Shown here in pieces: positions 1 through 64,000 of a stretch of DNA of 64,000 nt. The notes beneath the pieces were generated by a model. The model was given only the letters and a program-made list of their open reading frames with translations, made no database searches and was not told the DNA's origin. The DNA lies in the NCBI RefSeq assembly GCF_003315135.1, contig NZ_QNRK01000017.1, forward strand, positions 52,821-116,820, read 5' to 3'. Numbering within the stretch: position 1 is the stretch's first letter; each line of letters starts with the position of its first letter. Position numbers and translations under genes: made by a program. Source of the stretch: Roseiarcus fermentans. GTDB lineage: Bacteria; Pseudomonadota; Alphaproteobacteria; Rhizobiales; Beijerinckiaceae.

Positions 1-1580
1 AAGCCGACTGGAAGTCGAAGGTCGCGCCGGAATCGTTCTTGATCGCGCCGCCGCCGACCGTCGTCCCGGTGAAGTTGTAACCGAGATAGAAATTGCCCCA
101 ACCGGCGGTCGTCGCATTGACGTTGAACGTCCCCGCGTTCTCCAGCGTCCGCCCGCCGTCGAGGGCGACATAGTAGCTCGAATCCGTGGTGACGCCGGAA
201 AGCAGCGTCGTCCCGGTCCCGGTCTCCTGGTCGTAATTGCCGCCGGTGAACGCCGCCGCGCCGGAAACCGTCAGCTTGGCCGTGCCGGCGATCGCACCCG
301 CCGACTGGACGAAGCCGGAGCCGATCGTCGTCGCCGCGGCCACCGAAAGCACGCCGCCGGTCAGTTCCGCGACGCCTGTGCCGCTGAAGGCCGCGCCCGA
401 GAGCGTGAACGTCCCGGCGTCGAAATCGAGCGCCGCCCCGCTCGCGATGACGAACGACCCGGTCGAGGACGCCGACCCGCCGCCGTCGAGTTGCAGCGTG
501 CCCGTCTGCGCCGACACCACGCCGGTGTTGGTCAGCGCGACCGCGATGTCGGTCGTGCCCGTGGTCACCGTCTGCTCGAGCGTGCCCGCGTTGGTGAAGC
601 CGGTCGTTCCGGTATTGCTCGTCACGCTGGTAGCCGACTGGAAGTCGAAGGTCGCGCCGGAATCGTTCTTGATCGCGCCGCCGCCGACCGTCGTCCCGGT
701 GTAGTTGTAACCGAGATAGAAATTGCCCCAACCGGCGGTCGTCGCATTGACGTTGAACGTCCCCGCGTTCTCCAGCGTCCGCCCGCCGTCGAGGGCGACA
801 TAGTAGCTCGAATCCGTGGTGACGCCCTGAAGCAGCGTCGTCCCTTTCCCCGTCTGCTGGTCGTATCCGCCGCCGGTGAACGCCGCCGCGCCCGAAACCG
901 TCAGCGTGCCCGTGCCGGCAATCGCGCCCGCCGACTGCGCGAAGCCCGAGCCGATCGTCGTGGCCGCGGCCACCGAAAGCACGCCGCCGGTCAGTTCCGC
1001 GACGCCCACGCCGCTGAAGGCGGCGCCCGAGAGGGTGAACGTCCCGGCGTCGAAATCGAGCGCCGCCCCGCTCGCGATCGCGAACGACGCGGTCGAGGAC
1101 GCCGACCCGCCGCCGTCGAGTTGCAGCGTGCCCGTCTGCACCGACACCGCGCCGGTGTTGGTCAGCGCGACCGCGATGTCGGTCGTGCCCGTGGTGATCG
1201 TCTGCTCGAGCGTGCCCGCGTTGGTGAAGCCGGTTGTTCCCGTATTGCCGGAGACAGTGGAAGCCGACTGGAAGTCGAAGGTCGCGCCGGAATCGTTCTT
1301 GATCGCGCCGCCGCCGACCGTCGTCCCGGTGTAGTTGTAGCCGAGATAGAAATTGCCCCAATTGGCGGTCGCCGCGTTGACGTTGAACGTCCCGGCGTTT
1401 TCCAGCACCCGCCCGCCGTCGAGGGCGACATAGTCGCTCGAATCCGTGGTGACGCCCTGAAGCAGCGTCGTCCCTTTCCCGGTCTGCTGGTCGTATCCGC
1501 CGCCGGAGAACGACGCCGCGCCCGAAACCGTCAGCGTGCCCGCGCCCGACAGCGCGCCGCCGGTCTGGGCGAACGAGGCC
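1..1580. repeat. 630-bp tandem DNA repeat inside the adhesin gene
   Basis: The string gccgactggaagtcgaagg starts at 3, 633 and 1263, a period of exactly 630 bp (210 codons). About two and a half units lie in the window and differ by only scattered substitutions. The unit nearest the gene start diverges after about 1580. Such near-identity suggests recent duplication or ongoing gene conversion, so the repeat number probably varies and may be collapsed in short-read assemblies. Confidence 0.92.
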
Positions 1581-1873
1581 GCGGTCGCGCTGACCGCCCC
1601 GAGATTGAGGGTTCCGGCGTCGATTTCGAGCAGTCCGCCGAAGCTCGCCGATCCGGTGATCGTGAGGGTATTGCCGCCCGCGAGATCGAACGTGTCGTTA
1701 CCGACGGTCAGGCTGTTGACGCTGACCGAGGGCGCGCCGCTGTCGAAGGTGACGGTGACCGGCGAGGCCGTGTTGATGACGACGGCGTCCCCGGCGACGG
1801 GAATCGCCGCGGGGTTCCAGTTGGTTGCATTGGACCAATTTCCGCTGAGCGTTTTCCAGGTCTTGGTCGTCAT
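1..1873 (-). CDS. Large repetitive adhesin-like protein, N-terminal part (runs off the window)
   Basis: Reading from the ATG at 1873 on the minus strand, the frame stays open to base 1, giving about 624 residues of a longer protein. It begins with residues like MTTKTWKTLSGNWSNATNW and continues in Gly/Thr/Ala/Val-rich, Asp-poor beta-strand repeats (for example GTTLLQGVTTDSSYYVALDG). This composition is typical of beta-helical surface proteins of the autotransporter or type-I-secreted adhesin kind. No signal peptide is visible, which favours type I secretion from an unseen C-terminus, but this is inference. About 100 residues form a unique cap, then 210-residue units follow almost identically. 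Long open frames on the plus strand here are antisense shadows caused by the repeat period being a multiple of three. The function is assigned by composition only. Confidence 0.75.
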   Translation of the reverse strand, partial: MTTKTWKTLSGNWSNATNWNPAAIPVAGDAVVINTASPVTVTFDSGAPSVSVNSLTVGNDTFDLAGGNTLTITGSASFGGLLEIDAGTLNLGAVSATAASFAQTGGALSGAGTLTVSGAASFSGGGYDQQTGKGTTLLQGVTTDSSDYVALDGGRVLENAGTFNVNAATANWGNFYLGYNYTGTTVGGGAIKNDSGATFDFQSASTVSGNTGTTGFTNAGTLEQTITTGTTDIAVALTNTGAVSVQTGTLQLDGGGSASSTASFAIASGAALDFDAGTFTLSGAAFSGVGVAELTGGVLSVAAATTIGSGFAQSAGAIAGTGTLTVSGAAAFTGGGYDQQTGKGTTLLQGVTTDSSYYVALDGGRTLENAGTFNVNATTAGWGNFYLGYNYTGTTVGGGAIKNDSGATFDFQSATSVTSNTGTTGFTNAGTLEQTVTTGTTDIAVALTNTGVVSAQTGTLQLDGGGSASSTGSFVIASGAALDFDAGTFTLSGAAFSGTGVAELTGGVLSVAAATTIGSGFVQSAGAIAGTAKLTVSGAAAFTGGNYDQETGTGTTLLSGVTTDSSYYVALDGGRTLENAGTFNVNATTAGWGNFYLGYNFTGTTVGGGAIKNDSGATFDFQSA

Positions 1874-2455
1874 GGCAATATATCCGTCGTTGAAAGGGGC
1901 TCAGGGAATCGGTCGTACAGAAGCGCGGAGAGAGCAGGACCCGGTCGCGCGCGGACGTCCGCGACGCTTGGGAGCGAGCGTTTCGTGAACCGGGAACCAA
2001 AGGGGAGGTCGGTCGGCTGGGAATGCCGACCAAGGCGTCGACAGGCGGCCTGGACGACGCAATGCGCGGCGTGCGTTTGATCGAAGCAACGGCATCGGGT
2101 TTTGCCGATCAGCACATGAGCTGTCGACACGAGAGCCTCCCCTGAACAGCCGTTTCCGCCGGCTGGAGAGGCGCTCCGTCGTCAAGCTTCGTGAAATCAG
2201 AAGACCACCGCCCCGCTGCGGCGGTCTCGCCCGACCTCCAATGCTCTCGACCCCTTGCCTGGCCCGCCCGATCGTTCCGAGCCGGTCAGGCCCCGCCCTT
2301 CCGCCGTCTGACGACGTAAACATATTGATTGACGCTGCGCAAGCGACAATTTCCTCAGTCTTGTGAGGCGATGTGAACGATCGACTCCGTTCGGCGAAGC
2401 GGGTTCTGCACGGTGGGATCGGCTAGCGTATCCTGCCGCCAACTGGCGGGAGATC
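1874..2455. other. Intergenic region upstream of the adhesin gene
   Basis: No convincing gene is seen. Short open frames on both strands have arginine/serine-rich, family-less translations. The stretch must hold the adhesin promoter, transcribed leftwards from about 1880-2300, but no clear -35/-10 pair could be chosen. The segment 2310-2345 is noticeably more AT-rich than its surroundings. Confidence 0.5.
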
Positions 2456-2502
2456 GCCGACTCCTGTTCAGCGGGTCCGAGGTTCGAACCCTTGTGCGCG
2501 CG
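2456..2502 (+). pseudogene. tRNA 3'-half relic, tRNA-Arg(CCU)-like
   Basis: The stretch folds like the 3' half of a tRNA. An anticodon arm at 2456-2472 has 4 of 5 pairs, loop CTCCTGT, U33 and a purine at 37, reading CCU. A 5-nt variable loop gggtc follows at 2473-2477. The T arm at 2478-2494 has 5 pairs (one G-U) and loop TTCGAAC. Seven acceptor-like bases follow at 2495-2501. A matching 5' acceptor and a proper D arm are not found upstream; only gcg at 2426-2428 could pair. It is therefore probably not a working tRNA. A 3'-half fragment is what integrating elements leave at tRNA attachment sites, but no integrase is in the window. Confidence 0.35.
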
Positions 2503-2744
2503 CTCTCGAAACCTTCGATCCTCGGAGACAACGCCTCGATCGCCGATCGCACGAGCGAACGGCGCCTTGCGCGACGCCATGGTCGCCCCGGCGGCGATCA
2601 CGACCAACTGACTCGATGTCGTCCAGAAAAACGCGATTGCCGTCAGATTTTGAGCGGTATTTTGAATTATTAGGTTGCTCTCAGTTGAGCGCCCGAATAT
2701 CTGCTTGTCTCAAGCATAAGCTGTTTCGGCGGGAGATATCGAAC

Positions 2745-3185
2745 GTGAGTGGTTCAAATTTGGTCGAACTCGCGGCCAGGGTCGTGTCGGCGTTCGTCTC
2801 CTACAACTCTCTTCCGGTCGGCGAATTGCCGGCTCTGATCGCGACCGTTCACGAGTCGGTCAAGCGATGCGCCGACGGGACGGGGCCCGAGATGGCTGCG
2901 GAAAAGGTCGAGGCGAGGGCCCCTGCGGTCTCGATCCGCAAGTCGATCACGCCCGACTACCTGATCTGTCTCGATGACGGCCTGCGGTTCAAGTCCTTGC
3001 GGCGTCACCTCAGCGCGCTCGGCCTGACGCCCGAGCAGTATCGTGAGAAGTGGGGCTTGCCGTCCGACTATCCCATGGTCGCCCCCAACTACGCCGCGCA
3101 GCGTTCGGCTTTGGCGAAGAAGATCGGACTGGGACAGGGGCGCAAGGACCGGGAGACGACCCGAGAGCCGGCGTCGGCCGCGTAG
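2745..3185 (+). CDS. MucR/Ros-family transcriptional regulator with a degenerate zinc finger
   Basis: This is a small DNA-binding regulator of the MucR/Ros family, which silences AT-rich promoters in rhizobia. The GTG at 2745 is chosen because a good ribosome site (gggaga, 2731-2736) lies just upstream and the product (146 aa) then has the usual family length. An in-frame ATG at 2616 would add 43 unrelated residues. The N-terminal oligomerisation segment (LVELAARVVSAFVSYNSLPV) and the C-terminal DNA-binding part (TPEQYREKWGLPSDYPMVAP) are typical. The finger reads C-L-D-D-...-R-R-H-L-S-A-L, so Cys, Asp and the first His are kept but the last His position is Leu. The leader at 2640-2740 is AT-rich, as expected if the gene is autoregulated. 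Confidence 0.9.
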   Translation: MSGSNLVELAARVVSAFVSYNSLPVGELPALIATVHESVKRCADGTGPEMAAEKVEARAPAVSIRKSITPDYLICLDDGLRFKSLRRHLSALGLTPEQYREKWGLPSDYPMVAPNYAAQRSALAKKIGLGQGRKDRETTREPASAA

Positions 3186-3267
3186 GGCGAGGTTTTTGTC
3201 GCCGTGCACCCGGGCCTGCGGCGCGAGGACCGACGACCCCCTTGATGCACGCCCGGGGGACGGAAAG

Positions 3268-3291
3268 GGCGCCGCCACGCGCGGTGGCGCC
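3268..3291. terminator. Hairpin between convergent genes
   Basis: A 9-bp stem with one G-U pair (ggcgccgcc at 3268-3276 with ggtggcgcc at 3283-3291) and a 6-nt loop lies between the ends of the mucR-like gene and the converging FAD oxidoreductase gene. There is no T-run, so it is at best a weak or factor-assisted bidirectional terminator. Confidence 0.4.
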
Positions 3292-3348
3292 GACGACGCC
3301 GGTGGGAACGGGCGACGGGCCTGACTTCGGAACGACCGGCCGCGGCGC

Positions 3349-5796
3349 TTACGCCCTGACGCGCGTCGCCGCAGGATCGTAGGGCGGCTCCAGGAACGGC
3401 TGCGCCGGAATCCTTTCCCCGGCGACCTCGAGCGCGTAGTCGCCGGACAGGACGAAATCGGCGTCCACGCCGGCCGCGCGCCGTACGTAACCGTAACCGA
3501 TCGCCTTGCCGACGGTGTGCCCGAAGCCGCCGCTCGCCAGCCAGCCGACGCGCTCGCCGTTGCGGTAGATGGTCTCGCGGCCGAGCAGGATCACGTCGCT
3601 CGCCGCCGTGAACCCCGCAAGCAGGCGGGGCAGCGGCGAAGCCCGCTGCGCCTCGAGCGCCGCCCGGCCGCGGAACGGCAGGCCGGACTTCAGTTTCACG
3701 AAGCGGCCGAGGCCCGCCACCAGCGGCGAATGGTCGGGGCCGATTTCCGCGCCCCAGGCGCGATAGCCCTTTTCCAGGCGGAGAGTCTCGATCGCCCGGT
3801 AGCCGGCGAGCCTCAGCCCATGCGGCGCGCCGGCGGCGACCAGGGCGTCGTAAAGGGTCGCCGCGAATTCGACCGCGACGTGCAGCTCGTAGCCCAGTTC
3901 GCCGACATAGGTGATGCGTAGCGCGAGCACGGGCGCGCCTGCGATCGAGACGTCCCGCGCGGCGGCGAACGGAAACGCCGCGTTGGAGAGGTCGTCACGC
4001 GTCAGGGATTGCAGAATTGCGCGCGACTTCGGCCCCATCAGCGCCAGCACCGCGGTCTGCGACGTCGTGTCGATCAGCGACGCCCGCGCCCCCGCCGGGA
4101 TCGAGGAGGCGATCCAGTGGAAATCGTGGGTCGCGAAGCCGGTGCCCGTGACGATCGAAAACCGGTCCTTCGCGTGACGAACGATGGTGAGATCGGCCTC
4201 GATCCCGCCGCCGTCGTTGAGCATCTGCGTGTAGACGATCGACCCGTCGACTTTTCGCACATCGTTGGCGGCGATCTCCGACAGGACCGCTTCCGCGTCG
4301 GGACCGACGAGGGTGAATTTTGCGAACGAGGTCTGGTCGAACAGCGCCGCCGCCTCGCGCGCGGCGCGGTGCTCGCGCGCGACTGCGTCGAACCAGTTCG
4401 GCCGCTGGTAGGTGTAAAGGTCCTGCCCCGGTTCGTCGCCTTCCGCGAACCAGTTGGCGCGCTCCCATCCGAGTTTTTCGCCGAAGACGGCGCCGGCGGC
4501 GCGCAGGCGGCCGTAGAGCGGCGAGCGCCGCAGCGGTCGACCCGAGTGATGCTCTTCCGACGGCCAGGCCATCGTATAGTGTTTCGAATAGGCCTCGAGC
4601 GTGCGCGAGCGGACCCAGTCGGCGTCGCGGTGATTGCGTCCGAAGCGCCGGATGTCGACCGGCCACAGGTCGAACGGCGGCGCGCCGTTGACCACCCATT
4701 CGGCCAGCGCCATGCCCGCTCCGCCCCCGGAGGCGATGCCGAAGGCGTTGAAGCCGGCGCCGACGAAGACGTTGCGGATTTCCGGCGCCTCGCCGAGGAT
4801 GAAATTGCCGTCCGGGGTGAAACTCTCCGGGCCGTTGATGATCTGCCGGACGCCGACGTCGCGCAGGGACGGAACGCGGCCCAACGCCTGCTCCATGATC
4901 GGCTCGAAATGATCCCAGTCGGGTTGAAGCAGCTGGAACGCGAAATCCTCCGGCAACGGGTCAGCCAGCCATGGCCTCGGGTTCGGCTCGTAGCCGCCCA
5001 TCACCAGCCCGCCCACTTCCTCCTTCCAGTAGGTCAGCCGGTCGGGATCGCGCAGCGTCGGCAGACCCGGCGTGACGCCCTCGACCGCCTCGGTGACGAT
5101 GTACTGGTGCTGGATCGCAGTCAGCGGCACGTTGACGCCAGCGAGGCGGCCGACGGCGCGCGACCATTGCCCGGCGCAGATGACGAGTTTTTCGCAGGCG
5201 ATCCGGCCGGCCTGAGTGACGACGGCGCAGACCGCGCCGTTGTCGACCTCGACGCCGACGAGTCTCACGCCCTCGCGGATCGCGACGCCCTTCATCCGCG
5301 CGCCCTTCGCCAACGCCGCCGCGATGTCCGACGGCGACGCCTGGCCGTCGGTCGGCAGGAAGGCCGCGCCGACCACGTCGTCGACCTGCATCAGCGGCCA
5401 CAGGTCCTGCGCCTCCTTCGCCGTGAGGAGCTGCATCTCGAGGCCGAAGGAGCGCGCGGTCGTCGCCTGACGCTTCACCTCGGTCCAGCGCTCCGCGTTG
5501 CAGGCGAGGCGCAAGCCGCCGTTGCGCTTCCACCCCGTCGCCTGGCCGGTTTCGGCCTCGAGCCGGTCGTAGAGGGCGACGGAATAGCCGAGCAGCTGGG
5601 TGATGTTGGCCGAGGAGCGCAGCTGCCCGACCAGACCCGCCGCATGCCAGGTCGAGCCCGAAGTCAGCTTGCCCCGCTCGACAAGCAGGACGTCGCTCAC
5701 GCCCATCGCGCCCAGGTGATAGGCGACCGACGCGCCGACGATCCCGCCGCCGACGATCACGACTTTGGCCGACGACGGCAGTTCGGTCGCGCTCAT
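3349..5796 (-). CDS. FAD-dependent oxidoreductase with GcvT domain (dimethylglycine/sarcosine dehydrogenase family)
   Basis: Enzymes of this family oxidise N-methyl groups of glycine derivatives and pass the one-carbon unit to tetrahydrofolate. The 815-residue protein has an N-terminal Rossmann motif (VVIVGGGIVGASVAYHLGA, residues 12-30). A WHAAG motif at about residues 50-54 contains the His that carries covalent FAD in dimethylglycine dehydrogenase. A DAO-type oxidase domain reaches about residue 370, and a C-terminal aminomethyltransferase (GcvT) half ends in a GcvT_C-like segment. The ATG at 5796 overlaps the stop of the upstream kinase-like gene (ATGA), so the two are translationally coupled; a longer in-frame extension upstream is spurious. 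It is the last gene of the amine operon. The true substrate is unknown. Confidence 0.88.
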   Translation of the reverse strand: MSATELPSSAKVVIVGGGIVGASVAYHLGAMGVSDVLLVERGKLTSGSTWHAAGLVGQLRSSANITQLLGYSVALYDRLEAETGQATGWKRNGGLRLACNAERWTEVKRQATTARSFGLEMQLLTAKEAQDLWPLMQVDDVVGAAFLPTDGQASPSDIAAALAKGARMKGVAIREGVRLVGVEVDNGAVCAVVTQAGRIACEKLVICAGQWSRAVGRLAGVNVPLTAIQHQYIVTEAVEGVTPGLPTLRDPDRLTYWKEEVGGLVMGGYEPNPRPWLADPLPEDFAFQLLQPDWDHFEPIMEQALGRVPSLRDVGVRQIINGPESFTPDGNFILGEAPEIRNVFVGAGFNAFGIASGGGAGMALAEWVVNGAPPFDLWPVDIRRFGRNHRDADWVRSRTLEAYSKHYTMAWPSEEHHSGRPLRRSPLYGRLRAAGAVFGEKLGWERANWFAEGDEPGQDLYTYQRPNWFDAVAREHRAAREAAALFDQTSFAKFTLVGPDAEAVLSEIAANDVRKVDGSIVYTQMLNDGGGIEADLTIVRHAKDRFSIVTGTGFATHDFHWIASSIPAGARASLIDTTSQTAVLALMGPKSRAILQSLTRDDLSNAAFPFAAARDVSIAGAPVLALRITYVGELGYELHVAVEFAATLYDALVAAGAPHGLRLAGYRAIETLRLEKGYRAWGAEIGPDHSPLVAGLGRFVKLKSGLPFRGRAALEAQRASPLPRLLAGFTAASDVILLGRETIYRNGERVGWLASGGFGHTVGKAIGYGYVRRAAGVDADFVLSGDYALEVAGERIPAQPFLEPPYDPAATRVRA

Positions 5797-6680
5797 GGCC
5801 CCATGTCCTCGAAAGCTGCGCAGGCGGCCTGGAACCGCCGGAGATTGTCCGCGGTATAGGCGCGGTAGTCGAAGTCGATCCCGCTCGTCTGTTCCGAGAC
5901 CATGCTCCAGAGGGTCTCGCGCATCAGCGACGCCGCCGTCATCGCCGCCATCCGGCGACGCAGGTCGTCGTCGACCGGGCGCCCGAAATAGAGCGCGAGC
6001 AGATGCTCGATCGCCTCGGGGCGCGCTTCGCTGTTCGAGGCGAGGCCGGCGATGTCGAACAGCGGCGAGTTGAAGCCGGCGTATTCCCAGTCGATCAGCC
6101 ACAGCCGCTCGCCGTCGTCGATGAGGTTGGCCGCGAGCAGGTCGTTGTGGCCAAAGACGATGTCGATCGGGCCGACCGCCCGCTCCAGCCGCTCCGCCAT
6201 CGCCGCGAAGGCCGGCAACGCCGACACGTGCTCGCTGTGCAGGTCGTTAAGGACGCGGCCGTAGTGGCGGACGACCTGAAACACCCAGAACAGCGGCGCC
6301 GGCCCAGGGAAATGCTTGGGAATCTCATGATGCGCGCGGCGGATGAGATCCACGAGGCGGGGGTGGGTCGTGGGCGCCCGGATGTCCTCGACGCTCAGGG
6401 TCCGCCCCTCGACGAAATCGATAACCAGCGCGTTGGGGTCCGCGTAGTGAACCCGCGGCGAGACGCCGGCTGCGTGCGCGGCGCGGCTGGCGGCGGCCTC
6501 CGTCGCCCGCACGACGTTATGCGCCGGGATGTCGCCGCCGATGCGCGCGACGTAGCGCCGGCCGCCGTCCTCGACGAGGAAATTGTCGTTGGTCATGCCG
6601 CCGCCGAGCGGGACCGGCGACACGCGCGCGCCCCAGCAGGGCAGCGTCGCCGCCACGTGAAGGGGATCCTGCCGCGCCAT
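5793..6680 (-). CDS. Choline/ethanolamine kinase-like phosphotransferase
   Basis: This 295-residue protein belongs to the APH/choline-kinase fold. The catalytic loop GHNDLLAANLI (H-x-D-x4-N) lies near residue 180, and the metal-binding motif IDWEYAGFNSPLFDIA follows about 20 residues later. A Gly-rich loop (LGGGMTNDNF) is near the N-terminus. Relatives phosphorylate choline, ethanolamine or other amino alcohols. It sits 18 bp after the alcohol dehydrogenase gene and overlaps the oxidoreductase gene by four bases. In this operon it most plausibly acts on the amino alcohol that is also the pathway substrate, or on a related compound; that is inference. Confidence 0.82.
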   Translation of the reverse strand: MARQDPLHVAATLPCWGARVSPVPLGGGMTNDNFLVEDGGRRYVARIGGDIPAHNVVRATEAAASRAAHAAGVSPRVHYADPNALVIDFVEGRTLSVEDIRAPTTHPRLVDLIRRAHHEIPKHFPGPAPLFWVFQVVRHYGRVLNDLHSEHVSALPAFAAMAERLERAVGPIDIVFGHNDLLAANLIDDGERLWLIDWEYAGFNSPLFDIAGLASNSEARPEAIEHLLALYFGRPVDDDLRRRMAAMTAASLMRETLWSMVSEQTSGIDFDYRAYTADNLRRFQAACAAFEDMGP

Positions 6681-6698
6681 CGCCGCCAGTCCGCAGGG

Positions 6699-7859
6699 TC
6701 AGAGTTTTCCGTCGAGCGCGGCGGCGAACACCCGCCTCGCCGCGGCGCGGTCGAAGGGAACCGGATTGCCGCCGGCGCAGGGATCGACCTCGGCGGCCGC
6801 GGCGATCTCCTCGATCCGGGCGCCGTCGACGTTCAGGCCGGCGAGCGTATGGGGAACGCCCACCTCGTCGCGCAACCGCAGGACCCAGTCGATCACGCCG
6901 GCCGTGCTGTGCGTCGCCAGCCCGAGCCAGCGCGCGAGCCGCGCCATCCGGTCCGCGATGGCCGCGTCGTTGAACGCCAGCACGTAGGGCATGAACACGG
7001 CGTTGGTCATGCCGTGATGGGTGTTGTAGAGCGCGCCGACCGGATGCGACAGCGCGTGCATGCCGCCGAGCCCCTTCTGGAAGGCGGTCGCGCCCATCGC
7101 CGCCGCCGACATCATGTGCCCACGCGCCTCGATGTCGGTTCCGTCGGCGACGGCGCGCGCGAGGTTCTCCTTCACCAGCCGCATGCCTTCGACCGCGACG
7201 CCGTCGGCCATCGGATGGTAGCCCGGCGCGCAATAGGCCTCGAGGCAATGCGAAAGCGCGTCCATGCCGGTGGCGGCGGTCAGAACGGGCGGCAGGCCGA
7301 CGGTCAGTTCGGGGTCGCAGATCGTGACCGCGGGCATCATCTTCGGGTGAAAGATCACCTTCTTGGTGTGCGAGGCCGAATGGGTGATGACGCCGGCGCG
7401 GCCGACCTCGGAGCCGGTGCCCGAGGTGGTCGGGACGGCGACGATCGGGGCGATGCCCTCAGGGTCGGCGCGCGTCCACCAGTCGCCGATGTCCTCGAAG
7501 TCCCACATCGGCCGCGTCTGTCCGACCATGAAGGCGACCACCTTGCCGACGTCGAGCGCCGAGCCGCCGCCGAAGGCGATGACGCCGTCGTGACCGCCGG
7601 CGCGATAGGCGGCGACGCCCGCCTCGACGTTGCGATCGACCGGGTTGCCCTGCACTTCGCTGAAGACGGCGGCCGGCCGGCCGGCGCTCTCGAGGACCCT
7701 CAACGCCGCGGCGAGCATCGGCAGGTCGCGGATGCCGGGATCGGTGACGAGCAGCGGCCTTGCGATCGCCGCGACCTTCAGGGCGTCGGCAAGCTCGGCG
7801 ATGCGGCCGGCGCCGAAGCGGATCGCGGTGGGATAGTTCCAGTTTGCTTTCACGGACAT
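6699..7859 (-). CDS. Iron-containing alcohol dehydrogenase
   Basis: The 386-residue protein is a group III (iron-dependent) alcohol dehydrogenase, oxidising an alcohol to an aldehyde with NAD(P). Visible signatures are the nucleotide-binding segment FGGGSALDVGKVVAFM (about residues 95-110), the PTTSGTGSE motif (about 143-151), and metal-site histidines in MDALSHCLEAY and in ALSHPVGALYNTHHG. The ATG at 7859 gives a full-length family member. It lies 43 bp after the aldehyde dehydrogenase gene in the same operon. The pairing of alcohol and aldehyde dehydrogenases next to a glutamine-synthetase-like ligase suggests that the substrate is a gamma-glutamylated amino alcohol. Confidence 0.92.
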   Translation of the reverse strand: MSVKANWNYPTAIRFGAGRIAELADALKVAAIARPLLVTDPGIRDLPMLAAALRVLESAGRPAAVFSEVQGNPVDRNVEAGVAAYRAGGHDGVIAFGGGSALDVGKVVAFMVGQTRPMWDFEDIGDWWTRADPEGIAPIVAVPTTSGTGSEVGRAGVITHSASHTKKVIFHPKMMPAVTICDPELTVGLPPVLTAATGMDALSHCLEAYCAPGYHPMADGVAVEGMRLVKENLARAVADGTDIEARGHMMSAAAMGATAFQKGLGGMHALSHPVGALYNTHHGMTNAVFMPYVLAFNDAAIADRMARLARWLGLATHSTAGVIDWVLRLRDEVGVPHTLAGLNVDGARIEEIAAAAEVDPCAGGNPVPFDRAAARRVFAAALDGKL

Positions 7860-7902
7860 CGAAGTCGGGGTCCTTGCGAAAAGATGCGCCTGGGGCGGAC
7901 CG

Positions 7903-9303
7903 TCAGCCGCCGGTCGACAGGCGCAGGTGGTAGCTTTTGGGGCGGGTCAGCGACCCGTAGCCGAGCGAAGACAGCGACGCGCCGTAGCCGGTGTCCTTGA
8001 CGCCGGTCCAGGCGAGGCCGGGGTCGAGATAGTCGCAGCGGTTCATGTAGACCGTGCCGGTCTCGATCCGCTCGCCGACCCGCCTGGCCGTGGCGACGTC
8101 CTCGGTCCAGACGGAGGCGGTCAGGCCGTAGGGGCTGTCGTTCATCAGCGCGATCGCCTCGTCCTCGTCGCGGACTCTTGCGATGCCGATGACCGGGCCG
8201 AAGCTCTCCTCGCGCATCACCGCCATCGTGTGATCGACGTCGGTCAGAACCTGCGGCGCGAGATAGGGCGTGCCGGCCTCGTCGCGAGGGAAGGAGCCTG
8301 GGTCGATGTGGGCTCTTGCGCCCTTGTCGATCGCCTCCCGCGTCTGCGCGCGCACCACGTCGGCGAGGTTTGTCCGGGCCATCGGCCCGAGCGTCGTCGC
8401 CGGATCGAGCGGATCCCCGAGCGCGTATTGCGCCGTCAGCTCGACAAACCCCTTCACGAACGCGTCGTAGCGCTGCTCATGAACGTAGATGCGCTCGATG
8501 CCGCAGCAGCATTGCCCGGAATTGAAGAACGCGCCGTCCACCAGATTCTCGATCGCGAACGTCAAATTGGCGTCGGGCGCGACGTAGGCCGGGTCCTTGC
8601 CGCCGAGTTCGAGGCCCAGCGTGGTGAACGTGCCGGCCGCCGCGCGCTCCATCGCCCGCCCCGCCTCGACCGACCCGGTGAAGGCGACGTGATCGACCTG
8701 GCCGCCCGAGAGGATCGCTTCCGTCTGGCTGTGCCCGAGCACGATGTGGGTGAACAGCCCCTCTGGCAGGCCGGCGGCGGCGAACGCCTGCTGGAAGCGG
8801 TCGCCGACCAGCAGCGTCTGCGCGGCCGATTTGAGCAGGACGGCGTTGCCGGCGATCAGTGCTGGCACGACCGAGTTCACCGTCGTCAGGTAGGGGTAGT
8901 TCCACGGCGCGATGGTGAAGACGAGGCCGACCGGCTCGCGCGCGACATACCGCTCGAACCCGGGGCGGTCGTCGATCGGGCGCACGGGCGCGAGCGCCGC
9001 CGGCGCGACCTCGGCCATGTAGCGGGCGCGCTCTTCGAGGCCGCGCAATTCGCCCTGCCCGTAGCGGATCGGGCGTCCCATCTGCCAGGCGAGTTCCTCC
9101 GCGATCTGCGGCCCGAGCCCCTTGAGGACGTCGACGAAGCCGATGACCCGCGCGATGCGCTCGCTCAAGGGCACGCGGCGCCAGGCCTTCTGGGCGGCGC
9201 GGGCGCGCTCGAGCGTCGTCCGGATTTCGGCTTCGCTCGCGGTCGGCCGGTCGACATAGACCCGGCCGTCGACCGGCGAGATGCAGGTGATGTGGCGCGT
9301 CAT
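7903..9303 (-). CDS. NAD-dependent aldehyde dehydrogenase
   Basis: The 466-residue ALDH-superfamily enzyme oxidises an aldehyde to a carboxylate. Key residues can be placed: the general-base Glu in LELGGKDPAYV (E232), Asn of the oxyanion hole (about N261), and the nucleophile in the triple-cysteine run GQCCC at about 265-267, where C266 aligns with the catalytic Cys. Cofactor-site motifs IAPWNYP (about 131-137) and VAFTGSVEAG are present. It is encoded just before the alcohol dehydrogenase gene and after the ligase gene. In gamma-glutamylation pathways for putrescine or ethanolamine this enzyme makes the gamma-glutamyl acid. Substrate is not determinable from sequence. Confidence 0.93.
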   Translation of the reverse strand: MTRHITCISPVDGRVYVDRPTASEAEIRTTLERARAAQKAWRRVPLSERIARVIGFVDVLKGLGPQIAEELAWQMGRPIRYGQGELRGLEERARYMAEVAPAALAPVRPIDDRPGFERYVAREPVGLVFTIAPWNYPYLTTVNSVVPALIAGNAVLLKSAAQTLLVGDRFQQAFAAAGLPEGLFTHIVLGHSQTEAILSGGQVDHVAFTGSVEAGRAMERAAAGTFTTLGLELGGKDPAYVAPDANLTFAIENLVDGAFFNSGQCCCGIERIYVHEQRYDAFVKGFVELTAQYALGDPLDPATTLGPMARTNLADVVRAQTREAIDKGARAHIDPGSFPRDEAGTPYLAPQVLTDVDHTMAVMREESFGPVIGIARVRDEDEAIALMNDSPYGLTASVWTEDVATARRVGERIETGTVYMNRCDYLDPGLAWTGVKDTGYGASLSSLGYGSLTRPKSYHLRLSTGG

Positions 9304-9372
9304 GACAAACTCCCGGGCGCCGGTTCGCGATCCGGCGCGCGTCGCGACGAGATGATCCCCGGGCGTCGCGAC

Positions 9373-10737
9373 TTAGATGATTTCGAAGTAGCGATCCATC
9401 TCCCAGTCGGTGATCGCCTTGCGGAATTCGCGCTCCTCCCATTCGCGGGTCGCAGCGTAATGCTCGACGAAGGCGTCGCCGAACAGGGCCCTCGCCGGTC
9501 CGGACGCCTTCAGACGCTGCGCGGAGTCCCAGAGGGTGCGCGGCAGCTGGCGCTCGACCGGGTGCGTCACCGCGTAAGAATTGCCTTCGATCGGCTGGTC
9601 GGGCTCGATTCGGCGCTCGACGCCCCACAGGCCGGAGCCGATCGCCGCGGCGAGCGCGATGTACGGATTGATGTCCGCCGCCGCGATCCGGTACTCGACC
9701 CGCTGCGACTTCGCCGATCCGGTGATGGCGCGCAGCGCACAGGTGCGGTTCTCGTAGCCCCAGGTCGCGTCCGTCGGCGCCCAGAACCCGGGGATCAGCC
9801 GGGTGTAGGAATTGACCGTACAGGCGATCATCGCCAGCAATTCCGGCATCAGCGCCTGCTGGCCGCCGATCCACCAGCGCATGACGTCGGAGACGCCGCG
9901 GTCCTTCTCCGCATCGTGAAAGACCGGCTTGCCGTCTCGGGTCAGCGACAGGTGGATGTGGCCGGACTGGCCCGGCCAGTCGCGCGACCACTTGGCCATG
10001 AAGGTCGCCATCCAGCCGCGGCGCTGCGCGAGGACCTTGGTCATCGTCTTGAACAGCGCCGCCTTGTCGGCGGCGGCGAGGGCATTGTCCACCTTGATCG
10101 CGGCTTCGAGCACGCCGGGTCCGGTCTCGGTGTGCAGGCTCTCGAGCTCCATGTCCATGGCGCGGCAGGTGTCGAGCAGCTCGTGGTAGAACTCGGAGTG
10201 AACCGTCGAGCGCAGCATCGAATAGCCGTAGAATCCCGGCGTGATGGTCTTGAGGTCGCGATAGCTCTTTTCGCGCACCGAATGCGGCGTCTCGTCGAAC
10301 AGGAAGAATTCGTACTCGACGGCGGCGGAGACGGCGTAACCCATGTCCGCGGCGCGCGCGAGCACGCGGCGCAGCGTCCCGCGCGGGCAGACTTCGCCGT
10401 GCGCGCCGACGAACTCGCTGAGCACCAGCGGCAGATCGTTTTCGAACGGCAAGAGCCGCGTCGTTTCGGGGAGCAGGCGCACGCCGGCGTCGGGATAGGC
10501 GGTGTGCCAGCCAGTCACGGCGACGTTGTCGTAGAGCTGGTCGCTGCTGTCCCAGCCGAGCACCACGTCGCAGAAGCCGAAACCCTTTTCCAGCGAGGAC
10601 AGGAACTTGTCGCGACCCATGTATTTGCCGCGCATGACGCCGTCGACGTCGAACACGCCGACCTTGACGTAGTCGCAATTGCGCTCGCGGACGTAGTTCG
10701 CCAGCTCTTCCGCGGTCTTGATGTTGAGATCGGTCAT
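9373..10737 (-). CDS. Glutamine synthetase-like gamma-glutamyl amine ligase
   Basis: The 454-residue protein has the glutamine synthetase beta-Grasp N-terminus (VKVGVFDVDGVMRGKYM) and catalytic domain, with metal-site segments EYEFFLFDE, GPGVLEAAIK and GHIHLSLTRDGKP. The phosphate-binding loop region is RVEYRIAAADINPY. Proteins of this branch (PuuA, IpuC, GlnA3/GlnA4 types) ligate glutamate to an amine rather than to ammonia. The catabolic operon with dehydrogenases, a permease and an amidohydrolase supports gamma-glutamyl ligase activity over ammonia assimilation. The amine could be ethanolamine-like; the sequence does not decide. Confidence 0.88.
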   Translation of the reverse strand: MTDLNIKTAEELANYVRERNCDYVKVGVFDVDGVMRGKYMGRDKFLSSLEKGFGFCDVVLGWDSSDQLYDNVAVTGWHTAYPDAGVRLLPETTRLLPFENDLPLVLSEFVGAHGEVCPRGTLRRVLARAADMGYAVSAAVEYEFFLFDETPHSVREKSYRDLKTITPGFYGYSMLRSTVHSEFYHELLDTCRAMDMELESLHTETGPGVLEAAIKVDNALAAADKAALFKTMTKVLAQRRGWMATFMAKWSRDWPGQSGHIHLSLTRDGKPVFHDAEKDRGVSDVMRWWIGGQQALMPELLAMIACTVNSYTRLIPGFWAPTDATWGYENRTCALRAITGSAKSQRVEYRIAAADINPYIALAAAIGSGLWGVERRIEPDQPIEGNSYAVTHPVERQLPRTLWDSAQRLKASGPARALFGDAFVEHYAATREWEEREFRKAITDWEMDRYFEII

Positions 10738-10842
10738 TGAACAAAGGTCTCGGGGGCCGCGTTCCGCGGGTGCGAAACGGGCGATGGGATGGAGGAGGCG
10801 CCGGGGGGCGACGGCCGCCCAGCGCCGATACGACGGACTTCG

Positions 10843-12450
10843 TCAGATTTCGCCGACGGCCTTTTCGGCCGCGAGAATCTCGGCCTGCCGCTTGGCGATC
10901 ATGTCGCCGATCGGCGGGCCGTTGAAGCGGCGGCGCTCGAAGGCGAGCCAGATCACGCCGGCCAGCACCAGAAATCCGACGGTGATCCAGAGCGCCCAGT
11001 CGTTGGGCGGCTGGACGCCGATGAAGAAGATCAGGATCGCCGACAGGATCGAGAGGACGGCGACGGTCTTGAACAGCGGCTCGCCGAGGTTCCACGGCCC
11101 CATCCGCGTCCAGGTCCTGCCGTGGGCCACGAGCCCGAGCGCGATCGGGATCGCAAACGAGAAGAACAGGAAGATGACGGTGCAGGAGACGACGATCGAG
11201 TAGGCCGAAGCGCCGGCGATCGTCACCAGCGAAGCGCCCCAGACGAACAGGAACGAAAGGATCGACACCGCCCAGATCGCCGCATCCGGCGTGCGGTGCG
11301 CCGGGCTCACCCGCTTCAGGAAGCGCGCCCCCGGGATCCCGTCGTCGCGGCCGAAGGCGAACAGCATGCGCGACGCCGAGGTCACGGTCGCAAGTCCGCA
11401 CAGGAATTGCGAGAGGAAGATCGCGACGTAGAGGCCGTTCTTCAGCCAGACCGGAAAGCGCGCGTCGAGCGCCCAGAAGAACACGTTCCAGCCCTGCTTC
11501 GCCGCATCCTTCATGTCGGGAATGAGCACGAGGAAGCCGATCAGCATGACGTAGCCGAACACCGACGACCACCAGACCGAGCTCACCATGCCGCGCGGCG
11601 CGGATTCGGCCGCCTTGTGCGTCTCTTCCGAAGTGTGGGCCGAGGCGTCGTATCCGGTGATGGTGTAGATCGGCAGCAGCAGGCCGAGCAGGAACACCAT
11701 GAACCCGCTGACGTGGCTCGGCCAGATCGGATCGCCCTTGAGTTCGCCGGCGCCGTTCAGGGTCGGATCGCCGGAGAAATTGGAGAAGGTCCAGAGCCGG
11801 GAGAAATCCCAATGCTCGGCGAAGACGAAGCAGGACACGGTCAGCACGATCGTCGCGGCGAAGATGAGGTAGCCGGAGAAATCGGTGAGCTTCGCCGTCA
11901 GCCGGATGCCGTAGTGATTGATCAGCGCCTGGATGGCGGTGATGATCGCCACGAAGACGATCTGATTGCGGAACCCCTCGGCCACAGTCGTGTCGACGTT
12001 GATCCAGGGGAACCAGGGGGCGATCGCGCCGGAGAAGAAGCCCCAGGTGCCGACGTTGATCGCGCCCAGCACGGTGATCAGGCCGAGCAGATTGAGCCAG
12101 GCCGTCAGCCAGCCGGTGAACCGGTTGCCGAGGATGGAGCTCCAGTGATAGAGGCCGCCCGCCGTCGGATAGGACGACGCGATCTGACCCATCCCCAGGG
12201 CGAACACGCCGGAGATGAAGCAGCCGAGCGGCCAGCCGATGCCGATCGCGGCGCCGCCGGCGCCGGCGGTCGCCTGGGCGAGCGAGTTGATGCCGCCGGA
12301 AAGAATGCAGATGATGGAAAACGAAACCGCGAAATTCGAAAAGAGACTCATCCTCCGTTCGAGTTCCTGGGCGTAACCCATCGAGTGGAGGATCTTCACA
12401 TCCTCCTTCCTGTCGCTTTCCGAGTATTTGTCGTCGAACAGGTCTGTCAT
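10843..12450 (-). CDS. APC-family amino acid/amine permease
   Basis: This 535-residue integral membrane protein has about 12 hydrophobic segments. It carries the APC first-helix signature (FAVSFSIICILSGGINSLAQ) and a TGYDASAHTSEET loop typical of amino-acid/choline/GABA permeases. The ATG at 12450 is chosen over an upstream in-frame start because a strong GAGGAG ribosome site precedes it and the extension is low-complexity and would overlap the preceding gene. Position after the amidohydrolase and before the ligase implies uptake of the amine or amide that the operon degrades. Confidence 0.92.
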   Translation of the reverse strand: MTDLFDDKYSESDRKEDVKILHSMGYAQELERRMSLFSNFAVSFSIICILSGGINSLAQATAGAGGAAIGIGWPLGCFISGVFALGMGQIASSYPTAGGLYHWSSILGNRFTGWLTAWLNLLGLITVLGAINVGTWGFFSGAIAPWFPWINVDTTVAEGFRNQIVFVAIITAIQALINHYGIRLTAKLTDFSGYLIFAATIVLTVSCFVFAEHWDFSRLWTFSNFSGDPTLNGAGELKGDPIWPSHVSGFMVFLLGLLLPIYTITGYDASAHTSEETHKAAESAPRGMVSSVWWSSVFGYVMLIGFLVLIPDMKDAAKQGWNVFFWALDARFPVWLKNGLYVAIFLSQFLCGLATVTSASRMLFAFGRDDGIPGARFLKRVSPAHRTPDAAIWAVSILSFLFVWGASLVTIAGASAYSIVVSCTVIFLFFSFAIPIALGLVAHGRTWTRMGPWNLGEPLFKTVAVLSILSAILIFFIGVQPPNDWALWITVGFLVLAGVIWLAFERRRFNGPPIGDMIAKRQAEILAAEKAVGEI

Positions 12451-12484
12451 TGCCCGCTCCTCCTCGCCCGTATCGGGCTCTGCA

Positions 12485-13294
12485 TCAGGCGGTCGTGTCG
12501 TCTGTCGGCGCAGCGCGGTCCCCGGCTCCGAGGACCGTCTGCGCAATGCGTTGCAAGAGCGGCGCGAGGCGCATGGCCCAATCCGCCTGGCCGGCTTCGG
12601 TCGAGACCAGATCGTTCCTGACCTCGATCATCACCGACGGATTCCCCTTGTCGTCGCCGTGCCGCGACAGCGTATGGTAGACCCGGTCGGAGGGCGCGTA
12701 GGGCTGGTTGACGCCGACGATCAGGCCGTCCTCCGCCGCGAGCGCGCCGGCCAGCGGCGCGCCGAGCCGCGAATCCGAGGCGAAAATCACACCGCAATGC
12801 CATGGCCTGTCGACCCCTCCCAGGTTGGGCGTGTAGGTGTGGACGGCGACCAATGCGCTGCGCAGTCCGGCGCGTTTCCTCTTCGTCAGCAGGTCATCGA
12901 CCGCCGCATGGTAGGGCGCATAGATCTCGGCTGCGCGCCGTCCCCTCTCGGCGGGCGAAAGGTCGCGATTGCCGGGCACGATCCTGCCGTCGGCCACCTC
13001 GACGATCGAGTCGGCGTCAGAAGGATCGCGGTTGACGTCCAGCGCGAGGCGAGACACGAGGCCGTACACCAGCGGCGCGTCCAGCAACGCGGAAAGGCGG
13101 CGGCTGACCGCGAGAGCGCCCCGATCCCAGGCAATGTGCTCGAGGAAGTCGCTTTCCCTCAGCCCGAGCGCGCGATGGCGGGCGGGCAAGCGGTTGGAGG
13201 CGTGGTCGCACAGAAGAACGATGGGGGACGCGGCGTCGGGCCGCTCGACCGCGACGGCCGGCTCGTGAACCAGGGCGTCATTCGCACCCTTCAT
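12485..13294 (-). CDS. N-formylglutamate amidohydrolase-family protein
   Basis: The 269-residue protein belongs to the FGase family but is a separate branch from the hutG product further right. Likely metal-binding elements are LLCDHASN near the N-terminus, LDVNRDPSD, VAVHTYTPN and a late VMIEVRNDL segment. It is the first gene of the amine operon, 34 bp before the permease start. In this setting it may hydrolyse the gamma-glutamyl amide formed by the pathway and so release glutamate. That role is an inference from position; formylglutamate itself is not an expected intermediate here. Confidence 0.82.
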   Translation of the reverse strand: MKGANDALVHEPAVAVERPDAASPIVLLCDHASNRLPARHRALGLRESDFLEHIAWDRGALAVSRRLSALLDAPLVYGLVSRLALDVNRDPSDADSIVEVADGRIVPGNRDLSPAERGRRAAEIYAPYHAAVDDLLTKRKRAGLRSALVAVHTYTPNLGGVDRPWHCGVIFASDSRLGAPLAGALAAEDGLIVGVNQPYAPSDRVYHTLSRHGDDKGNPSVMIEVRNDLVSTEAGQADWAMRLAPLLQRIAQTVLGAGDRAAPTDDTTA

Positions 13295-13339
13295 CAGCCC
13301 CCACTCCCGACGATCGCCGCAGCGCTTGCGGAATATGGC

Positions 13340-13391
13340 ATAGTAGTTTCAGGATCGCGGAATTTGTCAACCGCGTAATTTCCGTTACAGT
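13340..13391. promoter_or_regulatory. Divergent, overlapping promoters of the amine operon and its RpiR regulator
   Basis: Minus strand: -35 TTGACA (complement of 13365-13370), 19-nt spacer, -10 TACTAT (complement of 13340-13345). This lies 46 bp before the amidohydrolase start. Plus strand: -35 TTGTCA (13364-13369), 16-nt spacer, -10 TACAGT (13386-13391), about 50 bp before the regulator start. The two -35 boxes overlap because TTTGTCAA reads well on both strands. An imperfect inverted repeat (cggaattt and aatttccg) spans this site and is a candidate RpiR operator. Confidence 0.5.
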
Positions 13392-13442
13392 CGCAGCCGC
13401 CTCGCGCGGCGGGGAGGCGGCTTCAGGGGAGGGATCGGTTTG

Positions 13443-14300
13443 ATGGACTCGGCGCCGGTCGAGGATCGCGCCTCGATCGCGGAGCAGATTCGCGCCTCGC
13501 AGGGCCGCCTGACGGCGCAGGAGCGCAAGGCCGGCCAGGTCCTGCTCACGAACTATCCGGCGGCGGGGCTGGCGCCGGTCGCCGAATTCGCCGCCCGCGC
13601 CCGGGTCAGCGCGCCGACCGTCCTGCGTTTCGTCGCCAAGCTCGGCTATGCCGGGTATCCCGACTTCCAGCGGCAATTGCGCGAGGAGCTGGAGGCGCAA
13701 CTGGCCTCGCCGCTCGTGAAGCCCGCGCACCGGCCGGCGTCGCAGAGCCGCGCGCGCCCGCTGATCGACCCGTTCGCGGAAGCCGCGATCGCCAATGTGC
13801 AGGGCACGTTCCGCCATCTCCCCGAGGAGGATTTTTCGGCGATCGTCGAACTGGTCAGCGATCGGCGCCGCAGCGTCCATCTCATCGGCGGCCGCTTCAC
13901 CGACGCGCTCGCCCGCTATCTCGCCGCCCATCTCAGTCTCGTGCGGTCCGACGTCCGCCACGTTCCGTCGGACGTCGGGTTTCGCCGCGACCGCCTGCTC
14001 GACCTCAAGCGCCGCGACGTGCTGATCGCCTTCGACATCCGCCGCTATCAGGACGACGTCGTGGCGTTCGGACGAGACGCGGCGGCGCGCGGCGCGGAGA
14101 TCGTCCTCGTGACCGATCAGTGGATTTCGCCGCTGTCGCGGCAGGCCAAGCACGTGGTCGCCTGCCGGGTCGCCCAGCCGTCGCGCTGGGACTCGAGCGT
14201 CGCCCTCATGGCGGTGGTCGAGGCGTTGACTGCGGCCGTCACCGAGCGCCTCGGCGACTTCGCAAGGAAGAGAATCGAGGATCTGGAACGGCTGCGCTGA
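13443..14300 (+). CDS. RpiR/MurR-family transcriptional regulator
   Basis: The 285-residue protein has an N-terminal HTH_6 DNA-binding domain (about residues 20-80, including AEFAARARVSAPTVLRFVAK) and a C-terminal SIS domain (about 125-260, with VHLIGGRFTDALARY). SIS domains bind phosphosugars or other phosphorylated ligands. The ATG at 13443 is preceded by a strong aggggaggga ribosome site; a TTG one codon earlier is less likely. It is transcribed away from the amine operon through a shared 150-bp promoter region, so it is the likely local regulator. A phosphorylated effector would fit the kinase-like gene in that operon. Confidence 0.92.
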   Translation: MDSAPVEDRASIAEQIRASQGRLTAQERKAGQVLLTNYPAAGLAPVAEFAARARVSAPTVLRFVAKLGYAGYPDFQRQLREELEAQLASPLVKPAHRPASQSRARPLIDPFAEAAIANVQGTFRHLPEEDFSAIVELVSDRRRSVHLIGGRFTDALARYLAAHLSLVRSDVRHVPSDVGFRRDRLLDLKRRDVLIAFDIRRYQDDVVAFGRDAAARGAEIVLVTDQWISPLSRQAKHVVACRVAQPSRWDSSVALMAVVEALTAAVTERLGDFARKRIEDLERLR

Positions 14301-14311
14301 GGTCCGCCCGA

Positions 14312-15097
14312 TCAACTCGTCGAGGGGGTGAAGCTCGCGACCAGTTCGTGCGCCGCCGCCGGATAGGCGAGCGTCACCTGCGTGACCGGCTGGCCCGCCA
14401 TCCACGTCCGCCTTTCGACCACGAGACACGGCGCGCCTTCGACGAGACGGAGGACCCGGGCGAGGTCGCGATCGGCGGCGGCGGCGCGGATGCGATGCTC
14501 GGCGGCCGTCCAGGGCTGCTGCGCCGCGAGCCAGGCGCCCGGCGGCGTCGCCGTAAATGGCTCTTCAGCGGCGGACGGGACGGCGGCGAGATTGATCAGG
14601 CGGTCCTCGTAGCAGAACGGCCGCGCGCCGGCGTCGTGCCGGCAGACGATGGCGAGCAGCGGCGCGCCCGGCGGGACGGCGATGCGGTCGCGATCCGCCT
14701 GCGACGCCCGCCGCCGCCGCCGCTCGATGAGGGCGAAACCATAGGGCAAGCCGAGCGCGGCGACGTCCGAGGCGACGTCGCGGATCTCCAGCAGCGCCGA
14801 CTGGACGTGCGGACGGGTGACGAAGCTGCCGGCCTTGCGCCGCCGGACGATCAGCCCCGCCCGGGCGAGTTCGGTCAGCGCCTTGCTGACCGTCATGCGC
14901 GAGCAGCCGTACTGGTCCGTCAGCTCGTGCTCGTAGGGAATGCGGTGGCCCGGCGGCCATTCGCCATTGAGGATCTTCGTCTCGATGTCGGCGATGATCC
15001 GGCTGTGCAGCGAGGCGCTGCGCCCGCTGTCCGGGCCCTCGGCCGGGACCGGCGCCGCGTCGTCCGCCGAATGCGCGCTCACCCGCCGGGCCGTCAC
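14312..15097 (-). CDS. hutC: Histidine utilisation repressor HutC (GntR family)
   Basis: The 261-residue protein has an N-terminal GntR winged helix ([20 protein letters not shown], then [20 protein letters not shown]) and a UTRA ligand-binding domain. HutC proteins repress hut genes and are induced by urocanate. The GTG at 15097 overlaps the hutF stop (GTGA), so hutF and hutC are translationally coupled; a much longer frame reaching 15736 is the antisense of hutF. It ends 12 bp from the converging RpiR gene. Its likely operator lies at 16479-16490. Confidence 0.93.
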
Positions 15098-16452
15098 AGG
15101 GCCGAGGCGGCGAGCCGCCGCAGGGTGTCGCCGAACCGCGCGGCGATCGCTTCGCGCCGGACGTGCCGGCCCTCGACCACGACCTCGCGGCCGCCGCTCC
15201 AGACGCGGTCGACGAGATCGCGCCCGGCTCCGAAAATCCAGGTGTCGAGAACGGCGTCGTCGGCGCGGCCGGCGATCAGCGGCGAGCCGGCGTTCAGGGA
15301 CACGATGTCGGCCGCGGCGCCGGGCGCGAGCGCCCCGCCGGGCCGGCCGAGCGCCTGCGCCGCGCCGGCCGCCGCCCCGTCGACGAGCGCCCGCCCTGTC
15401 GATCCGCCCCTGCGCGCGCAGACGTTCCTGGCGCGCGAGACAAGGCGCTGCGCGTATTCGAGCAGCCGCAATTCGCCCGCGACCGTGATCTCGACGTTGG
15501 AGTCCGATCCCACGCCGAACCGGCCGCCGGCGTCGAGAAAGGCGCGCGCCGGAAACACCCCGTCGCCGAGGTTGGCCTCGGTGATCGGGCAAAGGCCGAC
15601 GACGGCGCGCGAGCGAGCGAGCGCCGCGGCTTCGCCTGCGTCGAGATGCGTCGCGTGGACGAGGCACCAGCGCTGGTCGACCCCCACATGGTCGAGGAGC
15701 CATCGCACCGGCCGCGCCCCCGACCAGGCGAGGCACGCCTCGACTTCCGCCGTCTGTTCGGCGACGTGGATGTGGATCGGCGCGTCGCCCGCGAGGCCGG
15801 TGACGGCGGCAAGCTCCTCCGGCGTCGCCGCGCGCAGCGAGTGCGGCGCGACGCCCACGACGGCGGCGGCGCCGAGGGCCCGGCGACAGTCCGCCACGAG
15901 CGCGGCGTAGGAGTCGAGATCGTTGACGAAGCGGCGCTGCTCAGGCCGCGCGGGCGCGCCGCCGAAGCCGGCGTGGGCGTAGAACACCGGCAGCAGCGTG
16001 AGCCCGACGCCCGTCCCGGCGGCGGCGGCCGCGATCCGCTCTGCCATTTCGGCCCGGTTGGCGTAGGCGCCGCCGGAGACGTCGTGATGCAGATAGTGGA
16101 ACTCCGCGACCGCGCCGAAGCCGGCCTCGAGCATCTCGACATAGGCCTGAGCGGCGATCGCTTCCACGTCGTCGGGGGTCACGGCGAGCGCGAGGCGGTA
16201 CATGGCCTCCCGCCAGGTCCAGAAGCTGTCGTCCGTGTCGCCCCGCTGTTCCGCGAGGCCGGCCATGGCGCGCTGGAAGGCGTGCGAGTGCAGGTTGCCG
16301 ATGGCGGGAACGCCGATCCCGCAACGCTCGTCGCCGGGCGCGCGCGCCGCGCCGCGCTCGACCGAGACGATGCTTCCGCCGTCGATCGAAATCCTGACGT
16401 TCGACGCCCACCCTTCGGGCGTGAGCGCCCGCTCGAAATGCAACGCCGTCAT
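15094..16452 (-). CDS. hutF: Formimidoylglutamate deiminase HutF
   Basis: HutF converts N-formimidoyl-L-glutamate to N-formyl-L-glutamate and ammonia, the fourth step of the five-step histidine pathway. The 452-residue protein is an amidohydrolase. Metal-site histidines are in [12 protein letters not shown] (about residues 53-64) and in the IHIHVAEQ strand (about 226-233); a further ligand is in LVHATHLD, and the metal Asp is in GVGSDSN. FHYLHHD is also conserved in HutF. Presence of hutF together with hutG shows the formylglutamate branch rather than the one-step formimidase branch. It is divergent from hutI. Confidence 0.95.
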
Positions 16453-16467
16453 CGTCCGCCTTCGCGC

Positions 16468-16496
16468 TTGACACGAATATGTCTATACATTAAAAA
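16468..16496 (+). promoter_or_regulatory. hutI promoter with embedded HutC operator
   Basis: A perfect TTGACA (-35, 16468-16473) is followed by a 17-nt spacer and TAAAAA (-10, 16491-16496). The spacer contains ATGTCTATACAT (16479-16490), a 12-bp palindrome with only the central positions unmatched. It resembles known HutC sites. A repressor bound there would block the hutI promoter and could also control divergent hutF, whose start is only 27 bp away. Confidence 0.65.
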
Positions 16497-16519
16497 TTCC
16501 CGCAGGCCAAGGGGCGACG

Positions 16520-17749
16520 GTGGAGTCCATGACCGCGGACGGCGACGAGACGACCATCTGGCGCAACGCCCGGCTCGCGACCTTCGCCGGCGGAGCCCCG
16601 GGCCTCGGCGTGGTCGAGCGCGGCGCGGTGGTCGCGCGCGGGAGCCGCATCGTGTTCGCCGGGCCGGAACGGGAGCTGCCGTCTCCGCCGTCGGCCGCGC
16701 GGGTGGTCGACTGCGAAGGCCGCTGGATCACCCCCGGGCTGATCGACTGCCACACCCATCTGGTTTACGCGGGCGACCGCGCGGCGGAATTCGAGGCGCG
16801 GCTCGCCGGCGCGAGCTACGAAGAGATCGCGCGCGCCGGCGGCGGCATCGCCGCGACCGTCCGCGCCACGCGCGCGGCGAGCGAGGACGACCTCGTGCGC
16901 CAGGCCCTGCCGCGCCTCGACGCGCTGATCGGCGAGGGCGTCACGTCGGTCGAGATCAAGTCCGGCTACGGCCTCGATCGCGACAGCGAGCGCAAGATGC
17001 TGCGCGCCGCCCGCCGTCTCGCCGACGAGCGCCGGGTCGACGTGCGCACGACCTTTCTCGGCGCGCACGCCCTGCCGCCCGGGTTCGCGGCGGATCGCGA
17101 GGCCTATCTCGCCGAGGTCGCCGACGCGACGCTGCCTGCGCTCGCGGCGGAAGGCCTGGTCGACGCGGTCGACGGCTTTTGCGAGACGATCGCCTTCTCG
17201 CCCGACGAGATCCGGCGCGTATTCGTCCGCGCCGGCGAGCTCGGCCTGCCGGTCAAGCTGCACGCCGAGCAGCTGTCGAACTGCGGCGGCGCGCGGCTCG
17301 CGGCCGAATTCGCCGCCCTGTCGGCCGACCATCTCGAACACGTCAACGAAGACGACGTCGCGGCGATGGCGCGCGCGGGCGTCGTCGCGACGCTGCTCCC
17401 CGGCGCCTACTACATGCTGCGCGAGACGAAGGCGCCGCCGGTCGACCTCTTCCGCCGGCACGGCGTTCCGATGGCGGTCTCGACCGACTGCAATCCCGGC
17501 ACGTCGCCGATGACCTCGCTGCTGCTTGCGCTCAACATGGCGGCGACGCTGTTCCGCCTGACCGTCGAGGAATGCCTCGCCGGGGTCACGCTGAACGCCG
17601 CCCGCGCGCTCGGAATCGAAACCGACGCCGGCTCGCTCGAGTCCGGCAAATGGGCGGACCTCGCGATCTGGAGCATCGAGCGGCCGGCGGAACTCGTCTA
17701 TCGGCTCGGTTTCAATCCGTTGCACGCGCGTATCTGGAGAGGACGATGA
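16520..17749 (+). CDS. hutI: Imidazolonepropionase HutI
   Basis: HutI hydrolyses imidazolone-5-propionate to N-formimidoyl-L-glutamate, the third step of histidine degradation. The 409-residue amidohydrolase shows the metal site [12 protein letters not shown] (about residues 75-86), the [12 protein letters not shown] segment, [17 protein letters not shown] and [10 protein letters not shown], all typical of HutI. The GTG at 16520 follows an aaggggcg ribosome site at good spacing; an ATG three codons later is possible. The stop overlaps the hutH start by four bases (ATGA). Confidence 0.96.
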
Positions 17750-19281
17750 CGGTCAATCTCGCCGGCGGCTCGGCGTCGCTCGCCGACTGGCGCAGGGTCT
17801 ACCAGGGCGCGAGCGTCGCGCTCGATCCCGTCTGCGCCAGGGGCGTCGAAGCGAGCGCGGCGGCGGTCGGGCGCATCGTCGCGCGCGGCGAGCCCGTCTA
17901 TGGCGTCAACACCGGCTTCGGCAAGCTCGCCAACGTGCGCGTCGCCGACGCCGACCTCTTGCGGCTCCAGCGCAACATCGTGCTGTCGCATGCGGCCGGG
18001 GTCGGCGAGCCGGCGCCGGTCGCGGCGACGCGGCTCATGATGGCGCTGAAGCTCGACTCGCTCGCGCAAGGGGCGTCCGGAGTCCGCCTCGAGACGCTGG
18101 CGCTGCTCGAGGCGATGATCGCCCGCGGCGTCACGCCCGTCGTGCCGGCGCAGGGGTCGGTCGGCGCGTCGGGCGATCTCGCGCCGCTCGCCCACATGGC
18201 CGCCGCGATGATCGGCTTCGGCGAGGCGCGCCTCGGCGGCGAGGTTCTCCCGGCCGCAGTCGCGCTGGAGCGCGCGGGGCTCGGCCCGTGCACGCTCGGC
18301 CCGAAGGAGGGCCTCGCGCTCCTGAACGGCACGCAATTCTCGACCGCGCTCGCGCTCGCGGGCCTCTACGAAGTCGAGCGCGTGTTCCGCGCGGCGTTGG
18401 TCGCCGGCGCGCTCGCCACCGACGCGGCGCGCGGCTCCGACGCGCCCTTCGATCCGCGCATCGTCGCGCTGCGTCGCCATCGCGGCCCCCGCGAGGTCGC
18501 CGCGACCCTCGCGTCGCTGATGGCGGGAAGCTCGATCCGGGAATCGCACCGCAGCGGCGATCCGCGCGTCCAGGACCCCTATTGCCTGCGATGCCAGCCG
18601 CAGGTCATGGGCGCCTGCCTCGACCTGCTCCGCCAGGCCGCGACGACGCTCGCCGACGAAGCCGCCAGCGTGTCCGACAATCCGCTGATCTTTCCCGAAG
18701 ATGACGCGGCGCTGTCGGGCGGCAATTTTCACGCCGAACCGGTCGCCTTCGCCGCCGACATGATCGCGCTCGCCGTGTGCGAGATCGGCTCGCTGTCGGA
18801 GCGGCGCACCGCCATGCTGGTCGATCCGGCGCTGTCCGGCCTGCCGGCCTTCCTGACGCCGCGGCCGGGCCTGAACTCCGGCTTCATGATCCCGCAGGTG
18901 ACGGCGGCGGCGCTGGTATCGGAGAACAAGCAGCGCGCCTATCCGGCGAGCGTCGACTCGATTCCGACCTCGGCCAATCAGGAGGACCACGTCTCGATGG
19001 CCGCCCACGGCGCGCGCCGTCTCCTCGACATGGCGCGCAACGCCGCCCATGTCGTGGCGATCGAGGCGCTCGCCGCGGTCCAGGCGATCGAGTTCCACGC
19101 CCCCCTGCGGTCGAGCTCGGCGCTGGAAACGGTATGCGCACGCCTGCGCCGCGAGATTCCGCGGCTCGACGACGACCGCTATTTTCATCCCGACATCGCC
19201 GCCGCCGCGGCGCTGGTCGCCTCGGAGGCGCTCGTCGCCGCCGCGGGCGACATCGGCTGGCCGGAGCTCGATCCGAGATGA
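17746..19281 (+). CDS. hutH: Histidine ammonia-lyase HutH
   Basis: HutH deaminates L-histidine to urocanate, the first step of the pathway. The 511-residue protein has the autocatalytic MIO triad Ala-Ser-Gly at 141-143 in [15 protein letters not shown]. It also shows [11 protein letters not shown] near residue 52, [10 protein letters not shown], and the [16 protein letters not shown] active-site segment. The length is normal. The ATG at 17746 overlaps the hutI stop, and its own stop overlaps the hutG start, so hutI-hutH-hutG form a tightly coupled unit. Confidence 0.97.
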
Positions 19282-20093
19282 CGCACGAATGGCTCCACAT
19301 CGAGCGGCGCGACGCGCCGCTGATCGTCAGCATCCCGCACGCGGGGACCGACCTCGCCGGCGCCGAGGGCCGCTTCGTCAGCCCGTGGCTGGCGCGCCGC
19401 GACGCGGACTGGCACATCCCGGAACTCTACGATTTTGCCCGCTCGCTCGGGGCGACGATCGTAAGGACCGGCATTTCGCGCTCCATCGTCGATGTGAACC
19501 GCCATCCCGACGGCGTCTCGCTCTATCCAGGCCAGGCGACGACGGAGCTCTGCCCGACGACGACGTTCGACGGCGAGCCGCTCTATCGCGACGGCGAGGC
19601 GCCGGACGCCGCCGAGATCGCCGGGCGCCGCGCGCGCTGGTGGGCGCCCTACCACGAGGCGCTGAGGGCCGAGATCGCCCGCCTGCGGCGAAGCCACGAG
19701 CGCGTCGCCCTTTACGACGCGCATTCGATCCGCTCGGTCGTTCCGCGGCTGTTCGACGGCGAGTTGCCGGTGTTCAACCTGGGGACGAACTCGGGGCGAA
19801 GCTGCTCGGACGGTCTGCGCGAACGGCTCGCCGCGCCGCTCGCCGAAAGCGGCCAGGACTTCGTGGTCGACGGCCGGTTCAAGGGCGGCTGGATCACCCG
19901 CGATTTCGGCCGTCCCGAGACCGGCGTCGAGGCCGTGCAGCTCGAACTGGCCTGCCGCGCCTATATGGCCGAGCCGGCCGAGCCGTCGCCGGACAATTGG
20001 CCCGGCCCCGTCGACGAGGCCCGCGCTGCGCCGACCCGCGCGACGCTGCGCGTGCTGTTGAACGTGCTGATCGACTGGACGCATGCAAGCTGA
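19278..20093 (+). CDS. hutG: N-formylglutamate deformylase HutG
   Basis: HutG hydrolyses N-formyl-L-glutamate to glutamate and formate, the last step of the hutF route. The 271-residue protein has the FGase motifs [12 protein letters not shown] near residue 15, [15 protein letters not shown] near residue 74, [20 protein letters not shown] and a late [15 protein letters not shown]. It overlaps hutH by ATGA. The amidohydrolase at 12485-13294 belongs to the same broad family but has different motifs. Confidence 0.95.
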
Positions 20094-20130
20094 GACCGGT
20101 CGGATAGCTCGGATGGCTTTGGAGCGCGAC

Positions 20131-20304
20131 CCTTCCCCAGCTTCGCTGGGGAAGGTGGCCCGTAGGGCCGGATGGGGTGCGCAAAGCAGGACTCGGTCGG
20201 TGACGCGCAGGCAGCGAAAGTCGTGCAATCCGTCGACAGTGAAGACGCGGGCCACACCCCATCCGGCGCTTCGCGCCACCTTCCCCGCTTCGCGGAGAAA
20301 GTGG
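20131..20304. repeat. Inverted pair of REP-like palindromic elements between hutG and hutU
   Basis: A hairpin with an 11-bp perfect stem (20131-20155) begins an element running to 20178 (ending gggccggatgggg). A second, inverted copy lies at 20257-20304, starting ccccatccgg. The arrangement resembles a bacterial interspersed mosaic element. It separates hutG from hutU within the plus-strand hut unit and could alter message stability or attenuate hutU. Confidence 0.8.
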
Positions 20305-20351
20305 ACGCGGTTCCCGCCTGTCCTCTGCTCGCGCCCCCGAAAGGACCCGCC

Positions 20352-22022
20352 ATGACCCACGCCCGCCTCGACAACATGCGCGTCGTGCGCGCCCCCCACG
20401 GGACCGAGCGCTCCGCGAAGAGCTGGCTCACCGAAGCCCCGTTGCGGATGCTGATGAACAATCTCGATCCCGACGTCGCCGAGCGGCCGGGCGAGCTGGT
20501 GGTCTATGGCGGCATCGGCCGCGCGGCGCGCGACTGGAACGCTTTTGACAGAATCGTCGAGACGCTGCGCCGCCTCGAGGGCGACCAGACGCTGCTGGTG
20601 CAATCCGGAAAACCCGTCGGCGTGTTCACGACCCACGCTGACGCCCCACGCGTGCTGATCGCCAACTCCAATCTCGTGCCGCGCTGGGCGACCTGGGACC
20701 ATTTCCACGAGCTCGATCGCAAGGGCCTGATGATGTACGGGCAGATGACCGCGGGCTCGTGGATCTACATCGGCTCGCAGGGCATCGTGCAGGGCACCTA
20801 CGAGACCTTCGTCGAGATGGGCCGGCGCCACTACGGCGGCACGCTCGCGGGCCGCTGGATTTTGACGGCGGGCCTCGGCGGCATGGGCGGCGCGCAGCCG
20901 CTGTCGGCCACGTTCGCGGGCGCCTCGATGCTGGCGGTCGAATGCCGGCCGTCGAGCATCGAGTTCCGCCTGCGCACCGGCTATCTCGACGTCGCCGCCC
21001 AGACGCTCGACGAGGCGCTCGCGATCATCGACCGCTCGGTCAAGGACCGCAAGCCGGTCTCGGTCGGCCTCATCGGCAACGCGGCCGAGGTGCTGCCCGA
21101 ACTTGTGCGGCGCGGCGTCCGGCCGGACATCGTCACCGACCAGACGTCGGCGCACGATCCGCTCAACGGCTATCTGCCCAAGGGCTGGACGCTCGCCGAG
21201 TGGGAGGAGCGCCGCGTCTCCGACCCCAAGGCGGTCGAACGCGCGGCGCGCGCCTCGATGGCCGACCACGTGCGCGCGATGCTCGACTTTTGCCACGCCG
21301 GCGTTCCGACCGTCGACTACGGCAACAACATCCGACAGATGGCGCTGGAGGAGGGGGTCGCGGACGCGTTCGACTTCCCGGGTTTCGTGCCGGCCTACAT
21401 CCGCCCGCTGTTCTGCCGCGGGATCGGGCCGTTCCGCTGGGCGGCGCTGTCCGGCGACCCCGAGGACATTGTTCGCACCGACGCGAAGGTGAAGGAACTG
21501 ATCCCCGACGACCCGCACCTGCACAATTGGCTCGACATGGCGCGGGCGCGGATAAAGTTCCAGGGGCTGCCGGCGCGCATCTGCTGGGTGGGCCTCGGCG
21601 ACCGCCACCGCCTCGGCCTCGCCTTCAACGCCATGGTCGCGAGCGGAGAGGTGAAGGCGCCGATCGTGATCGGGCGCGATCACCTCGACTCGGGCTCGGT
21701 CGCCTCGCCCAACCGCGAGACGGAAGCGATGCAGGACGGCTCCGACGCCGTCTCCGACTGGCCGCTCCTGAACGCGCTCCTGAACTGCGCCTCGGGCGCG
21801 ACCTGGGTGTCGCTGCATCACGGCGGCGGCGTCGGCATGGGCTTTTCCCAACATGCCGGCATGGTGGTCGTCGCCGACGGCACGCCCGAAGCCGCACGGC
21901 GCGTCGGCCGCGTGCTCTGGAACGATCCCGCCACCGGCGTCATGCGCCACGCCGACGCGGGGTATGAGGACGCGATTCGCTGCGCGAAGGAAAAGGGGCT
22001 CGATCTGCCGAGCCTGGGGTGA
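20352..22022 (+). CDS. hutU: Urocanate hydratase HutU
   Basis: HutU adds water to urocanate giving imidazolonepropionate, the second step of histidine degradation, using tightly bound NAD. The 556-residue product has family segments [49 protein letters not shown] and the Gly-rich NAD loop [13 protein letters not shown] Cys in [17 protein letters not shown] matches the conserved active-site Cys. The ATG at 20352 is preceded by aaaggac. The gene is separated from hutG by the repeat pair rather than overlapping it. An in-frame extension upstream into the repeats is spurious. Confidence 0.97.
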
Positions 22023-22037
22023 ACCGCCCTGCCCGGC

Positions 22038-22445
22038 CTACAGCCCGAGCCCGCGGCGCGCCGCCGCGACCATGGCCGTGAACTCGGCCTCGCCATAGCC
22101 GACGGCCGCGCCAAAGCCCCAGACCGGGCCCGGCCAGGCCGGGTCGCCGGCATGGCGCGCGACCACGTGGACATGCAACTGCCGCACGATGTTGCCGAGC
22201 GCGCCGACGTTGATTTTTTCCGCGCCCGCGTGGGCCACGAGCCAGTCTCCGGCCTGCGAAACCTCCTCGATCAGAAGCGCGCGGGCGGCGGCGTCGAGAT
22301 CGCTCAGCTCCACGGCGTTGGCGACCCGCGGCACGAGGATCAGCCACGGCCAGCGCGCGTCGTTCATCAGCAGGACGCGGCAGAGCGGCAGGTCGCCGAC
22401 GAAGTCCGCATCCTGCGACAGGCGCGGGTGGAGCGAGAAGCTCAT
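22038..22445 (-). CDS. HIT-family nucleotide hydrolase
   Basis: The 135-residue HIT protein has the motif QLHVHVVAR near residue 95, in which the first His of HxHxHxx is Gln while the middle, nucleophilic His is kept. [11 protein letters not shown] precedes it. HIT enzymes cleave nucleotide phosphoramidates or dinucleotides. The ATG at 22445 overlaps the deoB stop (ATGA); a GTG three codons earlier is possible. The gene ends an operon with yejABEF and deoB. HIT-fold hydrolases are known that split the phosphoramidate bond of microcin C, which enters through Yej, making this neighbourhood suggestive. Confidence 0.9.
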
Positions 22446-23665
22446 GCCGCCCACGCCTTCCCGTACCGCCCCGTCGGCAGGCCGAGCTTTGCCCCCAACG
22501 TCTCGGCGATGTCGGCGAGGCTTTTCCGCCCGCCAATTGGGCCGGCCGGCGCGCCGGCGCCGAACGCCAGGATCGGCACGTGCTCCCGCGTGTGGTCAAA
22601 GCCCTTGTAGGTCGGGTCGTTGCCGTGGTCGGCGGTGATGAGGCAGGCGTCGCTGGGGCGCATCGCGCGCTCGATGTCCGGCAGGCGCCGGTCGAACGCC
22701 TCGAGGCAGGCGGCGAAGCCGGGCACGTCGCGGCGATGGCCCCATTCCGTGTCGAAATCGACGAGGTTCACAAAAATCAACCCGCCGTCGGGCGTGTCCT
22801 TCAGCGCTTCGATCAGCAGATCGACGTTGCCGTCGTTGTTCTTGCCCTTGATCTCGCGCCCGGTGTCGCGATGGGCGAAAATGTCGCCGATCTTGCCGAT
22901 CGACACCGTCGCGCGCCCCGCCTTCGCTGCGCGCTGCAGCAGGTTTCCGTCGGGCGGGGGCACGGCGAAATCCTTGCGGTGCGGGGTGCGAACGAAGTTG
23001 CTCGCGTCCGCCCCGACGAACGGCCGCGCGATCACCCGGCCGACGTTCAGCGGGTCGCACAGTTTTCGCGCGATGCGGCAGAGGTCCAGAAGCCGCTCGA
23101 GCCCGAACGCCTCCTCGTGCGCGGCGATCTGGAACACCGAGTCGGCCGAGGTGTAGCAGATCGGCTTGCCGGTGCGGACATGCTCCTCGCCGAATTCCTC
23201 GATGATCACGGTGCCCGAGGCGCGCATGTTGCCGAGAACGCCGGGCAGGCGGCCTTCGGCGATCAGCGCATCGGTCAGCGCCGGCGGAAAGGCGGGAACC
23301 GTGTCGGGAAAATAGCCCCAGTCGAACTCGACCGGCGTGCCGGCGATCTCCCAGTGGCCCGAGGGCGTGTCCTTGCCGCGCGAGGTCTCGATCCCGTAGC
23401 CCCACTGGCCGCGCGGGGCGGCGTCGAGGTCGAAGCCGGGCGGGGCGCGGCCGGTCGAGGCCTGCATGGCGTGGGCGAGGCCGAGGCCTGCGAGGTTGGG
23501 AACGGCGAGCGGCCCGCGCCGCACGCCGTCGCGGTTGCCGAGGCCCAGCGCGCAGGCTTCGGCGATGTGCCCGAGCGTGTCCGCCCCCTCGTCGCCATAA
23601 GCCGCGGCGTCCTCCGCGCCGCCGCAGCCGACCGAGTCGAGAACGACGAGAATCGCGCGGCCCAT
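22442..23665 (-). CDS. deoB: Phosphopentomutase DeoB
   Basis: DeoB interconverts (deoxy)ribose 1-phosphate and 5-phosphate in nucleoside salvage. The 407-residue alkaline-phosphatase-superfamily enzyme shows the metal-binding start [17 protein letters not shown] with the first Asp. [13 protein letters not shown] carries the phosphorylated Thr. Late metal sites are [14 protein letters not shown] and [20 protein letters not shown]. It starts 8 bp after the yejF stop, so it is cotranscribed with the peptide importer, an unusual association. Confidence 0.97.
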
Positions 23666-23673
23666 GATTCGCC

Positions 23674-25305
<1,632 letters not shown>

Positions 25306-25390
25306 GGCTGGCCCCCTGGTCCCCGGGCCGCGCACAGCGACCTCGAGCGTCGCCCGCGCCGCGGCGCGAGGGGATGGTTCGGACCGGCGG

Positions 25391-26689
25391 TCACGAAAAG
25401 GTCTTTCGCGGGTCGAAGGCGTCGCGCACGGCTTCGCCGATGAAGATCAGCAGCGACAGCAGCGCCGCGATGACAACAAAAGCGGAGACGCCGATCCAGG
25501 GCGCCGCGAGGTTGGACTTGCCCTGCAGGAGAAGCTCGCCGAGCGAGGGCGAACCCGGCGGCATGCCGAGCCCGAGGAAGTCGAGCGAGGTCAGCGTCGA
25601 GATCGACGAATTGATGATGAACGGCAAGAACGTCAGCGTCGCCACCATCGCGTTCGGCAGCACGTGCTTGACGATGATCTTGGCGTTCGACAGCCCGAGC
25701 GCCCGGGCGGCGTTGACGTACTCGAAATTGCGCGCGCGCAGGAACTCGGCGCGCACGACATGGACGAGGCTCACCCACGAGAACAAGAGCAGGATCACCA
25801 GCAGCACGACGAAACTGGGCGCCAGGATCGCCGACAGGATGATGAGGATGTAGAGGTGCGGCAGCGACGACCAGATCTCGATCACCCGCTGCATGACGAG
25901 GTCGAGCAGGCCGCCGAAATAGCCTTGCACCGCGCCGGCGAACACGCCGATCACCGACGACACGCCGGCGAGAATCAGCCCGAACAGCACCGAGATGCGG
26001 AAGCCGTAGAGCAGCCGGGCGACGATGTCGTGCCCGTCCTGGTCGGAGCCCAGCCACAGCGGCTCGAGCCTGGAGCAGGGCCTGGGGACTGTTTCGGCGT
26101 CGGGAAAATTCTGCTTCCCCAGCGCGGCGCGGCATTGCGCGTCGGTGAGCGCCCATGTCGGCGGGGTCGGCAGCGGCGTCGCCGGATTGAGGATGGTGGT
26201 CGAATTGGCGAACCGGACCGGCGGCCAGATCATCCAGCCGTGCGCCTTGATCTCGTCGGCGACGAACGGATCGCGATAGTCGGTCTGCGCCTGGAAGCCG
26301 CCGAACATGTCCTCGGGATAATTGACGAAGACGGGGAAGAGAAGCTGGCCCTTGTAGGAGGCGACCAGCGGCCTGTCGTTGGCGAGGAACTCGGCGCCGA
26401 GCGAGGCGACGAACAGGACGAGGAAGATGAGAAGCGACCACGCCCCGCGCCGGTTGCGGCGGAAATTGTCGAGCCGCCGGCGGTTCATCGGCGAGAGGTT
26501 CAGCCATCGGCGGTCTGCGCCGGGCCCGACCGCCGGGTCGCGCCCGAGCGCCAGCGCCTTGTCTTCGAGCCGGCCGCCTTCCTCCGTGAAGGGCAGAAGC
26601 GATTCGCCTTCGCCGGAACGAAGAGCGTCGAGCGACGACGGCTCGACGGACGGGCCTGGAGAGGACGAAGGGCCGTCGCGGGGCTCCAC
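25391..26689 (-). CDS. yejE: Peptide ABC transporter permease YejE
   Basis: The protein is a DppC/OppC-type inner-membrane permease. The core begins at about residue 67 (MNRRRLDNFRRNRRGAWS) with six predicted membrane helices and the EAA loop (YVNAARALGLSNAKIIVKHV). A periplasmic insert contains WLGSDQDGHDIVARLLYGFR, characteristic of this group. From the GTG at 26689 it has 432 residues, about 65 more than usual; the Ser/Gly/Glu-rich extra N-terminus is doubtful. Translation may start at an internal ATG near 26488. Confidence 0.93.
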   Translation of the reverse strand: MEPRDGPSSSPGPSVEPSSLDALRSGEGESLLPFTEEGGRLEDKALALGRDPAVGPGADRRWLNLSPMNRRRLDNFRRNRRGAWSLLIFLVLFVASLGAEFLANDRPLVASYKGQLLFPVFVNYPEDMFGGFQAQTDYRDPFVADEIKAHGWMIWPPVRFANSTTILNPATPLPTPPTWALTDAQCRAALGKQNFPDAETVPRPCSRLEPLWLGSDQDGHDIVARLLYGFRISVLFGLILAGVSSVIGVFAGAVQGYFGGLLDLVMQRVIEIWSSLPHLYILIILSAILAPSFVVLLVILLLFSWVSLVHVVRAEFLRARNFEYVNAARALGLSNAKIIVKHVLPNAMVATLTFLPFIINSSISTLTSLDFLGLGMPPGSPSLGELLLQGKSNLAAPWIGVSAFVVIAALLSLLIFIGEAVRDAFDPRKTFS

Positions 26690-26692
26690 CCT

Positions 26693-27793
26693 CTAGACCT
26701 CCCGCGTCTCGAAATCGATACGCGGATCGATCCAGGTATAGGTGAGGTCGGAGATCAGGTTCACCACCAGGCCCAGGAGGGCGAAGATGTAGAGGTTGGC
26801 GAGCACGACGGGATAGTCGCGCTGGATCAGCGAATCGTAGGAGAGATAGCCGAGCCCGTCGAGCGAGAACACCTGCTCGATCAGCAGCGAGCCGGTGAAG
26901 AAGGCAGCGAGGAAGGCTCCGGGAAAGCCGGCGATCACGATCAGCATCGCGTTGCGGAAGACGTGGCCGTAGAGCACGCTGCGCTCGGACAACCCTTTCA
27001 TGCGCGCCGTCTGGACGTAGTTCTTCTTGATCTCGTCGAGGAACGAATTTTTCGTGAGCAGCGTCGTGGTGGCGAACGAGCCGAGCACGAGCGCTGTCAC
27101 CGGCAGCGTGATGTGCCACAGGTAATCGAGGACCTTGTGGGCGAGATCGAGGTCGGCGAAATTGTCCGAGGTCAGGCCGCGCAGCGGAAAGATCTGCCAG
27201 AACGAGCCGCCGCAGAAGAGCACGATCAAGAGCACCGCGAACAGGAAATTCGGGATCGCGTAGCCGAAGATGACGATTGCGGACGTCGCGGTGTCGAAGC
27301 GCGTGCCGTCCTTGACCGCCTTGCGGATGCCGAGCGGGATCGAGATCGCGTAGGACAGGAGCGTCATCCAGAGGCCGAGCGAGATCGACACCGGCAGCTT
27401 TTCCGCGATCAGCATCAAGACGGGCGTGTCGCGATAATAGCTCTTGCCGAAATTGAAGGTCGCGTAGTCGCGCACCAGGATGAGGAAGCGATCGAGCGCC
27501 GGCTTGTCGAAACCGTACTGCTTCTCGAGTTCCTTGATGAATTTTGGATCGAGTCCCTGCGAACCGCGGTAGCGCGAGGCGATGTCGCCGGCCGCCTGCG
27601 ATCCGCCCGCGCCGATCTGCCCGCCCCCGCCGCCGAAGCCCGCGGTCGAACTCTGGTCGGCGCCCTGAAGCTGCGCGATCGCCCGCTCGACCGGCCCGCC
27701 CGGAACGAACTGCACGATGGCGAACGAGACCGCCATGATCCCGAGGATCGTCGGGATCATCAACAGGAGGCGGCGGACGACGTAGGCGAGCAT
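26693..27793 (-). CDS. yejB: Peptide ABC transporter permease YejB
   Basis: The 366-residue DppB/OppB-type permease starts with the typical MLAYVVRRLLLMIPTILGIM helix. It has a large periplasmic loop with a Gly/Gln-rich stretch near residues 45-70 and a QYGFDKPALDRF segment typical of YejB. The EAA loop is YVQTARMKGLSERSVLYGHV. It lies four bases from yejE and forms the channel with it. The order yejA-B-E-F is as in enterobacteria. Confidence 0.95.
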   Translation of the reverse strand: MLAYVVRRLLLMIPTILGIMAVSFAIVQFVPGGPVERAIAQLQGADQSSTAGFGGGGGQIGAGGSQAAGDIASRYRGSQGLDPKFIKELEKQYGFDKPALDRFLILVRDYATFNFGKSYYRDTPVLMLIAEKLPVSISLGLWMTLLSYAISIPLGIRKAVKDGTRFDTATSAIVIFGYAIPNFLFAVLLIVLFCGGSFWQIFPLRGLTSDNFADLDLAHKVLDYLWHITLPVTALVLGSFATTTLLTKNSFLDEIKKNYVQTARMKGLSERSVLYGHVFRNAMLIVIAGFPGAFLAAFFTGSLLIEQVFSLDGLGYLSYDSLIQRDYPVVLANLYIFALLGLVVNLISDLTYTWIDPRIDFETREV

Positions 27794-27816
27794 CGGTCAG
27801 GCAGCCGGCGCAAGAA

Positions 27817-27901
27817 CGGCAGTCGGCAATCGGCCGTCGGCAATCGGCAATCGGCGCCGCCCGGACGTCTCCCGCTGCCTAGTGCCGACTGCCGACTGCC
27901 G
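27817..27901. repeat. Inverted short repeats between yejA and yejB
   Basis: Left arm cggcagtcggcaatcggc (27817-27834) and further tcggcaa copies to 27855 face a right arm gtgccgactgccgactgccg (27882-27901). The same gccgactgcc units recur at 40268-40293 beside the acetate transporter gene. The element could form a hairpin in the yejA-yejB message and lower expression of the permease relative to the binding protein. Confidence 0.65.
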
Positions 27902-27909
27902 CATCGCCC

Positions 27910-29775
27910 TCACAGCCCGATCGCCTTCGCCTTCTCCGCATCCCACCACCACGTCCCGGGCGCGCCGACGCCGAGCTTCGGCTGCCGCTCGGGCCGCGCG
28001 AAGGCGTCCCAGTAGGCGATCCAGGCGGTGTCGCGATACCACATCGGCACCCAATAATGGCCCGCCCTGAGCACGCGGTCGAGCGCGCGGCAGGCGGTAT
28101 TCAGCGCCTCGCGCGATTTCGCGTCGGCGATCGTTTCGACGAGCGCGTCGACCACCGGATCGGAGACGCCGGCGAGGTTGCGCGAGCCCTGCCGCGCCGC
28201 CGCCTCGGAGGTGAAGGCGACCTTGAGCTCCGACCCGGGGGTGGAGGAACCGCCGTTGGCCGCGGTGACCACGTCGAAGTCGAAGGCGTCGGTGCGGGCC
28301 TTGTATTGCGTCGCGTCGACGACCCGGATGTTGGCCTGGATGCCGAGGCGGCCGAGATTCTGGATGAACGGCAGGGTGTGCGGCTGGAGGGCGCTCGAAA
28401 AATCGAGGAACTCGATGGTCAGCGGCTTGCCGCCGGGCAGTTTCAGCACATTGCCGTCGCGCTGGCATCCGGCGGCGATCAGAAGCTCGTAGGCCTGCTT
28501 GAGCAGGGCGCGGTCGAAGCCCGAGCCGTCGCTTTCGGGGGGCGTATAGGGCTCGCCGAACACCGAGGCCGGCAGCCTGTCGCGAAACGGATCGAGCAGC
28601 TTCCGTTCGTCGGCGCCCGGCAGGCCCTTCGCCTCCATCGGCGTATTCGGGAAGAACGACACCACCCGCTTGTAGGCGGAATACATGATGTTCTTGTTGG
28701 TCCAGGTGAAGTCGAAGGCGAGCCCGATCGCCTCGCGCACCCGCGGGTCCTTGAACTGCTCGCGGCGGGTGTTGAGATACCACCCTTGCGTGCGCGACGG
28801 CGCGCCGTCGTGCAGCGTCTCCTTCTTCACCCGCCCGTCCTTGACGGCGGGGAAGTCGTAGGACGTGGCCCAGAAGCGCGAGGTGTATTCCTCGTGGTAG
28901 TTGATCGCGCCGCCCTTGAACGCCTCGAAGGCGACCTGCCGCTCGCGGTAATACTCGAACCGCACCCGGTCGAAATTGTTCTGCCCGAGGTTCACCGGCA
29001 GCTTCGCGCCCCAATAATCGGGCCGGCGCTGGTATTCGATGAACCGGCCCTGCTCGAAGGTTTTCACAAGGTAGGGGCCGGAGCCGAGCGGGGCGTCGAG
29101 GGTCGCGGCGGTGAAGTCGCGTCCTTTCCACCAGGCCGCCGAAAAGATCGGCATGCCGACGACGATCAGGTGCGCGTCGCGGCTTCTGTCCTTGACGAAG
29201 CGGACGTGAACCACGTCGTCCCCCTCCGGAGCGGCGGATTCGACCTCCCTGAGAAGCTGGGCGTAGATCGGATGGCCCTTGTCCTTCAGAATGGTGAGGG
29301 AAAAGGCGACGTCGGCCGCCGTGACGCGGGAGCCGTCGAAGAATTTCGCCTCGGGGCGCAGGCGGAAGCGATAGTCGAGCTTGTCGCCGGAGACGCGCAC
29401 CGACTGGGCGAGGAGGCCGTAGACCGAATCGGGCTCGTCGCCGTTGGCCGTCATCAACGTGTCGAAGGTCGCGCCCATGCCGGCCGCGCCGTTGCCCTTC
29501 CAGCTGTAGATGTTGAGCGTGTCGAAGGTGTCGAAGGTCTGGTTGCCGCTCGTGCCGGTGGTCTGAAGCGACAGGAGCCCGCCGGTCGGCGCCTGTGGGT
29601 TGACGTAGGAAAAATGCGGGAAGTCAGCCGGCAGGGCGAGGTCGCCGAACGACGACAGGCCCCAGGTCTCGACCGAATCATCGGCAAGCGCCGCGAGCGG
29701 GCGGGGAAGGACCGTGGCGAGGGCGCCCGCCCCCGCCGCCTTCAGCGCCGCCCTCCGCGTGATGACCCCCGCCAT
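27910..29775 (-). CDS. yejA: Periplasmic oligopeptide-binding protein YejA
   Basis: The 621-residue SBP_bac_5 protein captures peptides for the Yej importer. From the ATG at 29775 it begins with a Tat-type signal (TRRAALKAAGAGALATVLPR) ending near residue 32. The mature part has YejA-like segments such as LPADFPHFSYVNPQAP, FDTLMTANGDEPDSVYGLLA and GSGPYLVKTFEQG. A ggag site precedes this ATG; an upstream in-frame ATG at 29817 would bury the signal peptide. It is the first gene of yejA-B-E-F-deoB-HIT. Confidence 0.93.
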   Translation of the reverse strand: MAGVITRRAALKAAGAGALATVLPRPLAALADDSVETWGLSSFGDLALPADFPHFSYVNPQAPTGGLLSLQTTGTSGNQTFDTFDTLNIYSWKGNGAAGMGATFDTLMTANGDEPDSVYGLLAQSVRVSGDKLDYRFRLRPEAKFFDGSRVTAADVAFSLTILKDKGHPIYAQLLREVESAAPEGDDVVHVRFVKDRSRDAHLIVVGMPIFSAAWWKGRDFTAATLDAPLGSGPYLVKTFEQGRFIEYQRRPDYWGAKLPVNLGQNNFDRVRFEYYRERQVAFEAFKGGAINYHEEYTSRFWATSYDFPAVKDGRVKKETLHDGAPSRTQGWYLNTRREQFKDPRVREAIGLAFDFTWTNKNIMYSAYKRVVSFFPNTPMEAKGLPGADERKLLDPFRDRLPASVFGEPYTPPESDGSGFDRALLKQAYELLIAAGCQRDGNVLKLPGGKPLTIEFLDFSSALQPHTLPFIQNLGRLGIQANIRVVDATQYKARTDAFDFDVVTAANGGSSTPGSELKVAFTSEAAARQGSRNLAGVSDPVVDALVETIADAKSREALNTACRALDRVLRAGHYWVPMWYRDTAWIAYWDAFARPERQPKLGVGAPGTWWWDAEKAKAIGL

Positions 29776-29942
29776 GAGTTCCACTCCGCTCGCCTTCCGC
29801 GCTTTACCGCGCGCCATGGCGAATGGCCAGCGACCGCGGCGAAAGCGAGGCGGGCGGATGAACCCGCCGGTCGGGGGACATTAAGATTCGTCCATGGAGG
29901 ACGCGGCTTGCCTCGCGCCGCGTCCTGAAGCTGAATGCGCGG

Positions 29943-30449
29943 ATGATCATTCGCGACGCAGCGGCGCCAGACGCCGCGGATATCTGCGCGGTTCTTCGCC
30001 GCTCGATCGTCGAGCTCTGCGCGGTCGACCATGGCGACGAACCGGCCCTCCTCGCGGCGTGGCTGAGCAACAAGACGCCGGAGGCGATCGCAGGCTGGAT
30101 GAAGCGGATCGACGTGTCCTACCTTGTCGCAGTCGATCGGGGCGCGATCGCTGCGGTCGGGGCCGTCACCGACGCCGGCGAGGTTCTTCTCGACTATGTG
30201 TCCCCCGATTTCCGGTTTCGCGGCGCGAGCCGGGCTTTGCTCGCCGCTTTGGAAGCCCGCGCCGCCGAGCGCGGCGCGACGCGCTGCACGCTGATCAGCA
30301 CGGAAACGGCGCGAGCGTTCTATCTCGCGCGGGGCTATCGGGAGGTCAGCGCGCCGGTCAGGAAATTCGGGATGAACTCGGGCTATCCGATGTCCCGGCC
30401 TCTGTCGCCGCCCGCTTCGACTTTGCCGCCGCGCCAGGACCAGGCGTAG
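29943..30449 (+). CDS. GNAT-family N-acetyltransferase
   Basis: The 168-residue protein has a GNAT fold. Strand beta4 is followed by the acetyl-CoA loop in FRFRGASRALLAALEARAAE (about residues 91-110), a variant of the Q/RxxGxG/A motif, and a C-terminal FYLARGYREV segment near residue 127. The substrate is unknown. It is divergent from yejA across a 167-bp region and is followed 124 bp later by a second acetyltransferase of different sequence. Confidence 0.85.
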   Translation: MIIRDAAAPDAADICAVLRRSIVELCAVDHGDEPALLAAWLSNKTPEAIAGWMKRIDVSYLVAVDRGAIAAVGAVTDAGEVLLDYVSPDFRFRGASRALLAALEARAAERGATRCTLISTETARAFYLARGYREVSAPVRKFGMNSGYPMSRPLSPPASTLPPRQDQA

Positions 30450-30573
30450 AGGGGTCGTCGCCCATCGCGCCGCGCCCACGGCGGACGATTTCATCCCGAG
30501 CGGCGGGTTCCGACCGTCCCGCGAGGGCCCGGCCTTGCCGCGGCGGATCGTCGAGGTGTAGGGCGGGGCGATC

Positions 30574-31089
30574 ATGACCGATATCGCTTCCCCCTCCGAA
30601 CGCCTGCGCCCCGAAGGCGACGCCCTTGCTCTGCGACCCTTGTCGATTGCGGACGCGGAGGCCGCCGCGGCCGTCGTTCGAACCGCCTTCGCCGCGCAGC
30701 CCCGTGCGACCGAACCGCCGTCGTCGGCCCTGCGCGAGACGGCGGCGGCGATCGCCGCCAGGATCGCCGCGGGCGGCGGGTTCGGCGTCTTCGACGACGC
30801 CCGGCTCGTCGCCGTCGCGCTCTGGCAGCCCGACGGCGACGCGGTCATGATCGGGCGCGTCTGCGCTTTGCCGGACTATCGCGGGCGCACACTGAGTCGA
30901 AAACTCCTCGTCGCCTGCGAAAAGGCTGCGCGCGCGCAAGCCGTCGAGCGCCTGCGACTCCGGGTGCGGCTCGCGCTTCCGGAAAACGAGGCGCTGTTCA
31001 GGCGATTCGGTTTCGTCCGCGTCAGCGTCGAGGCGCACGCCGGATTCGACAGGCCGACGGTCGCAGTGATGGAGAAGCCGCTCCGGTGA
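30574..31089 (+). CDS. GNAT-family N-acetyltransferase, cotranscribed with alr
   Basis: The 171-residue protein shows the GNAT core: VCALPDYRGRTLSRKLLVAC carries the acetyl-CoA-binding R-G-R-x-L-S-R motif near residues 105-112, and a late ENEALFRRFGFVRV strand-helix follows. The substrate is unknown. Its stop overlaps the GTG start of the alanine racemase gene (GTGA), so the two are translationally coupled. Confidence 0.86.
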   Translation: MTDIASPSERLRPEGDALALRPLSIADAEAAAAVVRTAFAAQPRATEPPSSALRETAAAIAARIAAGGGFGVFDDARLVAVALWQPDGDAVMIGRVCALPDYRGRTLSRKLLVACEKAARAQAVERLRLRVRLALPENEALFRRFGFVRVSVEAHAGFDRPTVAVMEKPLR

Positions 31090-32219
31090 CCGCCCCCCTC
31101 GACAGCGCGCCGGGCCGCCTGACCATCGATCTCGCCGCCCTCGCCGACAATTATTCGACGCTCGCGCGCCGCGTGGCGCCCGCCCGGTGCGCCGCCGTGG
31201 TCAAGGCCGACGCTTACGGGATCGGCCTCGAACGGGCGGTCGCTGCGTTTTGGGCCGCCGGCGCGCGCGCGTTCTTCGTCGCTCACCTCGGCGAAGGCGT
31301 CCTTGCGCGCAACCTCCTGCCGGAGGAAGCGGAGATTTACGTCCTGAACGGGCTCGAGGGGGACGCCGATCCGGCCGACTACGGCGCGCATCGCTTGAAG
31401 CCCGCGATCGGCAGCCCCGAGGAATTTTCGCGATGGACGGCCTTCGCGGCGCGGCGCGGGCGGCCGTCGCCTTGCGCGCTCCATCTCGACACCGGCATGC
31501 GCCGGCTCGGCTTCGATTCGCTCGCGGCGCTGACAATCGCGATGGAGCGCGACGGCGCCGCGAGCGGCGCCGACCTGCTCATGAGCCATTTCGTGTCGTC
31601 GGAAATCCCCGACGATCCGCTGAACGCGATCCAGATCGCGCGGTTCGCGGCGGCGCGGGCGGCGTTTCCGCACCTTCGCGCTTCCTTCGCCAATTCGTCC
31701 GCGATCTTTCTGCCGCAGCGCCCGATCCACGACCTCGCCCGGCCGGGCTACGCCCTCTACGGCGGCAACCCGACGCCGGGGCGTCCGAACCCGATGCGGC
31801 CGGTCGCCACGCTCACGGTCGCGGTGCAGCAGACCCGCTGGATCGAGGCCGGCGTGCCGTGCGGCTACAACGCCCGCTGGACGGCGAAGCGCAGAACCCG
31901 GCTCGCGACCCTCCTCGCCGGTTACGCGGACGGCCTGCCGCGGGCGGCCGGCGCGACCGACGAGCAGCCGGGCGCCGAGGTTCTGCTCGCCGGGCGGCGC
32001 TGCCCGCTGGTCGGACGAGTGTCGATGGACCTCGTCATCGCCGACGTGACCGACGTCCCCGAGGCGGCGGTCCGGCCGGGCGACCGGGCGGAGCTGTTCG
32101 GCGCCGGGATCGAGATCGACGATTTCGCCGCGCGAAGCGGCACGATCGGCTATCGCCTGCTGACGAGCCTCGGCCGGCGCTACCGGCGCACTTATGTCGG
32201 CGGCCAGGCTTCGTCATGA
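31086..32219 (+). CDS. alr: Alanine racemase
   Basis: The PLP enzyme interconverts L- and D-alanine for peptidoglycan. The 377-residue protein has the PLP-lysine motif CAAVVKADAYGIG (about residues 34-46). HLDTGMRRLGF, the SHFVSSE segment and GYALYGGNPTP are also family features. The second catalytic residue, Tyr, is in PCGYNARWTA, and RVSMDLVIADVTD follows. The start is a GTG overlapping the acetyltransferase stop. Its normal length and intact motifs indicate a functional enzyme. Confidence 0.94.
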   Translation: MTAPLDSAPGRLTIDLAALADNYSTLARRVAPARCAAVVKADAYGIGLERAVAAFWAAGARAFFVAHLGEGVLARNLLPEEAEIYVLNGLEGDADPADYGAHRLKPAIGSPEEFSRWTAFAARRGRPSPCALHLDTGMRRLGFDSLAALTIAMERDGAASGADLLMSHFVSSEIPDDPLNAIQIARFAAARAAFPHLRASFANSSAIFLPQRPIHDLARPGYALYGGNPTPGRPNPMRPVATLTVAVQQTRWIEAGVPCGYNARWTAKRRTRLATLLAGYADGLPRAAGATDEQPGAEVLLAGRRCPLVGRVSMDLVIADVTDVPEAAVRPGDRAELFGAGIEIDDFAARSGTIGYRLLTSLGRRYRRTYVGGQASS

Positions 32220-32823
32220 TGCGGGAGACCTGATCGGCGATCCCGGCGCGGCTGACGGCGATGCACTCGACCTCGTCGGACGCCCGAAGGAGGGCGCTGA
32301 GCGCGAACCCTGCCGGTCGAAAAAACTCCAGACATCGGAAGGCAGAGGCTTCTTGTCGCAGGTCGGCGACGGATCGAAAGCTCCGTCTGAACCCTACGAA
32401 TTCCGTCGGTCTCGAGAACCCGTATTTCGTCTTGAGCTCCTCAAAATAACGGCGACGCGTGCCGGACGGCGTTGCGAGTCGATCGCCGCTTCGGCGCGCC
32501 AGAGACGGAGACGGTCGCGCTCAGGATTCGCGTTGCAGATATTCCGCACGCCGGCCCTTGTACAAAACAGAAGCAATAACGTATGTTGTTCGTTCAGGAC
32601 CCAAACCGGACATTCGATGCGCCTCGCTTCGCTCTCGCCTCGCCTCCGCCAACCGGGGACTCCTTCGCCCGCCGACGAACCGGGGTCGAACACGATACCG
32701 GTGTCGAGGTCGGCCAGAATGCCGGGCGAGAGCCGCCGAACCGCTTCGGGACTTGGCCGGTCCGCGCCGAACCTTGCAACTTTCACCAGCCACGCCGTTG
32801 AATTCCTGCGGGCGCAAACATGC
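32220..32823. other. Intergenic region with a possible promoter
   Basis: No gene is convincing. A plus-strand -35/-10 pair is possible (TTGTAC at 32558-32563, 18-nt spacer, TATGTT at 32582-32587), far upstream of the histidine phosphatase start. On the minus strand from about 32520 to 32220 the frame reading YFEELKTKYGFSRPTEFVGF is open and has a protein-like composition, but it lacks a start codon and a recognised family. It could be a gene remnant. Confidence 0.35.
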
Positions 32824-33441
32824 GTGCGCCGGCCCGCGGCGGCGCTCCTGGCGGGTCTCGCCCTGGCGGCGGCGCTGGGCCTCGCCCCCGCGCAGGCGAA
32901 GGAGACCGTCGTCTTCCTGCGCCACGGGGAGAAGCCGGCCCTGGGGCTCGGGCAGATCGACTGCCGGGGCCTCAATCGCGCGCTGAAACTGCCGGCGACG
33001 CTCGCGGCGCTGTTCCCGGCGCCCGAGTATGGCAAGCCGGCGGCCATCTTCGCCCCCAACCCGTCGGTCCAGGAAAACGATCACGGCGTCATGTACGACT
33101 ACATCCGGCCGCTCGTCACCATCGCGCCGACCGCGATCGCGCTCGGCATGCCGGTCGATACGCAGCACGGCCACGACGACATCGCCGGGCTGACGAAAGC
33201 CCTCGAGAAGGACGCGTACCGCGACGCGCTCGTCCTCGTCGCGTGGGAGCACCGGATGGCGGAAGAGGCGGCCCGCCAGCTGGTCAGGGATTTCGGCGGC
33301 GACCCTGACGTCGTTCCCAAATGGGACAGGAGCGACTTCGACAGCGTCTACATTGTCACGATCGACCGCGACCAGAAAAGCGCCGCCTTTGAAAAGAAGG
33401 CGCAAGGCCTCGACGGACAGCCGGACGCCTGTCCGCAATAG
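32824..33441 (+). CDS. Exported histidine phosphatase-family protein
   Basis: The 205-residue protein begins with a clear signal peptide (RRPAAALLAGLALAAALGLA, cleavage after AQA). The phosphohistidine motif FLRHGEKP follows at once (about residues 30-37), and the second catalytic His is probably in LVAWEHRMAEE near residue 140. The fold is the phosphoglycerate-mutase-like histidine phosphatase superfamily, acting in the periplasm on an unknown substrate. The GTG at 32824 is chosen because it places the signal peptide at the N-terminus; the ribosome site is poor, and earlier in-frame starts cannot be excluded. Confidence 0.82.
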   Translation: MRRPAAALLAGLALAAALGLAPAQAKETVVFLRHGEKPALGLGQIDCRGLNRALKLPATLAALFPAPEYGKPAAIFAPNPSVQENDHGVMYDYIRPLVTIAPTAIALGMPVDTQHGHDDIAGLTKALEKDAYRDALVLVAWEHRMAEEAARQLVRDFGGDPDVVPKWDRSDFDSVYIVTIDRDQKSAAFEKKAQGLDGQPDACPQ

Positions 33442-33444
33442 GCC

Positions 33445-34458
33445 TCAGTGGGCGCGGCCGATGGCGAACTCGACCGCGTCGCGCAGCGCCTGCTTCCAGG
33501 GCGAGGCGGGAAACAGTTCCAGCGCGTCGACCGACATCGCGCCGTAGTGGCGGGCGCGCTCGATCGTATCCTCGAGCGCCCGGTGCTTCTTCATCGTCGC
33601 CAGCGCGAATTCGAGATCGCCCTCCCCGATCTCGCCCTTCTCCAGCGTGCGGCGCCAGAACTCGCGCTCGGCCTGCGAGCCGCGCCGGAACGACAGCACG
33701 ATCGGCAGGGTGATCTTGCCCTCGCGAAAATCGTCGCCGACGTTCTTGCCGAGCTTGGCCGACGACCCGCCGTAGTCGAGCGCGTCGTCAATCAACTGGA
33801 AGGCGACGCCGAGATTGGCGCCGTAGGCCCGGCAGGCGGCGATTTCGGCCTTGCTCCGCCCGGCCAGGATCGGGCCGACCTCGCAGGCGGCGGCGAACAG
33901 CGCCGCGGTCTTGGCGCGGATCACGGCGAGATAGGCGTCCTCGGTGGTTTCGGTGTCCTTGGCGGCGGAGAGTTGCATCACCTCGCCCTCCGCGATGATG
34001 ACCGCGGCGGAAGACAGGACGTCGAGGCATTGCATCGACCCGACCTCGACCATCATCTTGAACGCCTGTCCGAGCAGGAAGTCGCCCACCAGCACGCTCG
34101 CCTCGTTGCCCCACAGCATCCGGGCGGCCGCCTTGCCGCGGCGCATCTCGCTGTCGTCGACCACGTCGTCGTGCAGAAGCGTCGCGGTGTGCATGAACTC
34201 CACCGCCGCCGCGAGCTTGACGTGCCCGCCGCCCTCGTAGCCGCACAATCCGGCGGTCGCGAGCGTCAGAATCGGCCGAAGGCGCTTGCCGCCCGAGGAA
34301 ATCAGATGGTTGGCGACCTCGGGGATCATCGTGACCTCCGAGCCCGTGCGGGACAGGATCGTCTGGTTCACCCGCGTCATGTCGCCGGCGACGAGCTTGA
34401 CCAGCGGCGCAATCAGGCGATCGACCGGCTTTTCTTCGAGCGGAACCACGACACCCAC
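33445..34458 (-). CDS. Polyprenyl diphosphate synthase (octaprenyl/decaprenyl type)
   Basis: The enzyme makes the long isoprenoid tail of ubiquinone. The 337-residue trans-prenyltransferase shows both aspartate-rich motifs: LLHDDVVDDSEMRRG (about residues 93-107) and QLIDDALDYGGSSAKLGKN (about 218-236). The substrate-binding GGKRLRP lies near residue 56. The start is a GTG. It converges with the histidine phosphatase gene, only 3 bp apart, and is divergent from the DUF2007 gene. IspB or DdsA identity depends on chain length, which the sequence does not show. Confidence 0.93.
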   Translation of the reverse strand: MGVVVPLEEKPVDRLIAPLVKLVAGDMTRVNQTILSRTGSEVTMIPEVANHLISSGGKRLRPILTLATAGLCGYEGGGHVKLAAAVEFMHTATLLHDDVVDDSEMRRGKAAARMLWGNEASVLVGDFLLGQAFKMMVEVGSMQCLDVLSSAAVIIAEGEVMQLSAAKDTETTEDAYLAVIRAKTAALFAAACEVGPILAGRSKAEIAACRAYGANLGVAFQLIDDALDYGGSSAKLGKNVGDDFREGKITLPIVLSFRRGSQAEREFWRRTLEKGEIGEGDLEFALATMKKHRALEDTIERARHYGAMSVDALELFPASPWKQALRDAVEFAIGRAH

Positions 34459-34541
34459 GACACGCTATCCCTTGCCACCAGTCGGGAGACGACCATAAAG
34501 ACGCATAATCCGCGCGGCAAGTGCGCCTTCCGGGGGTTGCC

Positions 34542-34766
34542 TTGATCGAAATCCTCCGAACCAATGATCTCGTCCTGATCTCGGCCGTGGAATCGCTCTT
34601 GCGGGCGGCGGGCTTCGACTGTTTCGTCGCAGATCAGCACATGGCCGCGGTCGAGGGATCGCTCGGCTTCCTTCCGCGCCGCATCCTCGTGGACAAGGAC
34701 GACGCGGTGCGGGCGCGGCGGCTCCTGACCGAGGCGGGACTCGCGGACGAACTGCGCGATGTCTGA
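34542..34766 (+). CDS. DUF2007 small protein
   Basis: The 74-residue protein matches the DUF2007 (putative signal-transducing) family: LIEILRTNDLVLISAVESLL at the start and FLPRRILVDKDDAVRARRLL later. The function is unknown. The TTG at 34542 is chosen because a ggggg ribosome site precedes it and family members begin at this point; an in-frame GTG at 34521 would add seven residues. It overlaps the following methyltransferase gene by 8 bp, a pairing that suggests coexpression. Confidence 0.82.
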   Translation: MIEILRTNDLVLISAVESLLRAAGFDCFVADQHMAAVEGSLGFLPRRILVDKDDAVRARRLLTEAGLADELRDV

Positions 34767-35574
34767 CCCGGCGCCGGGGATGCTCGGCGAACAAGAGCCG
34801 AACGGCGTGTCCGTGGGCGCCTGGCTCGGCGGACGCCTGGTCCTGGCGCAGCCGCTGAAAGGCCATCGCGTCGGTTCGGACGCGGCGCTTCTCGCCGCCG
34901 CGGCCGATCTCGCCGAAGGCCGTCTGGTCGACGTCGGCGCCGGCGTCGGGGCGGTCGGCCTCGCGATCCTGGCGCGCAGCGCCCGCGGCGTCGCGGACCT
35001 GATCGAGGTCGACGCCCGATCGGCAGGACTGGCTACGGAAAACGCGGCCCGCAACGGGCTCGGAGCCCGAGCGATGGTCGCCCGGGTCGACGTCTTCGAC
35101 GCCCGGGCGCGGCGCACGGCCGGGGTCGCCGACGAGGCCGCCGCCCTGGTCGTCACCAATCCGCCGTTTTTCGCCCCTGGCGCCGTCCGGGCGTCCGCCG
35201 ATCCCGGCCGCGCGCGCGCCCATGTGTTCGGCGCCGACGCCGGCGCCGAGCCGCTCGCGGGCTGGATCCGGGCCTGTCTCTCCGTGCTCGCGCCCGGCGG
35301 GCGGTTCGTCATGATCCACCGGCCCGACGCTCTCGCGGCGATCCTCGCGGCGGCCGGCAACCGGCTGGGGGCGCTCGCGCTTCTGCCGGTCCATCCGCGC
35401 GCCGGGGCCTCGGCGCACCGGCTCCTCGTCTCGGGCGTCAAGGGCTCGAAAGCGCCGCTTCGCATTGCGCCGGCGCTCGTGCTGCACCAGACGGACGGGC
35501 GGTTGACGCCGGAAGCCGATGCGCTGCATCGTGGCGAAGGGCTGATCGACTGGGGCGGAGGCGGGCCGCCTTGA
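34759..35574 (+). CDS. TrmN6-like SAM-dependent methyltransferase
   Basis: The 271-residue class I methyltransferase resembles tRNA1(Val) A37 N6-methyltransferase. An N-terminal RVGSDAALLAAAADLAEGRL segment precedes the SAM-binding motif LVDVGAGVGAVGLAIL (about residues 56-71). The N6-adenine catalytic motif NPPF is at about 134-137, and a PGGRFVMIHRPDAL strand follows. These features fit the YfiC/TrmN6 group; the exact RNA target is inferred. It overlaps the DUF2007 gene. Confidence 0.85.
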   Translation: MSDPAPGMLGEQEPNGVSVGAWLGGRLVLAQPLKGHRVGSDAALLAAAADLAEGRLVDVGAGVGAVGLAILARSARGVADLIEVDARSAGLATENAARNGLGARAMVARVDVFDARARRTAGVADEAAALVVTNPPFFAPGAVRASADPGRARAHVFGADAGAEPLAGWIRACLSVLAPGGRFVMIHRPDALAAILAAAGNRLGALALLPVHPRAGASAHRLLVSGVKGSKAPLRIAPALVLHQTDGRLTPEADALHRGEGLIDWGGGGPP

Positions 35575-35625
35575 TGGGGCCGGCTTCGTTGCTAATGTCG
35601 CGTCCGACCGTCTTTTGAGGCGCCC

Positions 35626-36861
35626 ATGACCGACGCGTTCCTCCGCCACATCCGCGCTACGCTCGACGAGATCGAGGCCGCCGGTCTGATGAAGCGCGAA
35701 CGGCTCCTCGCCGGGCCCCAGGGCGGGCGTATCCGCGTCGCCGCGGAGGCCGGCGAGCGGGAGATGCTGAACCTCTGCGCCAACAACTACCTCGGCCTGG
35801 CCGATGACCCGCAGGTGATCGCCGCAGCGCGCGACGCAATGCAGGCTTTCGGATTCGGCATGGCCTCGGTGCGCTTCATCTGCGGCGCGCAGACGCTGCA
35901 TCGCGACCTCGAACGGGCGATCGCGACGCATCTGGGCAAGGACGACGCCATCGTCTTCGCCGCCTGCTTCGACGCCAACGGCGGCGTGTTCGAACCCTTG
36001 CTCGGCGAAGAGGACGCGATCATTTCCGACAGCCTCAACCACGCCTCGATCATCGACGGCGTGCGCCTGTCGAAGGCGAAGCGCTACCGCTACGCCAATT
36101 CCGACATGAACGGCCTCGAGGACTGCCTGAAACAGGCTGCGGCGGACGGCGCGCGGTTCAAGCTGATCGCCACCGACGGCGTGTTCTCGATGGACGGTTA
36201 CCTGGCGAAGCTTCCCGACATCTGCGCCCTCGCCGACCGCCACGGCGCGCTCGTGCTGGTCGACGACTGCCACGCGACCGGGCACCTGGGCGAGAAGGGC
36301 CGCGGCACGCCGGCCCTGACCGGCGCCGGCGACCGGGTCGCCATCGTCACCGGCACGTTCGGCAAGACGCTCGGCGGCGGCATGGGCGGGTTCGTCGCCG
36401 CGCCGCAGCCGATCGTCGACCTGCTGCGGCAGCGCGCGCGGCCCTATCTCTTCTCGAACTCGCTCGCGCCCCCGGTCGCCGCCGGGGCGCTGAAGGCGCT
36501 CGAGATCGCGATCGCCGCCGACGACCGCCGCGCCCGGCTTCAGGACCTCACGAAGCGCTTCCGGGCCGGGGTCGAAGCGGCCGGGTTCAAGACCCTGCCG
36601 GGGGTGACGCCGATCATCCCCGTCATGCTCGGCGACGCGCGCCTCGCGCAGGATCTTTCCCGCGCGCTCGACGAGCGCGGAATCTATGTCGCGGGCTTTG
36701 TCTTCCCCGTCGTTCCCAAGGGGCAGGCCCGCATCCGCACCCAGATGTCGGCGGCGCTGACGGAAGCGGACGTGGATTTCGCGGTGTCGGCCTTCGCCGA
36801 CGCGGGGCGGCGTCTGGGGGTGACCGAGGGGACCGCGGCTTCGGCCGGGCGACAGGCATGA
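35626..36861 (+). CDS. kbl: Glycine C-acetyltransferase (2-amino-3-ketobutyrate CoA ligase)
   Basis: Kbl cleaves 2-amino-3-oxobutyrate with CoA to glycine and acetyl-CoA, the second step of threonine degradation. The 411-residue alpha-oxoamine synthase has [15 protein letters not shown] near residue 48, [38 protein letters not shown] and the PLP lysine in [14 protein letters not shown] near residue 245. Its partner tdh lies 1.1 kb downstream on the same strand, with a small gene and an SDR gene between, so the four probably form one operon. Confidence 0.96.
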
Positions 36862-36873
36862 CAGGGGGTTCTC

Positions 36874-37173
36874 GTGTCGACCGTTTTCGTCATCGAGGAC
36901 GAAATTCATGGCGACTTGATCGGGGGCGAGTATGCGACTCTTGAGGAAGCGATTTCCGAGCTTCGCCGTCGTGCGGCCCTGCCTTGGGACAAGCTTCCCA
37001 ACGTCGCTCCGTGCAGAAGCTGGCGCACATGCGGGCGCAGATATCAGGTCTTGGAATACGACCCCTCCACTCTCCCCTGGACGAAACTGCGATGTCTGCC
37101 TGCTCTGAATGTCTCCGCACGAGGGGCCGACTGGCTTCTCGCCCCGGGGACTGGCGGATACCAGTCGTCATGA
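36874..37173 (+). CDS. Hypothetical protein in the kbl-tdh operon
   Basis: The 99-residue product begins MSTVFVIEDEIHGDLIGGEY and contains LRRRAALPWDKLPNVAPCRS followed by TCGRRYQVLEYD. It has no transmembrane segment and no family I can name with certainty. The GTG at 36874 follows an acaggggg ribosome site and lies 12 bp after kbl. Composition and codon use look coding, and similar conserved hypotheticals are familiar from rhizobia. The frame continues past 37100 with less typical residues, so the C-terminus may be altered. Confidence 0.65.
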   Translation: MSTVFVIEDEIHGDLIGGEYATLEEAISELRRRAALPWDKLPNVAPCRSWRTCGRRYQVLEYDPSTLPWTKLRCLPALNVSARGADWLLAPGTGGYQSS

Positions 37174-37228
37174 AATTTGAATCGCTCGATCGAATCCACT
37201 TTCGACCCGGCCGGCACGGGAGAGAACC

Positions 37229-37957
37229 ATGACGAAAGCGCTGGACGGAAAGGTCGCCGTCGTGACGGGGGCGGCGTCGGGCATCGGCCTGGCGAGCGCC
37301 GAGGCGATGCTCGCGGCCGGCGCCCGCGTCGTGACGGCGGACCGCGACGAGGCCGCGCTGAAGGCCCTGCACGCCCGTCACGGCGACGCCGTCGTGCCGC
37401 TGGTCGTCGATCTCCTCGACCCTGCGGACTGCGCCTCGCTCGTCCCGCGGGCGCTTTCGGCGGCCGGCCGGATCGACGTCTTCCACGCCAACGCCGGAAC
37501 CTATGTCGGCGGCGACCTCGTCGACGCCGACGCCGCCGCGATCGACCGGATGCTGACCCTCAACGTCAACGTGGTGATGAAGAACGTCCACGACGTGCTG
37601 CCGCACATGATCGCGCGCAAGACCGGCGACGTCATCGTGACCAGTTCGCTCGCCGCCCATTATCCGACGCCGTGGGAGCCGGTCTACGCGTCGTCGAAAT
37701 GGGCGATCAACGCCTTCGTCCAGATCGTCCGGCGGCAGGTGTTCAAGCACGGCGTCCGCGTCGGGGCGATCTCGCCGGGCCCGGTCATCACCGGACTGCT
37801 CGCCGACTGGCCGCAGGACAAGCTGCAGGAGCTCAAGGCGCAGGGCAGCCTGCTCGAGGCGAGCGAAGTGGCCGAGGTGATCCTGTTCATGCTGACCCGG
37901 CCGCGCGGCATGACGATCCGCGACGTGGTCATGATGCCCACCAACTTCGATCTCTAG
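37229..37957 (+). CDS. Short-chain dehydrogenase/reductase
   Basis: The 242-residue SDR has the NAD(P) motif TGAASGIG (about residues 14-21) and Asp after the second strand (TADRDEAAL), which favours NAD. The catalytic Ser is in [11 protein letters not shown] and Tyr-x3-Lys in [12 protein letters not shown]. Sequence style resembles polyol (ribitol-type) dehydrogenases, but the substrate is unproven. It sits 14 bp before tdh and could handle a by-product of threonine breakdown such as an amino ketone or hydroxy acid; that is inference. Confidence 0.9.
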
Positions 37958-37971
37958 CAGGCGGAACCCCC

Positions 37972-39000
37972 ATGCGCGCCCTCGTCAAGGAGAAGCCTGA
38001 GCCCGGCCTGTGGCTCGCCGAGCAGCCGATCCCGGAGATCGGGCCGGACGACGTGCTGGTCCGGATCCGCAAGACCGGCATCTGCGGCACCGACATTCAC
38101 ATCTTCAACTGGGACGAATGGGCGCGCAAGACGATCCCGACGCCGATGACCATCGGCCACGAATACGCCGGCGAGATCGCCGAGGTCGGCGCCAACGTCA
38201 AGCGCCTCGCGGTCGGCCAGCGGGTCTCGGGCGAGGGCCACGTGATCGGCATGCAGAGCCGGGCGGCGCGCGGCGGGCGCTATCACCTCGATCCCGAAAC
38301 GCGCGGCATCGGGGTCAACATCCCCGGCGCGTTCGCCGAATACGCGCGGGTTCCGGCGTTCAACATCGTGCCGCTGCCCGACGACGTCGACGACGAGCTC
38401 GGCGCCATCCTCGATCCGCTCGGCAACGCGGTCCATACCGCGCTCGCCTACGACCTCGTCGGCGAGGACGTGCTGATCACCGGCGCCGGGCCGATCGGAA
38501 TCATGGCCGGGGCGGTGGCGCGCCATGTCGGCGCCCGGCACGTGGTGATCACCGACGTCAACCCCAAGCGCCTCGCGCTCGCGGCCGAGGTCGCCGACAT
38601 CCTGCCCGTCGACGTTTCGCGGGAGGACCTCAAGGCGGTGATGGCCCGGCTCGGCATGACGGAGGGCTTCGACGTCGCGCTCGAGATGAGCGGCGCGCCT
38701 TCGGCCTTCGACCAGCTGCTCGACTCGGTCGTGACCGGCGGCCGCGTCGCGCTGCTCGGCCTGCCGGCCGCGCCGACGCTGGTCGACTGGAACAAGGTGA
38801 TCTTCAAGCAGCTGACGCTCAAGGGGATCTATGGCCGCGAGATGTTCGAGACCTGGCACAAGATGATCGCCATGCTGGAGAGCGGCCTCGCCGTGCGCAA
38901 GGTGATCACCCATCGTCTGCCGGCGGCGCAATTTCTCGACGGCTTCGAGATCATGCGCCGCGGCGACAGCGGCAAGATCGTGCTCGACTGGACGGCGTGA
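37972..39000 (+). CDS. tdh: L-threonine 3-dehydrogenase lacking the structural zinc cysteines
   Basis: Tdh oxidises L-threonine to 2-amino-3-ketobutyrate. The 342-residue zinc-type dehydrogenase aligns without gaps to the E. coli enzyme over the first 107 residues. Catalytic zinc ligands Cys38 (GICGTD) and His63-Glu64 (IGHEYAGE) are present, and the Rossmann motif is [17 protein letters not shown]. The structural zinc cysteines at E. coli positions 93, 96, 99 and 107 are Gly, Ser, Ala and Asp here. Length and active site suggest a working enzyme with an unusual metal-free lobe. The ATG at 37972 follows gcgga. Confidence 0.93.
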
Positions 39001-39018
39001 GCCCCGAGCGCCGTGCGC

Positions 39019-39113
39019 CGTCATCGCGGGGAGCCCGAGGGCGACGCGGCGGTCCACGGCGCGCAGCGGCAGCCCGGCGGCCCCTGGATCGCCACGCTTC
39101 GCTCGCGATGACG
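39019..39113. repeat. Palindromic interspersed repeat, copy 1
   Basis: Starts cgtcatcgcggggagcc and ends cgcttcgctcgcgatgacg, with the central block cagcccggcggcccctgg. The ends are inverted to one another, so the unit is an imperfect palindrome of about 95 bp. It lies 18 bp after the tdh stop and may serve as its transcript end. Confidence 0.8.
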
Positions 39114-39300
39114 CGGCGCCCGCCTTTGCCGAGGCGGGCGGCGGGGCGACGACGCTTTCCACCGTCGCCGCGAGGCGCCGCAGGACGACGCGGCGGTCCA
39201 CGGGCCGCCTGACGTCGGAGAGCGACGCCGCCGCGCAGTCGGCCGACCTTCGATATTCCGGGCGCAGATTCCACCTTATCAAGGGGATACGGCGGAATTT

Positions 39301-39739
39301 GCGGGCGACTGGTAACTCCCAACCCCGTCATTGCGAGGAGCAAAGCGACGAAGCAACCCATGCCGCCGCTTGCCTCCTGCGGAAGAAATTGCTCGCAAGG
39401 AAGGGCGGCTGGACGACCAGAGGGCGCGACAGCGGCCCAGCGGCCCTGGATCGCTTCGCTTCGCTCGCGATGACGGCGCTGTTGGCCACCGGCTTAGGAG
39501 TTACGGCGACTGTATCTCCCAAGGTGGACGCCGAAGAACGCCGTCATCGCGAGCGAAGCGAAGCGACCCAGGGGCCGCTGGGCTGCTGTTGCGGCTCGTG
39601 GACCGCCACGCGGTCCCTCGAGCTTCGTTGCGAGCAGAAGACGGAGCAATCCTTGCAAAATGGACGCAAACTGCGTCGTGGATCGCTTCGTCGCTTTGCT
39701 CCTCGCAATGACGGGGTTGGGAGTTACGGGCGACTGCAA
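39301..39739. repeat. Composite repeat with about 45-bp inverted ends (copies 2 and 3)
   Basis: The left end (gcgggcgactggtaactccc, then aaccccgtcattgcgagg) returns inverted at 39690-39739 (cctcgcaatgacggggttgg, then gagttacgggcgactgc). Inside are two palindromic units, 39326-39475 and 39542-39713, of the same family as copy 1. Long matching inverted ends around non-coding DNA recall a miniature transposable element, but no target-site duplication was identified. Confidence 0.75.
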
Positions 39740-39772
39740 CCGCCGACCCGGGCGCGGCGGCGCCGCTCTGCG

Positions 39773-39869
39773 CCGTCCTCGCGAGGAGCCCGAAGGGCGA
39801 CGCGGCGATCCACGGCGCGCAACGGCAGCCCAGCGGCCCCTGAATCGCCACGCTTCGCTCGCGATGACG
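39773..39869. repeat. Palindromic interspersed repeat, copy 4
   Basis: Begins cgtcctcgcgaggagcccga and ends cttcgctcgcgatgacg, with the shared centre ggcagcccagcggcccctg. It is nearly the same unit as copy 1. Confidence 0.78.
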
Positions 39870-39908
39870 ACGGTGTGCGGCGCCCGCCTTTGCCGAGGCG
39901 GGCGGGGC

Positions 39909-40014
39909 GATGTCGCTCGCGGCATCGCATGGGCCCGAGCGGCGACGCGGCGATCCAGAGGGCGCAACAGCAACCCAGCGGCCCCTGGGTCGCTTCGCTC
40001 CGCTCGCGATGACG
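39909..40014. repeat. Palindromic interspersed repeat, copy 5
   Basis: A more diverged left arm is followed by the conserved core cagcggcccctgggtcgc and right end cgctccgctcgcgatgacg. It ends 31 bp from an ATG (40045, minus strand) that stands behind a LexA box. Confidence 0.7.
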
Positions 40015-40045
40015 GGCGCGCGGGCGGGCGGCGCAGTCCGGACAT
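40015..40045 (-). pseudogene. Possible truncated SOS-gene start cut by the repeat
   Basis: On the minus strand an ATG at 40045, 24 bp after a LexA box, starts a reading frame MSGLRRPPARP that runs straight into palindromic repeat copy 5 at 40014. No family can be recognised from so few residues. It may be the remaining start of an SOS gene whose body was lost. Confidence 0.25.
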
Positions 40046-40068
40046 GGGCGGCCTCGGTTCCGTTCTGG

Positions 40069-40083
40069 GAACAAATATAGAAC
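40069..40083. promoter_or_regulatory. LexA (SOS) box
   Basis: GAAC-aaatata-GAAC (40069-40083) is a perfect match to the alphaproteobacterial LexA site, two GAAC words separated by seven bases. The nearest candidate start is the ATG at 40045 on the minus strand, but no intact gene follows on either strand for 200 bp. It is either an orphan site or the remains of a lost SOS gene promoter. Confidence 0.7.
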
Positions 40084-40240
40084 GTACTGGCGAGGCGAGC
40101 AAGGAATTGTCGCGTGCGAAGGCCGTCTCGAAGGCGCGCGGCGTTGCACGCCCTGAGGCGGTGGGGCGAGGGCGCGGAACGCCCGCTTTCGGCGGGGCGA
40201 ACCCTCCCCCCGGGTCATGGGTGGCCGCTTCGCGGCCTGT

Positions 40241-40293
40241 CCTCTCCCGCAAGGGGAGAGGAGGATCGCCGACTGCCGACTGCCGACTGCCGG
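40241..40293. repeat. Hairpin repeat and gccgactgcc array downstream of the acetate transporter gene
   Basis: A short palindrome (cctctcccgcaaggggagag, 40241-40260) is followed by three and a half gccgactgcc-type units at 40268-40293, the same units as at 27882-27901. It lies just past the end of the satP-like gene and may act as its 3' hairpin. Confidence 0.65.
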
Positions 40294-40309
40294 CCTCCGC
40301 CCTCGGTCG

Positions 40310-40870
40310 TCAGGCGGCGTACGGGCCGACCGGGAGAACCTCCCGGCCGAAGTCGCCGTTGATGATTTCCGCCGCAGACAGATAGGCCGCGAGCGCCGCG
40401 GTCACGAGCCCCAGGTAGCCGCCCGCCGTGTGGAGAATGGGCATGCCGAGCAGGTCTGCGCCCGCCAGCAAGAGGAAGGTGATCCACAGAGCCAGGAACG
40501 TCAGCTGCAGCGCCGTGTTGTGGCGGAACGTCGCGATCCACATGTAGAAGCTGAAGACGCCCCAGACCAGCAGCCACCAGCCGACGAACGACGCCGGCGC
40601 GCCGCCGCCGAGAATCTTGGCGTAGGTCGCGAACGATATCCAGAACGCGCCGTAGGCCAGGAACGCGACGCCCGGGAACGTGTTTCCACGCGCGAATGCG
40701 ATGATTCCGGCGATCGCCTGCACCGCGCCGCCGAACACCAGCGCCATGGCCAGGACCATCGTGATGCCCTTTTCATCGGCCAGACCCGAATTGACCATGC
40801 TGAGAAGCCAGGTCGTCGACGCGAATGCGAACAACCCGAGCGGCGCAGGGTTTCCAAGCTTTACGTCCAT
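40310..40870 (-). CDS. satP: Acetate/succinate transporter, GPR1/FUN34/YaaH family
   Basis: The 186-residue membrane protein has six predicted helices and the family signature NPAPLGLFAFASTTWLLSM at the N-terminus. It has typical AYGAFWISFATY and GWWLLVWGVFSFYMWIAT helices. Relatives import acetate by proton symport. The ATG at 40870 follows a strong ggaggaa site; an upstream in-frame start is spurious. It is transcribed alone. Confidence 0.93.
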   Translation of the reverse strand: MDVKLGNPAPLGLFAFASTTWLLSMVNSGLADEKGITMVLAMALVFGGAVQAIAGIIAFARGNTFPGVAFLAYGAFWISFATYAKILGGGAPASFVGWWLLVWGVFSFYMWIATFRHNTALQLTFLALWITFLLLAGADLLGMPILHTAGGYLGLVTAALAAYLSAAEIINGDFGREVLPVGPYAA

Positions 40871-41256
40871 TTTTTCCTCCCCGGCGCCCAAGCGACGCAC
40901 GGCGCCGACTATCAGGCCTGGCGCGCGAACGTCCATTGGCCATGAGGATTACGCACTGTTGCCGAGGCCGGCCGGCGATCTGCGCGGGTTTTGCACAGAT
41001 CGGTCATTCCCAAGGCGCGCCAAGGCTTGGCGGTTACAAAGTGACGTATCTCCCAAGCCGGGCGGACGAGCGGCGATCGCGGCGCAACGGGAGGGCGCCC
41101 CTCTCACGCCCCGGGCGGCGGGACGCCGCCCCTCCCAGCGCGCGCCCGGTCCGGCTCCTCGCAGACAGCCCCTGGCGGTTACGATCGGTCGCCATCCTTG
41201 CGACAACGCATTGACCACACGGGGTTTCGCCCGCGCAGGAATCAGGGAGCGCGACC
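40871..41256. other. Intergenic region upstream of satP
   Basis: No gene is seen. The region should hold the satP promoter. A small palindrome ccaaggcttgg with a direct repeat of ccaaggc lies near 41010-41031. Open frames here translate to arginine-rich sequence without families. Confidence 0.45.
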
Positions 41257-41390
41257 ATGACCCCCGTCGCCGCCGCCGCCGGGACGTTCCGTCTCGGCGA
41301 CTGCGCCGTCGACCGCATGCGATGCGACGCAATGGCTCGGCCCGGGCGTGTTCGACCCGCCGAAGGGTCGCCGAGGCATTTGGTCGCGCC
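41257..41390 (+). pseudogene. Remnant of an aldo/keto reductase gene (N-terminal fragment, frameshifted)
   Basis: From the ATG at 41257 the translation reads AAGTFRLGDCAVDRMRCDAM, clearly related to the first strand of aldo/keto reductases (usual pattern AGTFxIGGDLxVxRLGFGAM). After about residue 26 the match continues only in the +1 frame as LGPGVFDPPKGRRG. A frameshift and the lack of any catalytic region show a decayed gene start. It abuts the end of the oxygenase gene on the other strand. Confidence 0.7.
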
Positions 41391-41415
41391 CGGCTCGATG
41401 CGATCGGACCGGACG

Positions 41416-42360
41416 TCAGCCCTCCGTGGGCTCCATCGGTCTGCTGCCGTCGAGTCGGAGCTTGAGGTGGTCGGCGGCGAGGATAGGCGGATATTTTGCC
41501 CCGCCCTGGCCGACGCAGGACGGAATCGCCGCCACCTCGGCCTCCGGATCCGGGTCGAAGAAGAAGGCGATCGAGAAGCGCTCGCGCGGGCTCGCGTTGA
41601 CGACCCGGTGCGGCGTCGAGACATAGATGTCGTTGGTCCAGCGCATCAGGCAGTCGCCGATGTTGACGACGAAGGCGCCGGGGCGCGGCGGGGCGTCGAT
41701 CCAGCGCCCGTCGCGACGGCGCGCCTGCAGGCCGCCGACGTCGTCGGTGGCGAGCAGGGTGATGTTGCCGTAATCGGTATGCTCGCCGGCGCCGGCCGCG
41801 TCTTCGGCCGCGGCCGGGTAGCGCAACAGCCGCAGCGTCGCCATCGGCTTCCTGAATTTGCTCGCGAAGAAGTCGAGCGGCAGGCCGAGATCGTGGGCGA
41901 AGGCGCGATGGATGCGTAACGCCAGCGCCGCGCAGGCGTCGAAATAGCCGAGCGTCGTCGCGCGAAATCCGGGAAGCGCCGGCCAGGCGTTCAGCGCCCG
42001 GAACGGCTTGCCGGCGACGAGGTCGGGATCGTCGGGCGCGAGATCGAGGCCGACGTTGAACGCCTCCTTGCGGTCCGGGCCTTGCGCCGGATCGAGCGCC
42101 TCGCGCATCAGCGCCGAATAGCCGCGGTTGCCGCCGACGACATCCATCGCGATCGTCTGCTTCGCTTCGAGCGGCAGGGCGAAGAAACGGCGCGACTGGG
42201 CGAAGGCGTCGTCGATCAAGGCGCGCGGCACGCCGTGGTTGACCGCGTAGAAGAAGCCGACGTCGCGACAGGCCGCGCCGATCGCCGCCGCCACGTCGGC
42301 GAGACCCTTCTCGCCGTCGTCGAGCGGCGCGAGATCGATGACGGGCAAGGCATCGGTCAT
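41416..42360 (-). CDS. Isopenicillin N synthase-family 2-oxoglutarate/Fe(II) oxygenase
   Basis: The 314-residue protein has the N-terminal DIOX_N segment (LPVIDLAPLDDG, then VGFFYAVNHGVP) and the double-stranded beta-helix. Iron ligands are H-x-D in GEHTDYGNITLL near residue 200 and the distal His in VSTPHRVVN. The 2-oxoglutarate-binding R-x-S is in RFSIAFFFDPDP. Relatives hydroxylate or desaturate small molecules. It is the last gene of the twelve-gene operon, 14 bp after the amidohydrolase gene, and would provide an oxidative step in that pathway. The substrate is unknown. Confidence 0.9.
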   Translation of the reverse strand: MTDALPVIDLAPLDDGEKGLADVAAAIGAACRDVGFFYAVNHGVPRALIDDAFAQSRRFFALPLEAKQTIAMDVVGGNRGYSALMREALDPAQGPDRKEAFNVGLDLAPDDPDLVAGKPFRALNAWPALPGFRATTLGYFDACAALALRIHRAFAHDLGLPLDFFASKFRKPMATLRLLRYPAAAEDAAGAGEHTDYGNITLLATDDVGGLQARRRDGRWIDAPPRPGAFVVNIGDCLMRWTNDIYVSTPHRVVNASPRERFSIAFFFDPDPEAEVAAIPSCVGQGGAKYPPILAADHLKLRLDGSRPMEPTEG

Positions 42361-42374
42361 GGCCTCGACTCCAA

Positions 42375-43832
42375 TCAACAGCAGCCGCAGAGATCGCGGT
42401 AATGCGCGATCGCCGCGGGTTCGAGATCGCGCCAGGCGGCGAGAAAGCCGGCGCGGGTCGCGATCGTGTCGCGATAGGCCTGCCGCAGCGCTGCTTCCGC
42501 TCCGTCGAGATCGGCGCCGGTCAGTCGCCCGTCGCGCCAAACCTCGCGGCCGGCGACGATCAGCCGGTCGATATGGGCGGCGGTGGCGCGGGCGAAGACG
42601 AGGTCGATCGGCTCGACCGCCATCACGGCGTCGCGATCGAGCCGGTCGAGGTCGAGGACGAGGATGTCGGCGGGCGCGCCGACCGCGAGCCGGCCGTCGC
42701 CCGGCGCGCCGTTGGCGAAGCGCCCGTCGCGAACCACGCCCGCGAGCCAGTCGCCGCGCTCGACCACCGTCTCGAAACCCCAGCCGCCGTGCAGGAACTG
42801 GCCGAGCCGCAGTTCGCGCACAATGTCGTCGTCCTCGTCGAGGGCCGAGGCGTCGACCCCGAGCGCGACGCGGCAGCCGCGCCGGAGCGCCGCGCCGATC
42901 GGCGCGATGCCGCTCGACAGATGCAAATTGGAGCTCGGATTGGTGGCGATTACCGCGCCGGAGGCGGCGATCAGGTCGAGATCGGCGTCGCGCGCGTAGA
43001 CGCAATGGGCGAGCGTCAGGCGCGGCGACAGCAGGCCCAGCGTCTTCAGCCGCGCGACCACGCCTTCCGGATAGGCGGCGTCGGCGAAGGCGCGCTGATA
43101 GCGCGTTTCGAGGCAATGCATATGCACGCGCCGGCCAGTGGCGCGCGACCGGTCGGCGATCGCAGCGATCAGCCCGTCCGAGCACCATTGCGGCCCGCTG
43201 GGACCGAATTGCACCGAGAAGGTCGGGCTCTCGACCGCCGCCGCGATCGCTTCGACCCGGGCGATCTGCGCCTCGCCGCCCGGCATCGGGGTGAGGAAGG
43301 CGGCGGCGACGGCCGCGCGGGCCGCGTCCGGCAGCGCCGCGAGCAGCGCGGACTCGTCGCCGTAGACCAGCGGGTTGCGGTCGCGCATGAAGACGGCGAG
43401 GGTGACGCGGACGCCGACGTCGCGTGCGGCGCGCGCGATCTCCCGAGCCTCGTCGACCGGCGACATGGGTTCGGGGAGACCGGGTCCGTGGAAGCGGGTG
43501 TAATGCGCCATGACGGAGCCCGCGCCGCCGCGCGCGGCGCGCCCGAAGGCGGCGAGCGCTGCGCGATAGGGGTCGGCCGGCGGCATCGCCGCCAGCCGCA
43601 TCAGCCAGGTCTCCAGCGGCTTCGCCGCCGCGCCGAACGAGGTCGGTGACAACGCGCGGCAATGGTCGTGGGCGTTGACCAGCGCCGGCAGAGCGAGACG
43701 CCGCCGAACCGGCGCGCCCGCCGCCGGTTCGATCGCCGCGATCCGGCCGTCCGCGATGACGATGTCGACGGCCGGCCCGGCCGGCGCGCCGTCGGTCGGC
43801 AGCAGCGTGACGCCTTCGAGCCGGGCGCTCAT
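42375..43832 (-). CDS. Amidohydrolase (cytosine/guanine deaminase-like superfamily)
   Basis: The 485-residue TIM-barrel amidohydrolase has an H-x-H-like metal site in VNAHDHCRAL (about residues 52-61) and further ligands in MHCLETRY and LAHCVYARD. The metal Asp is probably in LGVDASALDEDDD. The C-terminal beta-sandwich contains VGAPADILVLDL, typical of deaminases and hydrolases of cyclic amidines and amides. It probably opens a ring or removes an amino group in the operon's pathway. The start overlaps the AtzH-like gene by four bases. Confidence 0.87.
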   Translation of the reverse strand: MSARLEGVTLLPTDGAPAGPAVDIVIADGRIAAIEPAAGAPVRRRLALPALVNAHDHCRALSPTSFGAAAKPLETWLMRLAAMPPADPYRAALAAFGRAARGGAGSVMAHYTRFHGPGLPEPMSPVDEAREIARAARDVGVRVTLAVFMRDRNPLVYGDESALLAALPDAARAAVAAAFLTPMPGGEAQIARVEAIAAAVESPTFSVQFGPSGPQWCSDGLIAAIADRSRATGRRVHMHCLETRYQRAFADAAYPEGVVARLKTLGLLSPRLTLAHCVYARDADLDLIAASGAVIATNPSSNLHLSSGIAPIGAALRRGCRVALGVDASALDEDDDIVRELRLGQFLHGGWGFETVVERGDWLAGVVRDGRFANGAPGDGRLAVGAPADILVLDLDRLDRDAVMAVEPIDLVFARATAAHIDRLIVAGREVWRDGRLTGADLDGAEAALRQAYRDTIATRAGFLAAWRDLEPAAIAHYRDLCGCC

Positions 43833-44215
43833 GCCGGTTCGTCGATCACGCTGACGTGCGCCGCGACGATTTTCCAGCCCTCGGGAAAGCGCGCCCAGGT
43901 CTGCATCTGCCGCCCGACTTTTCCGGGCGCGCCGTCGCGCCGGAACAGCGTCGCGGCGACGGCGAAGTCGCGGCCATAGGTCACGATCCGGGTCTTCTCC
44001 AGTCGGCGGCCGAGTCCGGCCGGCGATCGGGCGGCGCGAAAGGCCCTGATCGCCTCGTAGCCGTAGAGGTTTTCGGCCGCGCCGTAGCGAATCGCGGCTT
44101 CGCTGGCCAGGAAGAAGGCGTCGAGGGCGGCGACGTCGTTGGCGGTCAGCGCCCGCTCGTAATCTGCGAACGCCGCCGCGACCTCGGCGCGGGCCTCCGG
44201 ATCGTCGAGGGTCAT
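43829..44215 (-). CDS. AtzH/HpxZ-like protein (DUF3225, NTF2 fold)
   Basis: The 128-residue protein has the SnoaL/NTF2-like pattern of the DUF3225 family: YERALTANDVAALDAFFLAS, AIRYGAAENLYGYEAIRAFR and RQMQTWARFPEGWKIVAAHV. The family includes AtzH of cyanuric acid degradation, which decarboxylates a pathway intermediate, and HpxZ of oxalurate breakdown. Its place beside AtzE- and AtzG-like genes in one operon supports the relation. It overlaps both neighbours by ATGA. Confidence 0.85.
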   Translation of the reverse strand: MTLDDPEARAEVAAAFADYERALTANDVAALDAFFLASEAAIRYGAAENLYGYEAIRAFRAARSPAGLGRRLEKTRIVTYGRDFAVAATLFRRDGAPGKVGRQMQTWARFPEGWKIVAAHVSVIDEPA

Positions 44216-45006
44216 GGGCCCCGTTTCCGTTCGAGCGAAGCGCGCAGATCGGCCAGGAAGGGAATGTCGGAAAACTGGTCGGGCCTCACCCTGTCCCAGG
44301 CGACGCCCGCCGGCTGGCGGAAAGGCGTGTGGGTCTCGATCAGCTCCAGCTCGGTCGCGATGATTGTCAGCGCGGAATCATGGCCCTCCATCACCACCTC
44401 GGACTCGTCGATCACCTGCGACGAATGGACGGTGGTGGCGATCGGCGTCGAGTCGTCGACGAGGCCGAGTTCGCGGAAAATTCCCTGCTCGAGGTCGGCG
44501 AAGCCCGCGCCCTTGCCGACCCGCCCGCCCCGCCGGGTGACGCCGACGCAGCCGACGACGCAGAGATCGAGCTTCGGCATGTCCTCGAAGCGCACCGGCT
44601 CGCCGTAGGCCATGAAGCCCTGCGCGGTCGCGGCGGTCTCGAAGTCGACGTGATCGGCGGCGAGTTTTTCCGGGTCGATGCGCAGATAGGGGAAGCGTTC
44701 GCTGAGATAAGGCACGGGCGCGAACAGGAGCTTGCCGTCGTAGAGCGCCCGGAGCCGCACCGGGATCTGCGGCGGATCGGGGTTGCACTTGACGACGCGC
44801 GCCCGCTTCCAGGCGTCGAGGTCGGCGAGGCGCTTGGCGGCCGCATCGGCGCCGACGAAGTTCGGGATGCGGTCGAAGGTCGGCCCGACATTGACCCCGG
44901 CGGCGACCAGCCGTTCCCAGACGCGGTTGCGCGCCGCGGTCTTGATCGGGTTGCGCTGCGCCCAGCGCGAGTCCTCGCCGGTCATGCCCGAGGCCTCACG
45001 GGACAT
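44212..45006 (-). CDS. 5-formyltetrahydrofolate cyclo-ligase-like protein
   Basis: The 264-residue protein is related to 5-formyl-THF cyclo-ligase (MTHFS), with KTAARNRVWERLVAAGVNVG, the basic VKCNPDPPQIPVR segment and the Gly-rich RRGGRVGKGAGFADLEQG near residue 175. It belongs to a longer MTHFS-like group often found in catabolic operons; true cyclo-ligase activity is not assured. It could salvage a folate-bound or formyl by-product. The start ATG at 45006 overlaps the amidase stop by 11 bp; an ATG at 44985 is an alternative. Confidence 0.82.
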   Translation of the reverse strand: MSREASGMTGEDSRWAQRNPIKTAARNRVWERLVAAGVNVGPTFDRIPNFVGADAAAKRLADLDAWKRARVVKCNPDPPQIPVRLRALYDGKLLFAPVPYLSERFPYLRIDPEKLAADHVDFETAATAQGFMAYGEPVRFEDMPKLDLCVVGCVGVTRRGGRVGKGAGFADLEQGIFRELGLVDDSTPIATTVHSSQVIDESEVVMEGHDSALTIIATELELIETHTPFRQPAGVAWDRVRPDQFSDIPFLADLRASLERKRGP

Positions 45007-46396
45007 GCGCCACGGGGGCCGAGACGACGCCGTCGCGCTCGAGCGCCCTGGCCACGCGCAACGCCAGATCCTCGCGCCACGGCGGCGCGATCACCTGCAC
45101 CCCGATCGGCAACCGCTCGCCCGCCGTCCAGACCGGAACGGCGACCACCGGCAGGCCGATGAACGAGATCGGCTGGGTGAACAGGCCGATGTTCGGCCGC
45201 AGCAGGAGTTCCTCGCCGTCGAGCGTGAACGTCCTCTGGCCGAGCTTCGGGGCGCGCACCGGCGTCGCGGGCGCGAGCAGAATGTCGACGTCCCTGAACA
45301 GGTCGAGCGCCTGCGTGTGAAAGATCCGGCGGAATTTCTGCGCCTGCGCCACCCAGGCGCCCGGCAACATCGCGCCCGCGATCAGCCGGTCGCGGACGTC
45401 CGGGTCGAAGTCTTGCGCCCGCGTCCGCAGGCGCCCGAGATGCAGCGCCGCGCCCTCGGCCATGGTGATGAGGTAGGCCGCGGCGCGCGCCTTCGCGGCG
45501 CCGGCGAGTTCGACCGTTCGCGTCGCGTTGAGCGCCGCCGCGACCCGATCGACCGCCTCGAACGCGCAGGGATCGCCGGAGCGGGCGAACCAGCCGCCGA
45601 GTTTGGCGATCCTGAGGTCGCCGATCCCGTCGTGCAGGGTGAGCGCGGACGGCATCGGCGCGACGTCGGCCTGCGCCGGATCGTCGCTGTCGCGGCCGAG
45701 CATCGCGTCGTAGGCGAGGGCGAGGTCGGTGACGGAGCGCGCGAACGGCCCGAGATGGTCGAGGCTGGCGACGAACGGGAACGTGCGCGCCCGCGACAGG
45801 CGGCCGTAGGTCGGCTTGAGGCCGAACGTCCCGCAGAACGAACTCGGAACCCGGATCGAGCCGTTGGTGTCGGACCCGAGCGCGATCGGCACGAGGCCGC
45901 CGGCGACCGCGGCGCCGGAGCCGCCCGACGACCCCCCCGCCATGTGCGCGAGGTCGTGCGGATTGCGCGACGGTCCGTCGTGGGCGTTCTCGCCGGTGAA
46001 GTCATAGGCGTATTCGCCCATGTTGAGCGCGCCGACGAGAACGGCGCCGGCGGCTTCCAGCTTGGCGACGAGCGTCGCGTCGGCCGCCGCCGGGGGCAGG
46101 TCGCGATTGATCTTCGAGCCGGCGCGGGTCGCCAGGCCCTTCACGTCGAACAGGTTCTTGACCGCGAACGGCGCGCCGGCGAGCGGTCCGACCCGCTCGC
46201 CGCGGGCGCGCGCCGCGTCGATCGCCGCCGCTTTGGCGAGCGCGCGCCGTGCGACGATGTCGGTGAAGGCGCCGTAGGCGTCGTCGCGCGCCTCGATGCG
46301 CCCGAGCGCGGCTTCGGTCACTTCGACCGCGCTCGCGAAGCCGCCCTCGACCGCCGCCGCGATGCCCTGGGCCGACCCGTCGAGGAGCGGCGTCAT
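44996..46396 (-). CDS. AtzE/HpxY-like amidase (amidase-signature hydrolase)
   Basis: The 466-residue amidase has the Ser-cisSer-Lys triad: Lys in PFAVKNLFDVKG (about residue 80), cis-Ser in MAGGSSGGSGAAVAGG, and nucleophile Ser in GSDTNGSIRVPSSFCG. The TGENAHDGPSRNPHD segment before the cis-Ser is typical of AtzE, the 1-carboxybiuret hydrolase, and of HpxY. AtzE needs the small subunit AtzG, whose homologue is encoded just upstream with a four-base overlap. A 1-carboxybiuret-like or oxalurate-like ureide substrate is inferred. Confidence 0.88.
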   Translation of the reverse strand: MTPLLDGSAQGIAAAVEGGFASAVEVTEAALGRIEARDDAYGAFTDIVARRALAKAAAIDAARARGERVGPLAGAPFAVKNLFDVKGLATRAGSKINRDLPPAAADATLVAKLEAAGAVLVGALNMGEYAYDFTGENAHDGPSRNPHDLAHMAGGSSGGSGAAVAGGLVPIALGSDTNGSIRVPSSFCGTFGLKPTYGRLSRARTFPFVASLDHLGPFARSVTDLALAYDAMLGRDSDDPAQADVAPMPSALTLHDGIGDLRIAKLGGWFARSGDPCAFEAVDRVAAALNATRTVELAGAAKARAAAYLITMAEGAALHLGRLRTRAQDFDPDVRDRLIAGAMLPGAWVAQAQKFRRIFHTQALDLFRDVDILLAPATPVRAPKLGQRTFTLDGEELLLRPNIGLFTQPISFIGLPVVAVPVWTAGERLPIGVQVIAPPWREDLALRVARALERDGVVSAPVAHVP

Positions 46397-46581
46397 GGCC
46401 GGTACACCGGCGCGGGTTCGTCTTCGTCGCCGATCCCGGCGGACAGCAGCAGTTCGGCCTGCTGCGCCGCGATCGACAGATGAACGATCGCCTGCGCCCG
46501 CGATTCCGCGGTCAGCGGGATTCCGAGGAGCGGCGCAGCGGCGTCCGCCAGCGCGCCGGGGTCAAAGGGAGGGGCCATCAT
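46393..46581 (-). CDS. AtzG-like small amidase subunit (DUF4089)
   Basis: The 62-residue protein ([20 protein letters not shown], then [20 protein letters not shown]) matches the AtzG/HpxX family of small helical proteins. These bind and stabilise AtzE-type amidases. It starts at 46581, overlapping the upstream hydrolase stop (ATGA), and its stop overlaps the AtzE-like start (ATGA). The perfectly coupled gene pair is strong support for an AtzEG-type complex. Confidence 0.82.
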
Positions 46582-47240
46582 GCGATCGCACTCCGAAAAG
46601 CCGCGAGCGGCGTCGTCCATCCTACGATGGCGCCTTGTGCGCGGATCATCTCGAGAGTCGCGGCCTTGAAGGCCGGAAAGTAGCTCGCCGTCGCATCCTC
46701 GATCAGCAGGCATTCGTAGCCGCGATCGTTGGCCTCGCGCATCGAGGTCTGCACGCAAACCTCGGTGGTGACGCCGGCGAACACGAGGTGGGTGACGCCG
46801 CGCTCGCGCAGGATGTCGCCGACGGCGGTCGCGTAGAACATGCCCTTGCCGGGCTTGTCGACGACGAACTCGCCGGGCGCGGGCGCGCAGGCCTCGACGA
46901 TCGCCGCGCCCGGCTCGCCGCGCACCAGAATGCGCCCCATCGGCCCCATGTCGCCGATGCGCAGCGACGGCAAACCGCGGGCGAGCTTGGCCGGCGGGCA
47001 ATCGGACAGGTCCGGCGCGTGGCTCTCGCGGGTGTGCAGGATCGGCCAGCCCTTGTCGCGGAAGGTCGCGATCAGCGCCGCGACTGTGGGCACGATCTCG
47101 ACCACCGGCGCGAGATCGTTGCCGAGCGTCTCGCCGAACCCGCCGGGCTCGAGAAAGTCGCGCTGCATGTCGATCACCACGAGCGCCGTGCGCGCCGGAT
47201 CGAAGCGGTAGGCGAAGGGTTGAGCCGGAACTTCGATCAT
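46578..47240 (-). CDS. Isochorismatase-family cysteine hydrolase 2
   Basis: The 220-residue protein carries the Asp-Lys-Cys triad of the isochorismatase-like fold: Asp in [14 protein letters not shown], Lys in [13 protein letters not shown], and Cys in [18 protein letters not shown]. Family members include biuret amidohydrolase and RutB-type ureidoacrylate hydrolase. It is clearly paralogous to the enzyme at 48763-49440 but shares only the motif blocks. It lies 5 bp after the ABC ATPase gene and overlaps the AtzG-like gene. Confidence 0.88.
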
Positions 47241-47245
47241 CGCGC

Positions 47246-48766
47246 TCAATGTCCGGCCATGTGGCGGCCGATCGTGGTCCGGTCCGCCCCGGCCGCGTCG
47301 GTGAGGTAGGCGACCTTGCCGCCCGACATGACGGCGATGCGGTCGGACAGTTCGAGAATCTCGTCGAGGTCCTCGGAGACGAGCAGCACGGCCGCGCCGC
47401 GGTTGCGCTGCTCCATGATCTGGGCGCGGATGTCGGCGACGGAGGCGAAGTCGAGGCCGAAGCAGGGATTGGCGACGATCAGCACGTCGACGTCGCCGGA
47501 CAGTTCGCGCGCCAGGATCGCGCGCTGCACGTTGCCGCCGGAGAGGTCGCGGATCGGCGTCTCGGTCGAGGGCGTCTTGACGTTGTAGCGGGCGATCAAC
47601 TCGCGCGCCTCGGCGCGGATCGGTTCGCGCGACATCCAGAAGCCGAGCCGCGCCATCGGAACCTTGTCGAACTTGCGGAAGGCCATGTTCTCGGCGACCG
47701 ACATGTTGGGGACCGAGGCGTTCTTCAGCGGCTCCTCGGGCAGACCGAACACCTTGAAGCGGTCGAAATGGTCGCGCGTCGGCTCGAAATTCTGGTCGTG
47801 GATCAGCACCTGGCCGAGCTTGATCGGCCGCTGGCCGGAAAGCGCCTCGACCAGCTCGCTCTGGCCGTTGCCCGACACGCCCGCGATGCCGACGATTTCG
47901 CCGGCCTTGACCTTGATGTCGAAGCCGTTGACCGAGTCGCGTCCCTCGTCGTTGGCGGCGAACAGGCCCGCGACCTCGAGCGTGACCCCGTTCTTCGGCG
48001 CCTTGGCTCGCGCCGCGGACGGACGGACGACGGCGTCGCCGATCATCATCGCCGCCATCTCGCGCGTCGAGACCGCGCCGACCTTGCCGCCGCCGACCCG
48101 CTGGCCGCGCCGCAGCACGGTGAAGTCGTCGCAGAACGCCTCGACCTCGCGAAACTTGTGGCTGATCATCGCGACCGTGATCTCGCCGCGATGCGCCATC
48201 TCGCGCAGGAGGCCGAGAATCTCGTCCGCCTCGCCCGGCGTCAGCACCGAGGTCGGCTCGTCGAGAATCAGGAAACGCTGGTCGAGATAGAGCAGCTTCA
48301 GGATTTCGAGCTTCTGCTTCTCGCCCGCCGCGAGGCCGGAGACCGGCCGATCGAGCGGCACGCGGAACGGCATGCGCTCGAGGAAGGCCTCCAGCGCCTT
48401 GCGCTCCTTGCGCCAGTCGATGAAGGCCGGCGCGTCGGCGCGGCTGACGACGAGGTTTTCCGCCGCGGTCAAAGCCGGAACCAGGGTGAAGTGCTGGTAC
48501 ACCATGCCGACGCCGAGCGCCTGCGCGTCGCGCGGATTGCGCACCGCGACCTCCGCGCCGTCGATCAGGAGCTTGCCTCTGTCGGGCGTGTAGAAGCCCA
48601 TGATGCACTTGACCAGCGTCGACTTGCCGGCGCCGTTCTCGCCGAGCAGGGCATGGAACGAGCCCGCCGGAACGGACACCGACACGTCCTGCAGCGCCTT
48701 GAGGGCGCCGAAGTGCTTGCTCATGCCGACGGTTTCGAGCGACGGCCCACGCGCGGGATGACTCAT
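47246..48766 (-). CDS. BMP-type ABC transporter ATP-binding protein (two ABC domains)
   Basis: The 506-residue double ATPase is of the sugar/nucleoside (BMP-PnrA) importer type. The first domain has Walker [10 protein letters not shown] and Walker [16 protein letters not shown]; its signature is degenerate ([11 protein letters not shown]). The second has the usual variant Walker [10 protein letters not shown], signature [14 protein letters not shown] and a Walker B without the catalytic Glu ([10 protein letters not shown]). It powers the permeases at 49468-51524. Its start overlaps the stop of isochorismatase 1. Confidence 0.94.
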
Positions 48767-49440
48767 GGCAGCGCCTCGATGAAGGCCTTCGAATTGGCGA
48801 CCGCGCCGAACACGCCGCCCTGCATCGTCACCATCTTGAGCGCGGCGGCGTGGTTGCCGGGGTCGGTCGCGCCGCAGCAATCTTCGAGGATGAGGCATTC
48901 GAAGCCACGGTCGTTGGCTTCGCGCATCGTGGTGTGGACGCAGACGTCGGTGGTGATGCCGGTCAGCACCAGATTGTCGATGCCGCGCGTGCGCAGGATC
49001 AGCTCGAGGTCGGTGGCGCAGAACGAGCCCTTGCCGGGCTTGTCGATGATCGGCTCGCCGGGCAGCGGCTTCAGCTCCTCGATGATCTCCCAGCCGGGCT
49101 CGCCGCGGATCAGGATCTTTCCGCAGGGGCCCGGGTCGCCGATGCCCGCGCCGATCCGCTGCGAGCGCCAGCGCTTGTTGGGCGGAAGGTCGGCGAGGTC
49201 GGGCCGGTGGCCTTCGCGGGTGTGGATGACGGTGTAGCCCTTGGCGCGCAGCGCCGCGAGCAGCGCCTTGATGGGGCCGATCGGCGCCCGGGTGAGCGCC
49301 AGGTCGTAGCCCATGGCGTCGACATAGCCGCCCTCGCCGCAGAAATCGGTCTGCATGTCGATGACGATGACGGCCGTGTTGGCGGGGCGCCAGTCGCCGT
49401 TCCAGGGCCACGGGTAGGGATTGGCGGCGAGGGTCGGCAA
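48763..49440 (-). CDS. Isochorismatase-family cysteine hydrolase 1 (biuret hydrolase-like)
   Basis: The 225-residue protein has Asp in [20 protein letters not shown], Lys in [14 protein letters not shown] and Cys in [18 protein letters not shown]. The N-terminal extension [12 protein letters not shown] and FCGEGGYVD block resemble biuret amidohydrolases. A biuret-type substrate would fit the AtzE/G/H-like proteins in the same operon; this is inference. The start is a TTG preceded by aggggag; no better start lies in frame. It sits between the permease and ATPase genes of the importer. Confidence 0.87.
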
Positions 49441-49467
49441 AGAGAACGCTCCCCTAATTTTCCAGGC

Positions 49468-50385
49468 TCACTTCGCCATCGACAGTTCGCCCGGCATGTC
49501 GCGCGCCGAGTGCGTGGCGCTCGAGGTCGCGATCATGATGATGAGCGTCAAAATGTAGGGCGCGGCGTTGAAGAAGTAGTAGCCCTGGGTGACGCCGATC
49601 GATTGCAGCGACGGCCCGATCGCGCCGGCGGCGCCGAACAGCAGCGCGGCGTAGACGCAGCGCACCGGGCTCCAGCGAGCGAAGATGACCAGCGCGACCG
49701 CCATCAGGCCCTGGCCCGACGACAGGCCCTGGTTCCAGGAGCCGGGATAGGAGAGCGAAAGGAACGCGCCGCCGACGCCGGCCAGGAAGCCGCCGACCGT
49801 CGTCGTCAGCAAGCGCACGAGGTTGACCGAGATGCCCATGGCGCGGGCGGCGGGCGCGCTGTCGCCGACGGTGCGCACGACGAGCCCCCAGCGCGTGTTG
49901 CGCAAGGCCCAGGCGAGAACCAGCGCGACGACGATGCCGACGAAGAACAGCGGATTGACCTGCAGCGCGCTCTTGAGGTTCACGTTGTCGCTCCAGAATC
50001 CGAGCGGGATCGAATCGAGCCGCGGCGCCGTCGGCTGGATGTACGGCTTGCCGAAGAAGAAGGCGAGGCCGACGCCGAACAGCATCATGGCGATGCCGAC
50101 CGCGACGTCGTTGACCTTGGGCAGGCCGCAGATCGAGCCGTGCATCGCGCCGAGCGCCGAGCCCGCGACGCCGGCCGCGAGCACGCCGAGCCAGGGCGAG
50201 CCGGTGTGATAGGAAGCGGCGTAGGCGACCATGGCGCCCATCACCAGCGTGCCCTCGAGGCCGAGATTCACCCGCCCCGACTTTTCGGTCAGACATTCGC
50301 CGAGCGCGACGAACATGAAGGGCGTCGAGACGCGGATGGCGCCGCCCAGCATGGCGATGAGAACCGTAAGGATGGCGTCGCTCAT
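49468..50385 (-). CDS. BMP-type ABC transporter permease 2
   Basis: The 305-residue BPD_transp_2 permease has eight to ten hydrophobic segments and the family motif LTEKSGRVNLGLEGTLVMGA (about residues 30-49). It also has LSYPGSWNQGLSSGQGLMAV. It resembles nucleoside importer permeases of the YufQ/NupQ type. The ATG at 50385 overlaps the stop of permease 1. Much longer in-frame reading upstream is the shadow of permease 1. Confidence 0.93.
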   Translation of the reverse strand: MSDAILTVLIAMLGGAIRVSTPFMFVALGECLTEKSGRVNLGLEGTLVMGAMVAYAASYHTGSPWLGVLAAGVAGSALGAMHGSICGLPKVNDVAVGIAMMLFGVGLAFFFGKPYIQPTAPRLDSIPLGFWSDNVNLKSALQVNPLFFVGIVVALVLAWALRNTRWGLVVRTVGDSAPAARAMGISVNLVRLLTTTVGGFLAGVGGAFLSLSYPGSWNQGLSSGQGLMAVALVIFARWSPVRCVYAALLFGAAGAIGPSLQSIGVTQGYYFFNAAPYILTLIIMIATSSATHSARDMPGELSMAK

Positions 50386-51524
50386 GGGCGATCCCTCGCA
50401 GCCGGCGGCTTGAAGATCGAGAAGCGGCCGTAAAGAGTCTCGGACGTCAGCAGCACGACGAAAATCAGGCCTTCGAGCACCTGAACCGTCGCGTCGGGGA
50501 GCCCCATGCGCCGCTGGATCAGGCCGCCGGCGGCGACGATGCCGCCGAACAGGATCGCGACCGGCGGAATGACCAGCGGATTGTGGCGGGCGAGGAAGGA
50601 CACCAGAATGCCGGTGAAGCCGTAGCCCGCCGCCAGCGAAGCGTTGGCGCGCCCCTGGATCGCCGCGACCTCGAAGAAGCCGGCGAGCCCGGCGCAGGCG
50701 CCGGCGATGCACGAGCAGGCGACGATCAGCTTGCCGACCGGCAGGCCCTGCGCCAGCGCGGCCCGGTAGTTTCCGCCGGTGACCCGGGCGGCGAAGCCGA
50801 AGGTCGTGCGCTCGAGCAGGAGGTAGAGGAGGATGCACAGAAGGATGCCGAAAGCGAAGCCCCAATGGACGTCGGTCCCGGGGATCTTGCCCACCATGTA
50901 GGCGTCGCCGAGCGGCCTGGTGGACGGCTTGTTGGGATTGGAGAGATCGCGCAGCGCCCCTTCGACGAAGAAGTTCATGATGGCGATGCCGATGTAGGTC
51001 AGCAGCAGCGACGAGATCGTCTCGTTCACCCCGCGGGCGTAGCGCAGGAATCCGGCGACGCCGACCCAGAAGCCGCCGACGATCATCGCCATCGCCGCCA
51101 TCAGCGGCAGCGCGACGAGCGGCGGCAGGACGCCGATCATGGGGATGGCGAGCACGGCGGCGGCGAAGCCGCCGAGCACCAGCGCGCCCTCGCCGCCGAT
51201 CATGATCAGCCCGATGCGGGCGGGGATGGCGACGGCGAGCGCGGTCAGGATCAGCGGCGCCGAGCGCTGCAGCGTGTTCTGGAACGAGAAGGCGGTGCCG
51301 AAGCCGCCGCGCCAGATATAGGACACGAAATCGACCGGCGACTTGCCGATCGCGAGCAGGAACAGCGCAAACAGCGCCGCGGCGATCGCAATCGCGAGCA
51401 GGGGGATGGCGACATATTCCGAATTGACGCGCAGTCGCAGCGCCCAATCGGAACGCGCCGCCTCCGGCCCGACCGGCTGGGTCAGGTCCGAGGCGGACTT
51501 TGCGGTCGCTGGCGCGTCCGACAT
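50382..51524 (-). CDS. BMP-type ABC transporter permease 1
   Basis: The 380-residue permease is of the YufP/NupP type. After a hydrophilic N-terminus of about 30 residues come around ten membrane helices, with the family segment IPARIGLIMIGGEGALVLGG and LRYARGVNETISSLLLTYIG. It forms the importer channel with permease 2. The importer family carries nucleosides or nucleobase-like heterocycles, which is relevant for the operon's substrate. Confidence 0.94.
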   Translation of the reverse strand: MSDAPATAKSASDLTQPVGPEAARSDWALRLRVNSEYVAIPLLAIAIAAALFALFLLAIGKSPVDFVSYIWRGGFGTAFSFQNTLQRSAPLILTALAVAIPARIGLIMIGGEGALVLGGFAAAVLAIPMIGVLPPLVALPLMAAMAMIVGGFWVGVAGFLRYARGVNETISSLLLTYIGIAIMNFFVEGALRDLSNPNKPSTRPLGDAYMVGKIPGTDVHWGFAFGILLCILLYLLLERTTFGFAARVTGGNYRAALAQGLPVGKLIVACSCIAGACAGLAGFFEVAAIQGRANASLAAGYGFTGILVSFLARHNPLVIPPVAILFGGIVAAGGLIQRRMGLPDATVQVLEGLIFVVLLTSETLYGRFSIFKPPAARDRP

Positions 51525-51549
51525 GGGACTTTGCTCCGTCTCGCCGGCG

Positions 51550-52665
51550 TCAGGTGGTCGACCCGCTCACGCCTTCGAGCAGGTAGTCCATCTTGTCGAG
51601 GAACGGATCGAGGTTGCCGTAGGTCTTGTCGATCACGACCTTGCCCTTGTTGTCCTTGAGCGGACCGACGTAGATCGGCTTGCCGGCCTTCAGCCCCTCG
51701 ATCGCGGCGAGGGCCGCCTTCTGCGCCTCCGGCGTCGCCGCCGCGCCGAACGGCGTGTTGCGGACGAAGTCGACCTCGTAGCCGCCGGCGAGAAAATTCG
51801 GCGGAGTCTTTCCCGCTGCTATGTCTGCGGCGTAACCCTTGTAGATCGTTTCCCACTTGTATTCGGCGCCGGTGATGAAGCCCTTGGGCGCGAGCGGGGC
51901 CTGGCTGGCGTTGTGGCCGCAGCTCATCACGCCGCGCTTCTCCGCCGTCTCGATCACCACCTTGGGCCCGTCGACGTGGCAGGTGATGACGTCGCAGCCG
52001 GCGTCGACCAGGGCGTTGGCGGCTTCGGCCTCGCGCACCGGCATCGACCAGTCGCCGGTGAAGATCACCTGCACGGTCGCCTTGGGATTGGTCGAGCGCG
52101 CGCCGAGCAGCACCGAATTGATGTTCGACAGCACGCTGGCGATGGGCTTCGCCGCGACGAAGCCGATCTTGTTGGTCTTGGTGCAAAGACCCGCGGCGAC
52201 GCCGTCCACGTAATGGGCCTGATTGAGATAGCCGAAGTAGGAGCCGGCGTTCTTCGGGTCCTTGTCCTTGTTCCACAACGGGGCGGCGTGGCGGAACTGC
52301 ACGTCGGGATATTTCTTGGCGAGGTCGACGACGAACGGCGTGTAGTAACCGAACGAGGTGGCGAGGATCAGGGCCGCCCCGTCGAGGTTGATCATCGATT
52401 CCATCGACTTCGAGACGGCGTCGGTCTCGGGCACGTTTTCTTCCTCGACGACCTTGACGCCCGGCACCTCCTTCAGCGCCTTGATCGCGACCGCATGCGC
52501 CTGATTCCAGCCGAAATCGTCGCGCGCGCCGACGTAGACCACGCCGACCGTCAGGTCCTGGGCGGCGAACGCCCGGCCCAGCGCGCCGAGGTTCAGCGTC
52601 GCGCCCGCGAGCCCCAGCGCGGTCGTCCTGATCAGCGTGCGGCGAGAGATTTCCGGTCCCGACAT
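51550..52665 (-). CDS. BMP family ABC transporter substrate-binding protein
   Basis: The 371-residue PnrA/Bmp-like binding protein starts with a Tat-type signal (SRRTLIRTTALGLAGATLNL) and then VGVVYVGARDDFGWNQAHAV, the typical Bmp first strand with the ligand-stacking aromatic residues. ILATSFGYYTPF and DVITCHVDGP segments follow. Family members bind purine nucleosides; a related group binds other nitrogen heterocycles. The ATG at 52665 is preceded by aaagga. It is the first gene of the twelve-gene operon and indicates what is imported. Confidence 0.92.
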   Translation of the reverse strand: MSGPEISRRTLIRTTALGLAGATLNLGALGRAFAAQDLTVGVVYVGARDDFGWNQAHAVAIKALKEVPGVKVVEEENVPETDAVSKSMESMINLDGAALILATSFGYYTPFVVDLAKKYPDVQFRHAAPLWNKDKDPKNAGSYFGYLNQAHYVDGVAAGLCTKTNKIGFVAAKPIASVLSNINSVLLGARSTNPKATVQVIFTGDWSMPVREAEAANALVDAGCDVITCHVDGPKVVIETAEKRGVMSCGHNASQAPLAPKGFITGAEYKWETIYKGYAADIAAGKTPPNFLAGGYEVDFVRNTPFGAAATPEAQKAALAAIEGLKAGKPIYVGPLKDNKGKVVIDKTYGNLDPFLDKMDYLLEGVSGSTT

Positions 52666-52830
52666 CCTGGCGTCCTTTGCTCGTTTCCGACGCGAATGCC
52701 GCGCCATTCCCCGGGGACAGGCGGTCGCAAGGAGCGTGCCGCGAGGCGCGGCCGATTGTCGCAGTTTTTTTCGCAGGCCGCGCCGTTCAGCCGCCCCGTT
52801 TTCTGGGCGCCGTGCCTTAATGTTGAGCGG

Positions 52831-52851
52831 AAAGCCTCCGCTCGCGGAGGC
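52831..52851 (-). terminator. Intrinsic terminator after ku
   Basis: Read on the minus strand, gcctccgc-ga-gcggaggc forms a perfect 8-bp stem followed by ttt. It lies 54 bp past the ku stop and upstream of the importer operon, separating the two transcripts. Confidence 0.65.
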
Positions 52852-52904
52852 GCGGTTGGTCGCTCAGCGGCGTCGGCGAGCCGCCGCGGACGGCGCCCTC
52901 TCGG

Positions 52905-53840
52905 TCACTTGGCCTTTCGCGACCGCGTCCCGGCGGCGGCCTTCGGCGCGGCCTTGGCCGGCGCCGCCTCGCCCCGCGTCTTCGACGCGGCCTTCGGCTT
53001 CGAAGCGGCCGCCGCAGGCGCGTCCGCGGGCTTCGTCTCGCCCTTCGTCGCCGGTTCGGCGGCGCCGACCGCCGCGATGCTCTTGCGCAGGGCGTCCATG
53101 ATGTTGACGACATTGCTCGGCCGCGGCTGCTCCGACGGCCTCGCCGGCAGCCCCGCCTGCTTCGAGCGGATCAGTTCGACGACGGCGTCCTCGTAGCGGT
53201 CGTTGAATTCGGCCGGGTCGAAATGCCCCGCCTTCCTTTCGATGATGACGTGCGCGAGGTCCTTCATCTCCTCGGGGAGCTTCAGCTCCGGAATGTCCTC
53301 GAAGTAGGTGTCCTCGCTGCGCACTTCGGACGCGTAGCGCAGAACGGTGCCGAGCAGGCCCTTGCCGAGCGGCTCCAGCAGGATGACGCGCTCGCGCCGG
53401 GCCATCACGACCCTGCCGAGCCCGACCACCTTCTCGTCCCGCATCGCGTCGCGAATGATCGAGAACGCCTCTTCCGCCACCCGCTCGCCGGGCGCGATGT
53501 AATAGGGCGCGTCGAGGTATCTCGGGTCGATCTCGGCGCGGGGCACGAATTTTTCGATCTCGACCGTGTGGTTGCTCTCGATCTGGATCTTGTCGAGTTC
53601 GTCGTCCTCGACCAGCACCCAGGTGTCGGCGGCGACCGGATAGCCCTTCGCCTGATCGTCGTTCTCGACCACGTCGCCCGTCACCGCGTCGACGAACTGC
53701 CGCTTCACCTTGTTGCCGGTCTTGCGGTTGAGGGTGTTGAACGCCACCCGCGACGACGAGCTCGACGCCGGATAGAGGTTGACCGCGCAGGACACGAGAG
53801 AAAGCTTCAGGTAGCCTTTCCAGCTCGCTCGGGGGGCCAT
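52905..53840 (-). CDS. ku: Bacterial Ku, non-homologous end-joining protein
   Basis: Ku binds DNA double-strand ends and recruits LigD. The 311-residue protein has the Ku core (residues 1-255): KGYLKLSLVSCAVNLYPASS, KRQFVDAVTGDVVENDDQAK, APYYIAPGERVAEEAF and LGRVVMARRERVILLEPLGK. A basic Lys/Ala-rich tail (about 265-311) ends in RSRKAK. Such tails help DNA binding. It is divergent from the BRCT-like/TPR gene with only 75 bp between, and ligD lies 1.2 kb away on the same strand as ku. Confidence 0.96.
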   Translation of the reverse strand: MAPRASWKGYLKLSLVSCAVNLYPASSSSSRVAFNTLNRKTGNKVKRQFVDAVTGDVVENDDQAKGYPVAADTWVLVEDDELDKIQIESNHTVEIEKFVPRAEIDPRYLDAPYYIAPGERVAEEAFSIIRDAMRDEKVVGLGRVVMARRERVILLEPLGKGLLGTVLRYASEVRSEDTYFEDIPELKLPEEMKDLAHVIIERKAGHFDPAEFNDRYEDAVVELIRSKQAGLPARPSEQPRPSNVVNIMDALRKSIAAVGAAEPATKGETKPADAPAAAASKPKAASKTRGEAAPAKAAPKAAAGTRSRKAK

Positions 53841-53871
53841 GACGGATGAACTCCACGCAAATCGACGCTGT

Positions 53872-53887
53872 GGTTAAGGCGTTAACC
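53872..53887. promoter_or_regulatory. Candidate operator between ku and the BRCT-like/TPR gene
   Basis: GGTTAA-ggcg-TTAACC is a perfect 6-bp inverted repeat in the 75-bp divergent region. It sits 32 bp before the ku start and 29 bp before the other start, so one bound factor could control both. The regulator is unknown. Confidence 0.4.
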
Positions 53888-53915
53888 TGACAACGAAGCC
53901 GATCTTTACGACACT

Positions 53916-54998
53916 ATGACTTCATCAGCTGAAAGAGTCTACATATACGGCCGGCTTCGGGGGCTCACCCGGCGGCGACTCGAGGCGTTGACGGCGGCGG
54001 CGGGTCTGGCGCTGACGCGCGCAAGCGCGGCGGCGGACGCCATCGTCGTCTGCCACGCCCCGTCCGCCCGCGTCCTCTGCGACGATGGCGAGCTTCGGCT
54101 CGGCTTGCGCCTGAAGCCCGGGGCGCGCCTGGCCTCCGAGGGCGCGTTCCGGCGCCGGCTGGGGCTCGAAGCGGCGCCGGCGCCGGGCGGTCCCTATTCC
54201 GAGGATCAGATGATCCGCCACGCCGGCCTCAGCCGCGCGCAACTGGGCGCGCTCGCGCTGTTCGACGTGGTCGCGCCGGTCGACGGCCGCTACGCCTACG
54301 CCGACCTCGTCGCGGCGCGCGCGGTCGGCCAGCTCCTGTCTTCCGGCGCCAGGCTCCAGAGGATCGTCGCCGCCGCGCTCGAACTCGAGCGGCGCGGGGA
54401 AAGGCTGTCGAGCGTCCGTCTCGCCGAAGCGCCGTGGGGCGCCGTCCTCCAGGTCGTCGAGGGCGCGTTGGCCGACATGGACGGCCAGCTTCTCCTGCCG
54501 CTTGAAGGGTCGGACCTCGACGCCGACGGCGCCTTCGCCCTCGCCGAGGCGGCGGAACGCGAGGGCGATCTCGCGTCCGCGCGGCGGTGGTACGAGCTCG
54601 CGGTTCGCCTCGACCCGACCGATCCCATCCTCCCCTTCAATCTCGGCAACGTCCTCGACGAACTGGGCCTCGCGCGGGAGGCGGAGTTCGCCTACCGGCG
54701 CGCGATCGCGAGGGCGACGGACATGGCGGACGCCTGGTTCAACCTCGGCGTCCTTCAGGAGAAGACCGGGCGGGAGGCCGAGGCGCTCGGGAGCTACGAA
54801 CGCGCCTTCGCAATCGATCCGACCTACGCCGACGCGCTCCACAATGCCGCGCTCCTGCATATGCGGAGCGGACGGTTCACGGCGGCTGCCGGCCTTCTCG
54901 AGCAGATCGGCGCGGCGTCGCCGGCGGACGCGACCGAGATCCGGCGCCTCGCCCATCTCTGCCGGGTGGCGGCCACCAACGACGGTCGGCCGGGGTGA
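53916..54998 (+). CDS. BRCT-like, MerR-like and TPR protein beside ku and ligD
   Basis: The 360-residue protein appears to have three parts. Residues about 7-55 (VYIYGRLRGLTRRRLEALTA, then ASAAADAIVVCH) have the pattern of a BRCT domain. Residues about 95-165 (MIRHAGLSRAQLGALALFDV, then YADLVAARAVGQLL) look like a MerR-type winged helix. Residues about 205-340 form TPR units (ARRWYELAVRLDPTDPILPF, EAEFAYRRAIARATDMADAW, ALGSYERAFAIDPTYADALH). It lies between ku and ligD on the opposite strand, its end only 16 bp from the ligD stop. A role in end joining is inferred from position and the BRCT-like part. Confidence 0.75.
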   Translation: MTSSAERVYIYGRLRGLTRRRLEALTAAAGLALTRASAAADAIVVCHAPSARVLCDDGELRLGLRLKPGARLASEGAFRRRLGLEAAPAPGGPYSEDQMIRHAGLSRAQLGALALFDVVAPVDGRYAYADLVAARAVGQLLSSGARLQRIVAAALELERRGERLSSVRLAEAPWGAVLQVVEGALADMDGQLLLPLEGSDLDADGAFALAEAAEREGDLASARRWYELAVRLDPTDPILPFNLGNVLDELGLAREAEFAYRRAIARATDMADAWFNLGVLQEKTGREAEALGSYERAFAIDPTYADALHNAALLHMRSGRFTAAAGLLEQIGAASPADATEIRRLAHLCRVAATNDGRPG

Positions 54999-55014
54999 AC
55001 CCGTCGGCGGCGGG

Positions 55015-57579
55015 TCAGGCCTTCCTCGCTTTCCCGCCCGACCCGGCGCCCTTGCCCCTCGCCCTGGCCTCGCCGGCGTCGGCGGTCTGGCGCAGTTCGA
55101 AGAACCCCTGCCACGGATCCTGTCGCAGGTGAGCCAGTCGCCCTTCGATGGCGCCGAGGCGATAGTGATCGGCGCGCACCGCGTCGGAGAGCTCCTCCCA
55201 CGCGAGCGGCGTCGACACCGGCGCGCCGGGGCGGGCGCGCGGCGAATAGGCGGCGACCGCGGTCGCGCCGCGCGCGTTGCGGAGATAATCGACGAAGATC
55301 TTGCCCTTGCGCGCCGCCTTCGCCATCCGGTCGAGGTAGCGATCCGGGCTGTCGGCCGCCATGGCGGAGGCGACCCCCTTGCACAGCGCGGTCGCTTCCG
55401 GCCAGGCGAGCGACGGCGTGATCGGCGCCACCACGTGCAGCCCCTTGCCCCCGGTCGTCTTGACGAAGCTCGCGAGCCCGAGCGTCGAGCGCAGGCGGTC
55501 GCGGACCTCGCGCGCGGCGTCGGTCACCGTCGCCCAGGCCACGTCCTCGCCGGGGTCGAGGTCGAAGATCAGCCGGTCGGGCCGCTCCAGATCCTCGAAC
55601 CGCGAGCCCCAGGGATGGATTTCGAGCACGGCGGCCTGCGCGAGCGCGTGAAGCCCGGCGAGATCGTGGACCACGAGCCCGATGTGCCCGCCTCCGACGG
55701 GCAGACGCTGGACCGCGTCGCTCAGTCCCGCCCAGGGCTGCTTGGCGAAGAAGCAGTCGGCGGCGAGACCGCTCGGGCAGCGGACGAGGCTCAGGGCGCG
55801 CCCGGCGAGATGGGGCAGGATCCGCTCGGCGACGCCGGCGTAGTAATCCGCCAGGCCCTGCTTGGTCACGCCGGCGTCGGGCCACAGCAGCCGCTCGGGA
55901 TGGGTGAGGCCGGGGACGGCGGGGGCGGCGGGGGCGGCGGGGGCGGCGGGCGCGGCGTCGACCTCGCGCACGATCTCGCGAATGTCCTTGTCGTCGCGCA
56001 AGCCCTTGAAGACGGCGTGCCAGACGAGGCCGTCGGCGGTCCAGCCCTGGTGGTCGACCCGGGCGACGAGGCGCGGCTCGACCCAGCGGACGCCCTTCTC
56101 CGCGTCGGGCGGGGCTTTTTGGGACAGCGGCGAAGCGTCGACGCGGGTCTCGTCGAGGCCGGCGAACAGCGCCCGCGCATCCTCCTCGGTGAACCCGGTG
56201 CCGACCCGGCCGGCGTAGACGAGATCGTCGCCGCGAAAGTAGCCGAGCGCCAGCGACCCGATCGCGCGGCGCGAGGTCGTCGACGGCGTGAAGCCGACGA
56301 TGACGAATTCCTGGGCGAGGATGCACTTGGACTTCAGCCAGTCGCCGGTCCGGCCGCTCCGGTAGGGAGAGGCGGCGCGCTTCGAGATCATGCCTTCGAG
56401 GCCGAGCCGGCTGACCTGCTGGAAGAACGTCTCGCCGTCGATGGCGAAATCCTCACTCAAGCCCAGCCGGTCCGAGTGCGGGCGCGCGGCGAAGGCTGCC
56501 GTCAGGATCCGCTTGCGCTCGACCCAGGCCGCGCCGGCGAGGTCCCAGCCGTCGAGGTAGAGGAGGTCGAAGACATAATATCGGAACCGGTCGCCGCGGC
56601 CGGCCTTCAGGTCTCCCACCAGATCGCTGAACCGCGAGACGCCGGCGGAATCCTCAACGACAATCTCGCCGTCGAGCATCGCCGAGCCGAGGGCGAGCTC
56701 ACGCAGCGCCTCGGCGATCGCCGGAAAGCGGTTCGTCCAGTCCAGCCCCTTGCGGGTGAGCAGGCGGACGTCGCCGCCGTCGATGCGCGCCTGCATCCGG
56801 TAGCCGTCGAACTTGACCTCGTGCCGCCACGCGTCGCCCTTGGGCGGCCGTTCGGCGGCGGATGCGAGCATCGGCTCGACGAACGGGCGCAGAAGCGCCT
56901 TGCGCGCGCCCGCGACGCCGCGAAGGTCGGCCGGCGCGGCCGGCTGTCCGGCGGCGGCGGCTGCGCGTTGCGCGTGATCCGTCCGGATGGCGTTGGTCGC
57001 GGCGAGGTCGGCGTTGCTGCGGCCCGACAGCACCGAGGCTATCTCGTCGTCGAGAAGGCTGTCGGCCTCCGGCGTCCTGGCAAAGGCGTCGTTGGCCTTG
57101 ATGAGCAGCCATGGCTCGGTCTTCTCGCGCGGCCGCGGCTTGATGCGGACGAGATGCCAGCGCCCGTTGAGGCGGCGGCCGTGAAGCTCGAACTCGAGGT
57201 GGCCTTTGGCGAGTCCCTTGCGGACGTCGCCGACGGGCGCCCAGTCGCCGCGATCCCAGACGATCATGGTCCCGCCGCCGTATTCGCCCTTGGGGATCAC
57301 GCCCTCGTAGTCGAGATAGGCGAGCGGATGGTCCTCGGTGCGGACCGCGAGCCGCTTGACGGCCGGGACGAGGCTCGGCCCCTCCGGCACCGCCCAGCTG
57401 AGAAGCGTCCCCTCGAATTCGAGCCGCAGATCGTAGTGCAGGCGGCGGGCGGCGTGCTTTTGGACGACGAAGCCGCGCCCCTCCTCGACCGGGGCCGCGG
57501 GCTCGGGTTCGGAGGTGCGGGAAAAATCGCGCTTCTCGCGATAGGGCTTCAACCGATCCGGCTGCGCTTTCGGTTCCAT
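55015..57579 (-). CDS. ligD: Multidomain DNA ligase D (phosphoesterase-ligase-polymerase)
   Basis: LigD processes and seals ends in non-homologous end joining. The 854-residue protein has, in order, a 3'-phosphoesterase domain (residues about 35-190: FVVQKHAARRLHYDLRLEFE, DYEGVIPKGEYGGGTMIVWD), an ATP-dependent ligase (about 250-545: catalytic Lys in EVKFDGYRMQARI) and a primase-polymerase domain (about 570-835: DLDPGEDVAWATV, TGGKGLHVVAPI). An Ala/Pro linker (about 549-561) arises from a 9-bp tandem repeat. The ATG at 57579 is the start; an upstream in-frame start is weaker. All catalytic motifs seem intact. Confidence 0.95.
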   Translation of the reverse strand: MEPKAQPDRLKPYREKRDFSRTSEPEPAAPVEEGRGFVVQKHAARRLHYDLRLEFEGTLLSWAVPEGPSLVPAVKRLAVRTEDHPLAYLDYEGVIPKGEYGGGTMIVWDRGDWAPVGDVRKGLAKGHLEFELHGRRLNGRWHLVRIKPRPREKTEPWLLIKANDAFARTPEADSLLDDEIASVLSGRSNADLAATNAIRTDHAQRAAAAAGQPAAPADLRGVAGARKALLRPFVEPMLASAAERPPKGDAWRHEVKFDGYRMQARIDGGDVRLLTRKGLDWTNRFPAIAEALRELALGSAMLDGEIVVEDSAGVSRFSDLVGDLKAGRGDRFRYYVFDLLYLDGWDLAGAAWVERKRILTAAFAARPHSDRLGLSEDFAIDGETFFQQVSRLGLEGMISKRAASPYRSGRTGDWLKSKCILAQEFVIVGFTPSTTSRRAIGSLALGYFRGDDLVYAGRVGTGFTEEDARALFAGLDETRVDASPLSQKAPPDAEKGVRWVEPRLVARVDHQGWTADGLVWHAVFKGLRDDKDIREIVREVDAAPAAPAAPAAPAVPGLTHPERLLWPDAGVTKQGLADYYAGVAERILPHLAGRALSLVRCPSGLAADCFFAKQPWAGLSDAVQRLPVGGGHIGLVVHDLAGLHALAQAAVLEIHPWGSRFEDLERPDRLIFDLDPGEDVAWATVTDAAREVRDRLRSTLGLASFVKTTGGKGLHVVAPITPSLAWPEATALCKGVASAMAADSPDRYLDRMAKAARKGKIFVDYLRNARGATAVAAYSPRARPGAPVSTPLAWEELSDAVRADHYRLGAIEGRLAHLRQDPWQGFFELRQTADAGEARARGKGAGSGGKARKA

Positions 57580-57661
57580 GGGCGAACGACCTCCGGCCGG
57601 ACAAAGCTTGAAGCTGATTTCGGTTCCGCGCAACGGCGGAGCCGCCGCCGATCGAATTCAC

Positions 57662-57715
57662 CACCAAGAACACGAAGAGACACGAAGCCTTGGTGAACCT
57701 TCGTGTCCTTCGTGG
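57662..57715. repeat. CACGAAG inverted repeat between ligD and the allophanate hydrolase gene
   Basis: Nested inverted repeats: caccaag (57662-57668) pairs with cttggtg (57689-57695), and cacgaagagacacgaag (57671-57687) pairs, with one bulge, with cttcgtgtccttcgtg (57699-57714). The region is much less GC-rich than its surroundings. It lies in the divergent ligD/atzF promoter region. Similar cacgaag/cttcgtg repeats are familiar as dispersed elements in unrelated bacteria. Confidence 0.65.
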
Positions 57716-57795
57716 CGATCTTGAACTCTGGCCCGGCTCTTGTATGCGATAAGCGCCGGCCCGCGGGATCGGCGCAGCACGAGGAACCTGGGGCC

Positions 57796-59607
57796 ATGAC
57801 GGAAACGATCGCCGCGCTCGTCGCGGCCCACGCCGCGGGCAAGCCGATCGCCGCCACTGTCGAAGAGGTCTACCGGCGCATCGCCGCCCACGACGATCCG
57901 GCGTTGTTCATCACGTTGCGGGCCGAGGCGGACGCCCTCGCCGCGGCGCGGCGGCTCATGGAGCAGGGGCCGCAGGGCAGGCCGCTCTACGGCGTGCCGT
58001 TCGCGGTCAAGGACAACATCGACGTCGCCGGGATGCCGACGACGGCCGCCTGTCCGGCCTTCGCCTATACGCCCGCCCGGTCGGCCTTCGTCGTCGAGGC
58101 GCTCGAGCGCGCCGGCGCGATCGCGATCGGCAAGACCAACCTCGACCAGTTCGCCACCGGCCTCGTCGGCGTGCGCTCGCCCTACGGCGTCCCGCGCAAC
58201 GCGCTGCGCAGCGACCTGATCCCCGGCGGCTCGAGTTCGGGATCGGCGACCGCGGTCGGGGCGGGCCTCGTCCCCTTCTCGCTCGGCACCGACACGGCCG
58301 GTTCGGGGCGGGCGCCGGCGGCCCTCAACGGCATCGTCGGCCTGAAGCCCTCGCTCGGCGCGCTGTCGGCGACCGGGGTCGTTCCCGCCTGCCGGACGCT
58401 CGACACGATCTCGATCTTCGCGCTCGACGTCGCGAGCGCCTTCGCGGTGTTCCAGGCGGCCGCAGGCTACGACGAGGAGGACGCCTGGTCGCGCGGCTTC
58501 GCCCGGCCGGAACTGTCCGCCTTTCCCCGCGGAATCCAGTTCGGCGTCCCGCGCGCCGAGGATCTCGAGTTTTTCGGCGACGCCGAGGCGGAGGCGGCCT
58601 TTGCGCGCGATGTCGCGGCCGTGGACGCGCTCGGCGGGCGCATCGTCGAATTCGATCTCGCGCCCTTCGCCGAGGTCGCCCGCCTGCTCTACGAAGGGCC
58701 GTGGGTGGCGGAGCGCTACGCGGCGGTGAAGGCGCTGATCGAGACCAACCCCGAGGCGCTGCATCCGGTGACGCGGGCGATCATCGCGGGGGCGAAGCAA
58801 TTCGACGCGGTGGCGACGTTCGAAGCCTTCTACAGGCTGCGGGCGCTGCGGCGGAAGGCCGAGCAGGCGTTGTCGGCGTTCGACGTCATGCTCGTCCCCA
58901 CCATTCCGCGCCTCTACACCGTCGCCGAGGTTCTGGCCGAACCGGTGCTGCTCAATTCCCGGCTCGGAACCTACACCAATTTCGTCAACCTGCTCGATCT
59001 CTGCGCGATCGCGACGCCGTCCGGCGTCCGCGGCGACGGACTGCCGTCGAGCGTGACGCTGATCGCGCCGGCCGGGGCCGACGGACTCGTGGCCGGCCTC
59101 GCCGCGGCGATCCAGGCGAACTCGGGCGCGCCGATGGGCGCGACCGGCTTTCCCGCGCCGACGGCCGGGACGCCTGCGCCGACAACCCCTTCCGCGACCC
59201 CGCCGGGCCGGATCGCGCTCGCCGTGGTCGGCGCGCATCTCGCCGGGCTGCCGCTCAACCGCGAGCTCGTCGACCTCGGCGCCGCCTTCGTGGGCGAGGC
59301 CGAGACGACGCCGGACTACCGGCTCTACGCGCTCGCCGGCGCCCGGCCGCCGAAGCCGGGCCTCTTGCGGGTCCCGGACGGCGAGGGCGCCGCGATCCGG
59401 GCCGAGGTCTGGGCGCTCGACGCGCAGGGTTTCGGCGCCTTCGTCGCCAAAATTCCGGCGCCGCTGGGGATCGGCACGGTTCGGCTCGCGGGCGGGTCGA
59501 GCGTCAAGGGATTCCTGGTCGAGCCCGAGGGGGTTTTTGGCGCCACGGACATTTCCAGCTTCGGCGGCTGGCGCGCCTTTCTGGCGTCGACCGGCGCGGG
59601 GCGTTGA
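57796..59607 (+). CDS. atzF: Allophanate hydrolase (AtzF type)
   Basis: Allophanate hydrolase converts allophanate (urea-1-carboxylate) to ammonia and CO2. The 603-residue protein has an amidase-signature domain with Lys72 (PFAVKDNIDVAGMP), the cis-Ser in IPGGSSSGSATAVGAG and the nucleophile Ser in GTDTAGSGRAPAALNG. A C-terminal domain (about 475-600: IALAVVGAHLAGLPLNREL, LPGxxKP-type segment GARPPKPGLLRV, GFGAFVAKIPAPLGIGTVRL) is characteristic of AtzF and DUR1,2. No urea carboxylase gene is nearby, so it likely serves a biuret-like pathway, for which the operon at 41416-52665 is the obvious partner. Confidence 0.93.
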   Translation: MTETIAALVAAHAAGKPIAATVEEVYRRIAAHDDPALFITLRAEADALAAARRLMEQGPQGRPLYGVPFAVKDNIDVAGMPTTAACPAFAYTPARSAFVVEALERAGAIAIGKTNLDQFATGLVGVRSPYGVPRNALRSDLIPGGSSSGSATAVGAGLVPFSLGTDTAGSGRAPAALNGIVGLKPSLGALSATGVVPACRTLDTISIFALDVASAFAVFQAAAGYDEEDAWSRGFARPELSAFPRGIQFGVPRAEDLEFFGDAEAEAAFARDVAAVDALGGRIVEFDLAPFAEVARLLYEGPWVAERYAAVKALIETNPEALHPVTRAIIAGAKQFDAVATFEAFYRLRALRRKAEQALSAFDVMLVPTIPRLYTVAEVLAEPVLLNSRLGTYTNFVNLLDLCAIATPSGVRGDGLPSSVTLIAPAGADGLVAGLAAAIQANSGAPMGATGFPAPTAGTPAPTTPSATPPGRIALAVVGAHLAGLPLNRELVDLGAAFVGEAETTPDYRLYALAGARPPKPGLLRVPDGEGAAIRAEVWALDAQGFGAFVAKIPAPLGIGTVRLAGGSSVKGFLVEPEGVFGATDISSFGGWRAFLASTGAGR

Positions 59608-59981
59608 TCGCGCGGACAGCGGGATTCGTCGCGGCCCTCCGCGGCGAGCCGGCCTCGCGACGCCCGCAATGATCCGGAATTGGTTTCGTCGAGCGGAACG
59701 AGCAGGCGGGACGCCGGACCGGCGGCGCCCGGAGAGAAGGCGTTCGGGTCTCCGTCCCGTTTCCATCCCAAGCGCGCCCGTTGCGAGCAAACCGCCGTGG
59801 TCCCGGGCCGATCGCCATCCTTGACGCCGATCCAGGCGCGGGTTTACCAAGCCCGCGCAGGCGCCGGAGGGACGGCGACCGAATAACGCCGCCGGTTCGT
59901 GGTCTCCGGGTGCGGAGCGGCCCGCCCGGGTCCGCCCTCGCGCGAGGACGGCGGGCGTCGGCGACCCGAGGGGGAGCGCCT
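59608..59981. other. Intergenic region, no gene recognised
   Basis: This 374-bp GC-rich stretch follows atzF and precedes the acyltransferase. Open frames on both strands are arginine-rich and family-less. It presumably holds the acyltransferase promoter. No repeat copy or hairpin with a T-run was found. Confidence 0.5.
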
Positions 59982-61154
59982 GTGAAACCGGAGCCCGAAG
60001 CGGTTCGCCTGGGCGAACGACTGGATTATGTCGACGCGTTGCGGGTCATTCTGATCTTGCTCGTGATCGCCCACCATTCGGTCGAACCGTATGTCGTGAC
60101 GCATCCGCCGGAAATGCCGCTGCCCGGTCCGCCGATCCCGCGCGCCTGGGTGTTTCTGTGGGTGAACGCGGCCTTTTTCATGGGTCTTTTCTTCTTCCTC
60201 GCAGGCTATTTCACACCCGAAGCCTTCGCCAGCAAAGGCGGGAGCGCCTTTTTGCGAGACCGCTGGAGACGGCTGGGCCGGCCGCTGCTGTTCGGCTGGA
60301 TCGTGCTGGCCCCGCTGCCGGGCTGGGCCCAGATCACGTTCGGCCCCGCGGCGCTCCACGTCGATTACTGGACCTACCTGACGCGGGACTTCTTCGGGTT
60401 CGGGCAGAGGCCGGCCGACTGGCCGGCCGGCATGGCCTGGCCCGTGAACAATCTCGGGCATCTCTGGTTTCTCGAGCACCTGCTCGTCTACGCGACCCTT
60501 TACGCCGGGCTTCGCGCGGCGTTCGCCGATCGTGGGGAAAAACGCCTCCTCGAGCCGCCCTCGCACCGCATGATCGCCGCTTACGCGGTCGCGCTCGCGG
60601 CGGCGACGTTCGTAGTTCGCATCTGGTTCCCGCAAAACCGCTGGATCGGCTTTCTCGGCTACATCCAGATGGAGCCCGCCCACCTTCCCCAATACGCGAG
60701 CCTGTTCGTCATCGGCGCGCTGGCGGCGCCGCGGCGCTGGATCGAGACCATTCCGACGCCGCGTGGGCTGGTCTGGCTCGCCCTCGGGGTGGGACTGGCG
60801 CTCGCCGCCTATGTCGCGGTGGGCGCCGGCGTCGTTCCGGATCTCCCGTCGCAGGACTGGCGGGTGTGCGTGTGGGAGTCCTTCCTTTGTGTCGGACTCT
60901 GCGTCGGCTTGCCGGTGCTGTTGCGCGAGCTGGCGCTGGGAAAGGGCCGGACCTGGCGGATGCTCGCGGCGAACGTCTACGCCGTCTATGTCTTCCACTT
61001 CCCGATCGTGCTCTTCTTCCTCTGGGCGCTGATGGATGCGCCGGGGCCGAAATGGGCCCGCCTGCTCATGACCGTCATCGGCGCGACCGTCGCGTCCTTC
61101 GCCTTCACGAACTGGGTGATCCTGCGGCTCCCTCTCGCCCGACGCGTGTTCTGA
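59982..61154 (+). CDS. Acyltransferase family 3 membrane protein
   Basis: The 390-residue integral membrane protein has about ten helices and the acyltransferase-3 start RLDYVDALRVILILLVIAHH, with the conserved His in VIAHHSVEP (about residue 30). It has GHLWFLEHLLVYATLY and a late AANVYAVYVFHFPIVLFFLW. Relatives acylate or succinylate sugars and glucans at the periplasmic face. The GTG at 59982 follows gagggggag; the upstream in-frame extension is Arg-rich and unlikely. The substrate is unknown. Confidence 0.88.
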   Translation: MKPEPEAVRLGERLDYVDALRVILILLVIAHHSVEPYVVTHPPEMPLPGPPIPRAWVFLWVNAAFFMGLFFFLAGYFTPEAFASKGGSAFLRDRWRRLGRPLLFGWIVLAPLPGWAQITFGPAALHVDYWTYLTRDFFGFGQRPADWPAGMAWPVNNLGHLWFLEHLLVYATLYAGLRAAFADRGEKRLLEPPSHRMIAAYAVALAAATFVVRIWFPQNRWIGFLGYIQMEPAHLPQYASLFVIGALAAPRRWIETIPTPRGLVWLALGVGLALAAYVAVGAGVVPDLPSQDWRVCVWESFLCVGLCVGLPVLLRELALGKGRTWRMLAANVYAVYVFHFPIVLFFLWALMDAPGPKWARLLMTVIGATVASFAFTNWVILRLPLARRVF

Positions 61155-61244
61155 GGCGCCCGGCGGCTGCGGATGGCTTCACGCAAGACGCTCGCGAGGG
61201 CGGTGCGCCGTCATGTGGGGAGCCCGCGAATCGCGCCCCGCGCG

Positions 61245-62042
61245 TCAGAGCACCAGCCTGCCGCCGATCAGCGCCAGCGTTCCCGCCATCAGCGGCCGCA
61301 GAACGCGATCGGGCACGCGGTTGGCGAAATGGCTGCCGAGCGCGATGCCGGGAAGCGAACCGACGAGCAGCGAGACCAGCAGCGCCCAGTCGATCGAGCC
61401 GATCAGCCAGTGCCCGGCGCCGGCGACCAGGGTCAGCGGCACCGCATGGGCGATGTCGCTGCCGACGATGCGCACCGTCGGCATGCGCGGATAGAGCATC
61501 AGCAGCACGGTCACGCCGATCGCGCCCGCCCCGACCGAGGAGATCGACACCAGCACGCCGAGGACGGCGCCGAGCGCGACCGTCAGCGTCGCGATCTCCC
61601 GCTCCGTGCGCCGGTCGAGGAACGCCGCCGCCCCCTTGAGCAGGCGCTGGCGGAAAATCAGCGTCACAGCGGTCAGGAGCAGCGCGAAGCCGAGCGTCGT
61701 CGTGATCGCGGCGTTGGTTCCCCGGGAGTCCATGCCGAAATGCGACAGCGTCAGCAGCGCCAACGCCGCCGCCGGCACGCTGCCCGACGCCAGGCGTCGC
61801 ACCACCGGCCAGTCGATCGCGTTGTTGCGGCCGTGCACGGCCGAGCCGCAGATCTTGGTGATGCCGGCGTAGAGCAGGTCTGTCCCGACGGCGGTCGCCG
61901 GATGGATACCGAACAGGAGCACCAGCAGCGGCGTCATCAGCGAGCCGCCGCCGACCCCGGTGAAACCGACCAAAGCGCCGACGACGAACCCCGAAAGCGA
62001 GTACAAAGGATTGATAAGATGAAGAAAACTCAAAGACTGCAC
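61245..62042 (-). CDS. TauE/SafE-family sulfite/organosulfonate exporter
   Basis: The 265-residue membrane protein has eight predicted helices and the TauE/SafE N-terminal motif SGFVVGALVGFTGVGGGSLM. The repeated second-half motif VLVSISSVGAGAIGVTVLLM is also present. Relatives export sulfite or sulfoacetate. It starts with GTG at 62042, 77 bp downstream of cysK on the same strand, so sulfur metabolism is a reasonable setting; cotranscription is possible. Confidence 0.92.
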   Translation of the reverse strand: MQSLSFLHLINPLYSLSGFVVGALVGFTGVGGGSLMTPLLVLLFGIHPATAVGTDLLYAGITKICGSAVHGRNNAIDWPVVRRLASGSVPAAALALLTLSHFGMDSRGTNAAITTTLGFALLLTAVTLIFRQRLLKGAAAFLDRRTEREIATLTVALGAVLGVLVSISSVGAGAIGVTVLLMLYPRMPTVRIVGSDIAHAVPLTLVAGAGHWLIGSIDWALLVSLLVGSLPGIALGSHFANRVPDRVLRPLMAGTLALIGGRLVL

Positions 62043-62105
62043 CCACCCTCTGCCGATCCCTCGCGTCGGGACGATACCCGCGCCTCGATCGTCAACCTGG
62101 ATCTT

Positions 62106-62138
62106 GCCTCGCCGCCGGTCAGACGGCGAGGCCTTTTT
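62106..62138. terminator. Hairpin at the end of cysK
   Basis: gcctcgccg (62106-62114) pairs perfectly with cggcgaggc (62124-62132) across a 9-nt loop that contains the cysK stop codon. A T-run follows only on the plus strand (62134-62138), where no gene ends. For cysK it would be a hairpin without a U-tract, possibly stabilising the message or partly separating it from the exporter gene. Confidence 0.4.
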
Positions 62139-63096
62139 CGTCGAACAGGCCGTCGAACAGAACCGTGCTGAGGTAGCGCTCGCCGGAATCGGGCAGGATC
62201 ACGACGATCGTCCGGCCGGCGTTCTCCGGGCGTTTGGCGAGCCGCGCCGCGACCGCCGTGGCGGCGCCGCAGGAAATTCCCGAGAGAATGCCTTCCTCGC
62301 GGGCGAGCCTGCGGGCGTATTCGACCGCCTCTTCGTTCGTGACCTGCTCGACCGCGTCGACGAGCGACAGGTCGAGCACGCCGGGCACGAAGCCCGCGCC
62401 GATGCCCTGAATCTTGTGCGGGCCGGGCTTCACCGGCTCGCCGGCGCGCGTCTGGGTGAGGACCGGGCTCGCCGCCGGCTCGACCGCGACCGACTGGATC
62501 GCCTTGCCCTTCGTCCCCTTGATGTAACGCGAGACGCCGGTGATGGTGCCGCCGGTGCCGACGCCGGACACGAGAATGTCGATCGCCCCTTCGGTGTCGT
62601 CCCAGATTTCCGGTCCGGTGGTCGTCTCGTGAATCGCCGGGTTGGCCGGGTTCTTGAACTGCTGCAGGAGGACGTAGCGTTCCGGATCGGAGGCGGCGAT
62701 CGCCTCCGCCCTGGCGATCGCGCCGCCCATCCCCTTGGACCCTTCGGTCAGGACGAGTTCGGCGCCATAGGCGACCAGCAGTTTTCGCCGCTCGAGACTC
62801 ATGGTCTCGGGCATGGTGAGGGTGATCGGAACGCCGCGGGCGGCGGCGACGAAGGCGAGCGCGATGCCGGTGTTGCCGCTGGTCGGCTCGACGAGTTCCT
62901 TGCCGGGACCGAGCAGGCCGCGCTGCTCGGCGTCCCAGATCATCGCCGCGCCGATCCGGCACTTCACGGAATAGGCGGGATTGCGGCCCTCGATCTTGGC
63001 GAGCACGGTCGCCGGCGCGCCGTCGGTGACGCGATTCAGGCGGACGAGCGGCGTGCGGCCGATCGAGAGGGAGTTGTCGGCGAACCAGTGAGACAT
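62119..63096 (-). CDS. cysK: Cysteine synthase A (O-acetylserine sulfhydrylase)
   Basis: CysK makes L-cysteine from O-acetylserine and sulfide. The 325-residue PLP enzyme has the substrate segment [12 protein letters not shown] and a PLP-Lys region reading [15 protein letters not shown], with Lys near residue 42. [19 protein letters not shown], the [19 protein letters not shown] phosphate loop and [11 protein letters not shown] are also present. The ATG at 63096 follows agagg; an upstream in-frame reading is spurious. All family motifs are intact. Confidence 0.96.
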
Positions 63097-63121
63097 CACG
63101 TCGACCTCTTTGAATACGATC

Positions 63122-63150
63122 AACTTACTGGACTGTTTTGGCCAGCGCAA
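63122..63150 (-). promoter_or_regulatory. Likely cysK promoter
   Basis: On the minus strand TTGCGC (complement of 63145-63150), a 17-nt spacer and TAAGTT (complement of 63122-63127) form a sigma-70-type promoter. It would give a 5' leader of about 20 bases before the cysK start. Confidence 0.45.
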
Positions 63151-63614
63151 GCGGCGCGCGCGGCGCCGCCGCAGGGAAAACGACGCCGCGCCGACCGGCC
63201 CCGGCGCGGGGCGGAATGCCGAACACAATCCGGCCGAAACCCTCGCCCATCGTGGCGGCTTTCCTCATCGGTCGCCGTCGGCGCGGCCTCGAAAGTCGGC
63301 GACGCCGACACGCGCCGGCTTCACGATGACGCCGGTCCGGCATAACCTTCCGGACCGCGCCGCCGTTCCGCCGACCGGCGGCAGGGCGGATCGGAGCGCG
63401 CCGGCTCCGGCGTTGGGGGGGCGGCGCAGATTCGGGAGGAAGGCGATGCGAGCGGAGCCGATCGAGCGCGCGCGGACGGGGACCGGGCGGGCGATGCGCC
63501 CCGGCCGGTCCGATCGCGCGGCGCGGCGGAACGCGCCGGCGCGCCGGCGCAAGCGATGCGAATCGCGCCCGGGCGGGCGATCGCGCCACCCCGAGACGAC
63601 CTGAAGGACCGACC
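63151..63614. other. Intergenic region, no gene recognised
   Basis: This very GC-rich 464-bp stretch lies between the cysK promoter and the HAD hydrolase start. Open frames on both strands are Arg/Ala-rich and without families. It must hold the promoter of the HAD gene. Confidence 0.5.
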
Positions 63615-64000
63615 ATGGACGACATCGTCTTCCTGTTCGACGTCGACAACACGCTGCTCGACAACGACCGCGTGCAGCAGGACCTCGACGCGCATCTTTC
63701 CGCCGCCTACGGCGAGGCGAGGCGAAGCCGCTACTGGGCGATCTACGACGAGCTGTTCGCGACGCTCGGCTACGCCGACTATTTCGGCGCGCTGCAGCGG
63801 CTCCGTCTCGAAGCCCTTTACGAGCCCCGCCTGCTCGCGCTCGCGGCATGGCTGATCGACTATCCTTTCGCCGAGCGGCTGTTCCCCGGCGCCCTCGATG
63901 CGGTCGACCACGTGCGCCAATGGGGCCGCGTCGTCCTCTTGTCGGACGGCGACGCGGTGTACCAGCCGCGCAAGGCCGAGCGTTCGGGCCTCTCGGGCGC
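63615..64000 (+). CDS. HAD-superfamily hydrolase, N-terminal part (cut by the window end)
   Basis: The frame from the ATG at 63615 (ribosome site gaagga) is open to the window end, giving about 128 residues. HAD motif I is IVFLFDVDNTLLDND (about residues 4-18) with the nucleophile Asp at 9 and Asp at 11. Motif II is VVLLSDGDAVYQPRK near residue 108. A helical cap lies between (ARRSRYWAIYDELFATLGYA). It is probably a small-molecule phosphatase; the substrate cannot be told. Confidence 0.88.
   Translation, partial: MDDIVFLFDVDNTLLDNDRVQQDLDAHLSAAYGEARRSRYWAIYDELFATLGYADYFGALQRLRLEALYEPRLLALAAWLIDYPFAERLFPGALDAVDHVRQWGRVVLLSDGDAVYQPRKAERSGLSG

Follow-up and report, generated by a model that had tools for sequence, protein, structure and literature searches.

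A predicted triuret and biuret utilization operon of Roseiarcus fermentans that also encodes an oxygenase and a deaminase-type amidohydrolase

As far as the accessible parts of the respective reports go, triuret and biuret are degraded along a pathway comprising triuret hydrolase TrtA, biuret hydrolase BiuH and allophanate hydrolase AtzF, with operons in Herbaspirillum sp. BH-1 and Rhizobium leguminosarum 3841 (PMC7948467), and contigs of ammonia oxidisers carry bmpA-nupABC together with trtA, biuH, trtB and atzF (PMC12625717). AtzE, AtzG and AtzH constitute a carboxybiuret branch, encoded in the cyanuric acid operon atzDGEHF of Pseudomonas sp. ADP; the sections consulted of that report also list atzG-atzE-atzH clusters accompanied by ABC transporters, by amidases, or by a monooxygenase and an FMN reductase, as well as unique contexts in Methylobacterium, Pseudorhodoplanes and others (PMC6219798).

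Here we analyse a 64,000-nt stretch (the window) of contig NZ_QNRK01000017.1 from Roseiarcus fermentans (GCF_003315135.1), which at positions 41416-52665 contains twelve close-packed genes on the minus strand. An earlier note on this DNA had described twelve minus-strand genes with mostly 4-nt overlaps, and this was confirmed: all twelve reading frames are open, and with the adopted starts a 4-nt overlap is found at six of the eleven joints (permA/permB, biuH/ATPase, trtA/atzG, atzG/atzE, mthfs/atzH and atzH/amidohydrolase), or at eight if alternative TTG starts at 47249 (trtA) and 42378 (oxygenase) are used; atzE and mthfs overlap by 11 nt, and the remaining four joints are gaps of 25, 27, 5 and 14 nt. 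Pfam likewise bears out the protein families named there (Bmp, BPD_transp_2 twice, ABC_tran, Isochorismatase twice, AtzG-like, Amidase, 5-FTHF_cyc-lig, AtzH-like at 184 bits, Amidohydro_1, DIOX_N and 2OG-FeII_Oxy). The contention that all described pathways fall short can, however, not be upheld, since the triuret/biuret route covers the importer, both isochorismatases and AtzF, and AtzE/G/H correspond to the published carboxybiuret branch; it survives in part, as the oxygenase, the amidohydrolase and the MTHFS-like protein fit no described pathway that we found.

Comparison with the known systems, as far as their accessible descriptions extend, reveals both likeness and difference. The locus shares TrtA, BiuH and AtzF with the operons of BH-1 and 3841, the tested catalytic and discriminating residues being kept save for one tolerated position, but adds AtzG/E/H, the MTHFS-like protein, the amidohydrolase and the oxygenase, and its atzF lies 5 kb away on the opposite strand. 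With the ammonia oxidiser contigs it has in common a BMP-type importer with trtA and biuH, whereas the available part of that account names no 2-oxoglutarate oxygenase, window-type deaminase or MTHFS-like gene. Like the operon of Pseudomonas sp. ADP it comprises atzG-atzE-atzH, atzF and an AtzT-like binding protein, but AtzD was not found in the genome, BiuH and TrtA are present instead, and the MTHFS-like gene separates atzE from atzH. Judging from sequence, the back end of the operon is hence one already published, and what the locus adds is the oxygenase, the amidohydrolase and the MTHFS-like protein beside triuret/biuret genes; a literature search, covering listings and accessible passages, did not find this oxygenase described together with triuret genes.

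The predicted triuret and biuret route

Of the 'two isochorismatase-fold hydrolases' reported earlier the fold stands, and the description can now be narrowed by sequence to BiuH and TrtA. The first (48763-49440, TTG start) is by sequence the biuret hydrolase BiuH: it matches the solved BiuH 6azo at E 7.9e-124, shows 78% identity and keeps all seven compared positions in the residue comparison, contains residues D36, F41, K142, K145, C175 and Q215, and passes the equivalog cut-off (NF050097, 422.9 bits; cut-off 370). The second (46578-47240, ATG at 47240 adopted, TTG at 47249 possible) matches triuret hydrolase and is predicted to be TrtA, with 65% identity, a 6xix match at E 6.1e-94 and twelve of 13 characterised positions kept. 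The catalytic triad D24, K129 and C162 as well as F29, K132 and Q202 are all present, as they are in 80 of 80 relatives, and so are all five of the TrtA-type residues F35, N41, E160, Y187 and I205 (Y, Y, D, T and V, respectively, in BiuH). The sixth position of the TrtA motif, A134, which is the 13th position compared, is Met here; we do not count it as defining because the change A134S was not deleterious and Met likewise occurs in 27 of the 80 relatives.

The AtzE-like amidase (44996-46396) passes both AtzE family cut-offs (NF006631, 709.6 over 461 bits; TIGR02715, 683.9 over 425.75 bits), matches 6c62, an entry labelled biuret hydrolase, at E 1.8e-147, and carries the motifs GGSSGGS and FAVKN, which we take to represent the Ser-cisSer-Lys triad. 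Its partner gene atzG (46393-46581) is recognised by Pfam (AtzG-like, 32.1 bits over 24), and the profile search against NCBIfam gave no match for it. AtzE and AtzG together have the features of family members, with hydrolysis of carboxybiuret as the predicted reaction. AtzH (43829-44215; HpxZ/DUF3225 family) scores 182.8 over 135 bits with HpxZ profile NF033625 and matches AtzH structure 6bjt at E 8e-38. In a quick tree with few supported forks, its nearest rows are homologues from atzE-bearing loci, and AtzH-like proteins are largely split by the presence of atzE. A first guess that TrtB is the MTHFS-like protein was discarded, as a Herbaspirillum frisingense locus (L046) has an AtzH-like gene behind trtA; in view of this gene and of the split in the tree, TrtB more likely belongs to the AtzH-like family. 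Allophanate hydrolase AtzF, absent from the earlier listing, is encoded on the plus strand outside the operon (57703-59607, ATG at 57796 possible; TIGR02713, 787.6 over 511.05 bits), with genes for Ku, a TPR protein and LigD in between.

Because BiuH, TrtA, AtzG/E/H and AtzF are found, and the importer and biuH recur in trtA loci, we consider it highly probable that the back end, comprising the BMP-type importer, TrtA, BiuH, AtzEG, AtzH and AtzF, serves the published route of nitrogen scavenging from triuret and biuret. If the proteins act as their characterised counterparts do, a planar polyurea would be imported and TrtA would convert triuret into 1-carboxybiuret and ammonia. Carboxybiuret might then either be hydrolysed by AtzEG to 1,3-dicarboxyurea and further by AtzH to allophanate, or lose CO2 to yield biuret, from which BiuH would produce allophanate; AtzF would release the last nitrogen. 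The proposal of the earlier note that a nitrogen-rich ureide is imported and stripped of nitrogen is thus probably correct.

Importer, promoter and distribution

The importer consists of a BMP-family binding protein (51550-52665, alternative start 52707; Bmp, 120 bits), two permeases (50382-51524 and 49468-50385; BPD_transp_2, 96.8 and 127.2 bits) and a two-domain ATPase (47246-48766; ABC_tran, 161.6 bits, two stretches). In a comparison with the PDB, the binding protein proved to be AtzT-like, 6pi5 (E 1.5e-43) being second to 3s99 (E 4.5e-44). AtzT itself is a binder of guanine and hydroxyatrazine. Ser97, Phe98, Asn169 and Trp194 of the AtzT pocket are retained, but Asn218 is replaced by His and Asn220 by Asp, as in 67 of 67 aligned orthologues. 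The likeness to AtzT might speak for import of a heterocycle, but the pocket is altered in one and the same manner whether or not a trt locus includes the oxygenase, which argues for a ligand shared among trt loci.

Promoters recognised by sigma-54 follow the consensus TGGCACG-N4-TTGCW with characteristic GG and GC. The sequence CGGCACGCTCCTTGCG (52726-52741, minus strand), located 60 nt before the ATG at 52665, matches ten of the twelve consensus positions, GG and GC included, is the sole such site in the window, and has counterparts at a similar position in relatives. At two mismatches, the window contains four sigma-54-type sites against a chance mean of 6.87, which is not above chance alone; however, such a site precedes the trt operon in 45 of 65 scored loci, compared with 34 of 1300 random stretches. 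This conserved promoter suggests that the operon is probably nitrogen-controlled and induced under nitrogen limitation.

The search for the same gene order in other genomes which the earlier note had called for showed that a core of importer and biuH recurs across 80 trtA loci (ATPase in 76, biuH in 70, permB in 69, permA in 68, binding protein in 67), joined less often by atzH (56), atzF (43) and atzE (33), so that a chance grouping of these genes can be discounted. In none of the 80 loci do all 11 scored genes occur together at 40%, many stretches ending at contig edges or at the limit of retrieval. As 62 loci lack the oxygenase (at least 50% identity) and 75 lack an amidohydrolase of the window type, neither is needed for triuret. 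Formamidase, AtzD, 8-oxoguanine deaminase and AtzGEH appear as modules across the loci. Within the class, 39 of 385 genomes have a TrtA-like match of at least 51%. The triuret operon is common in the class, modular, and equipped with its own conserved binding pocket and sigma-54-type promoter. From this, polyureas and related ring compounds would seem to be of importance as sources of nitrogen.

Oxygenase, amidohydrolase and the source of the ureide

The putative 2-oxoglutarate/Fe(II) oxygenase (41416-42360, TTG start at 42378 possible; DIOX_N and 2OG-FeII_Oxy) exhibits residues H194, D196, H251, R261 and S263 that are invariant in 18 rows (the window and 17 relatives) and presumably represent the His-Asp-His iron triad and the Arg-x-Ser motif. 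Thymine 7-hydroxylase (5c3p, 35% identity) is among the nearest folds to its structural model (pLDDT 91.0), ranking behind 9ovh, an ancestral reconstruction, and 6jyv, a 'probable iron/ascorbate oxidoreductase'; we take it to be the nearest solved fold with a demonstrated natural substrate, although it is a Neurospora enzyme. In the 18 of 80 trtA loci that have the oxygenase (at least 50% identity), its gene lies upstream of that of the binding protein (11 loci), within 34 nt of the trtA end (2) or farther behind trtA (5). The trt-locus oxygenases could not be established as a single clade (p-AU 0.095); their 25-row clade includes seven others, six of them in a context without recognised partner.

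The amidohydrolase (42375-43832; Amidohydro_1, 102 bits) has the 8-oxoguanine deaminase profile NF006055 as its best NCBIfam match (117.4 bits, far below the cut-off of 532); its structural model (mean pLDDT 59.7) was left out of inference. In one genome (G203), a protein of this type is encoded together with atzH, atzE and atzF within one 19.5-kb stretch. A deaminase, either 8-oxoguanine deaminase or window type, occurs in nine of the 18 oxygenase loci versus three of 62 without oxygenase (p 3e-5), and in nine of 18 versus three of 33 when Betaproteobacteria are left out (p 0.0018), where the two types were pooled after the loci had been seen and relatedness inflates the p values; taken singly, again leaving out Betaproteobacteria, they give p 0.08 and 0.047.

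It is tempting to propose, albeit tentatively and with less confidence than for the back end, a variable front end in which the oxygenase and the amidohydrolase would jointly oxidise and deaminate a purine-, pyrimidine- or triazine-like amino-heterocycle to a ureide joining at triuret, carboxybiuret or biuret (that is, at TrtA, AtzEG or BiuH). The narrower version, in which oxygenase and deaminase form the route from an 8-oxopurine/urate, an amino-triazine or a pyrimidine to one of these three, is rather doubtful; if true, polyureas would be catabolic intermediates made in the cell, beyond fertiliser impurities or chemical oxidation products. Recurring beside trtA, the oxygenase and deaminases are directly testable candidate makers of triuret precursors. 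For an 8-oxopurine such as urate, delivered by the deaminase, cleavage of C4-C5 by the oxygenase (a scheme of our own reasoning) would leave an N-C-N-C-N-C-N chain, that of triuret, on which TrtA could act. Triuret indeed arises chemically by oxidation of urate, its natural source being called unknown in the accessible part of that report (PMC7948467), and 8-oxoguanine deaminases convert 8-oxoguanine into uric acid (PMC6186785, likewise in part); moreover, an 8-oxoguanine deaminase gene adjoins the oxygenase in L048, L055, L059 and L060 and shares the locus in L032, the three deaminases tested (L048, L032 and L060) passing the family cut-off. We nevertheless regard this chemistry as improbable here, since the window amidohydrolase falls far short of that cut-off, nine of the 18 oxygenase loci have no deaminase in the retrieved stretch, and the genome encodes xanthine dehydrogenase (XDH) and a PuuD-type urate oxidase, which makes a further route for urate dispensable. 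The presence of both enzymes also led us to reject a urate shortage, by which a genome whose oxygenase handles urate should be without urate oxidase; in eight genomes, the present one and seven with a clade oxygenase, PuuD is found in six and XDH over the cut-off in six.

Deamination of an amino-triazine or similar ring by the amidohydrolase, with ring opening to carboxybiuret, would accord with the resemblance of the binding protein to AtzT and with several gene neighbourhoods: in L013, the bulk of this operon occurs together with AtzD and an amidohydrolase of the window type; in L162 and on a Skermanella plasmid, homologues of the amidohydrolase have an AtzD-type gene nearby; and in L142 such a gene is found close to distant homologues of both the amidohydrolase (32%) and the oxygenase (45%). 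Yet Asn218 and Asn220 of AtzT are replaced, AtzD and the oxygenase are not linked (two of 18 oxygenase loci versus eight of 62 others), and the AtzD family PF09663 was found neither in the entire window genome, the earlier note being right that cyanuric acid hydrolase is missing, nor in that of the closest relative (L014), with the same search matching three of five other genomes; such a feed appears unlikely. There is some chance, though on the low side, that oxygenase and amidohydrolase are passengers sharing only nitrogen control, or that the oxygenase demethylates methylated ureides: both genes are absent from most trt loci, and among seven further genomes encoding a clade oxygenase four lack a TrtA match of at least 51%, but the other three contrast with 35 of 377 remaining genomes (p 0.024), the oxygenase several times adjoins trtA or the importer, and deaminases are associated with oxygenase loci. 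Finally, an oxalurate operon of HpxXYZ type, with AtzG/E/H acting on oxalurate from allantoin, seems very improbable, as AtzH does pass the HpxZ cut-off but AtzE passes both of its own and BiuH, TrtA and AtzF accompany the three proteins.

A folate role was rejected for the MTHFS-like protein (44212-45006; 5-FTHF_cyc-lig, 66.5 bits over 27): it scores 24.3 bits with the MTHFS equivalog TIGR02727 (cut-off 84.9), yielded no relative in the PDB at E values up to 0.1, and its gene, present in 19 of the 80 trtA loci, is missing from L014. We assume that it resembles COG0212/MTHFSD paralogues. On two plasmids, relatives of the oxygenase are encoded in line with cytosine deaminase or an amidohydrolase.

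Operon layout and hydrolytic back end

The earlier note had described a close-packed minus-strand operon of twelve genes at 41416-52665, and this description is borne out: all twelve genes are real and lie in minus orientation. They run from the importer binding protein and the two permeases through isochorismatase 1, the ABC ATPase, isochorismatase 2 and the AtzG-, AtzE-, MTHFS- and AtzH-like proteins to the amidohydrolase and the oxygenase. Six of the eleven joints are 4-nt overlaps, one is an 11-nt overlap and four are gaps of 5 to 27 nt. The genome (6.79 Mb, 90 contigs) is an estimated 99% complete.

Judged by sequence, the core of the operon is of the known triuret/biuret type. Isochorismatase 1 (48763-49440) exceeds the cut-off of the NCBIfam equivalog profile for the biuret hydrolase BiuH (422.9 versus 370 bits), has biuret hydrolase 6azo as its top solved match, and shares with biuret hydrolase 78% identity over 221 positions and all seven positions compared. 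Isochorismatase 2 (46578-47240) has as top solved matches 6xix and 6xj4, the latter identical in sequence to 6xje, which the accessible text of PMC7948467 names as a structure of the triuret hydrolase TrtA; identity to TrtA is 65% over 220 positions, with 12 of 13 compared residues kept. The one residue not kept, A134, gives way to Met in 27 of the 80 relatives (best 80 of 584 trtA loci), and the substitution A134S is given as not deleterious in that same text. At five discriminating positions, the window BiuH carries the BiuH letters and the window TrtA the TrtA letters.

The AtzE-like protein clears both AtzE cut-offs and has as top solved match 6c62, labelled biuret hydrolase, which we take to be the AtzE structure; AtzG clears its Pfam cut-off. 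The closest relatives of AtzH come from loci with atzE, and since most of the 28 homologues taken from atzE-less loci form a separate group in the tree, two uses of the AtzH family are suggested, one perhaps as TrtB. An allophanate hydrolase gene, atzF (57703-59607, plus strand), absent from the earlier note's list, also lies in the window, separated from the operon by genes for Ku, LigD (bacterial end-joining) and a TPR protein (52905-57633). Downstream of the operon, by about 480 nt, lies a probably separate gene for a GPR1/FUN34/YaaH family transporter (40310-40936, minus strand), and at 39019-40032 a cluster of imperfect direct and inverted repeats of 30-95 nt, with ORFs encoding CEEQSDEA-like peptides.

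Recurrence, import and probable nitrogen control

A single TrtA scan of genome contigs yielded 584 confirmed loci, of which the best 80 were taken, so that the set leans to close relatives. Genes were counted at 35% identity or more inside the fetched stretch, and counts are lower bounds because several contigs end inside the operon. Among these best 80 of 584, genes for the ABC ATPase, BiuH, the permeases permB and permA, and the binding protein (sbp) occur in at least 76, 70, 69, 68 and 67 loci, respectively; atzH, atzF and atzE in at least 56, 43 and 33; oxygenase, MTHFS-like and amidohydrolase genes in at least 20, 19 and 5; and atzG, which at 62 residues is easily missed, in at least 4. 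Of the gene order for which the earlier note had proposed a search in other genomes, the core recurs in the 80 loci, but none of these best 80 of 584 holds all 11 genes scored (at 40%) together. Loci L014, L017 and L018 have every scored gene except the MTHFS-like one, whose expected position in L014 is occupied by an unrelated minus-strand ORF. The combination of the core with AtzGEH, deaminase and oxygenase is a variant, of which no description was found in the literature searched, as far as its text was accessible.

Recurrent extra genes among the best 80 of 584 loci (45%), with names resting on one to three representatives per family, encode formamidase (22), cyanuric acid hydrolase (10) and 8-oxoguanine deaminase (7); recurrent regulators (40%) are two GntR types (26 and 19) and LysR (6). 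The formamidase, inserted in L043 (5658-6674; 549 bits, cut-off 406) and 21 other loci, usually sits between permease and biuH; by our own reasoning, formamide would result from any processing of formylated ureas.

The binding protein (51550-52665) is similar to AtzT, which binds guanine and 2-hydroxyatrazine. Ser97, Phe98, Asn169 and Trp194 of AtzT are kept in the window protein and in 67/67 orthologues, whereas Asn218 and Asn220 are replaced by His and Asp in all of them. In place of Tyr45 the window protein has Trp, as do 35 of the 67 orthologues, the other 32 keeping Tyr; in place of Glu165 it has Ser (Gln, Ser, Thr or Ile among the 67). Positions 45, 139 and 165 read WHS, WHT or WHI in 16/16 oxygenase loci and in 19 of 28 other loci outside the Betaproteobacteria, and YQQ in 22 of 23 betaproteobacterial loci. 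We infer a planar ligand shared by trtA loci in general rather than peculiar to those with the oxygenase; triuret or biuret would be the simplest candidates.

A sigma-54-type site lies 60 nt before the ATG at 52665, upstream of sbp. Sites were scored against the sigma-54 consensus, at least 10 of 12 positions being demanded with GG and GC kept. The window site alone is within chance at two mismatches, and the evidence lies in its conservation: such sites precede sbp in 45 of 65 scorable loci, versus 34 of 1300 length-matched stretches drawn at random from these loci, and 38 of the 45 lie 36-74 nt before the estimated start. Judged by this conservation and by the sigma-54 control of atz operons given in the accessible part of PMC6834077, the operon is probably under nitrogen control. 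Ahead of atzF, a weak sigma-54-like site (57729-57744, plus strand) lacks the GC of the -12 element.

The oxygenase and the proposed upstream steps

The expected iron and 2-oxoglutarate residues of the oxygenase (41416-42360) are present in 18/18 sequences (window and 17 relatives). Its structure model is confident (pLDDT 91.0), with the reconstructed ancestral protein 9ovh, 6jyv (an entry named isopenicillin N synthase or probable iron/ascorbate oxidoreductase) and thymine 7-hydroxylase as top fold matches. At 50% identity or more, the oxygenase occurs in 18 of the best 80 of 584 loci and in 0 of the 29 assigned by record title to Betaproteobacteria, where L030 and L067 hold weaker matches (42% and 37%). 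Its placement varies: upstream of sbp in 11 of the 18, farther behind trtA in 5, and within 34 nt of the trtA end in L059 and L060.

A deaminase gene, scored as 8-oxoguanine deaminase at 60% or as the window-type amidohydrolase (42375-43832) at 45% and pooled after the loci were seen, accompanies the oxygenase in 9/18 loci versus 3/62 without it (Fisher 3.2e-5; best 80 of 584), and in 9/18 versus 3/33 with betaproteobacterial loci left out (p 0.0018); singly, the two deaminases then give p 0.08 and 0.047. The MTHFS-like gene gives 9/18 versus 10/62 (p 0.009), but p 0.23 once betaproteobacterial loci are removed, and atzE gives p 0.012 with these loci and 0.046 without; cyanuric acid hydrolase (AtzD) has no association with the oxygenase in the best 80 of 584. 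Elsewhere, amidohydrolase homologues share one stretch with atzH, atzE and atzF (L160), or adjoin genes for a ring-opening amidohydrolase, formamidase and an allantoinase-like protein (Skermanella, L162); the genes listed for two plasmids of Azospirillum include none for ring opening. Related oxygenases of Paroceanicella and Sulfitobacter (59% and 51%), which pair with each other in the tree and may lie outside the trt clade, occur together with genes for a cytosine deaminase or an amidohydrolase, for flavin-type oxidoreductases and for a creatininase-family protein. Because this gene-context picture is mixed, an amino-heterocycle is preferred, and not claimed, as the upstream substrate.

TrtA-like matches (51% or more) occur in 39 of 385 genomes drawn from the class. 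In the oxygenase tree, 18 of 19 trt-locus sequences fall with seven others into a 25-member clade; a clade of trt-locus sequences alone is neither shown nor rejected. A TrtA-like match is found in 3 of 7 further genomes with a clade oxygenase versus 35 of 377 others (p 0.024), a comparison covering the 30 oxygenase loci returned, with a partial 62% match in a TrtA-bearing genome (G376) outside it. Among the seven other clade oxygenases, only that of L123 adjoins a TrtA-like gene and atzF; the fetched stretches of L124-L129 hold no recognisable deaminase, trt or atz gene. In L123 (1474-10011), the oxygenase and trtA-like gene (57%) lie next to apparent carbamate kinase/oxamate carbamoyltransferase subunits (allFGHK, by eye), and a block of this type with trt genes is reported for comammox contigs in the accessible text of PMC12625717. 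In L125 (4064-8591), a Cas9-like protein of 1085 residues (by eye) and two smaller neighbours adjoin the clade oxygenase.
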